37,727 nucleotides of DNA from the IMG/VR virus record IMGVR_UViG_3300021405_000004, positions 1 to 37,727 of that record; one strand, 5' to 3'. The notes beneath the pieces were generated by a model. The model was not told the origin of the DNA, made no database searches, and was given only the letters and a program-made list of their open reading frames with translations. Origin of the DNA: a virus. Every line of letters begins with the position of its first letter. Position 1 is the stretch's first letter. A program made the translations under genes and the position numbers. Below, in pieces: positions 1 to 37,727 of this stretch.

Positions 1-88
1 TAAGTCGGGAAGCTCACGAAGGTGGGCGGATAACCTAAAGAAAATAGTTAATAACCAACAAAACAACAATCAGAAGAATGAACTTTAA
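1..88 (+). CDS. 3' end of the replication-associated gene (duplicate of 37611-37698)
   Basis: This is the last part of the gene annotated in full at 36916-37698, present again because the contig overlaps itself. The reading frame ends with TAA at 86-88, 11 bases into the next gene, whose ATG is at 78. It should not be counted as a separate gene. Confidence 0.9.
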   Translation, partial: KSGSSRRWADNLKKIVNNQQNNNQKNEL

Positions 89-117
89 AGACTTCAGTAC
101 AAAGCTCGTTTTGAGCG
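1..117. repeat. Direct terminal repeat, left copy (circular genome overlap)
   Basis: Bases 1-117 are identical to 37611-37727. The repeat carries the end of one gene and the start of the next, and both read continuously across the join, so the molecule is circular or circularly permuted. The unique length is 37,610 bp. An exact repeat of odd length 117 resembles a k-mer assembly overlap more than a biological terminal repeat (inference). Confidence 0.95.
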
Positions 118-869
118 GCGACCTTGACCCAGACTACCTCTTCATCAAGAAGTATGCTAAACGGGTTGAGATGGAAAGGGCTACGCTCTTACGCTGGTTA
201 CAAACAAAGATATTTGTTTACGACACAACCAGCGAAATACAAATCATGAATGGAGTTCAGATTGAAGATGTAAAATTCGGTTTGGAGCGCATAAAGGCAA
301 AAGCCACGGCGCGTGAAAACCTAGCGGCCTTCATCGAGAACTTTTCAGAATCTCAAATACAACCCGGAGTTAAATACACTTCGCTTAACAAATATCTACA
401 AACATTTCAAGGCATAGGCTCTTGGGCGGCTTGGAAGTTCGCCGACCTGTTGGAACAGGTAATGGATATTGATATTGATTTCAGCGACGTAGACTTCAGG
501 GAAGCTTACGAATACCCATTGAAGGGATTGCTTGTTGTAAACGGCTTTGCCGACAACGAGCGGTTCAGGTTTAAAGAGCCGCATTATGCGCTTATGGTTA
601 CCAAGGCTTGGGCGGAATTTCCTACAATACTGGATTCTCCCGGAAGAAGTCGACTTGTAAACATTCAGGAGTTTGAAACTTGCCTTTGCAAATATCATTC
701 GTTCGTAAGAGGACGCTATGAGCTAGGCGACGATACAAACCATCTCCGGGCGCGTCTTAAAACAATCAACGTCGACCTGACTACGTATATGGATTCACCG
801 TACTTTACAACACAGCACGAGTTAGTACACGATACTACAGGAGACGTACAAAACATAGAAACACAATGA
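78..869 (+). CDS. Alpha-glutamyl/putrescinyl thymine pyrophosphorylase-like protein (amino-acid:DNA transferase family)
   Basis: The 263-aa protein resembles the aGPT-Pplase (ADDT) family, a helix-hairpin-helix glycosylase-like fold. In hypermodified phages this family displaces the (pyro)phosphate of phosphorylated 5-hydroxymethyluracil in DNA with an amine or amino acid. Visible signatures are an HhH-like segment GIGSWAAWKFADLLE at residues 112-126, and a C-terminal block with CKYHS (204-208) and RGRYELGDD (211-219) that matches the family's CK-x-H...G-x-Y-x-x-G-x-D pattern. The ATG overlaps the end of the upstream replication gene by 11 bp. Across the contig join the gene follows the TET/JBP, DNA kinase and replication genes, so all the modification enzymes lie in one run. 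Family assignment is from remembered motifs, without a search. The amine donor cannot be read from the sequence. Confidence 0.8.
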   Translation: MNFKDFSTKLVLSGDLDPDYLFIKKYAKRVEMERATLLRWLQTKIFVYDTTSEIQIMNGVQIEDVKFGLERIKAKATARENLAAFIENFSESQIQPGVKYTSLNKYLQTFQGIGSWAAWKFADLLEQVMDIDIDFSDVDFREAYEYPLKGLLVVNGFADNERFRFKEPHYALMVTKAWAEFPTILDSPGRSRLVNIQEFETCLCKYHSFVRGRYELGDDTNHLRARLKTINVDLTTYMDSPYFTTQHELVHDTTGDVQNIETQ

Positions 870-1081
870 TAGCCGTAAAAATATTCACGTGTTTCGTCGG
901 AATACTTTTGATGTGGGCTTTCTTCTTGTGGGTAATGTCTTACGCCGCAATGTGTCTAACAATCAAGAGCGACTTCATGATAACAAGCATCGGTTTGGGG
1001 TGCTTAATAATGGCTTTTATATTTGGGCTGGCAACCTATTACGTCCTAGTTAAAATCAACAATCTAATCAACAACAAGTAA
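866..1081 (+). CDS. Small two-TM membrane protein
   Basis: This 71-aa protein has two hydrophobic segments, about residues 4-32 and 38-62, and a short basic/Asn-rich tail (NNLINNK). It is very likely an inner-membrane protein. Its ATG overlaps the TGA of the preceding base-modification gene (ATGA), which implies translational coupling. I recognise no family. Its size and topology would fit an accessory holin or a superinfection or host-takeover membrane peptide, but nothing in the sequence decides between these. Confidence 0.7.
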   Translation: MIAVKIFTCFVGILLMWAFFLWVMSYAAMCLTIKSDFMITSIGLGCLIMAFIFGLATYYVLVKINNLINNK

Positions 1082-1110
1082 ATAAGTGGCGGCTTCGGTC
1101 GCCCCTTATT
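1081..1110 (+). terminator. Stem-loop with UUCG loop between genes
   Basis: AATAAG (1081-1086) pairs with CTTATT (1105-1110), and the inner GGCGGC pairs with GTCGCC around a TTCG tetraloop, giving about 12 bp with one mismatch. It starts at the stop codon of the preceding gene. The 3' side is T-rich but has no run of six T, so it may be an attenuator or mRNA-processing site rather than a full terminator. Confidence 0.5.
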
Positions 1111-1118
1111 TAACAACT

Positions 1119-1694
1119 ATGGAGAACTACGAAGCAAGCCTGTTGAGAATAAAGTTAATGAGGGCTAACGACCGCATAAAGATTCTAGAACAGGAAAACA
1201 AAATAACAACAATATTCGACACCGATAGAATTGAGATATGTACTGGTTGCGGAACGCTTCAGGCTGTAGGAGGATTGAATATGTCTTGTTGTCTAGACAA
1301 TAACTACATAAAATTCAAAGATTATTTCGAGCGTTCAACATACAAACCAATCAAGGCTTCTGTGTTGTCCAGATACGAGCCTCTAGTTTCTGAAGATTTA
1401 CAATCAAGGCTTCGTCATATTGCAGAATTTAACGGTGCTCAACCTTCGTCAATAACGCCGCTATCTCTTGAACAATATGTGCGAGAAAATCTATCAACAT
1501 TAACAGCCGGCAGTTTATTAGAAACAACACAATCCTTCTCCGTCGCAACAACAAGATATGTTAATTTAGCCAATCAATCTATTGATGATTTGAATATAGC
1601 AGCGGCGCAACTCAGGGGGCTTCATAACCCACCGCCCATAGTAATCGAAGATAGTTCGCGACAAGAACACGCCGAAGACGATTTACCATACTAA
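1119..1694 (+). CDS. Hypothetical protein with CxxC...CC cysteine cluster
   Basis: The product is 191 aa of unknown function. Residues 1-30 (MENYEASLLRIKLMRANDRI and on) look like a short amphipathic coiled coil. A cysteine group follows around residues 43-60 (CTGCG...SCC), which could bind a metal, and then a helical Ser/Thr-rich C-terminal half. I start it at ATG 1119, after an A-rich leader. An in-frame GTG at 1086 would lie inside the stem-loop and is less likely. Its stop overlaps the next start as TAATG. Expressed with the HNH gene and probably early; no function is assigned. Confidence 0.7.
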   Translation: MENYEASLLRIKLMRANDRIKILEQENKITTIFDTDRIEICTGCGTLQAVGGLNMSCCLDNNYIKFKDYFERSTYKPIKASVLSRYEPLVSEDLQSRLRHIAEFNGAQPSSITPLSLEQYVRENLSTLTAGSLLETTQSFSVATTRYVNLANQSIDDLNIAAAQLRGLHNPPPIVIEDSSRQEHAEDDLPY

Positions 1695-2035
1695 TGACAG
1701 GATACATAAAAGCGTTTTTGAGGTTTTTCGGAAATCCGACTGAAATATATTGTTTGTATTACGGATGCGGGAAACCAGCGGTTGACGTAACTCACATACA
1801 CCGCAAGGGTATGGGCGGAACTAAACTATGGGACTTTATAGAGAACTTGATGCCGAGCTGTAGGGATTGCCACCAGAAGTACGGAGACAAGAAACAATAC
1901 AAGCTCGATTTATACGAGACTAACGTGAAGAACATACTTGCCTACAATCCTAATCATAAGTACACAGAAGGGTTCAAGGCAAGTTGGTTCTACGCGGAAT
2001 TGATAACAACTAACAGAATACCTTACATTGAATAG
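1694..2035 (+). CDS. HNH endonuclease-like protein
   Basis: This 113-aa protein carries a compact HNH / treble-clef signature: Cys20 and Cys25, then DVTHIHRKGMGG (31-42) holding the catalytic-type His pair (H34, H36), Asn51 in ENLMPSC, and the CRDCH zinc knuckle (C56, C59, H60). Phage HNH proteins of this size act in DNA packaging nicking, homing or host DNA degradation. It is far from the terminase genes, so a free-standing homing-type or accessory nuclease is more likely than a packaging partner. It overlaps its upstream neighbour by one base. Confidence 0.75.
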   Translation: MTGYIKAFLRFFGNPTEIYCLYYGCGKPAVDVTHIHRKGMGGTKLWDFIENLMPSCRDCHQKYGDKKQYKLDLYETNVKNILAYNPNHKYTEGFKASWFYAELITTNRIPYIE

Positions 2036-2264
2036 GGATGCGCCTGACGGAAAGGCAACAACAGATGGTCGGTTGGGTTGGTACTACAGACCGGATTCTA
2101 CAACAATCGCGCGATATACGGTTGCGATTGATGAATCTATATTAGGTAGTCGCGAGAAATTGATATGTTGTAACGTGGTTCAATTACACATCCCTTTCAT
2201 CGCCATAATGCGCGACGGACGCGCGAAAGTTGACGCAATACCAGATACAGCGGTGCTTCAATAA
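2028..2264 (+). CDS. Doubtful small ORF with TTG start
   Basis: A 78-codon frame opens with TTG inside the end of the HNH gene and runs to TAA at 2262-2264. It has no internal ATG until very late and no recognisable domain. A shorter ATG-initiated frame (2038-2145) overlaps it in another register, and probably at most one of the two is translated. Codon use is not unlike the neighbours, so I keep it at low confidence. Confidence 0.3.
   Translation: MNRDAPDGKATTDGRLGWYYRPDSTTIARYTVAIDESILGSREKLICCNVVQLHIPFIAIMRDGRAKVDAIPDTAVLQ
2038..2145 (+). CDS. Candidate 35-aa small protein (alternative to 2028-2264)
   Basis: An ATG two bases after the HNH stop opens a 35-aa frame ending in TAG. The peptide starts MRLTERQQQMVGW and is rich in Arg, Gln and Leu, as expected for one amphipathic helix. 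The ATG and the tight spacing to the HNH gene favour it over the TTG frame. It is too short to assign. From its end to 2356 there are about 210 bases with no convincing gene. Confidence 0.3.
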   Translation: MRLTERQQQMVGWVGTTDRILQQSRDIRLRLMNLY

Positions 2265-2356
2265 CGCCTTCTGGCTTAAACAGTGAGACTTGACGTGAGT
2301 AATAAACTTTGAGAAGCTCGGTTCAATTCCGGCTATGGCGACTAAAATAAAAAACA

Positions 2357-3196
2357 ATGAAAAACGAACAGTACTTAGTAGAAATCAAAAAAGGACATCA
2401 ACTTAAAGAGGGTAATGATGTATTTAATACAAAAGGAGAATTTACCCCAGTAACCAAAACAGATATAGCATTGTGGTATCATCATTCTGATAATTGGAAT
2501 AAAAATTTCCTTGTCCGCGTCCCAATGTCTGAAATTAAATATCACCACGTAGAGGTTCCCTGCACAGAAGTAGGTAAGAACCCTAAACATAGATTGCCTG
2601 AAGAAGGGATATATGTTGTTTGTATTTTCAATAATATCCCAAGGGGCGTATGTAGTGGACTTTGGGATGGAAAAGATTGGATTGAGCCAACGGATAAAGG
2701 AGATTTTGTTATAAAGCCATCGGCATGGCTTGAACGTGTCCCTATGGTTGAACCACAAGCGGAGGGAGGGGAAGAAAAGTTAAAATATTTTATTGAGAGA
2801 TTAGACACAAATGAATGGTGTGCATATTCTTTCCATCTATCTAAAGAGCAAGCTAAAGAACGTTGGACGAAAAACCCATCCTCTGCTTTATGTTTTGACA
2901 CAAGGAATGAAGCCGAAATTCATTTAAGCAAATATTGTAAAAATTGGGGACTTAAGGAAGGGACTGGAGTAGAAATTACTGAACATTTATTTATCACCCC
3001 ACCCTCAGTAAATAAGGGGATAGAAAAGCAAGAACCGTTAATGTTTGAGGAATGGATTTTAACTAATAAAGAAGATTTAAGTGACAAAGAAGTAAAAATG
3101 CTTTTAAATCAAAACCGTGAATTAAGCAAAACAAGATTTCACTATCGTTACGAAGGCTACATAACCGCTTTCAACAATGGAAGTAAGACTAAATAA
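2357..3196 (+). CDS. Hypothetical protein, AT-rich accessory cassette
   Basis: The product is 279 aa. It opens with MKNEQYLVEIKKGHQL after the leader taaaataaaaaacaATG. It is Trp-rich, and around residues 85-130 (EEGIYVVCIF...GLWDGKDWIEP) it reads like a small beta-barrel repeat of the kind seen in phage hypothetical proteins. Residues 140-215 form a second segment with an FxTRNEAEIHLSKY helix. Base and codon use is clearly more AT-rich than the packaging and replication genes (many AAT, ATA and AGA/AGG codons), which suggests recent acquisition together with the next two genes. No function can be assigned. Confidence 0.75.
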   Translation: MKNEQYLVEIKKGHQLKEGNDVFNTKGEFTPVTKTDIALWYHHSDNWNKNFLVRVPMSEIKYHHVEVPCTEVGKNPKHRLPEEGIYVVCIFNNIPRGVCSGLWDGKDWIEPTDKGDFVIKPSAWLERVPMVEPQAEGGEEKLKYFIERLDTNEWCAYSFHLSKEQAKERWTKNPSSALCFDTRNEAEIHLSKYCKNWGLKEGTGVEITEHLFITPPSVNKGIEKQEPLMFEEWILTNKEDLSDKEVKMLLNQNRELSKTRFHYRYEGYITAFNNGSKTK

Positions 3197-3203
3197 ACAG
3201 AAT

Positions 3204-3407
3204 ATGAAAAAGAAGATAAAATCTAAAGAAATAGAAGATGGTCATGGATATGCTATTCATGGTCTTGATACAGCAACTACCCCAAGAGATAAGGTAAAGG
3301 CTATTGAGCAACATATATGTTTCCTCGATGATAGGAACAATGAGGTTATAAGTACTCTTAGGAGAATGATAGATGAAATTGACCCCCAATTTCTATATAG
3401 AAAATAA
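3204..3407 (+). CDS. Small hypothetical protein, helical
   Basis: This 67-aa protein begins MKKKIKSKEIEDGHGY and ends in a predicted helix with paired acidic and basic residues (ISTLRRMIDEIDPQFLYRK). I use ATG 3204, seven bases after the preceding stop. An in-frame ATG at 3177 would overlap the upstream gene by 20 bases and add only nine residues. It shares the AT-rich composition of its neighbours and resembles the short unassigned proteins common in Bacteroidetes phages. Confidence 0.6.
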   Translation: MKKKIKSKEIEDGHGYAIHGLDTATTPRDKVKAIEQHICFLDDRNNEVISTLRRMIDEIDPQFLYRK

Positions 3408-3425
3408 CTAACTAACAACTGAATT

Positions 3426-3797
3426 ATGTATACAGAAAAACAAATGCGCGAGTACGGCGACAAATGCTGGAAGGATGGTAATAATGGCAAGGTTTCAATT
3501 ATACCTCTCCCTTCACCCCTTACCCCCGAAGAAGTAGAGAAGGAAGCGGTTGAGGTATTAATGACAAATGGACATAGAAGCGACAAGTTTTATTTAGAAT
3601 TTGTTGAAAATTCGATTCATTTACTTGCATCCAGAGGCTTACTTGCCTCACATAAACAGGTAAGCATTGATAGGGAGAAAACTATTGAAATTCTTCAAAA
3701 AGAATGGCATAGAAAAGGCACTAAATCATACAATGAAATATGGAATAATATGTATGATGCCCTAATAGAATCATTAACCGATAAAACAAAAGCATGA
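3426..3797 (+). CDS. Hypothetical protein of the early/accessory block
   Basis: The product is 123 aa. An N-terminal segment (MYTEKQMREYGDKCWKDG) is followed by a Pro-rich linker (PLPSPLTPEE) and a helical C-terminal half. The start follows an A-rich leader (aactaacaactgaattATG). It overlaps the next gene as ATGA. I recognise no catalytic motif. The N-terminus plus linker resembles small phage proteins of unknown role, and no function is assigned. Confidence 0.7.
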   Translation: MYTEKQMREYGDKCWKDGNNGKVSIIPLPSPLTPEEVEKEAVEVLMTNGHRSDKFYLEFVENSIHLLASRGLLASHKQVSIDREKTIEILQKEWHRKGTKSYNEIWNNMYDALIESLTDKTKA

Positions 3798-4159
3798 ACA
3801 GAAACCAGAGAGCCTTAAACTACATTCGCAGCAAGAACTTATTGAGGCGCGGCGAACCAATAACAACCTCCTCAAAAGTCAGTATACAATACATATCGTC
3901 CGAAGGCGACGACAATGTTATGGAGCAGTGCGCAACCAACGCAATACAGAACGCCGAACGACTTGCGAAGCGATTCCGAATACACTACAACTACATAATA
4001 ACGCACATTGATACCGGGTTTGACAATCAAGACCTAGAGAAAGGCCTCATGACATTCAAGTTTGTCTTGTCGCCTATTATAAAACCGAAACCCAAGAAGA
4101 AACGGTTCAGAAGAATTCAATTATCAGGCAATGAAATGTATTTCATGGAAGCATATTAA
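3794..4159 (+). CDS. Hypothetical basic protein
   Basis: The product is 121 aa and basic, with Arg/Lys clusters at both ends (MNRNQRALNYIRSKNLLRRG and a KPKPKKKRFRRI stretch near residue 100), so it may bind nucleic acid (inference). It is translationally coupled to the previous gene by ATGA. Its base composition returns to the genome norm, marking the right edge of the AT-rich cassette. A gap of 53 bases with a promoter-like motif follows. Confidence 0.7.
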   Translation: MNRNQRALNYIRSKNLLRRGEPITTSSKVSIQYISSEGDDNVMEQCATNAIQNAERLAKRFRIHYNYIITHIDTGFDNQDLEKGLMTFKFVLSPIIKPKPKKKRFRRIQLSGNEMYFMEAY

Positions 4160-4187
4160 ACGGATTACCTAAAACAAATACTTTGTA

Positions 4188-4200
4188 TCTATCTTAGCGG
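4188..4200 (+). promoter_or_regulatory. Candidate phage promoter, shared motif TCTATCTTAGCGG
   Basis: The motif lies 12 bases before the holin ATG in a 53-base gap. A near-identical TCTATTTTAGCGG lies at the same kind of position before the gene at 31560. The core TATCTTAG (4190-4197) resembles the Bacteroidetes -7 element TAnnTTTG. No clear -33 TTTG is seen at the usual distance. It could be read by host RNA polymerase or respond to a phage factor. Confidence 0.45.
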
Positions 4201-4212
4201 AAATTTCATTTC

Positions 4213-4686
4213 ATGAGCATTATATCAGACATTGTCAAAGGCGGCGCAAGCGGAATTTTCGCCGGAGCTTCCGAAGTCCTCAAGGACATCATACCAGACC
4301 CAACAGCACGGGCGGCGGCTCAGGAGAAGCTTCAAGAGCTTGCGTTGACTAATTCGGCTCACACAGCGGACTTGGCCGAACAACAATTAGAAGCCCAGTT
4401 GAAGGATGTACAGTCAGCCAGAGATATGGAAGTTGCGGCCTTGAAACAAAACAGCTGGTTCGCCAAGAACGTTATTCACCTATTGGCAGCAGCGGTAACG
4501 GTAGGCTTCTTCGGATTGTTAGGCTACATGTGTAAATACGATGTACCAGCCGCCAACAAAGACATGTTAAACATAATGCTTGGCTCATTAGGAACAGCAT
4601 GGATTTCAATAGTAGGATTTTACTATGGAAGTTCAAAGAGCGATTCCGACAAGAACGAAACAATTAAAAACTTATCAAGTAACTAA
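4213..4686 (+). CDS. Holin of the 3-TM (GTA-type) family
   Basis: The product is 157 aa. An N-terminal segment with Gly/Ala-rich SDIVKGGASGIFAGASEVLK is followed by an acidic, Gln-rich coiled-coil region (about residues 30-85) and two clear hydrophobic helices (about 90-112 and 120-138), ending GSSKSDSDKNETIKNLSSN. This order, with an amphipathic first segment, a coiled coil, WFAKN and two TM helices, matches the holin family of gene transfer agents and many siphoviruses. It would permeabilise the inner membrane for the endolysin at 25657. It lies at the head of the late run, directly behind a promoter-like motif, 20 kb from the endolysin. Confidence 0.75.
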   Translation: MSIISDIVKGGASGIFAGASEVLKDIIPDPTARAAAQEKLQELALTNSAHTADLAEQQLEAQLKDVQSARDMEVAALKQNSWFAKNVIHLLAAAVTVGFFGLLGYMCKYDVPAANKDMLNIMLGSLGTAWISIVGFYYGSSKSDSDKNETIKNLSSN

Positions 4687-4687
4687 C

Positions 4688-4873
4688 ATGACAGCAAAAA
4701 CAGTTGAATTCAAATTCTCTCCGAAGGATAAAGTAAAAGATGCGTTTGGTAACGATGGTATCGTGTACATATGCGCAATAGAAGAAAACAAACAAGAACC
4801 AGTCTATTACGTCAAAAACCAATACGGAGGTAATTGGATAGGCGAAGAAGAACTTTTAGCAGCAGGTTGCTAA
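4688..4873 (+). CDS. Small SH3-like hypothetical protein
   Basis: The 61-aa product, starting at ATG 4688 one base after the holin stop, looks like a small SH3/KOW-type beta barrel: FSPKDKVKDAFGNDGIVYIC, then a strand pair around YYVKNQYGGNWIGEEEL. Similar short barrels are common in phages, and often no function is known. The in-frame start at 4625 would sit deep in the holin gene and is not used. Confidence 0.6.
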   Translation: MTAKTVEFKFSPKDKVKDAFGNDGIVYICAIEENKQEPVYYVKNQYGGNWIGEEELLAAGC

Positions 4874-4884
4874 TCATTATTAAC

Positions 4885-4980
4885 ATGGCCGTTCGTCGTA
4901 ATCGAAGGACGCCAGCCACGGAAGTGCGTCTGGAAATTGGGAGAGGGTTAAAAGCGGCTCTCAACGGCCTTCCTTATTAA
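4885..4980 (+). CDS. Candidate 31-aa basic protein
   Basis: An ATG after tcattattaac opens 31 codons ending in TAA at 4978-4980, ten bases before the next gene. The peptide begins MAVRRNRRTPATEVRLEIG and is strongly basic at its N-terminus. Fit and spacing favour a real small gene. The same bases also fold well (see 4887-4969), so it could instead be, or also be, an RNA element. Confidence 0.45.
   Translation: MAVRRNRRTPATEVRLEIGRGLKAALNGLPY
4887..4969 (+). other. Three-armed RNA fold overlapping the small ORF
   Basis: GGCCGTT (4887-4893) is the exact complement of AACGGCC (4963-4969). Inside are TTCG/CGAA, GACG/CGTC with an inner CAC-GGAA-GTG hairpin, and GAGAG/CTCTC. The 83-nt shape recalls a cloverleaf, but there is no T-loop and no anticodon arm, so it is not a tRNA. 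Confidence 0.35.
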
Positions 4981-4990
4981 ACTAAACAAC

Positions 4991-5194
4991 ATGGAACTAT
5001 TGAATTACATTTTAGTCGGAGCTGCTTGTATGGCAGCCGGAATAGGAATAGGCTATAAGCTATTGACCGGGCATTTGAAAGAATCAATGCACGAAGTAAC
5101 CGAAGACCTAACAGCCGGAGAAACTATCACGGAAGACGAGATGGTCAAACTGAAAGCATCGCTACACAACCAGATAGAAAAATACTTTGAATAA
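4991..5194 (+). CDS. Small single-TM protein
   Basis: The product is 67 aa with one N-terminal TM helix (about residues 5-26, LNYILVGAACMAAGIGIGYK) followed by an acidic amphipathic helix (ITEDEMVKLKASLHNQIEKY). The predicted form is a membrane anchor with a cytoplasmic or periplasmic helix, similar in plan to small phage lysis-accessory or spanin-like proteins, though there is no lipobox. It sits between the holin and the packaging genes and overlaps the next gene as TAATG. Confidence 0.65.
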   Translation: MELLNYILVGAACMAAGIGIGYKLLTGHLKESMHEVTEDLTAGETITEDEMVKLKASLHNQIEKYFE

Positions 5195-5448
5195 TGATGC
5201 CTGTAGAGTTCCCGGAACAAAACGTTGTATTTACTAAACCGAAGGAAATGACCGACGAACAATGCGGTCAGCTTCCTGTTCACATAGGTAAAGACGAAGA
5301 AGGCAACCGGGTAATGATATCGTGCTGGAAGTTCAGCAAAGAAGACCTTGAAACAATAGCCAAAACAGGTACGATATACTTGAACATAACAGCTCAAAAT
5401 ATGCCGCCAGTGTCGTTGTTCACCGAAAACCCTTTTGTTCATGAGTAA
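5194..5448 (+). CDS. Small hypothetical soluble protein
   Basis: The product is 84 aa and soluble, with alternating beta and helix: VEFPEQNVVFTKPKEMTDEQ, GQLPVHIGKDEEGNRVMISC, then FSKEDLETIAKTGTIYLNIT. Proteins of this form precede the terminase in several Bacteroidetes phages; I know no function. The start overlaps the previous stop (TAATG), with a second ATG directly after the first. Confidence 0.65.
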   Translation: MMPVEFPEQNVVFTKPKEMTDEQCGQLPVHIGKDEEGNRVMISCWKFSKEDLETIAKTGTIYLNITAQNMPPVSLFTENPFVHE

Positions 5449-5545
5449 CAACATAGGATACAACAACACTCCCATAGAGCCGTCGTTAACGCCGTTGATT
5501 GTTATTGTATTGGCTATCATAACCCTTTTAATAGCATTCAGGTAA
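5441..5545 (+). CDS. 34-aa single-TM protein
   Basis: This gene is too short for most gene finders. ATG 5441 lies within the end of the previous gene and the frame ends TAA 5543-5545, directly against the terminase ATG at 5546. The peptide has a polar Asn-rich head (MSNNIGYNNTPIEP) and one hydrophobic helix (LTPLIVIVLAIITLLIAF). Exact abutment to terS and a clean TM helix support translation. The role is unknown. Confidence 0.6.
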   Translation: MSNNIGYNNTPIEPSLTPLIVIVLAIITLLIAFR

Positions 5546-6004
5546 ATGGAAGACAATCAATCACATAAAGCGGTTCCAACAGGCGTAGTCGTACGAATGG
5601 ACGCTAAAAAGGTGGCCATGATTGAAGCTATGGTTAAGAATCTTGGCAACATAACAAACAGTTGTAGGGAAGTAGGCATAGGCCGACAGACTCACTATGA
5701 TTGGTTAGCTGCTGACGAGGTTTACGCCAAGGCTATCCGGGACGTTGACGAGGTTGTTCTGGACTTCGCTGAGTTCAAGCTTCAGGAGATTATGAATGGC
5801 GTAAAAGTTCGCAATATTAAGGATAAGCTTGTGTATGATGTTCCTCCTAATGCTACGGCGTTGATATTCTTTTTGAAGACCAAAGGCAAGAAGCGCGGAT
5901 ATGTAGAGCGGCAAGAGATAACAGGCACAGACGGTAAAGACTTAGCACCACAAATCATTGTTCAGCTTCCACAGGACGCGGAGCGATTCAAGAACACATA
6001 TTGA
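5546..6004 (+). CDS. terS: Terminase small subunit
   Basis: The product is 152 aa. An N-terminal helix-turn-helix (about residues 22-56, KVAMIEAMVKNLGNITNSCR then VGIGRQTHYDWLAADEVY) is typical of small terminases that resemble the phage phi29/SPP1-like HTH group. A central helical oligomerisation part follows, then a C-terminal segment (TGTDGKDLAPQIIVQLP) expected to contact the large subunit. It would recognise the packaging start site and recruit TerL, which lies just downstream. The position, length and HTH agree well. Confidence 0.85.
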   Translation: MEDNQSHKAVPTGVVVRMDAKKVAMIEAMVKNLGNITNSCREVGIGRQTHYDWLAADEVYAKAIRDVDEVVLDFAEFKLQEIMNGVKVRNIKDKLVYDVPPNATALIFFLKTKGKKRGYVERQEITGTDGKDLAPQIIVQLPQDAERFKNTY

Positions 6005-6030
6005 TACCACCAAAAAGATTCGTTGTCTTT

Positions 6031-6117
6031 ATGACCTATTTCTGGACCAAAAATACAAAAAAACGTAGTATTGATTCTCAGGGTGTTATATCAAATTTTC
6101 CACATAAAACACTTTGA
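6031..6117 (+). CDS. Candidate 28-aa ORF between terS and terL
   Basis: The 112 bases between the terminase genes hold a 28-codon frame (MTYFWTKNTKKRSIDSQG...) whose TGA shares bases with the terL ATG (TGATG). It may only couple translation to terL, or be chance. The same gap may contain a packaging site, which I cannot identify. Confidence 0.3.
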   Translation: MTYFWTKNTKKRSIDSQGVISNFPHKTL

Positions 6118-7313
6118 TGAAATTCACGCCACTTTACGATACGAATAACGGCGGCCATCGCTATAAGATTCATCAAGGCGGAACGTCCTCAAGTAAGACC
6201 ATAACCAACTTACAGTGGATAACCAACTACGCCGTACGCCATCCCAACACGACGGTATCGGTTGTGGCTGAATCCTTGCCTCACCTCAAGCGTGGCGCTC
6301 TCCGGGACTTCAACAAGCTTATTAAGGCCGGGGATTATAAGATGCGCTATCAAGAGAACAAAAGTGAACATTTGTACACACTTGTTAACAATAGCACAAT
6401 TGAGTTCTTTTCGGCCGATTCTGATGAGAAGCTTCGCGGAGGACGGCGCAACATACTATTCGTTAACGAGTGCAACAACATATCATATGAATCGTTTCTT
6501 GAATTGGACGTACGTACCAACAAATACACTATACTTGACTTCAACCCGGTTCGACCATTTTGGGTTCATGAACAGCTCCTTCCCGAACTCGATGCAGAGG
6601 ATGCCGGAAGACGAACAGAGCATCCCGATAGTCGGAGTGTATATGTATTCAGAAAGTCTACCTACAGAGATTGTGTGGACGCCAACGGTGTTAGTTTACT
6701 TGAGCAGTCTATTATAGACGGTATCGAACGCCGTAAGGCAAACGTAAACTGGTATAAGGTTTACGGCCTAGGAGAAGAAGGGTTGTTGGAAGGCCTCGTG
6801 TTCAGCAACTGGGACATTGTAGACGCTATCGACGGCGACTTGCTAGGATATGGCGTTGACTTTGGTTATGTAAACAGCCCGACGGTTATAATAGAAGTCC
6901 GGGAGCTTCGTGGCGAGATATACCTGAAAGAGCATCTGTACAAAACCGGCATGCAGAACGAAGCCATTTGGGAAGCCGTACAACGCTCAGGAATAGATTT
7001 GAGAGCAAGAGCGGTCGCTGATAACGCTGACCCGAAGACCATAGACTGGTTGTATGCTAAAGGATGGAAGGGATTGAAGCCAAGCATCAAAGGCGCAGAC
7101 AGCGTTAACTTCGGATTGAATCTCATGTTGGACAAGCGCATACACGTAACCAAGGCAAGCGTTAACACGATAACAGAGTTCAGGAATTACATGTGGGACA
7201 CCGACAAGAACGGCAAGGCAACGAACGTCCCGGTGAAAGACTTTGACCACAGCATAGACGCGGCTAGGTATCTAATCGCGTACCCTAAAAAGAAGAAACT
7301 TGTAATGGTATGA
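6117..7313 (+). CDS. terL: Terminase large subunit
   Basis: The 398-aa protein combines the packaging ATPase and the headful or cos nuclease. Walker A is GGTSSSKT (residues 21-28) and Walker B is NILFVNECN with catalytic Glu118. DFNP (141-144) is a coupling motif. The RNase-H-like nuclease has acidic residues in YGVDFGY (D248), ADNADP (D302) and FDHSIDAARY (D377, D381). I start at ATG 6117; the in-frame TTG at 6114 is only three bases upstream. Length and motifs are complete, so the gene looks intact. It overlaps the next gene as ATGA. Confidence 0.95.
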   Translation: MKFTPLYDTNNGGHRYKIHQGGTSSSKTITNLQWITNYAVRHPNTTVSVVAESLPHLKRGALRDFNKLIKAGDYKMRYQENKSEHLYTLVNNSTIEFFSADSDEKLRGGRRNILFVNECNNISYESFLELDVRTNKYTILDFNPVRPFWVHEQLLPELDAEDAGRRTEHPDSRSVYVFRKSTYRDCVDANGVSLLEQSIIDGIERRKANVNWYKVYGLGEEGLLEGLVFSNWDIVDAIDGDLLGYGVDFGYVNSPTVIIEVRELRGEIYLKEHLYKTGMQNEAIWEAVQRSGIDLRARAVADNADPKTIDWLYAKGWKGLKPSIKGADSVNFGLNLMLDKRIHVTKASVNTITEFRNYMWDTDKNGKATNVPVKDFDHSIDAARYLIAYPKKKKLVMV

Positions 7314-7543
7314 GCGAGAAGATGAAACATATTACCGAGCTAAACCAAGAGAAGGTCGTAATGACCGTTGAAGAGTTCTTGGCGCTCAACGCTCGTAAGC
7401 CGAAGAAGAAACCCGAAATGGTTAAGCGTACCGAGCGGCCTCAGAAGACAATTACTGACTGGTGTCCGTTCTGTATGAGAATATGTAACATAGAAGAACA
7501 CGTCACAATCATTCGTAAACTAAACACAAGCAACCTAAAATGA
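7310..7543 (+). CDS. Small hypothetical protein between terL and portal
   Basis: The product is 77 aa: a helical N-terminus (ITELNQEKVVMTVEEFLALN), a Lys/Arg/Pro-rich linker (ARKPKKKPEMVKRTERPQK) and a WCPFCMRIC segment with CxxC that could form half of a zinc site. It overlaps terL by four bases and the portal by four, so it is made with the packaging machinery. A role as a packaging or portal accessory protein is only inference. Confidence 0.65.
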   Translation: MSEKMKHITELNQEKVVMTVEEFLALNARKPKKKPEMVKRTERPQKTITDWCPFCMRICNIEEHVTIIRKLNTSNLK

Positions 7544-9141
7544 AACTACCTTTTTTAAACGTCGAACTCACAAACCCGTTCAAGCGAGCAAATAGCATGG
7601 ACGATATGTACAAGAAGGCTATGGCTGCAGCCGGCATTCAGTACGCCATGATACAAAACAATCAGGTGTACACGATAGGAAACAACCCTACGTCATACAT
7701 TAAAGAAGGTTACAAGCAAAACGCCGTTGTGTATTCGGCTGTTGAAGCGGTCGCCAAATCAGCCAAGCGTGTTCACTACAAGCTGTTCGAGGTGAGCAAC
7801 CGAAACGAAAAGATAGAGATTGACGACCATGATATATTAGACCTGTTACATAGACCAAGCCCGTTGTACAGCAAAGGCACGTTCACCGAGCAACAAGTAA
7901 TCTATTGGCTGTTGACCGGGGAAGTGTTCTTGGTAAAGGTAAAGCCCGACATTGGCGATAACAAAAACGTTCCTACGCAGCTTGTATCGTACTCGCCTCA
8001 ATACATTAAGGTGATGCAAAACCCGGACACCGGGTTGCCTCAAACATATCTGTTCGATAACAACAAGAAGAAAATACTCATTGACGCTGATGATATGATT
8101 TACTGGCGCAAGCTTGACCCGGAAGGCGGCGTTAGAGGTATGAGCCCGTTGATGGCGGCTCGCAAGGTAATTGTTCATAGCAACAACGGTTATGAAGCCA
8201 ATATGAAGCTGACTCAAAATATGGGCCCAAGCGGCATCTTGAGTTATCCTAGCGACTACGACGAAACGCAATTGGACCAGCTTCAAAAGAAGTACCAAGA
8301 CAAATATGCAGGTTCAAAGAACTACGGCAAGATGATGTTCACGACCGCCGGAGCGGACTTGAAATGGATTCCTACCGGGTTCAAAGCCGAAGACCTACAA
8401 CTTGTAGAAGGTCAACGTATGAGTATGCGCGACATATGTAACATATATGGATTCAGCTCACAGATACTTAATGACCCAGAGAACAAGACCTACAACAACA
8501 TGAACGATGCTCGAAAGAGCTTGATATTGAACGCTGTGTTGCCTGTGTTGAAAGAGTTCATCGACGTATTGAACAGCCAGCTTATACCTGACTTTGAAAA
8601 GCGCGACGGTAAAAAGTACGAGCTTGAAGTTGATAAGCAATCGTGGGAGGAGATAAAAGAAGACTTGCTTGTTCAAGCGCAAACAGCAGCCATATGTTGG
8701 TGGTTGACTACTAACGAGAAACGTATGATGATGGGATATGAAGCGTTAGACATACCGGAAGGAAACGACTTGTATGTTCCGGCTAACTTCCTGCCATTGT
8801 CTACCGAGACTGATTCAGAATCTACATTGCGCAACGCTCACCTCGTAGCTACGCAGATAGGCCTACCGAAGCCTGTTGACCCTAACGCGGCGGAGCCAAA
8901 AGAAAATCCTAACGTGCCCGACGACGCGTCAGACGTAAGCCTGAATGCAACATGTATGACGTTGAATGTTTATCAAAAGAGCTTGTTGAAAGCTCTGGGC
9001 GCTGACGAAACTAAACAACGCGTAACGATACTAACCAAAGACGGTAAGTCATTATCAGCATGGGCTATCAAGGGCGGTTATCTTAATCTTGAAAACATAG
9101 TAGCTGAAGACATAGCATTCATAAACGTAACTAACGACTAA
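7540..9141 (+). CDS. Portal protein, HK97 family
   Basis: The 533-aa portal would form the dodecameric DNA entry ring and head-tail vertex. Typical features are the early segment AVVYSAVEAVAKSAKRVHYK (about 70-90), DDMIYWRKLDPEGGVRGMSPLMAARKVI (about 186-212), and GQRMSMRDICNIYGFSSQIL near residue 290, the hallmark of HK97-type portals. The last 80 residues, after a Pro/Asp/Ala linker (VDPNAAEPKENPNVPDDASD), form an extra domain beyond the core family and may be a phage-specific decoration or scaffold contact. Its stop overlaps the next start (TAATG). Confidence 0.93.
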   Translation: MKLPFLNVELTNPFKRANSMDDMYKKAMAAAGIQYAMIQNNQVYTIGNNPTSYIKEGYKQNAVVYSAVEAVAKSAKRVHYKLFEVSNRNEKIEIDDHDILDLLHRPSPLYSKGTFTEQQVIYWLLTGEVFLVKVKPDIGDNKNVPTQLVSYSPQYIKVMQNPDTGLPQTYLFDNNKKKILIDADDMIYWRKLDPEGGVRGMSPLMAARKVIVHSNNGYEANMKLTQNMGPSGILSYPSDYDETQLDQLQKKYQDKYAGSKNYGKMMFTTAGADLKWIPTGFKAEDLQLVEGQRMSMRDICNIYGFSSQILNDPENKTYNNMNDARKSLILNAVLPVLKEFIDVLNSQLIPDFEKRDGKKYELEVDKQSWEEIKEDLLVQAQTAAICWWLTTNEKRMMMGYEALDIPEGNDLYVPANFLPLSTETDSESTLRNAHLVATQIGLPKPVDPNAAEPKENPNVPDDASDVSLNATCMTLNVYQKSLLKALGADETKQRVTILTKDGKSLSAWAIKGGYLNLENIVAEDIAFINVTND

Positions 9142-9374
9142 TGGAAATAAGATTTGTATTGTTTGATAAAGTTTTCCCGGTAGACGCTGACAAGACCGTA
9201 ACAGCCTACATATTCAAGAACGAGAAAGACCTCGATGATGTAATCGAACAGTTCAAGGCTGTCAAGAAAAGCCTAGGCAAAAATCATATCGGTAACGTTA
9301 CATATGTAAACAATCCCGGCGGAATGAAGGATGAGGAATTTAACGAAGTAGGTAATCAGCTGTTGCGTGGGTAA
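9141..9374 (+). CDS. Small hypothetical protein between portal and Mu gpF-like gene
   Basis: The product is 77 aa with an alpha/beta pattern (MEIRFVLFDKVFPVDADKTV, then a helix ENEKDLDDVIEQFKAVKKSL). It overlaps the portal by one base and the following gene by eight, so it belongs to the head operon. I recognise no family. Being tightly nested between two connector-complex genes, it may be a head-assembly accessory protein (inference). Confidence 0.65.
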   Translation: MEIRFVLFDKVFPVDADKTVTAYIFKNEKDLDDVIEQFKAVKKSLGKNHIGNVTYVNNPGGMKDEEFNEVGNQLLRG

Positions 9375-10137
9375 AGCTCCTAGCGAACATAAAATTGTAT
9401 TGGCTACTCAGGCCGCTCGTTCTCGTTTCTACGTACACGACAGCAAGGTAATGTTGATAGCATTGAACAAAACCATTGAGCCTGTTATCGCTAAGTTCAT
9501 AACTCACTCGCACGTCAATTTGGAGATTGACCACCTAGTAAAACCGGGATTCATAAAAGACGCCATTGTTCAGATATACAAAGACGTTTCGCCCATGTTC
9601 GCCCGGTCGCAGTACGAAGCCCTTGTACAACGATACGTAAAAAGCGAATGGGATGATGAACTTGATGATTTCATAGCAGCGTTTATAGAAGGTCAGGGCG
9701 CAGAAATGGTAACAGCCATAACAGATACTACACGCAAACAAATAAAGTCATTCCTTGAGGACGCTATACACGAAGGAACGGGAGCTGCGGATATGGCTGG
9801 TGCGTTACGTAATTACTTTTCAGACTTCAACCGCACGAGAGCTATGTTGATAGCGCGTACCGAAATACACCGAGCGTCTAACTTCGGTTCATACACAAGT
9901 CGTGATATGTTCCAAAAAGATTACGACGCTACTTTAATAGATACTTGGCTTCACGCCGGCAATAGCCCGTTAAGTCGTTCGACTCACGAGGCAGCTGACG
10001 GACAACAACGCCAACACGGAACTCCATTCAACTTATTGAACGGATATAGTCCGCTTTATCCTCAAGACGGTAGCGGCGGAGCGGAAGAAGAAGCGAACTG
10101 TAACTGCCTTGTGTATTCGTTTCGCAAAAGAGATTAA
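9367..10137 (+). CDS. Head morphogenesis protein, Mu gpF-like (minor head protein)
   Basis: The product is 256 aa. The C-terminal half carries the Mu gpF / SPP1 gp7 signature: LIARTEIHRASNFGSYT (about 160-176), the W-x10-RSTHEAADGQ box with conserved His and Asp, and the end segment PLYPQDGSGGAEEEANCNCL with its N-C-x-C. These proteins sit near the portal inside the head and help assembly or DNA ejection. Translation starts at GTG 9367, eight bases inside the previous gene; no nearby ATG gives a full-length protein. Confidence 0.9.
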   Translation: MGKAPSEHKIVLATQAARSRFYVHDSKVMLIALNKTIEPVIAKFITHSHVNLEIDHLVKPGFIKDAIVQIYKDVSPMFARSQYEALVQRYVKSEWDDELDDFIAAFIEGQGAEMVTAITDTTRKQIKSFLEDAIHEGTGAADMAGALRNYFSDFNRTRAMLIARTEIHRASNFGSYTSRDMFQKDYDATLIDTWLHAGNSPLSRSTHEAADGQQRQHGTPFNLLNGYSPLYPQDGSGGAEEEANCNCLVYSFRKRD

Positions 10138-10140
10138 ATA

Positions 10141-10248
10141 TTGATTGTCATCCGGGCGCGTTTGACAAGAAGCTACAAAGGTTGGAAGAAATTTCAGCCT
10201 TTCGTAGTTTATGGAAATGATAATGTTACTATATTCGTACCTGATTAG
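10141..10248 (+). CDS. Candidate 35-aa small protein, TTG start
   Basis: The 146-base gap before the prohead protease contains a 35-codon frame from TTG 10141, three bases after the preceding stop. The peptide is basic and aromatic at first (ARLTRSYKGWKKFQPF) and ends in a beta-like VVYGNDNVTIFVPD. It reads like a real small protein, but has a non-ATG start and no known relative. Confidence 0.35.
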   Translation: MIVIRARLTRSYKGWKKFQPFVVYGNDNVTIFVPD

Positions 10249-10283
10249 TTGCGCCCAACTACTCCAAAACATATCTCCTAAAA

Positions 10284-10997
10284 ATGGGCGTACCAAAATT
10301 CAGACCTTACAAAGCATCAGACTTCGGTGGATTGACCAAGAGCGTAGACACTGACAAACGTATTGTTTGCGGTTACTTCGCATCATTCAACACCCTAGAC
10401 AGCGACGGCGATATGTTTCAAAAAGGAGCGTTCGCGAAATCGCTAGTTGAAAACAAAGACAGGATAATGCACCTGTTACAACACAATACGCTTCAACCTA
10501 TCGGAAGGCCAACTACACTGGCTGAAGATGAAATGGGATTGTACTTTGAAACTCCGATAGCGAAGACCGACCTTGGAGATGATGTGTTACAGCTGTACAA
10601 AGAAGGCGTGTACAAAGAACACAGCGTTGGATTCGAGCTAATCAACTGTATGCCTATCACAAAAGACGGCGACACCGTAAACTTAATCACCGAAGCTAAA
10701 CTATGGGAAGGCTCTACAGTAAGCTGGGGAGCTAATTCAAACACCCCGGTCGTAGACATTAAGCAGGTGGAAGGAATAATGAATCAGAAATCATACATCG
10801 AGAAAGCGTTGAAGGTTAAAGGCCTTCACGATGATTTATATATTAGGCTTGAACTGCACCTGAAACAATTACAGACACTCGTTAATGCCTCCATAGCACT
10901 TACGCCAAAAACGGAAGCCGCGAAGAAGGAACAACATAACGAGCCGACTGAATCGCAGAAGCTTGCAGAGGCCTTGTCCAAAATAACTTTTAAATAA
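10284..10997 (+). CDS. Prohead maturation protease, HK97 / S78 family
   Basis: This 237-aa serine protease trims the capsid N-terminal scaffold domain during head maturation. The family's catalytic features are visible: His67 in LLQHN, Ser114 in EHSVGF and an acidic residue in EAKLWEGS (E137 or E142), followed by TVSWGANSNTPVVD, which closes the fold. Residues 160-237 form a helical, charged tail likely to act as scaffold or to be autocleaved. It lies directly before the major capsid gene, the usual order. Confidence 0.92.
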   Translation: MGVPKFRPYKASDFGGLTKSVDTDKRIVCGYFASFNTLDSDGDMFQKGAFAKSLVENKDRIMHLLQHNTLQPIGRPTTLAEDEMGLYFETPIAKTDLGDDVLQLYKEGVYKEHSVGFELINCMPITKDGDTVNLITEAKLWEGSTVSWGANSNTPVVDIKQVEGIMNQKSYIEKALKVKGLHDDLYIRLELHLKQLQTLVNASIALTPKTEAAKKEQHNEPTESQKLAEALSKITFK

Positions 10998-11003
10998 ACA
11001 AAC

Positions 11004-12497
11004 ATGAAAAGAAAAATCCGTGCTGCAAAGCACTTAAAGAACAAGCGTTCAGTTAGGCGCGGTATAACCGTAGCTTTATTGATGGCTTGCTTCTCTTGGG
11101 GAGTAATCGGCAAAGCAAAAGCCAAGCCTATCGAACCATCAAACGGCATCTTCATGTCTCACGCAGACATGTTGAAGATAACCGCAACATACCCGAAGAA
11201 CTTAATTACTAAAGACGGCGCACCTGAGCTTGCTGTTGTAGTAAAGAATATTCAAGATGGTATTACTGCGATACAAACCAAGGGAACTGCGGTTGACACC
11301 CAGTTAACCAAGACCCAAAACGAAATCAAGAGCCTGAACGAAGCTCTGTATGGAACCAAGGACGCTGAAGGTAAAGAACTTACCAAAGGCAAAATTGCTG
11401 AAATACAAGCCAAGTTCCAAAAGGACTTTGACGAGCTTCAAGCAAAGCTAAAGAAAAACCCGGCCTTCAATTTAGGTTCAGCTGACACCAAATCGTTCGG
11501 CGACCTTATAATGCACGGGAACAAAGAGTTGAGCAAGATGAAGGACACTTCAGGCCTTGTTTACTCAATCAAATTGTCGAAGGGAGAAACTCACCGTTTC
11601 TTAACCAAGGCAAGCACTGTGACTGAAACAAGCTCCTTAACCGGGGATGTTATCGCGCCGTTACGTTTGGATGAAATCTACCGTGACCCGCTCCGTCCTG
11701 TTCACATCAGAGAGTTTATGAACATGGGTAGGATGAGTTCATCTACCGTGTTGTTCAACACTCTGACCGAAGAAACAGACGGCTCAAGCACCACAGCAGA
11801 AGGCTCAAGCGCAACCCAGTCGGACTTCGCATTAACAGCCAATGAGGTTGTAGCTCGTAAGATAAACACTTACTTGAACATATCAAAGGAAATGATGGAT
11901 GACGCTGACTTTGTAATGTCGTATCTTCAAACTCAAGTTACAGGCCGTATCTTGATGAAAGAGGATACACAAGTACTAACTGGCAACGGCACTGCGCCGA
12001 ACTTAGTTGGTATACAAGGCAAGGCTGCTGCTTTTATCCTTGGTCCAATCGGCGGAACAAGCCCAACAAACATCAACTACTATGACGTGTTGATGCAAGC
12101 CGTGACTCAAGCTCGCGTAAGCTACTATGTACCTAACTACATATTGGTTCACCCGTACGATTACCAAACCATTATCACCGCGCGTGATACATACGGTAGG
12201 TATCAGTTTGAGCAAAATATAAAGGCTGGTCAAAACGGCTTTTATATCGGTGGTGCGCTTTTAGTTCCTAACACAGCTGTATCGCAAGGTACATTCTATG
12301 TTGGTGACTTCTTAAAGGGCGCTCAACTGTTCCAACGCGATGACCTTGAGATTACCTTTTCAACTCAGAACGCTTCTAACTTCATCCAAGGGTTGGTTAC
12401 CGTCCTTGTTGAAGAAAGGTTGGCTAACATCATATACAGGCCGAACGCCTTCATATATGGTTCAAGCTTTACCAACGCTATGATAAGCGGTTCATAA
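11004..12497 (+). CDS. Major capsid protein, HK97 fold, with N-terminal delta domain
   Basis: The 497-aa product is the shell subunit. Residues 57-155 are helical and Lys/Glu-rich (delta/scaffold domain, expected to be cleaved by the upstream protease). From about 190 the HK97 core follows: SLTGDVIAPLRLDEIYRDPL, KEMMDDADFVMSYLQTQVTG, NGTAPNLVGIQG, and ILVHPYDYQTIITARDTYGR near 370. Odd feature: the ATG-proximal 50 residues are highly basic and then hydrophobic (ITVALLMACFSWGVIGKAKA, residues 21-40), like a signal peptide. An in-frame ATG at 11154 (MSHADML) would give a more ordinary capsid start. The core assignment is safe; the exact start is not. Confidence 0.9.
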   Translation: MKRKIRAAKHLKNKRSVRRGITVALLMACFSWGVIGKAKAKPIEPSNGIFMSHADMLKITATYPKNLITKDGAPELAVVVKNIQDGITAIQTKGTAVDTQLTKTQNEIKSLNEALYGTKDAEGKELTKGKIAEIQAKFQKDFDELQAKLKKNPAFNLGSADTKSFGDLIMHGNKELSKMKDTSGLVYSIKLSKGETHRFLTKASTVTETSSLTGDVIAPLRLDEIYRDPLRPVHIREFMNMGRMSSSTVLFNTLTEETDGSSTTAEGSSATQSDFALTANEVVARKINTYLNISKEMMDDADFVMSYLQTQVTGRILMKEDTQVLTGNGTAPNLVGIQGKAAAFILGPIGGTSPTNINYYDVLMQAVTQARVSYYVPNYILVHPYDYQTIITARDTYGRYQFEQNIKAGQNGFYIGGALLVPNTAVSQGTFYVGDFLKGAQLFQRDDLEITFSTQNASNFIQGLVTVLVEERLANIIYRPNAFIYGSSFTNAMISGS

Positions 12498-12505
12498 TAA
12501 CCATT

Positions 12506-12536
12506 AGCCGGGGGCGTAAAAACTCCCGGCTTATTT
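12506..12536 (+). terminator. Terminator-like hairpin after the capsid gene
   Basis: AGCCGGG (12506-12512) pairs perfectly with CCCGGCT (12525-12531) around a 12-base A-rich loop, followed by TTATTT. It probably ends or attenuates the abundant capsid transcript, as is common after major capsid genes. The T-tract is short, so partial read-through into the glycosyltransferase genes is likely. Confidence 0.7.
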
Positions 12537-12549
12537 AAAAAGCGCGCCG

Positions 12550-13779
12550 GTGAAATTATCCATATTGATATGTTCTGTAGAAACTAGGTTTGAAATGATA
12601 GCCCAGTTGATGCAGATTTTAGCACCACAAGCATCCGGGAAGCCCGTTGAAATACTATGGTTGGGAGACAATCGGGTAATGAGCGTAGGTGAGAAGCGAA
12701 ACAAGCTCATGTCCCTAGCTAAAGGAGAACACATATGTTTTGTAGATGATGATGATAGGGTTGCGGATAATTATGTTGATGAGATTCTTACGGCCTTGGA
12801 AAAGAATCCTGACGTGGTTTGTTTTGAAAGCCAGTATCACAATGCTGAGACTGATAGAACTGACCGTGTATATATGGCTTCGATATTTCACATAGAGAAC
12901 GACGAAAAGAATCACATCCGCAAGCGTTGTCCTAATCACCTCAGCGTCATTCGCAAGTCGATAGCCGAAAAGATAGGTTTTAAAGAACTATCGTTCAGCG
13001 AAGACACCGACTTCTCGTTGCGATTAAAGAACAGCTACCTGTTGAAGAAAGAGGTTGTTATAAACAAAATACTTTACTTCTATGACTATTGCGAAGCTAC
13101 TTCCGAGACAGCCAAGTTTGGACCAAAGGCCGTAAAGCCTAAATCAGAACCAATGGTGAAGATGGACGTTGTTATAGTAAGCGACGGAACGAAGCCGGAG
13201 TTAATGAAGATGACTCAGGACGCGGTTCAATCAATTCATAGCGACGAAGTAAACGTTGTTGTAATAGAGAAGGGCGAACAGATTAGATACGCTAACGCGG
13301 ACACTTACCTTCAACGCAAACCGTTCAACTACAATAGATGTCTCAACGAAGGAGCGCATATGGGTAACGCCTCGCTGATATGCTTCAGCAACAATGACGT
13401 TATATTCCCGGCTGGATTCGTACATCATGTAACTAACTTATTCAAAGCTCACGACATAGACGTTATGAGCTTTACAAACCAACACGGATTCCTTCATGAT
13501 AAAATCATAAGCGGATTCTGTTTTGTAATGACACGCGCCGCGTTTATGAAAATAAACGAACTCGATACAGCGTATGAGTTTTGGTGCGCCGACAACGTAA
13601 CTACTGAGCAAATTAAAAAGTGGGGGTTAAAAGAACTTAAAACACCCATACGTGTAACCCACATATGCTCACAATCCCTGAATAGGCTCGATAAATATAC
13701 ACACGAACAATACACAAGAGATTGCGTAAAGAGATTCAACAAGGACTTCAAACAGAACGTTTTAAACCTAGGCGAATGA
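12550..13779 (+). CDS. Tandem family-2-like (GT-A) glycosyltransferase
   Basis: The 409-aa product has two GT-A-like halves. The first opens KLSILICSVETRFEM and has an acidic metal-binding run FVDDDDRVADNY (DDDD at 66-69) with a later SFSEDTDFSLRL acceptor-type box (about 148-158). The second starts near residue 204 (MDVVIVSDGTKPEL) with SNNDVIFPAGF (NND 281-283) in place of DxD. It should transfer a sugar from a nucleotide donor in the host cytoplasm. It starts at GTG directly after the capsid terminator and overlaps the next gene as ATGA. Lying inside the head module, it most likely decorates virion protein; glycosylation of modified bases is the alternative. Confidence 0.75.
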   Translation: MKLSILICSVETRFEMIAQLMQILAPQASGKPVEILWLGDNRVMSVGEKRNKLMSLAKGEHICFVDDDDRVADNYVDEILTALEKNPDVVCFESQYHNAETDRTDRVYMASIFHIENDEKNHIRKRCPNHLSVIRKSIAEKIGFKELSFSEDTDFSLRLKNSYLLKKEVVINKILYFYDYCEATSETAKFGPKAVKPKSEPMVKMDVVIVSDGTKPELMKMTQDAVQSIHSDEVNVVVIEKGEQIRYANADTYLQRKPFNYNRCLNEGAHMGNASLICFSNNDVIFPAGFVHHVTNLFKAHDIDVMSFTNQHGFLHDKIISGFCFVMTRAAFMKINELDTAYEFWCADNVTTEQIKKWGLKELKTPIRVTHICSQSLNRLDKYTHEQYTRDCVKRFNKDFKQNVLNLGE

Positions 13780-14453
13780 AGCTGTTGAAACTAAAGTTTG
13801 GCCGGGAATATATCGTTGCAATGGGCGACACCATTGATTGCGTACCGCTTATAAACGAGCTTCAAAAGATTCACGGCAAGATTATTTTACCCGTACTGTA
13901 TCATAACTACAACACCATACGTTCGTTCTTCGATAACGATAAGGTTGAGCTGCGCTGTCTTTCTAGCTTCAACGATTACGAAGTATGGGAGAAAGAGTTT
14001 GAGACCATATCCGTGATTGGAGAGCTTGACATGACATTAGAGTTCGACTTGGATATGAAGTCAGTTTATAGAGCAGCAGGGTTCAATTACGACGAACTAA
14101 TACATACAAATGTATTTGCGGAGCGGTTCAAAAAGTTCCCTCAAGTAGTCGTACCCGGTAAACCGTTTGCGTTCATCCCGGAAGGCGGCTCAACTAAAGG
14201 ATTCAGGATTGATAGAAAATATGTTGGCGAAGACCTAGAAATAATAGTGCCTGAGCATAACGTGTTTATGGCGGCCTACGCTAAGACGATATATGAGGCC
14301 GCCGAAATACATTGCCACGCAACAGGATGGCAGAGGCTGATAGATAAGTTACCAACCAAAGGAAAGCTGTTCATGCACCATTACGCTAGGCCTGTGCCCG
14401 GCGTTCCGGCTGAGCGATTCCCTTTTCTTAAACACTGGACACAACTGAAATGA
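13776..14453 (+). CDS. Putative GT-B-like glycosyltransferase or sugar-handling partner
   Basis: The product is 225 aa. It opens with a Rossmann-like strand-loop (MKLLKLKFGREYIVAMGDTI then PLINELQKIHGKIILPVLYH). Residues near 128-136 (AFIPEGGSTKGF) look like a nucleotide-sugar loop of the heptosyltransferase/GT9 type, and IIVPEHNVFMAAYAKTIYEA near 155-175 matches the sugar-search helix found in such proteins. I use ATG 13776, which overlaps the stop of the preceding glycosyltransferase; an in-frame ATG at 13722 would overlap by 58 bases. The pair likely works together. At 225 aa it is short for a complete GT-B enzyme, so it may be a single-domain variant. Confidence 0.5.
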   Translation: MKLLKLKFGREYIVAMGDTIDCVPLINELQKIHGKIILPVLYHNYNTIRSFFDNDKVELRCLSSFNDYEVWEKEFETISVIGELDMTLEFDLDMKSVYRAAGFNYDELIHTNVFAERFKKFPQVVVPGKPFAFIPEGGSTKGFRIDRKYVGEDLEIIVPEHNVFMAAYAKTIYEAAEIHCHATGWQRLIDKLPTKGKLFMHHYARPVPGVPAERFPFLKHWTQLK

Positions 14454-15088
14454 AAACAGAACTTGTTGTTGTAACGCCTCCTGCGCTTGAACTGCCTTTA
14501 ACGGTAGTAAAGCAATACTGTCGTATATCAAACACAAATGACGATACGGTTATATTGCCTATGTTGATTCAATCGGCGAGAGAACGCGTTGAACAGTATT
14601 TGGGACGGGCTTTGTTTACTCAAACGCTATCGACTTACTTTGAGGTAATAGAAAAGGAATTTTTCCTGCCTCGCGCACCGATACAGTCTGTTGATGCGGT
14701 GAATCTTATTTATCTAAACAACAACACATTATTGACAGCCGCATCGGATTATTATGTTATGGGTTCACAAGACCAATACATAATATTAACCGCTACAACA
14801 TACAACCTTCCGAGAGGATTCAGCCCGGCTGACGACCTTAGTAGATTCAATTTACAGGTAACGTATCATGCAGGTTACGATTCGGCTTGGCCTTGGACTT
14901 CCGGCGGAACGCCTCAAGCCAGCAAGATACCTATGGGAATATGTCAAGCCATGTTGATGATGATTTACGCGGCCTACGAAATACGTTCAGACCTTTTAGA
15001 GGCTTCGCGCCAAGGCACTATCAATATAATCGAGATACCTGAAGGCTCTCGCAAGTTATTAGACCGTTATAAAATACCTCAGTTGTGA
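14450..15088 (+). CDS. Head-tail connector / adaptor protein
   Basis: The 212-aa product begins with the helical pattern of HK97 gp6 / phiE125 gp8-type adaptors: ALELPLTVVKQYCRISNTND then LPMLIQSARERVEQYLGRAL (about 45-64), next the beta region with FFLPRAPIQSVDAVNLIY, and a C-terminal helix GICQAMLMMIYAAYEIRSDL. These proteins bind below the portal ring and extend the DNA channel. It overlaps both neighbours by four bases. Confidence 0.85.
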   Translation: MKTELVVVTPPALELPLTVVKQYCRISNTNDDTVILPMLIQSARERVEQYLGRALFTQTLSTYFEVIEKEFFLPRAPIQSVDAVNLIYLNNNTLLTAASDYYVMGSQDQYIILTATTYNLPRGFSPADDLSRFNLQVTYHAGYDSAWPWTSGGTPQASKIPMGICQAMLMMIYAAYEIRSDLLEASRQGTINIIEIPEGSRKLLDRYKIPQL

Positions 15089-15423
15089 ACTTACAAGAGC
15101 GCATAACAGTACAAACATTAACAGGAACTTCGGCTGACGGCTCTGGAGGTACAACCGCTTCGTGGACAGCCGGAACTCAGCTATGGGGTTCGGTAGACAT
15201 ACAGACAGGCACTAGAATGTTCATACAAGGACAGGAACAGGCCGGAACTATTTATACAATAGCGTTACGAACTCAAGACCTCGCATACAATCCGCCAATA
15301 GAAAACTATCGTTTCATTTGGAACGATTACAACGGCGTTAATCGTACACTAAAGGCGTTGACCGTAAAAAATCAACGCAAAATGACCTTCACAATCCTTC
15401 AATGCATAGAAACAAATGGTTGA
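15085..15423 (+). CDS. Head-closure protein, SPP1 gp16-like
   Basis: The 112-aa beta-barrel-type product opens NLQERITVQTLTGTSADGSG and contains TASWTAGTQLWGSVDIQTGT, the standard start of head-tail joining proteins, with the later strand YRFIWNDYNGVNRTLKALTV. It seals the portal after packaging. The start is GTG, overlapping the adaptor gene by four bases. Order adaptor, closure, gp10-like, terminator is canonical for siphoviruses. Confidence 0.85.
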   Translation: MNLQERITVQTLTGTSADGSGGTTASWTAGTQLWGSVDIQTGTRMFIQGQEQAGTIYTIALRTQDLAYNPPIENYRFIWNDYNGVNRTLKALTVKNQRKMTFTILQCIETNG

Positions 15424-15811
15424 GTTCAAATTAGAAGGCATAGAGGAGTTCAAAGCTTACCTTGAGCAAGCATCAGACGCTATGCGCCAAAAGTGTATGA
15501 CGGCTGTTAACGACGCAGCGCTCAAGCTTCAGGAAGAAGCTATAAAGAATTTACATAACAACGATTCTGTTCGTACAGGCGCGTTGGCTTCGTCTATTAT
15601 AGTTATACCGGGAAACCTTACCGCGTCCTGCGAAACAAACATTAAGTATGCGTTGTATTTAGAGTACGGAACAGGAGACAAATCAATCATGCCTCAATAC
15701 AGCGTTAATCCTCAATGGAAAGGTATGAAGCCTAAACCGTACTGGACGCCAGCATTTGAAGTAGCTAGGAATCAATTCATGACCGATTTAAACAATATCG
15801 TAAATGCTTGA
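15416..15811 (+). CDS. Tail completion / head-tail joining protein, HK97 gp10-like
   Basis: The 131-aa product has the family layout: FKLEGIEEFKAYLEQASDAM, an alpha helix with NDAALKLQEEAIKNL, the conserved DSVRTGALASSIIV segment (about 50-63), and ALYLEYGTGDKS (about 80-91), where the E-x-G-T turn is diagnostic. It joins the tail to the connector or completes the tail end. It overlaps the head-closure gene by eight bases. Confidence 0.87.
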   Translation: MVEFKLEGIEEFKAYLEQASDAMRQKCMTAVNDAALKLQEEAIKNLHNNDSVRTGALASSIIVIPGNLTASCETNIKYALYLEYGTGDKSIMPQYSVNPQWKGMKPKPYWTPAFEVARNQFMTDLNNIVNA

Positions 15812-16229
15812 CCTGCAACCTACACTAAGAGCCGCCTATGTAACGCTGTTGAGCGGAAACATAAGCGTAAACATATACGACAAAGTCCCTTCCGGGGCGG
15901 CTTATCCTTATGTTTACTTCTCTATGTTTACAGACCAGTACGACGCAAACAGTAACAAAGAAAAGAATTGCCACGACGCTACTATGACGCTCGTTGCGGT
16001 AGCTAAGTTTCAAGGCAACTTCGGAGGACAGGCCGTGGTTGACAACATAATAAATCAGATTGTAGGAATCATATGCCCCAACAAACGAACAACCCCATTT
16101 TCTTTAGGGCTAAACTTCAATCACAATATTATTTCAGCCGAGGAATCAAGAACATTCACTATGGAATCACCGGACGGAGTTCTCATGTATCGCTCACAAA
16201 AATTCAGACATAACATAAATCAAATCTAA
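15804..16229 (+). CDS. Tail terminator protein (DUF3168 / gpU-like)
   Basis: The product is 141 aa: LDLQPTLRAAYVTLLSG, then VNIYDKVPSGAAYPYVYFSM (about 22-41), the recognisable tail-terminator box, followed by a beta-rich part ending YRSQKFRHNI. It caps the growing tail tube at the length set by the tape measure. Position directly before the tube protein supports this. It overlaps its upstream neighbour by eight bases. Confidence 0.85.
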   Translation: MLDLQPTLRAAYVTLLSGNISVNIYDKVPSGAAYPYVYFSMFTDQYDANSNKEKNCHDATMTLVAVAKFQGNFGGQAVVDNIINQIVGIICPNKRTTPFSLGLNFNHNIISAEESRTFTMESPDGVLMYRSQKFRHNINQI

Positions 16230-16235
16230 AACACA

Positions 16236-16664
16236 ATGGCAAAAATTAATGGAACGAATCTAGTTGTGCTTGTTGATACAGGCACAGGAGGCCCAGAAGA
16301 AACTTCATTCTCAACTGATTGCAAAATATCTATTGACATGGGCACGGCTAACGCTACCACAAAGGATAGCGGCGGATGGGATGAGATAATTCCAACCAAC
16401 GGCAAATGGAGTGTTGATTGTAACGGCCTAGTTGACTTTCACCCGTCTTCCGGCGTTCACAACATCGCTGACTTGTACGCTGCTTTGGCGGCTAAGACAG
16501 CAGTAACGGTTTACTTCCAATTAGCTACACAAGTTACTGGTGACCAAAGCTGGTGGGGTGTTGCGTACATAACCAAGCTTGAACAGAACGCGAAAGACAA
16601 GGATGTAGTTAGCTACACTGCGACTTTTGAAGGCACTGGCGCGCTTACTAAAGTAACTCACTAA
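16236..16664 (+). CDS. Major tail tube protein
   Basis: The 142-aa product has the TP901-1-like tube fold: MAKINGTNLVVLVDTGTG, ETSFSTDCKISIDMGTANAT, SGGWDEIIPTNGKWSVDCNG, and a final strand VVSYTATFEGTGALTKVTH. It polymerises into the tail tube around the tape measure. It lies between tail terminator and tail chaperones, as expected. Its start has an A-rich leader (tctaaaacacaATG) with no Shine-Dalgarno sequence even though it should be highly expressed, which supports a Bacteroidetes host. Confidence 0.9.
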   Translation: MAKINGTNLVVLVDTGTGGPEETSFSTDCKISIDMGTANATTKDSGGWDEIIPTNGKWSVDCNGLVDFHPSSGVHNIADLYAALAAKTAVTVYFQLATQVTGDQSWWGVAYITKLEQNAKDKDVVSYTATFEGTGALTKVTH

Positions 16665-17017
16665 TGAGGCTGACTGAAGTTAATCTGGGAGGGCAATCGC
16701 GCCCTTTCAGATTCGGCTTTAACGCCATAGAGGTTTACTGCAACAAGACAAACACGCCTTTACATGAGTTTGGAAGCGTTGCGTCAAAGTTGGTTTCAGA
16801 CAAGGCCGCGATAGGAATATTGCGAGACTTTGTTTGGGCTGGGCTTTGCGGAGGTTGTATGAGTAAAGGGCTTACTATCGACTTCACTAACTTCCAAGTC
16901 GGAGACTGGATGGACGAATGCGATGGAGATACAATTACAAACCTCATCGACACAATGGTTGAGTCTATGTACACTACCGAAAAAAAAAAGGTAACGGACA
17001 GCCAGACAAACCAATAA
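16664..17017 (+). CDS. Tail assembly chaperone, short form (gpG-like)
   Basis: The 117-aa zero-frame product (MRLTEVNLGGQSRPFRFGFN...) has the plan of phage tail chaperones: an N-terminal beta segment, a helical bundle around LVSDKAAIGILRDFVWAGLC, and an acidic end DWMDECDGDTITNLIDTMVE. It would coat the tape measure before tube assembly. A run of ten A near its 3' end allows a -1 shift to give the long form annotated at 16664-17352. It overlaps the tube gene by one base. Confidence 0.85.
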   Translation: MRLTEVNLGGQSRPFRFGFNAIEVYCNKTNTPLHEFGSVASKLVSDKAAIGILRDFVWAGLCGGCMSKGLTIDFTNFQVGDWMDECDGDTITNLIDTMVESMYTTEKKKVTDSQTNQ

Positions 17018-17352
17018 CGTTTGACGCGCTTATAACACAGAGCGCAAGAGCTGGATTGAGCCCGGCTGAATTTTGGGGGTTGACTTTACGTGAATGGGTT
17101 CTGTATATGGAAGGATATCACTTGAGGCTTGATGACGAATGGAGACAAACAAGGATGTTATATTCAATAATATTTAACACAAACTCGTCAAAGCAAATGA
17201 CGGCGCAAGAGCTCATCCCGTTAGACAGCGACCGACAAGAAGTTGTTGAACAGGCAAAAGAAGTTGGATTGGACTACAAACTTGGTGTTGCTTCTAAATA
17301 CAGAGACATTATGAAGACAGGGACGCATACAAAAGTTATAGGAAATGGATGA
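16664..17352 (+). CDS. Tail assembly chaperone, long frameshift form (gpGT-like)
   Basis: A -1 frameshift at AAAAAAG (16984-16990) joins the gpG-like protein to a second frame that is open from the A-run to TGA 17350-17352. The fusion is about 109 + 120 residues. The second part contains GLSPAEFWGLTLREWVLYME, typical of gpT-like domains (phage tail chaperones that contact tape measure and tube). No good independent ATG begins the second frame, which supports the fusion. The stop overlaps the tape-measure start by eight bases. Confidence 0.85.
16980..16990 (+). other. Programmed -1 ribosomal frameshift site (A10-G)
   Basis: Ten A (16980-16989) followed by G place A-AAA-AAG in the zero frame of the tail chaperone gene, the heptamer known to promote -1 slippage. 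The downstream frame is open at once. I see no strong downstream pseudoknot by eye. Confidence 0.85.
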
Positions 17353-19318
17353 AAGTTTGAAAGCCAAATTCGGCCTAGATGAATCTGAATTTTCGGAAGG
17401 CATACGCAGATTAACCGCAGCTGTTGGCGACTTGTCAGGCAAGATGCAAGAGTTCGGCGAAAGAGCTAACTCAGGATTCAAACACGGACAGGAGGGCGCG
17501 AATGACTTTCAGGGCGCAATGGACAATCTTCAAGACAAAATAATTGAAGTTTTTGCGGTTGAAAAAATTATAGACTTTGGAAAGGATTGCGTTGAAGCCG
17601 CAACAAAAGCCGACACCGCTTTCAGACACCTTCAATTCTCTACAGAAAAGATAGGCGGAGCGTCCCCGGCTGTATTCAAGTCTCTGATACAATGGACTGA
17701 CGCGTACGCCGAATCATTGAAGATGCTTTACAGCCCAACAGAGCTTCAATCAGCAGAAGCGCAACTTGCTACATTTGGACTAACAACAACTCAGATAAAA
17801 AGTTTGTTGCCGCAAATTGTAGACTTGGCGCAAGGGCTAGGGATAGACCTAACGTCAGCAACAAGCATGGCCACGCAAGCTATAATGGGCCACGGAAGGG
17901 CGTTGATAAGCGCAGGAATACATATACAGGACACAGGAAGCAAAACAAAAAACTTGGCGGAGCTTCAACAAAAACTAAGCAAGTTCACTGGAGAGGCCGC
18001 AAGCCAGCTCGATTCTTTTGCTAATAAGGCCAAAGAAGCCGACAACAACGCCGAAGAAATGGAGAAAACTATTGGCGAAGGATTGACGCCAATATGGCAA
18101 GGATTCAGGGACAAGGTTCTTGAAGCTACAAAAGGTATATTGGAATTCTTCAGCGTTGCGGCAGAGAACAAAAGCGAGCTATCTGTGTATGCTAAAAGGA
18201 GCACCGAATCATTAAACCTTCTTGCAGCGTCCAACGATGGGGCGATGATTTCAATGATAAAGGCCGGAAAAACAACCGACGAATACGGACGAAAACTTGA
18301 AGACCTTGAGAACGCAAACAAGAATATAAACCAAGTACTAAAGGAACGTCAAGAAATAGACAAGGCCTCAAAACAACCTTCCACCGAAAAGGACTTCAAG
18401 GCGCAGGGTGCTGACGCAACAAAAGAGAACGAGCCTAAAAACCCTGCAGACCACATAAAGGACGCTACCGAAATAATAAACGAAGGCGCTCAGGCGTATA
18501 CGATATTTGGTAAAACAGCCGACCAAGTTTACAAACAAGAACAGGCCGCAATCGAGGAATCAATGAAGAAGCTTATCGACAAAGGCGAGTTGACCGACAA
18601 GGAGAAATCGCAATACGATGAGTTAAAAGCAAATCTTGCCGGAGTTAAGGACGCTCAGAAACAACTAACCGACCAAGAAGAAGCCGAAAAGTATAACAAC
18701 GAAATATTTATAAAACAATACAATGATAGGGTTAAAGCGGACATCGACGCGTACGAAGCTCAAATTGAGGCGGCGAAAAAAGCGTCTGAAGAAAAACTAA
18801 GAATTGCGGAGAGTGAAGCGAGGACTGTAGCTCAAATAACTACAAGAGGCGCAGAAGAGGTCGGCAGCATCATAGCGGACGCGGCTAATAGTAAAGGAAA
18901 TAAAGACGTAGCCAAGAAGCTATTCGGCGACATGGCGAAGCTTGTAGGTGAGGCCGCGAAGAAGATGGGTGAAAAATTAATAGCCCTTGGAGCAGTAGCC
19001 AATGTTGCGTTGCCCGGTAGCGGAACAAGCGAGATGGTAGGCGGAGCTGGGATGGTTGTTGCGGGAACTGCTTTGAGCGCAATACAGTTCGCTTCCGGCG
19101 GTATCGTATCTGGGTCAACATTCGCTAACATAGGCGAGTACGCCGGAGCGAGCCACAACCCCGAAGTTGTTGCGCCGTTAGACAAGCTAAAGGGCATGAT
19201 TGGAGATACCGGGGGCGGTGGCGGATATAGGTTTGAAATAGCAGGCGATAAGCTTTTAGGAATACAAGACAGGATTCAAAATAATAATCAATTCGTTATG
19301 GGAACTAACAACCAATGA
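17345..19318 (+). CDS. Tape measure protein
   Basis: The 657-aa product sets tail length. It begins SLKAKFGLDESEFSEGIRRL, the usual beta-hairpin start of tape measures, continues as a long helical/coiled-coil protein rich in Ala, Lys, Glu and Gln (about 230-520), then has an Ala/Gly hydrophobic segment (about 545-585) and ends with SGGIVSGSTFANIGEYAGAS...EVVAPLDKLKGMI, a C-terminal block common to many tape measures. At the usual 0.15 nm per residue it predicts a tail near 100 nm (inference). There is no peptidase or lysozyme domain that I can see. Confidence 0.92.
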   Translation: MDESLKAKFGLDESEFSEGIRRLTAAVGDLSGKMQEFGERANSGFKHGQEGANDFQGAMDNLQDKIIEVFAVEKIIDFGKDCVEAATKADTAFRHLQFSTEKIGGASPAVFKSLIQWTDAYAESLKMLYSPTELQSAEAQLATFGLTTTQIKSLLPQIVDLAQGLGIDLTSATSMATQAIMGHGRALISAGIHIQDTGSKTKNLAELQQKLSKFTGEAASQLDSFANKAKEADNNAEEMEKTIGEGLTPIWQGFRDKVLEATKGILEFFSVAAENKSELSVYAKRSTESLNLLAASNDGAMISMIKAGKTTDEYGRKLEDLENANKNINQVLKERQEIDKASKQPSTEKDFKAQGADATKENEPKNPADHIKDATEIINEGAQAYTIFGKTADQVYKQEQAAIEESMKKLIDKGELTDKEKSQYDELKANLAGVKDAQKQLTDQEEAEKYNNEIFIKQYNDRVKADIDAYEAQIEAAKKASEEKLRIAESEARTVAQITTRGAEEVGSIIADAANSKGNKDVAKKLFGDMAKLVGEAAKKMGEKLIALGAVANVALPGSGTSEMVGGAGMVVAGTALSAIQFASGGIVSGSTFANIGEYAGASHNPEVVAPLDKLKGMIGDTGGGGGYRFEIAGDKLLGIQDRIQNNNQFVMGTNNQ

Positions 19319-19419
19319 GAAAGGCGGCTTCGATAGTTTTATATTGTCTGCTGGGAATCGGTTTGTTATTAGTCCGTATCTTTATAGCGCAATGGCTTAC
19401 AACACTAAATACAGTTTAA
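19315..19419 (+). CDS. 34-aa small membrane protein at the tape-measure / tail-tip junction
   Basis: ATG 19315 overlaps the tape-measure TGA (ATGA) and the 35-codon frame ends TAA 19417-19419, 28 bases into the next gene. The peptide has a basic start (MRKAAS) and one strong hydrophobic helix (IVLYCLLGIGLLLVRIFIAQ). Coupling by ATGA and a clean TM helix make translation likely. It explains the 73 bases otherwise left between the tape measure and the best start of the next gene. Function unknown. Confidence 0.55.
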   Translation: MRKAASIVLYCLLGIGLLLVRIFIAQWLTTLNTV

Positions 19420-22076
19420 CGTTTAGAGATAATACCTTCATAAGCAACAAGCTTTGGAAGGTGTTAGTGTTTGAGAACGGCTTCGGCGGTTCGGTTACAA
19501 ACGTTGTATGCGGCGGCTCTCCTATACAGATTGATTACAAGAAAGGTAATCTTGAAACCGCGATATGCGGAAGCGAATTGACGCTACACTTACAAGCTAC
19601 TACAGCAGGACAATATGACGAGTTCCTTACGGCGGCTCCACTTCAATACTACATAACTGTATTGTATTCGTCTAACAACGGAGTAACTTGGGTAAACTAC
19701 TGGTATGGCGTAAACACAACAGACACATACTCGCAAGCTCACAGCAACGTTCCTTACGATTGTAACGTTAAGTTCAATTGCGGCCTCGGAGAGCTTCAAT
19801 GGCATAGATACGAAAACAACGGCAACCTTACGACCGGGCTTGAACAGATAGCTCAGATTGTAAACAACTGTTTGTCGTTCCTTCCATACACATTCCCTTT
19901 AAGAGAGATTGTGAACGTTCGCGAAGACACTATGAGCGACACTAGCGGCTTGATGGAGCAGCTGTTCATAAACGATATGGCCATAACCGAAATAGGAAGC
20001 GATGGCCAGACGCACGGGTGGAACTGCAACAAGCTTCTGAACAACATATTATCGTCCATCAACTGTCGTATGTATCAGAGCAACGGAAGATGGTTCATAG
20101 AAAGGATATATGAACGCGTAAATGCGTCTGTTGAATATTTCGATTACACATTAAGTGGCTCTTGGCAAACAAACAACTCGATTACTCACGCCGCGTCAGG
20201 AACATTGAACTGGACTAGGACGATAAACAATTCATCGTTCCCTAGAATCATAAAGACTAGCGAGAAAGCCGTGACTCAATTACAGCCTATTCTATCATAC
20301 AAGTTCAGCGTAAACAACATAAACAATGTTGAGTTAATACCTAACGCCTTTCTGGAGAACACGCCTTTAGACAAGGACGCTAACAACAGGCCGTTGAGAT
20401 GGGTTCCCAGTAGCGGTTATCCGTTCACCTGTAGTCCCGGCGGAACTGTATTGACGTTTACGTCGTCAGCTATCGCTAACGGGTTTTCCATAGGAACTGT
20501 TACATATCAGTTTGTTCAGCTAGGTGTATTGTACAATAGAACTGTAACAGCTAGGTCGGGGGCTACGATAACAATAAGCTCTCATATGAGCTTAACAGCT
20601 CCTTCCGGCAACGTTACCGGGGTAGTTCAGATTGGAGGAGACGGATTGGAGACAATAGACCAATACGATACTGATGTGAAGTATCAATCAGGGTACTCGT
20701 TCGGCTCAAAGATAGTTAACGACAACTACACATACCAAAACAACAACTGTCCGTATTTACCGGCAGGCGGTTATGCGGCCTTCAACGGTTCTCCGTACAG
20801 CATTCACGCTTTGCGCAATCCTGCCGACACATACACATATCCTTTGATTGTGTTAGACCCAGATAACTCGGAGATAATAGTAAACATACGTCAGTACATA
20901 CGCATTAAAGTAACGCCTCAATACACGTCCAAACCAACATACGCGCAGACATACGCAGACGCTATGACGATGGGGGCTTGGGGGTATTCGTTATTTTATT
21001 TTCAATTCAAGAATGTTTCATCGGGCGATTCTTACTACATGTACGGACAAGAACAAGTCCAAACAGGTGCGCCCGTGGGCTTTATAAAAGACAATTCAGT
21101 CCCACATTACTTTTGTTTACAGTGGACAACTCAGGAGTTGTTTGCTAATTTCCCGTATCAAACCGGGACAGGCAAAGGTTTTTCTGGGCCAATGAACGGT
21201 GGTCCATTAATCTCTACAATACAAAGCTGGTTAGCAAATTCATGGTCGCCAAAGGTAGGCGGAGGAGGCGTTGTGAATCCGTTTTACATTTGTTTCGATA
21301 CTACAACAAGCCAGAACATACAACTCAATACTTCTCCAGCCGCAGTATTCCCTTCATCCCCGGCTACATACTCATTCGATTGTAAAGTGTTTCCGCCGTA
21401 CTCGCCGCCTCAAGTACCCGTACCCGGTACATTAAACCCATACGGCGGAACGGTTCAAATAGCGTTGGATGATTGGGCGTTGAGAGCATTAGACCTTCAA
21501 TACAAAGACAATAGTCAGAGCGCAAGCAGCAATATGGCGTTCTATTCTACTAACGCCGGAAGTACAAGATGGAACGAGCTTGATATAAACGCTACGTTCG
21601 GCGACACTAGCTCAACAGGCTTTCCCGGTTCGTTCTTTACCTCATCAAATGTAAATACTACGACTTGGCACAACGTAGGTGTTGGAGATACAGGACAAAC
21701 GCTAGTGGATATATTCTTTATGAACTTCGCGCAGATACCTGCGTACTACAGGCCTAATTTGAAAGGCAACGTTATATTTGACGACCAACTAGAGTTTTAC
21801 CATACAGTACAGGACGAAGATGGAGAGCTTTATATTCAGCTCGGCCATACGGTTGAGCCGAAGTTAAACAGCTTCAGGACTGATATGGAAGGCATGGCCG
21901 ACACCGGGTTGCCGATTACGCCTATACATGTAGCTCCTTTTACGCCTTGGGTTCGCCCTGCGCCTCAGCCAGCTCCTATAAAGCCGCCAAGCCCTATAAC
22001 TGGGCCAACAGGATTCACGCCTGTTTCGCCAATTACTAACCGAGTAAACGCCGCCACCTTCGGCTATCCTATATGA
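19392..22076 (+). CDS. Large tail protein (distal tail / tip)
   Basis: The product is 894 aa from ATG 19392; the longer in-frame TTG start at 19344 is less likely because the small membrane ORF occupies that stretch. The N-terminal part (MAYNTKYSLTFRDNTFISNK then LWKVLVFENGFGG) is beta-rich and resembles tail-tip proteins of Bacteroidetes siphoviruses. The middle is long, Ser/Thr/Asn/Tyr-rich beta sheet. Near residue 650, PPYSPPQVPVPGTLNPYG and the very C-terminal PAPQPAPIKPPSPITGPTGF are Pro-rich linkers. It likely forms the baseplate/tip on which fibre proteins assemble. No hydrolase motif is evident. Confidence 0.7.
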   Translation: MAYNTKYSLTFRDNTFISNKLWKVLVFENGFGGSVTNVVCGGSPIQIDYKKGNLETAICGSELTLHLQATTAGQYDEFLTAAPLQYYITVLYSSNNGVTWVNYWYGVNTTDTYSQAHSNVPYDCNVKFNCGLGELQWHRYENNGNLTTGLEQIAQIVNNCLSFLPYTFPLREIVNVREDTMSDTSGLMEQLFINDMAITEIGSDGQTHGWNCNKLLNNILSSINCRMYQSNGRWFIERIYERVNASVEYFDYTLSGSWQTNNSITHAASGTLNWTRTINNSSFPRIIKTSEKAVTQLQPILSYKFSVNNINNVELIPNAFLENTPLDKDANNRPLRWVPSSGYPFTCSPGGTVLTFTSSAIANGFSIGTVTYQFVQLGVLYNRTVTARSGATITISSHMSLTAPSGNVTGVVQIGGDGLETIDQYDTDVKYQSGYSFGSKIVNDNYTYQNNNCPYLPAGGYAAFNGSPYSIHALRNPADTYTYPLIVLDPDNSEIIVNIRQYIRIKVTPQYTSKPTYAQTYADAMTMGAWGYSLFYFQFKNVSSGDSYYMYGQEQVQTGAPVGFIKDNSVPHYFCLQWTTQELFANFPYQTGTGKGFSGPMNGGPLISTIQSWLANSWSPKVGGGGVVNPFYICFDTTTSQNIQLNTSPAAVFPSSPATYSFDCKVFPPYSPPQVPVPGTLNPYGGTVQIALDDWALRALDLQYKDNSQSASSNMAFYSTNAGSTRWNELDINATFGDTSSTGFPGSFFTSSNVNTTTWHNVGVGDTGQTLVDIFFMNFAQIPAYYRPNLKGNVIFDDQLEFYHTVQDEDGELYIQLGHTVEPKLNSFRTDMEGMADTGLPITPIHVAPFTPWVRPAPQPAPIKPPSPITGPTGFTPVSPITNRVNAATFGYPI

Positions 22077-23029
22077 GTTCACTTGTAGCGGCATATACAT
22101 TCAACGAATCGGCGGCGCACGACTTCTCCGGCAATAAATACGACATGACAAACACGGGCGTTACTTACGCCCTTACTACGTCTAATGCTTGGGGGTGTGA
22201 CGCGGTGTTTACGAGCGGCTCTAACAACCTTGACAATGAATTGTTATATTCGTTCAGCGGCTTCGCCGGGTTCACCTGCTTCATGAACGTGTATCCTACG
22301 CTGTTGAACAAAACAATATGTTTTGTTACAGGTACGTTTAGCATAAGCCTAAACTCAAGCGGCAATGTAGTTTTCGTTGTTACAGATAACGTAACAACAA
22401 CCCATATGCTAACTTCTACAGCCGCTATAACCGCGTCAACTTGGAACACAATAGCATGTGTTTGGGACGGAGCGTTTCTTTATGTCTACATAAACGGAGC
22501 GTTGGACAGCACGTTGTCGGTTTCGTTCTCGTATCTTAACTCATCGGACTACGGTTTTCAAATAGGCGGCTCGGGTTTCACCGGGTTGCTTAACATGATA
22601 GAGATAAGGAACTTGGCTATGAGCGCTGCTCAGATTCAAACACTAAACAGTTCGCCGGGCGGAAACTTAATGACCGTAGACATACATCAGTTCAGCGTAG
22701 GCGATTTAATAGCAGACCCAGACGTTGCGATACAAGGTGTAGTTACTTGGGTTGTAGACCAAGCCAACTTCGTTTACTATCCGTTAAACGGTTCGTATTT
22801 CCATTCTGTTAGCCAATATGGAAATGTTTACAATACAGCCCGTCAAAACAAGATGGAGATACTAAACAACTTCGACGGGAACGGCAGCAGCCAAATCAGG
22901 GTAATATTCCCAATCACGTGTTTTGCTGACTACTTCTCCCCGGCTAACAAAATAACATTTGACCACAACGGACTATCATCAACAGCCAATTTAGCTAACA
23001 TGATGGCCATAACATCTTTGAGGATATGA
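22073..23029 (+). CDS. Tail protein with LamG / concanavalin A-like lectin domain
   Basis: The product is 318 aa. Residues 1-200 form a LamG-like jelly roll: SSLVAAYTFNESAAHDFSGN (1-20), the sheet with FAGFTCFMNVYPTL, TASTWNTIACVWDGAFLYVY, INGALDSTLSV, and the closing IEIRNLAMSAAQIQTLNSSP. Such domains on phage tails bind surface glycans. The C-terminal 110 residues are a separate beta domain that probably joins it to the fibre. It overlaps both neighbours as ATGA. Likely part of the receptor-binding device. Confidence 0.75.
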   Translation: MSSLVAAYTFNESAAHDFSGNKYDMTNTGVTYALTTSNAWGCDAVFTSGSNNLDNELLYSFSGFAGFTCFMNVYPTLLNKTICFVTGTFSISLNSSGNVVFVVTDNVTTTHMLTSTAAITASTWNTIACVWDGAFLYVYINGALDSTLSVSFSYLNSSDYGFQIGGSGFTGLLNMIEIRNLAMSAAQIQTLNSSPGGNLMTVDIHQFSVGDLIADPDVAIQGVVTWVVDQANFVYYPLNGSYFHSVSQYGNVYNTARQNKMEILNNFDGNGSSQIRVIFPITCFADYFSPANKITFDHNGLSSTANLANMMAITSLRI

Positions 23030-24429
23030 TTATATTAAACACGACCGGGAAAAGCCTTCAGGCCGTACTTAGCGGAGCGGTTGCGACTAACGAGCCTACG
23101 TTTATATGTTCATATGTTGACATAACGCCGTCTACGTTTCTACCCGGTACGACCGACGGAGTTTTGAACGGAACCACGCCCGTAACAATAGCCGGAGCGC
23201 CAGCCGCGTCTACTCAACGTCAGTTGAAATATCTTTCTATATTCAACGCCGACACATCACCTGTTGTAGTATCTTTGAAGTACGTAGATTCTACTACATA
23301 CGTATTCATGAGGGTTACATTGTCTCCTAGCTATTCATTGGTATATGACGCTGACGGTTGGAAGGTATTAAATAACAACGGAGCTATATTGACCGCAACA
23401 ACATCAGCAAGCGGAGGTTATTATCAAGTTGTTGAAAGCGGAGGTTCTCCAGAGCCTCAAGAAGACGCTTTGAATTTTCTTTCGGCCTTTACGGTAGCCG
23501 ACAATTCAGGTAACGGTTCTACTGATATAAGTTTAGCGGCTACTGGAGTAACGGCTGCGACGTACGGAGATTCTACGCACGTTGTTCAGCTAACAATAAA
23601 CGCAGCCGGACAAATAACCGCCGCATCAGCGATAGCGATAGGCGGCGGAACGGTAACTACAGTATCGGTAGTAACAAACCAAGGCGTAAGCGCATCAATA
23701 TCAAACCCTACAACTACACCCGCAATAACAATATCGCTTGGCGCCCTTACGGGAGTTACAAGCTTGAACGGATTGGTTGTAACGGCTAACACAGGAGTAA
23801 TAACAACAGGCACGTGGCACGGAACTCTAATAGCTAATAACTACGGAGGTACTGGTGTTGACAGTTCGGCCTCGTCTGGTGTAGCTCAATTGAGTTCTGG
23901 TTCTTGGAGCTTTTCGACCGTGTTGGCAAACGGAACTACCGCAACAACACAAACATCTTCCGATAACAGCACTAATATAGCAACCACTGCATACGTTAAA
24001 TCGCAAGGTTACGGAACGGGAACAGTAACATCAATAGGGCTTACAGATAACACTGGCGGTTTTACGGTGGGAAGTTCGCCAGTAACAGGAAGCGGTTCAA
24101 TAACAATAACAAACAAGTCGGTTCAAACCGTCACAGACGCATCCACAGTTACATTCACGGTAACGAGCGGCATTGTAGGTACGGTAACACTTGGTGGCAA
24201 TAGAACACTCGCTATATCGGGCGCAGTCAATGGGGGTGTATATACATTAATTGTAAAACAGCCGTCTTCGGGTGGCCCATATACATTAGCTATGCCAAGC
24301 GGTACTAAAGTCGCGGGCGCAGGTGGTGGCGCTGTTGTTTTATCAACAGCGGCAAGCGCAATAGATATACTAACAATACTGTACGACGGCACTAATTACT
24401 GGGTAATGTACGGAACAAACTTCACCTGA
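23026..24429 (+). CDS. Tail fibre protein with repeat segments
   Basis: The product is 467 aa. The first 120 residues form a beta domain. Fibre sequence of low complexity follows: TVTTVSVVTNQGVSASISNP, NNYGGTGVDSSASSG, GTTATTQTSSDNSTNIATTA (the common ATTAYV fibre box) and TVTSIGLTDNTGGFTVGSSP (about 200-350). The last 100 residues form a beta-sandwich tip. The repetitive Thr/Ser/Gly composition is typical of trimeric phage fibres. It overlaps the next gene by one base (TGATG). Confidence 0.8.
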   Translation: MIILNTTGKSLQAVLSGAVATNEPTFICSYVDITPSTFLPGTTDGVLNGTTPVTIAGAPAASTQRQLKYLSIFNADTSPVVVSLKYVDSTTYVFMRVTLSPSYSLVYDADGWKVLNNNGAILTATTSASGGYYQVVESGGSPEPQEDALNFLSAFTVADNSGNGSTDISLAATGVTAATYGDSTHVVQLTINAAGQITAASAIAIGGGTVTTVSVVTNQGVSASISNPTTTPAITISLGALTGVTSLNGLVVTANTGVITTGTWHGTLIANNYGGTGVDSSASSGVAQLSSGSWSFSTVLANGTTATTQTSSDNSTNIATTAYVKSQGYGTGTVTSIGLTDNTGGFTVGSSPVTGSGSITITNKSVQTVTDASTVTFTVTSGIVGTVTLGGNRTLAISGAVNGGVYTLIVKQPSSGGPYTLAMPSGTKVAGAGGGAVVLSTAASAIDILTILYDGTNYWVMYGTNFT

Positions 24430-25226
24430 TGAACTATTTACCATCATATCTAATGCCCGAAACTATTGCGTATTTAGCGCAATGTAGTACTAAGCCATCA
24501 CAGATGTGGACTCAGGCACTAAATACTTTCATACGGAAAATGGTAATAAGTGGAGATTGGGTTTATTTGGATGGATTATGGATATTTGCTACGCCTGCGG
24601 GATGTAGAAGCAATGCTTTAATAAATATAAAAAATCCTATGGCTACAAAAGCTGTAGAACAAACTAATGGGGGGACGCTAACATGGGGCGTAAATACAGG
24701 TTACTTGGGTGACGGAGTAAAAAGCTATATAGATACTTCATTTAACCCAAAAACAACTGGAGTTAACTATACGCTCAATAACGCATCGCTCGGTGTTTAT
24801 TCCCACACAAACACATATAACGCCACAACACCGTATTATGATTTTGGTTCATACGATAACACCAACGCATCAGCCATTAACACAAGCGTTAACGGTATTA
24901 CATCAAACGGTTATTGTAACGATACTATTGCATCAACTGTATTGCCAACGACATCTGATTCATTCGCATTAAACTCAATTGTAAGAACATCATCAACATC
25001 ATTAAGCTATTGGAAAAGAGGGTCAAGTTTAGCGACTTCGTCCGTAACGTCAACAGCCATACCTAATTTAAACTTATGGGCACTTGGGTTAAATAACAAC
25101 GGTTCTATATTATTTCCCTCGGTTCGTGTAATGTCAATGGTATATATTGGGTCGGGTAATTTAAGTCAATCTAATTTCTATACATATTTTCAAGCCTTCG
25201 CTACAACGGTAGGTTTTAACGTTTAA
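24429..25226 (+). CDS. Fibre-associated / receptor-binding tail protein
   Basis: The product is 265 aa. An N-terminal helix (NYLPSYLMPETIAYLAQC) precedes a Ser/Thr/Asn-rich beta domain and ends NLSQSNFYTYFQAFATTVGF, a C-terminal motif I associate with phage tail proteins of Bacteroidetes viruses. It is noticeably more AT-rich than the preceding structural genes (many ATA, TTA and AAT codons), suggesting exchange, as expected for host-range determinants. The exact ligand cannot be read. Confidence 0.6.
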   Translation: MNYLPSYLMPETIAYLAQCSTKPSQMWTQALNTFIRKMVISGDWVYLDGLWIFATPAGCRSNALINIKNPMATKAVEQTNGGTLTWGVNTGYLGDGVKSYIDTSFNPKTTGVNYTLNNASLGVYSHTNTYNATTPYYDFGSYDNTNASAINTSVNGITSNGYCNDTIASTVLPTTSDSFALNSIVRTSSTSLSYWKRGSSLATSSVTSTAIPNLNLWALGLNNNGSILFPSVRVMSMVYIGSGNLSQSNFYTYFQAFATTVGFNV

Positions 25227-25242
25227 TACAAAACAAAACAAA

Positions 25243-25449
25243 ATGAAAGCAGCTAATTTAACAATCGGAACACTGTATTTATTAAGTGTAATTTCATCAA
25301 ATACATTATCGGAGTATACCGTAATTGATATTATAACAGGACTAGATTCCGTTGTATATATTCAATTGTCTAACGGCCAATGGATGTCTCAATCCAATTT
25401 TGATTCTACATTTTTGATTATTTATGCGTTCCCTCAAACACAATCGTAA
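25243..25449 (+). CDS. Small hypothetical protein after fibre genes
   Basis: The 68-aa protein begins MKAANLTIGTLYLLSVISSN and is beta-rich (STFLIIYAFP near the end). It shares the AT-rich composition of the previous gene, so the two may have been acquired together. The start has a typical A-rich leader (acaaaacaaaacaaaATG). It could be a fibre chaperone or a small tail decoration protein, but there is no motif to decide. Confidence 0.6.
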   Translation: MKAANLTIGTLYLLSVISSNTLSEYTVIDIITGLDSVVYIQLSNGQWMSQSNFDSTFLIIYAFPQTQS

Positions 25450-25451
25450 TA

Positions 25452-25670
25452 ATGAAACCAAAAGAACTATTCATGTCATTGTTGTCGCTTACCCTAGCTG
25501 GGATAAGCACGCTGTTCGGCAACGCAAAGAGCTTCATAACGCTTCACGCCTTCTGGTTCCACTTCGCTATGGGAGTAGGACAATGGCTATGTTACATAGG
25601 CTCGTTCGCAGTCGCGGCCTTAACTATTTACAAACACTTTAAAGACAAACCAAAGGATGGACTTAAATAA
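25452..25670 (+). CDS. Holin-like small membrane protein
   Basis: The product is 72 aa with two hydrophobic segments (about 6-24 and 36-60), a His/Phe-rich loop between them (FITLHAFWFHFAMGVG) and a positively charged tail (KHFKDKPKDGLK). Size, topology, tail charge and the 14-base overlap with the endolysin gene all fit a class II holin. The phage therefore carries two holin candidates, with the 3-TM one at 4213. One may act as an antiholin (inference). Confidence 0.7.
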   Translation: MKPKELFMSLLSLTLAGISTLFGNAKSFITLHAFWFHFAMGVGQWLCYIGSFAVAALTIYKHFKDKPKDGLK

Positions 25671-26148
25671 AGCCTGTACAATCCTGTTCCCTTTCGAGGG
25701 CGGAGATACAATAACAAACATACCGGGAGACGCTGGAGGGCTTACGAAGTATGGAATAAGCAAAGCAGCCAACCCGGAAGTTGACGTGGCTAACCTTACA
25801 GCCGAACAAGCTCAGGCTATCTACGCAGCCAAGTACTGGACACCAGCAGGATGCGACAAAGTAAAGGACGAACTGAAATACATATTGTTTGACACGGCCG
25901 TAAATATGGGCGTAGGTACGGCAATCAAGTTGCTACAACAATCAGCCGGAGCTAACGTGGACGGAATATTAGGAGCGGATACAATCGCCAAATCCAACAA
26001 CGTCTCCGGCGCGGCGTTCCTGTTTTACCGGGAGTGTTCGGATTCGCAGATAGTAGCCCATAGGGTGGACCAAGTTAAGTTCTTGGGCGGTTGGACAGCC
26101 CGTAACATGTCTATATACTCTATGTTGTTAAAAGGCGACCTGAATTGA
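25657..26148 (+). CDS. Endolysin, glycoside hydrolase family 108
   Basis: The 163-aa muramidase cuts host peptidoglycan at the end of infection. Residues 10-34 carry the GH108 active-site block: FPFEGGDTITNIPGDAGGLTKYGIS with catalytic Glu14. The C-terminal half matches the partner peptidoglycan-binding domain (NMGVGTAIKLLQQSAGANVDGILGADT, about 87-113, then AFLFYRECSDSQIVAHR). No signal peptide is seen, so release depends on a holin; the gene overlaps the holin-like gene. A strong terminator follows within 50 bases. Confidence 0.92.
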   Translation: MDLNKACTILFPFEGGDTITNIPGDAGGLTKYGISKAANPEVDVANLTAEQAQAIYAAKYWTPAGCDKVKDELKYILFDTAVNMGVGTAIKLLQQSAGANVDGILGADTIAKSNNVSGAAFLFYRECSDSQIVAHRVDQVKFLGGWTARNMSIYSMLLKGDLN

Positions 26149-26192
26149 AATAGGTTTAGTATATTCGTATTGGTTTTGGGGTTATTAATTAG

Positions 26193-26218
26193 GGGAGGGC
26201 TTCGGCTCTCCCTTTTTT
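26193..26218 (+). terminator. Strong intrinsic terminator after the endolysin
   Basis: GGGAGGGC (26193-26200) pairs with GCTCTCCC (26205-26212), with one G-T wobble, around a TTCG tetraloop, and is followed by six T. This is the clearest terminator in the window and closes the late transcript. Confidence 0.92.
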
Positions 26219-26350
26219 ATTGATTTTTATTAGCTGATTATCTGTACGTTAGTAACTTAGTTAGAAAATAAATAGAAATAATATATAAAGTAATCCTAAT
26301 AATATTACTTTCGTTCTCGGTTAACAAATAAAGTTCATTCTCATAGTCCA
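26219..26350. other. AT-rich spacer, likely promoter region
   Basis: About 130 very AT-rich bases separate the late terminator from the structured RNA candidate. I see no ORF. A transcription start for the following region must lie here, because the terminator isolates it. Confidence 0.5.
26306..26313 (+). promoter_or_regulatory. Weak candidate -7 element (TACTTTCG)
   Basis: TACTTTCG differs from the Bacteroidetes -7 consensus TAnnTTTG at one base and lies about 30 bases before the first helix of the structured RNA. There is no clear -33 TTTG. Position is the main argument. Confidence 0.25.
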
Positions 26351-26723
26351 GATAGATTCGCAGAGCGGAGGCCTGAAAACCTCCGGGGTTCTGTTACTTC
26401 TAACGCCCTGTAAGGCGTACTGAAATAACCCGATTGTTACGTTACAACTAGCCCGGAATCTATCGAGATGTAGGTCATGGGTTGCGGTGGTTTCCCTATA
26501 AATATACCTCCTTATATATAGGTTAGCGTCTTATATATAGAAAATCAAACCGGGCGGCTGCCTTTAGGAAAGCCCCGGCAAGATAGAAGACAACGAATCA
26601 CGAGCAGCGAACGGGCTGCCGTGGTGGTATTAAAGGTGCTAAGTCACCAACGAGAATGCCGTTGGGGGGTAAGGTTAGCGAGGCTGTTTGGCTTCGCCCT
26701 TACCCCTCGTTCAAACCTTTAAT
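26351..26723 (+). ncRNA. Large structured non-coding RNA candidate, family unknown
   Basis: About 370 bases without a plausible ORF contain many exact complementary pairs. Domain 1: GATAGATTC (26351-26359) with GAATCTATC (26456-26464) encloses CGGAGG/CCTCCG, GGGTT/AACCC with an inner ACGCC/GGCGT, and TTGT/ACAA. Middle: CCGG...GGCT...AGCC...CCGG (26550-26578) and GCAGC/GCTGC (26604-26619). Domain 3: ATTAAAGGT (26629-26637) with ACCTTTAAT (26715-26723) encloses CAACG/CGTTG and a long GGGGTAAGG + GCGAGGC hairpin pairing with GCTTCGC + CCTTACCCC (26666-26706). Nothing matches tmRNA, 6S, RNase P or group I intron cores that I can recall. It could be a trans-acting RNA, a long 5' leader of 26734, or an origin. 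Confidence 0.65.
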
Positions 26724-26733
26724 ACAAAACATT

Positions 26734-26937
26734 ATGCCGTCATTTGTTATTCCAAACAAGCCGCGTTTGAAGGCTTGCTTGCTATCTCTTTCTATTGTTT
26801 ATTTGACTTGCGACCGCGACCGTAAATTGGTTGTAGAATTAAAGAAAGAAGAAGACCTATTTAAACTCGGAATAGATTACATTACATTCTTAAACACTCC
26901 CAAGACGTTTGAGGAGTTGGAACAAGAGCCTAAATAA
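26734..26937 (+). CDS. Small hypothetical protein after the structured RNA
   Basis: The 67-aa product from ATG 26734 (MPSFVIPNKPRLKACLLSLS) ends with an acidic helix (TPKTFEELEQEPK). Middle segments alternate strand and helix. An upstream in-frame start at 26656 would put 26 codons inside the RNA helices and is rejected. The ATG lies ten bases after the closing helix of the structured region, so the RNA could act as its leader. No family is recognised. Confidence 0.6.
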   Translation: MPSFVIPNKPRLKACLLSLSIVYLTCDRDRKLVVELKKEEDLFKLGIDYITFLNTPKTFEELEQEPK

Positions 26938-26960
26938 CAAAACCAATAAACCAAAGCCAA

Positions 26961-27110
26961 ATGAAACAAAAACGCGCTCGAATTATCGAGCCTAAACAAT
27001 CAACACCAGTGTTGGTAACAAAAGCCAAGCCATGCGGCAAGGTAGTCTTTTTAGACTTCTCCCGATTCTTTAACCAAGCTATTCAGCCAAGGTTATGTGT
27101 ATCAAACTAA
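26961..27110 (+). CDS. 49-aa small basic protein
   Basis: ATG 26961 after an A-rich leader opens 49 codons ending TAA 27108-27110. The peptide is basic at its start (MKQKRARIIEPKQSTP), has a possible strand VVFLDFSRFF, and ends near RLCVSN. It overlaps the next small gene by 16 bases. It is too short for most annotation and has no known relative; the spacing supports translation. Confidence 0.5.
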   Translation: MKQKRARIIEPKQSTPVLVTKAKPCGKVVFLDFSRFFNQAIQPRLCVSN

Positions 27111-27214
27111 AGGGAGGCGAGTTCACCCAGAAACAATACAGACGAATACTGTTCGGCCTATGTTTGGGCTGCTTGGCGTTAGTCTTATTAATAATCATAA
27201 AATATCAATCATGA
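27095..27214 (+). CDS. 39-aa single-TM protein
   Basis: ATG 27095 to TGA 27212-27214. A basic, polar head (MCIKLKGGEFTQKQYRR) precedes one hydrophobic helix (ILFGLCLGCLALVLLIIIKY), giving a positive-inside membrane peptide. The stop overlaps the next ATG (ATGA), which argues for real translation. Another reading of the region, a longer frame beginning at 27097, is less likely, because its first 38 codons would run out of frame through this TM segment. Confidence 0.55.
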   Translation: MCIKLKGGEFTQKQYRRILFGLCLGCLALVLLIIIKYQS

Positions 27215-27492
27215 GAAAAGACGAAAGAGACAAAATCATAAAATTGATAGCCGATGAAATTTCTAACCAAAACTATCTCATGGACGACCACGGCGGAGAA
27301 AAGGAAGACTTTATTGAATCAGCCACAAAAACAGCAACAGCGTTGGTTGTTAAGATAAATTTTATAATAAAGTCTAACCAAGTAAACATAGAAGCCCTAG
27401 AGAAGGCTCGTGACGCTATGTCAACAAACTTCTTGAAAGGACACAACGCGTACGATGAAGTTGTTAATGCTTTAAACTTAAACAAATCATGA
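27211..27492 (+). CDS. Hypothetical helical protein
   Basis: The product is 93 aa and almost entirely helical with mixed charge (MRKDERDKIIKLIADEISNQ, then ESATKTATALVVKINFIIKS and IEALEKARDAMSTNFLKG). I start it at ATG 27211, coupled to the TM peptide gene. Small helical proteins of this type are common in phages of this group, mostly without known function. It overlaps the GGCT gene as ATGA, so it is the first gene of the amidoligase cluster. Confidence 0.6.
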   Translation: MRKDERDKIIKLIADEISNQNYLMDDHGGEKEDFIESATKTATALVVKINFIIKSNQVNIEALEKARDAMSTNFLKGHNAYDEVVNALNLNKS

Positions 27493-27899
27493 AACATTTA
27501 TTATTTACTTACGGAACGCTTCAAACAGACATGAGAAACAACAAGCCGTTTATGGATGGACAGCGGCTTATTTGTAAGGCTTTGTGCGAAGGAGAGTTAT
27601 TCAACGTAAACAGACCGCAATACCCCGTGCTCATAGAAGGCAAGGAGCTTATACGTGGAGAGCTTTGGGAAATAGACGATGTTTCATTGAAACGAATAGA
27701 CCGTCTTGAAACGTACAATCCCGAAACCCCCGAACAAAACAACTATACTAGGGAGGTTTGCGATGTAATTACTAAGAACGGAAAGGTAATGGCGTTTGTT
27801 TATAAATACAAACGCGTAGTAATGGAAGGCCCAAATTATACAAAGATAAAACACGGAGACTACAAACTATACCTAAAACAAAATGAAGCATTACGATAA
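27489..27899 (+). CDS. Gamma-glutamylcyclotransferase-like protein (GGCT / AIG2 fold)
   Basis: The 136-aa product has the GGCT fold signature: FTYGTLQ at 6-12 (substrate-binding YGxL loop), GELFNV and GELWEID (57-63), then the catalytic-acid box LKRIDRLETY with Glu74, and a final YKYKR strand. Family members cyclise and release gamma-glutamyl groups as 5-oxoproline or transfer them. It lies directly before an amidoligase and a class-II glutamine amidotransferase, a grouping described for phage and bacterial peptide or amide synthesis clusters. It likely trims or recycles a glutamyl adduct made by them (inference). Confidence 0.85.
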   Translation: MKHLLFTYGTLQTDMRNNKPFMDGQRLICKALCEGELFNVNRPQYPVLIEGKELIRGELWEIDDVSLKRIDRLETYNPETPEQNNYTREVCDVITKNGKVMAFVYKYKRVVMEGPNYTKIKHGDYKLYLKQNEALR

Positions 27900-27987
27900 A
27901 CCAATCAAGCAACTCAGCCGGATAGCCGCGTTTGCGGTTAACCCGATAGCGTTAGTAATCATACTAATCTTTAAAATCAACCCATAA
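27883..27987 (+). CDS. 34-aa single-TM protein within the amidoligase cluster
   Basis: ATG 27883 lies 17 bases inside the GGCT gene and the frame ends TAA 27985-27987, sharing its last base with the amidoligase ATG. The basic head (MKHYDKPIKQLSRI) and helix IAAFAVNPIALVIILIFKI form a membrane peptide. Overlap with both neighbours supports translation. The role is unknown; it could simply couple translation of the two enzymes. Confidence 0.5.
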   Translation: MKHYDKPIKQLSRIAAFAVNPIALVIILIFKINP

Positions 27988-29141
27988 TGGAAACAAATAA
28001 TTGCATAACTTGCGACCAGCTCATTGCGAATCGCTTCTTCAATCTAGTTCCGGATGGAGCTGTTTGCGATGATTGTTTCGACAGGCTTTATCAGAAGTGT
28101 TTGAGCTGTAACGAGCCGGAGTTAGTCGGAAGGCCACACGTAATAATGATTGATGGACAAACACAAGAAGTTTGTAGAAAATGTTTTGAACGAAACTTCG
28201 TAACATGCAGCGAATGTCATTCGATATGTCGAAAAGATAATTCCTTTGCCGTAGATAGCGCAAGGAGAATATGCAGAACTTGCAACGACAAGCGACCGTC
28301 CTGCGTTCAATGTTCAAGACGAGGCTTATCAACTATTACAACCCACATAGGTGCGTGTTGTACGTCTTGCGCAGACAAGCTATACATACAATCTTACTCA
28401 ACCAAACCAACGCCGTTGTTCTTCGGTTACGAAGACCTTCACTTTGGAATAGAACTTGAGGTTGAGATGCCGGGCGGCGTACGTTATCCGATTCTTCACG
28501 AGGTTAATCAGCCTTGGTTATACTTCAAATCAGACAGCTCGATAGGGCACGGCGTTGAGATAGTAACGCACCCGTTGTCGTTTGAATGGATAAAGGAGAA
28601 CGAGAAGACAATAACAAAGTTTCTGGGAATCCTGCGACACCGGGGTTGCAGAGGCTTTGAATCGGCTAACTGCGGAATGCACGTTCACATAACGAAGAAA
28701 GGAATGAACTCGTTACACATACTGAAGTTCATGCAGCTTATGTACTTGAATCCGTTGTTTACACTGCTTGTAAGCCAACGAGAGCGAGACAAGCTGAATC
28801 TTTACGCATCCATGGAGGATTCGTCAAAGCACAAGCTGTATAGAGAAGCTACAAGCAAGTTCAACGAAGGTTCGCGAAACCAAGCCGTCAATCTCACCGA
28901 CCATACGGCGGAGGTAAGGATATTCAAATCAAACATCCGCCCGGCTTCGTTCTTCAAGAACATAGAGTATTGTCACTCTATGTACGTCTATTCAAAACAA
29001 TGCTCTTTAAAAGACGCTACGCTGGAAAAATACATTGAGTTCGTTACCGCGAACTTCAAGACCTATCCCAACCTTGCGGCCTTCCTTATAGAGAACTCAA
29101 AGAAAATTAACGAAATAAAAAAACAAGCCATATGTGCATAA
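27987..29141 (+). CDS. Amidoligase (Amidoligase_2 family) with N-terminal zinc-ribbon array
   Basis: The 384-aa product has two parts. Residues 6-130 contain at least eight CxxC-type pairs (CITC, CDDC, CLSC, CRKC, CSEC, CRTC, CVQC, CTSC), a chain of small zinc knuckles that could bind nucleic acid or protein. From about 150 comes the glutamine-synthetase-like COOH-NH2 ligase: FGIELEVE (153-160), DSSIGHGVEIVTHP (183-196), the hallmark CGMHVHI (229-235) and AEVRIF (308-313), which hold the metal and ATP ligands. It should join a carboxyl group to an amine using ATP. GGCT and GATase-II neighbours suggest glutamine-derived ammonia or glutamyl chemistry; the acceptor may be the modified base (inference). 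Confidence 0.88.
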   Translation: METNNCITCDQLIANRFFNLVPDGAVCDDCFDRLYQKCLSCNEPELVGRPHVIMIDGQTQEVCRKCFERNFVTCSECHSICRKDNSFAVDSARRICRTCNDKRPSCVQCSRRGLSTITTHIGACCTSCADKLYIQSYSTKPTPLFFGYEDLHFGIELEVEMPGGVRYPILHEVNQPWLYFKSDSSIGHGVEIVTHPLSFEWIKENEKTITKFLGILRHRGCRGFESANCGMHVHITKKGMNSLHILKFMQLMYLNPLFTLLVSQRERDKLNLYASMEDSSKHKLYREATSKFNEGSRNQAVNLTDHTAEVRIFKSNIRPASFFKNIEYCHSMYVYSKQCSLKDATLEKYIEFVTANFKTYPNLAAFLIENSKKINEIKKQAICA

Positions 29142-30274
29142 TCATTGTTAATAAAGTCGGGACGATTCCTTACGAACAGCTAGAAGAATCTTGGAGCCGA
29201 AACGACCACGGAGCCGGACTGGCTTATGTAGATAACGGCGTGTTGTTAGTCTACAAGACTATGGTAAAGGAGGAGTTTATACATATGTATAAGTCTTTGA
29301 AGGAATCGGGCGTTGGCTTGGTTATTCTTCACTTCCGAATCCGAACTCACGGCCTAACCGATGTCAGCAACGTTCACCCATTCGCGGTCAACGAAAGGCT
29401 AGTGTTGTTTCATAACGGAACTATCCGAATGGATTACGACAAGGACGATACGCCCTTTGAACTAACATCTCAACAGTGGAAGGATATGAGCGACACAGCG
29501 CAGTTCGCTGTATTTCTTCGGTACAACTTCCCTATCAACTTCACGCGTAGCAAAAAGAATCTTAACGTGGTTAGGAAGCTTATAGCTGGATACAACAAGC
29601 TAGTTTTCTTGAATCATAATAACGAAGTTACGTTTGTTAATGAACATCTTGGGCATTGGTTTGAAGGTAACTGGTATAGCAACGAAAGTTACAAGCCGCG
29701 CCCGGTAGTTGTTTATGAAGCGCAGCCTTACGAGCGTAACTTGGGGCGCGCTTACTACGATGAAGATGTTGTTTCGTATGCTGAAATAAAAGATACATTC
29801 CCGAAAGGAATCGACGTAATCACATACGATGAAGTGAATGAATGTTTTACGGTAGGCGACTTTAAAAAGCTTCTTGTCTCCAAGGGGCTTTCAAAGAAGA
29901 AGGCCGGCAAATTAGCCAAACAAGCTATCGCTGACCCAGATTGTTTATTCAACGGCAACCTAGCTATAAAGGTTAAGGAGAACTTGAAGAAGGCCGTAAA
30001 GCCTATTCAAACAACACTAGCTCTTATCCCGGAACTATTAGAAACACGCAAGATGAATCCAGCCGGGTTGGTAGTAATGGACAGAGTTGAAACAGTCTAC
30101 GGGAAGGGCAGCATTGTAGCGATAGCCTTTCACAAGCCGGACGATGTAGTAATAGGCCATTGGAAGTATCGGTTCAGGCCTGACGTTCAGCCTAGCGAAC
30201 TGCTTGGGCGCGTCTTCTTCTTGGACGGAACGCTTGTATTGTATGATGATGATAAAATAACTAAACTAACTTAA
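29132..30274 (+). CDS. Class-II glutamine amidotransferase-like protein (Ntn hydrolase)
   Basis: The 380-aa product starts MCIIIV, so Cys2 becomes the N-terminal nucleophile after Met removal. Further GATase-II features are SRNDHGAGLAYV (22-33), HFRIRTHG (67-74, with the substrate-binding Arg) and HNGTI (94-98). It would release ammonia from glutamine and pass it to a synthetase, most simply the amidoligase encoded directly upstream (10-base overlap). Residues 200-380 form a second, unrecognised domain with a DVITYDEVNECFTVGDFKKL strand-helix and a beta-rich end; a role in substrate delivery is possible. No synthetase domain is fused. Confidence 0.85.
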   Translation: MCIIIVNKVGTIPYEQLEESWSRNDHGAGLAYVDNGVLLVYKTMVKEEFIHMYKSLKESGVGLVILHFRIRTHGLTDVSNVHPFAVNERLVLFHNGTIRMDYDKDDTPFELTSQQWKDMSDTAQFAVFLRYNFPINFTRSKKNLNVVRKLIAGYNKLVFLNHNNEVTFVNEHLGHWFEGNWYSNESYKPRPVVVYEAQPYERNLGRAYYDEDVVSYAEIKDTFPKGIDVITYDEVNECFTVGDFKKLLVSKGLSKKKAGKLAKQAIADPDCLFNGNLAIKVKENLKKAVKPIQTTLALIPELLETRKMNPAGLVVMDRVETVYGKGSIVAIAFHKPDDVVIGHWKYRFRPDVQPSELLGRVFFLDGTLVLYDDDKITKLT

Positions 30275-30276
30275 TC

Positions 30277-31470
30277 ATGAGAACGATTGACTATTTTTTA
30301 AGAGAGGGCGGTGATGTAGCCGAATACATATCAGATAACGATGTTTCAAACATTGGCGAGTTTATAAAACATTGCTGGAATCCGAATCATCTTTATGAAT
30401 TCATGTATCAGCTTTGTTGTTACGAAGAACACACGTTCAACAAAGAGTCCATAGACAAGATAGCAAAGGAAATTATGTTTTGTTACGTACAGCATTCAGG
30501 TTGGAATAAAGCCGAAGAAGCGTACAATGCATATCTTACAGGCTCATTAGCGTCTTGGACAGCAATAAATTACCCATCAGAATCAGAAAACGAACACTAT
30601 CAAGTGCCTCAATGCGTTAGCGCTGTATTGAGCAATAGTACTACCTCGGAAAGCCTTAACTTTTTAAGAGAGGCTTGCAGCCGCCTCGAACAACTATACA
30701 GCGACAACATAAACAACTTCGTTTTCGGTTTAATAAAACGCGAGTTTTTTGGAGTTCCTTTTGTTATTGACGACTTCGATAGGTTGTTTGTAATTAAGAA
30801 AGAGGACGCAAAAAACCTTGCGCCGTTGTCGTCGTTTGTTAGGCGAAAACATTTGGCGAAGCGCGAAAAAAACGTGGCCTTTACGTTGACTACAAAATTC
30901 TACTCATTCGAGGCTTTCGACGGCGTTAAGTACTATTGCGCCGAAGGAGATGTTGAACAAACGCAAAAGAAAAGTATGGGTATTAACAAGTACGCTACTG
31001 ATAGGATTGCGACTCAAACCGAAGACATACAAGTTATCCGGTTTGGCTCAGGGCTTCTGTTTAACGACATGCTTGTAATAGCTAGAGAAGTTCCTACCTT
31101 TTCAAACGAGATACCCGAAAAGAACGCCAAGCCCGTTAACGGAAGCGTGTTGAAGATAGAAGCGACTACAGACCGCGTTTGCGTAAGGGCGGCCAATCAA
31201 GAACTTTCAGTTATGCCATACCGCGCGACTATCTTTGAACAAATTGACACGGAAAAAAAAGCCGACTTCAAACACGAAGACGTTATACTTGTATTCAACA
31301 CCAAGCGATTGAAGGACGTTCTTGCGTTTATTCCCGATGATAAAGTTCGCGTAAGATTGAACGAGCGTTTGACTATCCGGGATAAGAAGCGAACCATTGT
31401 ATTGTTTCCTTGTTATCAGAGGCCTATGAGTACAAACCAGATAAACACGCAAGCATTTTCATTCGCTTAA
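30277..31470 (+). CDS. Hypothetical protein, possible sliding-clamp-like C-terminus
   Basis: The product is 397 aa and starts two bases after the GATase gene, so it belongs to the same transcript. Residues 1-170 are helical with several Cys/Trp. The C-terminal third reads like a DNA clamp: KIEATTDRVCVRAANQELSV (about 290-309), then FNTKRLKDVLAFIPDDKVRV (about 342-361), RLTIRDKKRTIVLFPCYQRP near 367-386, where bacterial beta clamps have Y-L-x-D-x-L...V-M-P-M-R. The match is by eye and weak. If right, it could tether the modification enzymes to replicating DNA. Otherwise function is unknown. Confidence 0.6.
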   Translation: MRTIDYFLREGGDVAEYISDNDVSNIGEFIKHCWNPNHLYEFMYQLCCYEEHTFNKESIDKIAKEIMFCYVQHSGWNKAEEAYNAYLTGSLASWTAINYPSESENEHYQVPQCVSAVLSNSTTSESLNFLREACSRLEQLYSDNINNFVFGLIKREFFGVPFVIDDFDRLFVIKKEDAKNLAPLSSFVRRKHLAKREKNVAFTLTTKFYSFEAFDGVKYYCAEGDVEQTQKKSMGINKYATDRIATQTEDIQVIRFGSGLLFNDMLVIAREVPTFSNEIPEKNAKPVNGSVLKIEATTDRVCVRAANQELSVMPYRATIFEQIDTEKKADFKHEDVILVFNTKRLKDVLAFIPDDKVRVRLNERLTIRDKKRTIVLFPCYQRPMSTNQINTQAFSFA

Positions 31471-31531
31471 CAACAACCTAGATGTTAACAGGGAATGTAT
31501 CTTAAAAATATCTCTTTACGAATTAATATAA

Positions 31532-31544
31532 TCTATTTTAGCGG
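31532..31544 (+). promoter_or_regulatory. Candidate phage promoter, shared motif TCTATTTTAGCGG
   Basis: This 13-base motif differs by one base from the one at 4188-4200 and lies 15 bases before ATG 31560. TATTTTAG (31534-31541) is the likely -7 element. A TTTA about 19 bases upstream could serve as -33. The 89-base gap holds no ORF. Confidence 0.5.
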
Positions 31545-31559
31545 CCTAAACAAATTGAA

Positions 31560-31757
31560 ATGAGCAAAGACGCATTCCCTATATCATTAAAAGTCCCCGA
31601 CAACGAGGATTGTTCATTGCTTGAAATGATTGAACTACTATGTAAGATTGACGACAGGAAACGCCACGCGTGGATTATACGCCAATTAAAACTAGCAGCC
31701 AAACAACGAGCCAACGAACTTCCCGAAGACCTTAAACAACAGGCAATTCAGTTCTAA
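31560..31757 (+). CDS. Small hypothetical protein, first gene of the replication/modification operon
   Basis: The 65-aa product begins MSKDAFPISLKVPDNEDCSL and is helical with a basic middle (DDRKRHAWIIRQLKLAAKQR). It follows the candidate promoter with a short A-rich leader. The position at the head of an early-type operon is typical of small host-takeover or regulatory proteins, but no known family is visible. Confidence 0.65.
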   Translation: MSKDAFPISLKVPDNEDCSLLEMIELLCKIDDRKRHAWIIRQLKLAAKQRANELPEDLKQQAIQF

Positions 31758-31783
31758 TTAATAAATCAAAAACCAAAATCAAA

Positions 31784-32527
31784 ATGACAAAATCAGAAGA
31801 AGTACGCAAAGCGATTCTAAAGAATCCAGCGCAAACCAACAACGCTATCGCAGAAGCAGTAGGCTGCGACAACTCAATCGTTAGCCGTCAACGCTCGGCA
31901 TTGAAAGCCTCCGGCGACCTTACCCCTGACGGGAAAGCATTAGCAAAGGGAGCGAAGAAGGCTGAAACAAAAGTAGAAACACCAAAGAAGGCTGCTAAAA
32001 AAGAAACTTTAAAGGGAATCAACGTTGTTGTTGAGGCGAACGGTTCTGCGAAGCTTTCAATCATTAAGGTTGTTAAAGAACGTACCGGGCTTGGCTTGAA
32101 AGAAGCCAAAGACCTTGTTGATGGAGTTCCCTACGAAATCAATTGCGAAAACGAGGACGATGCTGAGTTGTTAGTCGAAGCGTTGAACGAGGCCGGAGCT
32201 ACAGCAAGCGTTAAGGGAAACAAAAAACCAGCCGCAGCAAAGGTTGAAGAGCCTAAAAGCCGTAAGGTTGTAAACGAAAGCAGCGAACTTATCTCAACCA
32301 AAATCGGAATAAGCTCAATAAGGGCTAACGAGCTTGCTAAAGAAACACTTGACGCAGTAAGGTCAAGCCGCAAGCTTTCCGACATCTTTACCGAAGTTAA
32401 GACAAAGACCGATGCTGAGTTGTTCTTTGTAGCTGCGTACGGACGTCACGCGTTAGGTCGCAGAAAGTTCCCAAGGTCGACCGCCAAGAGCGGCAAGCTT
32501 TTAGATTACAGAAAAGCGTTAAGATAG
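31784..32527 (+). CDS. HTH protein fused to a ribosomal L7/L12 C-terminal-like domain
   Basis: The product is 247 aa. Residues 1-45 form a winged-HTH-like unit (SEEVRKAILKNPAQTNNAIA then VGCDNSIVSRQRSALKASG). A Lys/Ala-rich linker (about 52-78) follows. Residues 79-145 match the L7/L12 C-terminal fold closely: LSIIKVVKERTGLGLKEAKD LVDGVP, with the conserved GLGLKEAKDLV, then AELLVEALNEAGATASVKG. In ribosomes this surface recruits elongation and initiation factors. Residues 160-247 are a third helical domain with a basic C-terminus (GRRKFPRSTAKSGKLLDYRK). A phage protein of this kind may bind DNA/RNA and host translation factors (inference). A terminator follows directly. Confidence 0.75.
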   Translation: MTKSEEVRKAILKNPAQTNNAIAEAVGCDNSIVSRQRSALKASGDLTPDGKALAKGAKKAETKVETPKKAAKKETLKGINVVVEANGSAKLSIIKVVKERTGLGLKEAKDLVDGVPYEINCENEDDAELLVEALNEAGATASVKGNKKPAAAKVEEPKSRKVVNESSELISTKIGISSIRANELAKETLDAVRSSRKLSDIFTEVKTKTDAELFFVAAYGRHALGRRKFPRSTAKSGKLLDYRKALR

Positions 32528-32544
32528 TAGGCTTCATGGCCAAC

Positions 32545-32610
32545 GGGGCGGTTTGAAGTGTCCGCAAGGCCTTCGGGGTTTGTTACCTTTTCAAAGCCGT
32601 CCCTTTTTTT
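32545..32610 (+). terminator. Intrinsic terminator with an extra internal hairpin
   Basis: GGGGCGGTTTGAA (32545-32557) pairs with TTCAAAGCCGTCCC (32590-32603), with one bulged G and one G-T pair, followed by seven T. The 32-base loop contains CCG...CGG around AAGGCCTT, so two folds are possible. This would allow partial read-through into the replication genes. Confidence 0.8.
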
Positions 32611-32632
32611 CTTAACCTTTTAATCTAAAACT

Positions 32633-32995
32633 ATGAACCAGACTACTATTGACGCGCTCAGGAAAGAGCGCAAAACATTGTTAGCGCAAGCCGAAGCTAT
32701 TACCGTCTTGTTGATACAAAGCGGAGCAGAAGAAAAGCAATACAGCTTCGATAAGCCCGACAATTGGGATGAAGCCAAAACGATTATTCAAAAGGTTTGG
32801 CTTGCTACCAAGCTACATCCCGGAACAGCTCAACAAATTATGGATACGGTTAACGCTGCTATGTTATCTTGTCTCAAAGAAGACCGATATGACATACAGC
32901 AGATTGCGTCAGCTATATCGTATCACGTAAACAAGTCCAAATTAATAACCCGTCTGAGGATTGACGACCAGCCAGACACATACAAGACGCTATGA
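32633..32995 (+). CDS. Hypothetical helical protein, start of replication operon
   Basis: The product is 120 aa and helical. It has a coiled-coil start (MNQTTIDALRKERKTLLAQA) and a central helix pair (NWDEAKTIIQKVWLATKLHP, GTAQQIMDTVNAAMLSCLKE). No motif is recognised. It is coupled to the OB-like gene by ATGA and so is probably part of DNA metabolism. Confidence 0.65.
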   Translation: MNQTTIDALRKERKTLLAQAEAITVLLIQSGAEEKQYSFDKPDNWDEAKTIIQKVWLATKLHPGTAQQIMDTVNAAMLSCLKEDRYDIQQIASAISYHVNKSKLITRLRIDDQPDTYKTL

Positions 32996-33354
32996 AGATA
33001 ATAATCAAATCAATCGTTTGCGTCAAAACCTTCGCGCCTAAAGAGCCGGGCGGAAGCGAGTTCAGGAAGTACGAAGTTGTAGACACTAATGGAAACCGTT
33101 ATGAATCGTTTGACGACAAACTCAAAGACTACGAAGGCAAGGAGGTTGAAGTTGAATGTAAAGACGGAGAGTACCAAGGAATTGCGTTCAAGAAAATCTA
33201 TATCAAGAGCGACAACAAGAAGAAGTCTGAATGGAAAGCCGACAAGAAGACCGTTGCGCTAAACGCAGCGTGTAGGCTTTTACAAGGTCGCCCGTGTACG
33301 CCTCAAGATGTACTTGAGTATGCAAAAACGTTTCGCCAATACCTTGAATCATGA
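32992..33354 (+). CDS. OB-fold-like putative single-strand DNA-binding protein
   Basis: The product is 120 aa. The first 70 residues are a run of short beta strands in OB-like order (KIIIKSIVCVKTFAPKEPGG, FRKYEVVDTNGNRYESFDDK, GKEVEVECKDGEYQGIAFKK), followed by a Lys-rich linker and a helix (TPQDVLEYAKTFRQYLES). Its place between a helical protein and a nuclease, overlapping both as ATGA, suits an ssDNA-binding or recombination accessory protein. Fold assignment is from pattern only. Confidence 0.5.
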   Translation: MKIIIKSIVCVKTFAPKEPGGSEFRKYEVVDTNGNRYESFDDKLKDYEGKEVEVECKDGEYQGIAFKKIYIKSDNKKKSEWKADKKTVALNAACRLLQGRPCTPQDVLEYAKTFRQYLES

Positions 33355-34136
33355 ATCAAATATTTCACAACCCAGAAATCAAGCAAATCAACTATCTTGA
33401 TAACCGTTTTTATACGAAGGATGAAATTCACTTCTTCCCTTCGGTAACTACGGTGCTTGAAGTCTTTCCGAAAGGATTCGGCTTTGAGCAATGGTTGAAA
33501 GATGTAGGAGGCAACGCCAAGGACATTATGGAACGAGCCGGCAAACAGGGTACTGTAGTTCACGGAGGTACAGAGGAGATGGACAGGGGTGGAATCCTTA
33601 AATGGGCTGACGAAACAGGAAAGGCAAACTACACATTAAAGGAATGGGAGATGCTGTTGAAGTATCAAAACTTCCGAAAGGTAGTAACCTGTGAGTTGAT
33701 AGCAAATGAAATGAAGCTATGTTCGGAAGGCCTCAAACTAGGCGGAACACTAGACAGAGTGTTCAAGATAGCCGGAGAGCTTTACTTGGTTGATATCAAA
33801 TCGTCAAACTACCTTCACAAGTCTTACGAACTACAAATGGCGGCCTATGCTATGATGTGGAACGAAATCAACCCCGACAACCCTATCGTACATACAGCCG
33901 TTCTATGGCTTAACTCTAACGTAAGGACGGCGAAGGTTGACTTGGAAGCCAAGACCTTTCAAGGAGTTGGTTGGCAGTTAAAGCTATTCGACCGACATTA
34001 CACAGACGCTTGGAAAGTGTTTGAACACGTTCATAAGATTTGGCTTGAGGAAAATCCGAACTACAAGCCATTGAATAAAATATACCCGGATACAATATCA
34101 TTAAATGAAACAGAGACTGAAAGCGTGGTGGCGTAA
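33351..34136 (+). CDS. PD-(D/E)XK nuclease, RecB/Cas4-like
   Basis: The 261-aa product has the RecB-type nuclease motifs: PSVTTVL (30-36), a His (H71) in TVVHGGTE, GGTLDRV with Asp135, YLVDIKSS with Asp148 and Lys150, and ELQMAAY with Gln162 and Tyr166. Phage enzymes of this class process DNA ends in recombination or degrade host DNA. No helicase domain is fused. It lies beside the OB-like gene and upstream of the base-modification genes, so modified phage DNA may be protected while host DNA is cut (inference). Confidence 0.85.
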   Translation: MNQIFHNPEIKQINYLDNRFYTKDEIHFFPSVTTVLEVFPKGFGFEQWLKDVGGNAKDIMERAGKQGTVVHGGTEEMDRGGILKWADETGKANYTLKEWEMLLKYQNFRKVVTCELIANEMKLCSEGLKLGGTLDRVFKIAGELYLVDIKSSNYLHKSYELQMAAYAMMWNEINPDNPIVHTAVLWLNSNVRTAKVDLEAKTFQGVGWQLKLFDRHYTDAWKVFEHVHKIWLEENPNYKPLNKIYPDTISLNETETESVVA

Positions 34137-34350
34137 ATTTGTCTGGGGTAAGTCCCTAGATAAACCCGAAGTAAAGCCGCCTGTTGTTGACAATAAAATC
34201 GAAATGGACAACCGGGCATACAAAATCAAAATGGATAACCGGGTGTTAAATCTTTACAACCAATTAAGGATTATGAAAGAGGCCGGACATAGCCTTTCTC
34301 AACTCGAATTGGAATTCATAAAGTACGGCGATGAACAGGGAGCAAATTGA
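34105..34350 (+). CDS. Small hypothetical protein with internal 9-residue duplication
   Basis: The product is 81 aa with a basic, Trp-rich start (MKQRLKAWWRKFVWGKSLDK) and two near-identical units, KIEMDNRAY and KIKMDNRVL. They come from two neighbouring 27-base repeats at 34195-34248. The remainder is helical (NLYNQLRIMKEAGHSLSQLE). It overlaps the nuclease by 32 bases and the next gene by 20. No family is recognised. Confidence 0.55.
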   Translation: MKQRLKAWWRKFVWGKSLDKPEVKPPVVDNKIEMDNRAYKIKMDNRVLNLYNQLRIMKEAGHSLSQLELEFIKYGDEQGAN

Positions 34351-34714
34351 ATCCAATCTAATAGCGATTAAGACCGAGCTTGAGCGCGAAGTCTCCGCTG
34401 ATTCAATTATGGACGTAACTGATAAGCTTATGAAGCTACAAGTGTACGACGCATTGAGCGCGGAGACTATGCGCTGGGCTAGGAAGCTAGTGTTGGATGA
34501 ACAGAGAAAGGAGATGGCCAAGCTGGACATTCTAAAGACACAGACAACGGTATTGAAGATGCTTGTTGAAAGCAACTTGTCAGAATGGCTTGCGCTGTAT
34601 ACCTACGCGGAGCGTTTGAACGCGGCTGTTCATCACGGGTGCGATGCCTTGCGCACCATAGTAAGTTTGTACAAGGAGCAAATGGTAACAGAAAGATTTA
34701 CAAGACAAACATGA
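34331..34714 (+). CDS. Hypothetical helical protein
   Basis: The product is 127 aa, helical throughout, with a leucine-rich start (NREQIESNLIAIKTELEREV) and helix EQRKEMAKLDILKTQTTVLK. No catalytic motif is seen. It overlaps the next gene as ATGA. In the operon it lies between the nuclease and the TET/JBP gene, so a role in DNA metabolism is possible but not shown. Confidence 0.6.
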   Translation: MNREQIESNLIAIKTELEREVSADSIMDVTDKLMKLQVYDALSAETMRWARKLVLDEQRKEMAKLDILKTQTTVLKMLVESNLSEWLALYTYAERLNAAVHHGCDALRTIVSLYKEQMVTERFTRQT

Positions 34715-35001
34715 CAGTATTAACGGGCGACTTGTTCGCCGGAGAATGGACGGCTGACGAAAGTCCAATCGAGGACGCGGCTATCAAGCAAAAGCTTTTG
34801 TATTACTCCGAAGAAGAACATCAGGAGTTCAACAGGCTTGCTAAGATAGGTATGAGGATAATGTGGCCGAGCGATTTGGACGAAGCAAACCAAAGTGATT
34901 TAATTTTAAACTTGTTACGCGAGAAGTATGGAAACATTGAAGCTAAAGAATCATCTAACGCCGGAGAAAGCCGAGGCGTTGAAGGGAACGTATCTGAATG
35001 A
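34711..35001 (+). CDS. Small hypothetical acidic protein
   Basis: The product is 96 aa, acidic (MTVLTGDLFAGEWTADESPI, then EEEHQEFNRLAKIGMRIMWP). I use ATG 34711, overlapping the previous stop as ATGA; a much longer upstream extension of this frame would lie wholly inside the previous gene. Its last 74 bases overlap the start of the TET/JBP gene. Function is unknown. Confidence 0.55.
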   Translation: MTVLTGDLFAGEWTADESPIEDAAIKQKLLYYSEEEHQEFNRLAKIGMRIMWPSDLDEANQSDLILNLLREKYGNIEAKESSNAGESRGVEGNVSE

Positions 35002-35797
35002 GTACAGCTATGACCGCGTAATAAAAACAGACGTTGATGCATACGACCTTCACGGGAATCTGTTATTGAAGTTCAGGAAAGGGGCATTGAACTACGACGT
35101 GCTGAAGACCGGGTATGAATCCTTCAAAGACAGTATTGATATTAGCAACCTCCGGGGCTTCGCCTCCGGGAGCGTTCATAAGAGAGTACGAAAGGACGGA
35201 AGCCAGACCAACACGACCGTAGGCAACCCCGTAACCAGCGGCAACGTAGGTTATATGGACGCCAACGCGTTAGTTAGATATTGTCGTAAGACCGCTTTTG
35301 CGCAAAAGTATTTCGACAAATTCAAGGCCGGCATCCCCTTCATTCAGGAGGTGGACAGGCTGTTCAAAGAACTATGTCCAAATCATTACGCCCGGCAGAT
35401 AGCCGTAGCGAAGGCGACTAATAGAAACTATGTGATTGACGGAACATCGTTCACGACCGTAACTGTTAACAAAAACTTCCGTACTGCCGTTCACCAAGAC
35501 GCAGGAGACTACCGGGAGGGAATGGGAAACATTTGCGTGTACCGGGAAGGTGACTGGACAGGAGGTTTATTTATACTCCCGGAGTATCGCGTTGCGATAG
35601 ACCTTCAAAACACAGACATGTTGTTTTGCGACGTTCATAAGTTCCACGGCAACTCAGAGTTCATAGGCATGAAAGAAAATGACCTGCGAATCTCTTTTGT
35701 TATGTATTACAGGGAATATATGTATCAATGCAAACAACCGTCTGTCGAGCTAAAGAAAGCTAAGATTGACCAGACAGGTTACAGAAGAACACTATGA
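34928..35797 (+). CDS. TET/JBP-family 2-oxoglutarate/Fe(II) dioxygenase
   Basis: The 289-aa product has the double-stranded beta-helix core of TET/JBP enzymes, which hydroxylate the 5-methyl group of thymine or 5-methylcytosine in DNA. The iron site is H189-Q-D191 (in FRTAVHQDAGDY), with the distal His in DVHKFHGN (H237 or H240) and the 2-oxoglutarate Arg in LRISFVMYYRE (R254 or R262). FTTVTVNKNF before the HxD is characteristic of the family. Residues 1-130 form an N-terminal region I do not recognise. It is coupled by ATGA to the hmU kinase-like gene, and no C5-cytosine methyltransferase is present, so thymine is the likelier substrate (inference). Confidence 0.85.
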   Translation: METLKLKNHLTPEKAEALKGTYLNEYSYDRVIKTDVDAYDLHGNLLLKFRKGALNYDVLKTGYESFKDSIDISNLRGFASGSVHKRVRKDGSQTNTTVGNPVTSGNVGYMDANALVRYCRKTAFAQKYFDKFKAGIPFIQEVDRLFKELCPNHYARQIAVAKATNRNYVIDGTSFTTVTVNKNFRTAVHQDAGDYREGMGNICVYREGDWTGGLFILPEYRVAIDLQNTDMLFCDVHKFHGNSEFIGMKENDLRISFVMYYREYMYQCKQPSVELKKAKIDQTGYRRTL

Positions 35798-36345
35798 AGA
35801 CGATACTAATGTACGGCTTGCCGGGAAGCGGCAAGACAACGGTAATGTTAAAACTCATGTCCATGTTTGATGGTTGGGAGCGCATTACTACTCCATTCGT
35901 TCATTACCGAAGACCGGGTATGAACGTGTTTGGAGATTACGAGCCTAACGCTGACAAACCATTTTTAGGAACAGACCGATTGAGTATGGCTGTTCAGCCG
36001 GATGCGATAAAGTTTATCAATCACAACGACAATGTTGGTTTTACGAACTTCATAGAAGGCAGCCGCCTTTTTACGAGTTCTTTCATAAACGAAGTAAAAC
36101 CGAAGTTAGTTGTTTTGCGTTGTAATAAATTGCTTATCGAATCACGGTTCAAGGAAAGGGGCAGCCAGCAATCTGAAAAGTGGTTAGCGTCATGCGAAAC
36201 TCGCTTAAACAACATAATTGAATCTAGAGACTATCACGAACTTCAAAACAACGATGTCTGGGATATAGAAAAATGCGCAAAGCAAATTACCTATATCGCT
36301 AACGGAGATGAGTTGTATTTGAAACACAAACAAACGCTGTTCTAA
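35794..36345 (+). CDS. 5-Hydroxymethyluracil DNA kinase-like P-loop protein
   Basis: The 183-aa P-loop kinase has Walker A GLPGSGKT (8-15). The segment FGDYEPNADKPFLGTDRLSM AVQPDA (about 47-72) matches the G-x-Y...F-x-GTD-x-LSM-x-VQP pattern of the HMUDK family, phage enzymes that phosphorylate 5-hydroxymethyluracil in DNA. SRLFTSSFI and VVLRCNKLLIESRFKERG supply the lid. It starts within the TET/JBP stop, the order expected if it activates that enzyme's product for the aGPT-Pplase-like protein. It is small but complete. Similarity to other nucleotide kinases is possible, but the FLGTDRLSM box is specific. Confidence 0.82.
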   Translation: MKTILMYGLPGSGKTTVMLKLMSMFDGWERITTPFVHYRRPGMNVFGDYEPNADKPFLGTDRLSMAVQPDAIKFINHNDNVGFTNFIEGSRLFTSSFINEVKPKLVVLRCNKLLIESRFKERGSQQSEKWLASCETRLNNIIESRDYHELQNNDVWDIEKCAKQITYIANGDELYLKHKQTLF

Positions 36346-36989
36346 TGGCTACAGGAAAAGGCTCGTTTTTGATGTACGCCGATTACCTCGGCTTGTTCGA
36401 GCAACTCTCAGACGAAGAAGCCGGAAAGCTAATCAAACACGTTTTGAATTATGTTAACGATTCCAAACCGCAAACAGACGACAAAACGATATTGGTAGCG
36501 TTCGCGCTTATCAAGTCTAACTTGAAAAGGGATTTGAAGAGTTGGGAAGAAACGAGAAGTGAGAGAAGCAAGGCCGGGAAGGCAAGCGCAGAGAAGCGAC
36601 GCAAGGACAGAGAATCAAAGTCAACAAATGTTAACATAAGTCAACAAGTTCAACAAGTGTCAACAAATCCAACTGTTAATGTTAATGTTAATGTTAATGT
36701 TAAAAACATATATATACCTACCATTGAAGAATGTATTTCATTTTTCGAGTTAAAAGAATTTTCCGCCGACCTAGCTAAACAAGCTTGGGAAGGTTACGAC
36801 GCAAACAAGTTTGAAATTAAACCGGGCGTGTGGGCGTGGAAGGATAGTCAGGGAAAACTAATAAAGAACTGGAAAATGAAGATGATTCAAGTTTGGATGA
36901 AACCAGAAAACAAACATGGAAAAAACAAAGTCAATCGAGCCGACCTCAACTTGGGAAAGGACGAAACAATCAATTATGAGGCTCTTTAA
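36345..36989 (+). CDS. Replication-associated protein, DUF6291-like
   Basis: The product is 214 aa. The N-terminal 75 residues (MATGKGSFLMYADYLGLFEQ LSDEEAGKLIKHVLNYV, then KSWEETRSERSKAGKASAEK) match the DUF6291 type of phage replication proteins, often DnaD-like. Residues 95-122 are low-complexity (NVNVNVNVNVK), encoded by direct repeats that look like an origin. The C-terminal part (ECISFFELKEFSADLAKQAW) is a helical DNA-binding-type domain common to such initiators. The gene abuts the kinase as TAATG. It likely opens the phage origin for host replication proteins (inference). Confidence 0.75.
   Translation: MATGKGSFLMYADYLGLFEQLSDEEAGKLIKHVLNYVNDSKPQTDDKTILVAFALIKSNLKRDLKSWEETRSERSKAGKASAEKRRKDRESKSTNVNISQQVQQVSTNPTVNVNVNVNVKNIYIPTIEECISFFELKEFSADLAKQAWEGYDANKFEIKPGVWAWKDSQGKLIKNWKMKMIQVWMKPENKHGKNKVNRADLNLGKDETINYEAL
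36621..36703 (+). repeat. Iteron-like repeats in the initiator gene; candidate replication origin
   Basis: TCAACAA occurs at 36621, 36641, 36650 and 36660 (spacing 20, 9 and 10), followed by five perfect TGTTAA units (36674-36703) and an AT-rich AAAACATATATATACC tract. Iterons next to an AT-rich unwinding region within an initiator gene are the layout of lambdoid origins. Confidence 0.6.
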
Positions 36990-37698
36990 CAGAGCCGAAC
37001 AACAGATTGTAATAAGCCGGAGCGAGAAACAAATACAGGCATACAACCAATATGATTTCATAAACCTAACAAAACAGTTGCGCCTCATAGCGGTTTCTCA
37101 CTTCGCCATCCGCGAAGAAATACCCGACATGGTTATGGCGGTAACTGTTAGAATGTTGAAGAATCATTATTCAGGTTTTAACACAGCCGACATTGTTAAT
37201 GCTATGGAAGCTTGCGCCGCAGGTAAATACAAAACCTCAGACGGGAAAATAATACAGCCTTACGGTTCGTTTTCGGTGGCGTTCGTTGGACAGGTAATGG
37301 ATGAGTACAAAAAGGAAACAGCTCGAATCATAACCAAGCTTCACGAAGAAAACAGAAAACAAAACCCAGAGGACTGGAAAAGCGTAACGGGACAAAAGCG
37401 TTACCGGGACTTGTTGAAGTTTGTAGATACGTACAACACTATTCCGTTGTACTGGCAGTACGAAGCTGTGTTTGAATGGTGTAAGTCAAACGGATGGATT
37501 GTTATAGAAACAGAGTTGACGTATGAAGAAAAACGCCTTGCGGTTATTCGTTACTTGAAAACAATACATCCCGGCGCGGAGGTACAAACAAAACAACAAT
37601 ACGACAAGGTTAAGTCGGGAAGCTCACGAAGGTGGGCGGATAACCTAAAGAAAATAGTTAATAACCAACAAAACAACAATCAGAAGAATGAACTTTAA
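36916..37698 (+). CDS. Replication-associated protein, second gene
   Basis: The 260-aa protein is helical and basic at its C-terminus (SSRRWADNLKKIVNNQQNNN). Helices around 50-100 (FINLTKQLRLIAVSHFAIRE, ADIVNAMEACAAGKYKTSDG) resemble primosome or helicase-loader proteins of Bacteroidetes phages, but there is no P-loop. ATG 36916 overlaps the upstream gene by 74 bases; an in-frame ATG at 36976 would leave only 14 and may be the real start. The gene crosses the contig join (its end recurs at 1-88) and overlaps the aGPT-Pplase-like gene by 11 bases. Confidence 0.65.
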   Translation: MEKTKSIEPTSTWERTKQSIMRLFNRAEQQIVISRSEKQIQAYNQYDFINLTKQLRLIAVSHFAIREEIPDMVMAVTVRMLKNHYSGFNTADIVNAMEACAAGKYKTSDGKIIQPYGSFSVAFVGQVMDEYKKETARIITKLHEENRKQNPEDWKSVTGQKRYRDLLKFVDTYNTIPLYWQYEAVFEWCKSNGWIVIETELTYEEKRLAVIRYLKTIHPGAEVQTKQQYDKVKSGSSRRWADNLKKIVNNQQNNNQKNEL

Positions 37699-37727
37699 AG
37701 ACTTCAGTACAAAGCTCGTTTTGAGCG
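37611..37727. repeat. Direct terminal repeat, right copy
   Basis: Identical to 1-117. It contains the end of the replication gene and the first 40 bases of the base-modification gene. When the circle is closed one copy is removed. Confidence 0.95.
37688..37727 (+). CDS. 5' fragment of the aGPT-Pplase-like gene (duplicate of 78-117)
   Basis: ATG 37688 and the following codons repeat the start of the gene annotated in full at 78-869; the frame is cut by the contig end. It is not a separate gene. Confidence 0.9.
   Translation, partial: MNFKDFSTKLVLS

Follow-up and report, generated by a model that had tools for sequence, protein, structure and literature searches.

The window analysed here, the whole 37,727-base stretch of viral DNA, encodes a TET/JBP 2-oxoglutarate/Fe(II) dioxygenase, a P-loop DNA kinase and an amino acid:DNA transferase, three protein families shown by sequence, modelled fold and conserved residues, and the best explanation, held with good confidence, is that T is oxidised to 5-hydroxymethyluracil (hmU) inside the DNA, phosphorylated by the kinase and joined to an amino acid by the transferase. 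In the proposed mechanism, the TET/JBP enzyme would hydroxylate the methyl group of T in DNA to give hmU, the kinase would convert hmU to 5-phosphomethyl-uracil, and the transferase would exchange the phosphate for an amino acid (the solved homologue uses glycine), producing an N-aminoacyl-methyl-uracil that may shield the phage genome against host nucleases. The order of the steps was taken from the known chemistry of the three families, with whose biochemistry the originally predicted sequence of oxidation, phosphate and addition agrees; T as the base, an amino acid as the addition and protection as the role are what we infer.

The contig carries a 117-bp direct terminal repeat (copies at 1-117 and 37611-37727), so that the genome is a circle of 37,610 bases with a genuine join between the contig ends. 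Genes for terminase, portal, protease and capsid identify the virus as a tailed phage. A Bacteroidota host is likely, because the nearest terminase matches were phages of Flavobacterium and Phocaeicola; genome-contig scans returned no TET relative, and therefore no host or prophage was identified. Elsewhere in the window, a family 2 glycosyltransferase of 409 aa (12550-13779) lies immediately 3' of the major capsid gene, and a helix-turn-helix-like phage protein (31784-32527) carries a ribosomal protein L7/L12 C-terminal domain (6.4e-17).

All genes of the cassette lie on the plus strand. A small protein of 96 aa (34711-35001), whose start shares an ATGA overlap (34711-34714) with the preceding ORF, overlaps the TET gene (34928-35797, 289 aa), which in turn overlaps the kinase gene (35794-36345, 183 aa) at 35794-35797, and the kinase gene overlaps at 36345 a gene for a DUF6291 replication-type protein (36345-36989, Pfam DUF6291 8.3e-21). 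This is followed by a 260-aa ORF without a Pfam match (36916-37698), and on the closed circle the start codon of the transferase gene (78-869, 263 aa) overlaps the end of that ORF by 11 nt (...AGAATGAACTTTAA...), within the terminal repeat. Read from the sequence, TET, kinase and transferase belong to a single run of translationally coupled genes that spans the join of the circle, with the layout TET-kinase-replication genes-transferase. The original prediction had placed the three ORFs at these positions and had continued the run across the contig join; all three were found there with matches far beyond chance, and the terminal repeat and the closed-circle overlap bear out the continuation. 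The DUF6291 protein, though within the coupled run, is probably not a modification enzyme; its relatives adjoin TET and a glycosyltransferase in two contigs (L049 and L053).

The ORF at 34928-35797 is identified as a TET/JBP dioxygenase by Pfam Tet_JBP (3.9e-25, 88.4 bits vs a cut-off of 34.9, profile positions 14-164 of 164), and it matches PHROG 24024 at 5.7e-88. The iron-site motifs HxD...H...R, previously noticed by eye, correspond to H189/D191, the distal H240 and R254, all invariant in an alignment of 12 phage TETs. A PHROG 6059 label, queuine tRNA-ribosyltransferase, was rejected since Tet_JBP fits far better. The enzyme is predicted to hydroxylate the thymine methyl group in DNA. Within its clade of the TET tree, the modules that follow TET swap repeatedly between glycosyltransferase, kinase plus another transferase clade, and kinase plus ADDT, the clade being otherwise linked mainly to glycosyltransferases. 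Four relatives (L040, L042, L071 and L072; 57-65% identical), a minority of the near relatives, lie near a C5-methyltransferase, and the TET sequence alone therefore leaves the base unfixed.

The gene preceding TET in Nonlabens phage P12024L (P12024L_25, 71 aa) matched the 34711-35001 ORF of the window by phmmer at 8e-13, as well as some 50 further genes that immediately precede TET. This family of 70-96 aa proteins is thus found directly 5' of TET in about 50 loci, irrespective of the downstream module, and may be a TET partner.

In the kinase, the P-loop GLPGSGKT occupies residues 8-15 (nucleotides 35815-35838) and the box FLGTDRLSM residues 57-65 (nucleotides 35962-35988), so that it carries both a P-loop and a (F/T)xGxD(R/K)(L/I) box, two motifs conserved in TET-linked kinases; G59, T60 and D61 are invariant in the 8 kinases of one alignment (A5), and the equivalent box of M6 gp54 is TAGLDRIKT. 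A leave-one-out profile of 47 TET-type kinases matched the window kinase at 2.3e-54, and its AlphaFold model (pLDDT 92) has a nucleoside/nucleotide-kinase fold. Profile and motifs place the product of 35794-36345 among the TET-associated DNA kinases with a P-loop, which agrees with the earlier reading of a P-loop protein with this box; the Walker A motif is invariant in its relatives, and the predicted reaction is phosphorylation of the 5-hydroxymethyl group. Against M6 gp54-type kinases, the match was only 3.7e-4 by direct profile, with a probability of 96.3% with E 1.6e-9 by hhalign, which marks the window kinase as a homologue, but a distant one, of the characterised M6 gp54. Pfam PF18751 (Ploopntkinase3) scored 20 bits on the window kinase, below its cut-off of 27, and gave no match at all on the M6 record; the model thus covers only part of the kinase family. 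A label as terminase small subunit (PHROG 800) was rejected, the same kinase family occurring in TET-transferase cassettes. Neither a single-protein scan of IMG/VR (0 relatives) nor an alignment scan was successful for the kinase.

The transferase at 78-869, expected to be an ADDT-type (aGPT-Pplase-like) protein, scored above the cut-off of Pfam ADDT (PF18724; 1.4e-11, 45 bits vs 26.2). Its closest PDB sequences were 25qc (amino acid:DNA transferase, 2.6e-13) and 8z2m (glycinyltransferase, 9.9e-8), and its AlphaFold model (pLDDT 90) was closest in fold to 8z2n/8z2m (TM 0.73, E 1e-7), which by their PDB titles are PaMx11 gp46/PUGT, a 5-phosphomethyl-dU glycinyltransferase. It is accordingly annotated here as an ADDT/aGPT-Pplase2-type transferase, predicted to swap the 5-phosphomethyl phosphate for an amino acid. 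A single-protein scan of IMG/VR returned no relatives of the transferase, and its IMG/VR relatives were obtained by alignment scan. Its identity to most relatives outside its own clade is only 20-27%, a divergence that would suit a transferase that is inactive or otherwise used, with hmU or phosphomethyl-U as the only product; in vitro, kinase treatment alone raises the restriction resistance of hmU DNA (PMC7653180), and in one contig (L066) TET and kinase are present but the 2.6 kb downstream contain no ADDT. We consider such a truncated pathway very unlikely, since the window transferase keeps all 14 residues that are invariant over 39 transferase sequences, keeps the fold, and is translationally coupled to the TET-kinase run.

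To identify the oxidised base, the source of the hydroxymethyl group was compared across genomes. No C5-methyltransferase was found in the closed window genome with PF00145, which detects even short phage C5-methyltransferases, or on the doubled circle with full and short home-made C5 profiles, and no dUMP hydroxymethylase (thymidylate-synthase-like) was found with PF00303 or, on the doubled circle, with a home-made profile. The comparison covered 25 records with both TET and PF18724 ADDT (the window, phages Kozie, MO526, Tonitrus, Reprobate and CloverMinnie, and 19 IMG/VR contigs), none of which had a thymidylate-synthase-type hydroxymethylase (0/25) or an above-cut-off C5-methyltransferase (0/25); among the 24 besides the window there was a single sub-threshold C5-methyltransferase match (16.3 bits). 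Among ADDT records without TET, 33 of 38 had the hydroxymethylase, and a Tet_JBP search of these 38, run without a positive control, gave no match. The mutual exclusion of TET and hydroxymethylase among ADDT records has a Fisher p of 6e-13 on a survey in which most contigs are fragments and the transferase tree needs only about two switches of state, so that independent events are few. Cr30, which combines TET, an ADDT-family transferase and a thymidylate-synthase match of 372.9 bits (hydroxymethylase-type records score about 45-85), was left out of the 25, its match being taken to be an ordinary thymidylate synthase. Because of this exclusion, TET appears to be an alternative source of hmU, in place of the hydroxymethylase that feeds the known pathways.

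As far as PMC11404850 and PMC12730594, citing Burke et al. 2021, describe it, published phage TET biochemistry is on 5mC, and TET could correspondingly oxidise 5mC made by a host methyltransferase, with kinase and transferase decorating hydroxymethylcytosine (hmC) instead of hmU; TET and kinase do adjoin a C5-methyltransferase in phage Melnitz and in contig L071. This cytosine route is judged unlikely for the window, given that C5-methyltransferase is absent here and from the 24 other TET and PF18724 ADDT records (the one sub-threshold match apart), that the solved ADDT homologue works on 5-phosphomethyl-deoxyuridine, and that the L071 transferase belongs to another clade. T is preferred over 5mC from a host enzyme on comparative genomics, namely the transferase family and the missing methyltransferase. 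In L071 itself, TET, a divergent transferase, kinase and C5-methyltransferase lie in one stretch (1172-5505), likely a cytosine version of the same chemistry.

The original prediction left the addition as an amine or an amino acid; the amino acid is likely and the amine is not retained, because a glycinyltransferase is nearest by fold and no tailoring enzyme was found. In PaMx11, an FAD enzyme trims glycine to aminomethyl after gp46. On the doubled circle of the window, FAD, GNAT, PLP, radical SAM, TET-type glycosyltransferase and ParB profiles were all without a match, and with no FAD homologue the simplest expectation is an amino-acid-thymine left untailored. Further tailoring of the conjugate by an amidoligase, a class-II glutamine amidotransferase and a gamma-glutamyl cyclotransferase at 27489-30274 (Amidoligase_2 4.5e-7; GATase_6 4.5e-5, sub-cut-off; GGACT 4.8e-21) was also considered, a glutamine amidotransferase family being found inside about 20 TET-kinase cassettes, with a profile that weakly matches the window amidotransferase (4.6e-4). 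This extension is quite unlikely: the cluster lies several kb from the cassette, none of the TET loci examined has an equivalent of it, and relatedness is general among class-II amidotransferases. An amidoligase scan returned no relatives.

In the window, the gamma-glutamyl cyclotransferase, Amidoligase_2 protein, class II glutamine amidotransferase and a 397-aa protein follow in a row (27489-31470), possibly a peptide or amide modification cluster. Separately, about 15 loci (L088-L104, L109 and L115; for example L099:763-4615) have the order ParB-TET-class II glutamine amidotransferase-GNAT acetyltransferase-divergent transferase-kinase, their amidotransferase starting MCGVIGF, which suggests that glutamine-derived ammonia and acetylation replace the amino acid and FAD enzyme there.

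Such systems were reportedly predicted by Iyer et al. 2013; the trio is already known and annotated, and the window is a further case with its own layout, in which replication genes lie within the run. In Rhodococcus phage Tonitrus, TET, kinase and ADDT are annotated as a thymidine-hypermodification system (PMC11955845), and the trio occurs in dozens of IMG/VR contigs, most commonly in the order ParB-TET-ADDT-FAD-kinase (tallied by loci, some from one contig). Like the window, actinophages Tonitrus, Kozie and MO526 (both of Microbacterium), Reprobate (Mycobacterium) and CloverMinnie (Gordonia) encode TET/JBP, ADDT (aGPT-Pplase2) and P-loop kinase, and in the five genomes searched, as in the window, these occur with no hydroxymethylase and no C5-methyltransferase. 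Their TETs form a distant clade (18% identical to the window TET), their order is mostly TET-ADDT-kinase, and most have a ParB-like gene and several an FAD enzyme, whereas the window has neither; both genes are frequent, not universal, with cassettes lacking FAD or lacking ParB, and are therefore not defining. The closest transferase (~50%) is that of IMG/VR contig L118 (3300003322_000052), the only tabulated cassette to share the TET-kinase-...-transferase order with the window, which differs in lacking the FAD-dependent oxidoreductase found at 2308-3072 of that contig.

Pseudomonas phages M6 and PaMx11 have, as the window does, a 5hmU DNA kinase (M6 gp54) and an amino acid:DNA transferase (M6 gp51, PaMx11 gp46), but M6 obtains hmU from a dUMP hydroxymethylase (gp58) and tailors with PLP and radical SAM enzymes, none of which was found in the window. 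The phage C5-methyltransferase/TET cytosine hypermodification system, as far as it is described in PMC12730594 from Burke et al. 2021, shares the TET family with the window, which is without C5-methyltransferase and TET-type glycosyltransferase. Nonlabens phage P12024L has a TET 59% identical to that of the window and the same small upstream protein, with a TET-associated glycosyltransferase (PF20691) where the window has kinase and transferase. Its complete genome (L002), with TET and this glycosyltransferase at 16409-18037, has no C5-methyltransferase, and may be a case of base-J-like glycosylated hmU in a phage.

We are fairly confident that such phage TETs would be thymine oxidases producing hmU in DNA, a second entry to thymine hypermodification in place of dUMP hydroxymethylase, that a common TET core would be combined in turn with glycosyltransferase or kinase-transferase modules, and that the product in the window would be an untailored amino-acid-thymine. 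JBP oxidises thymine in trypanosomes, and a compact three-gene cassette without C5-methyltransferase or hydroxymethylase is well suited to testing cleanly whether a phage TET can oxidise thymine. If phage TETs do so, such enzymes would provide a way of converting ordinary T in DNA into a base that bears an amino acid, and would explain how DNA is protected in small phages without a nucleotide-pool pathway.
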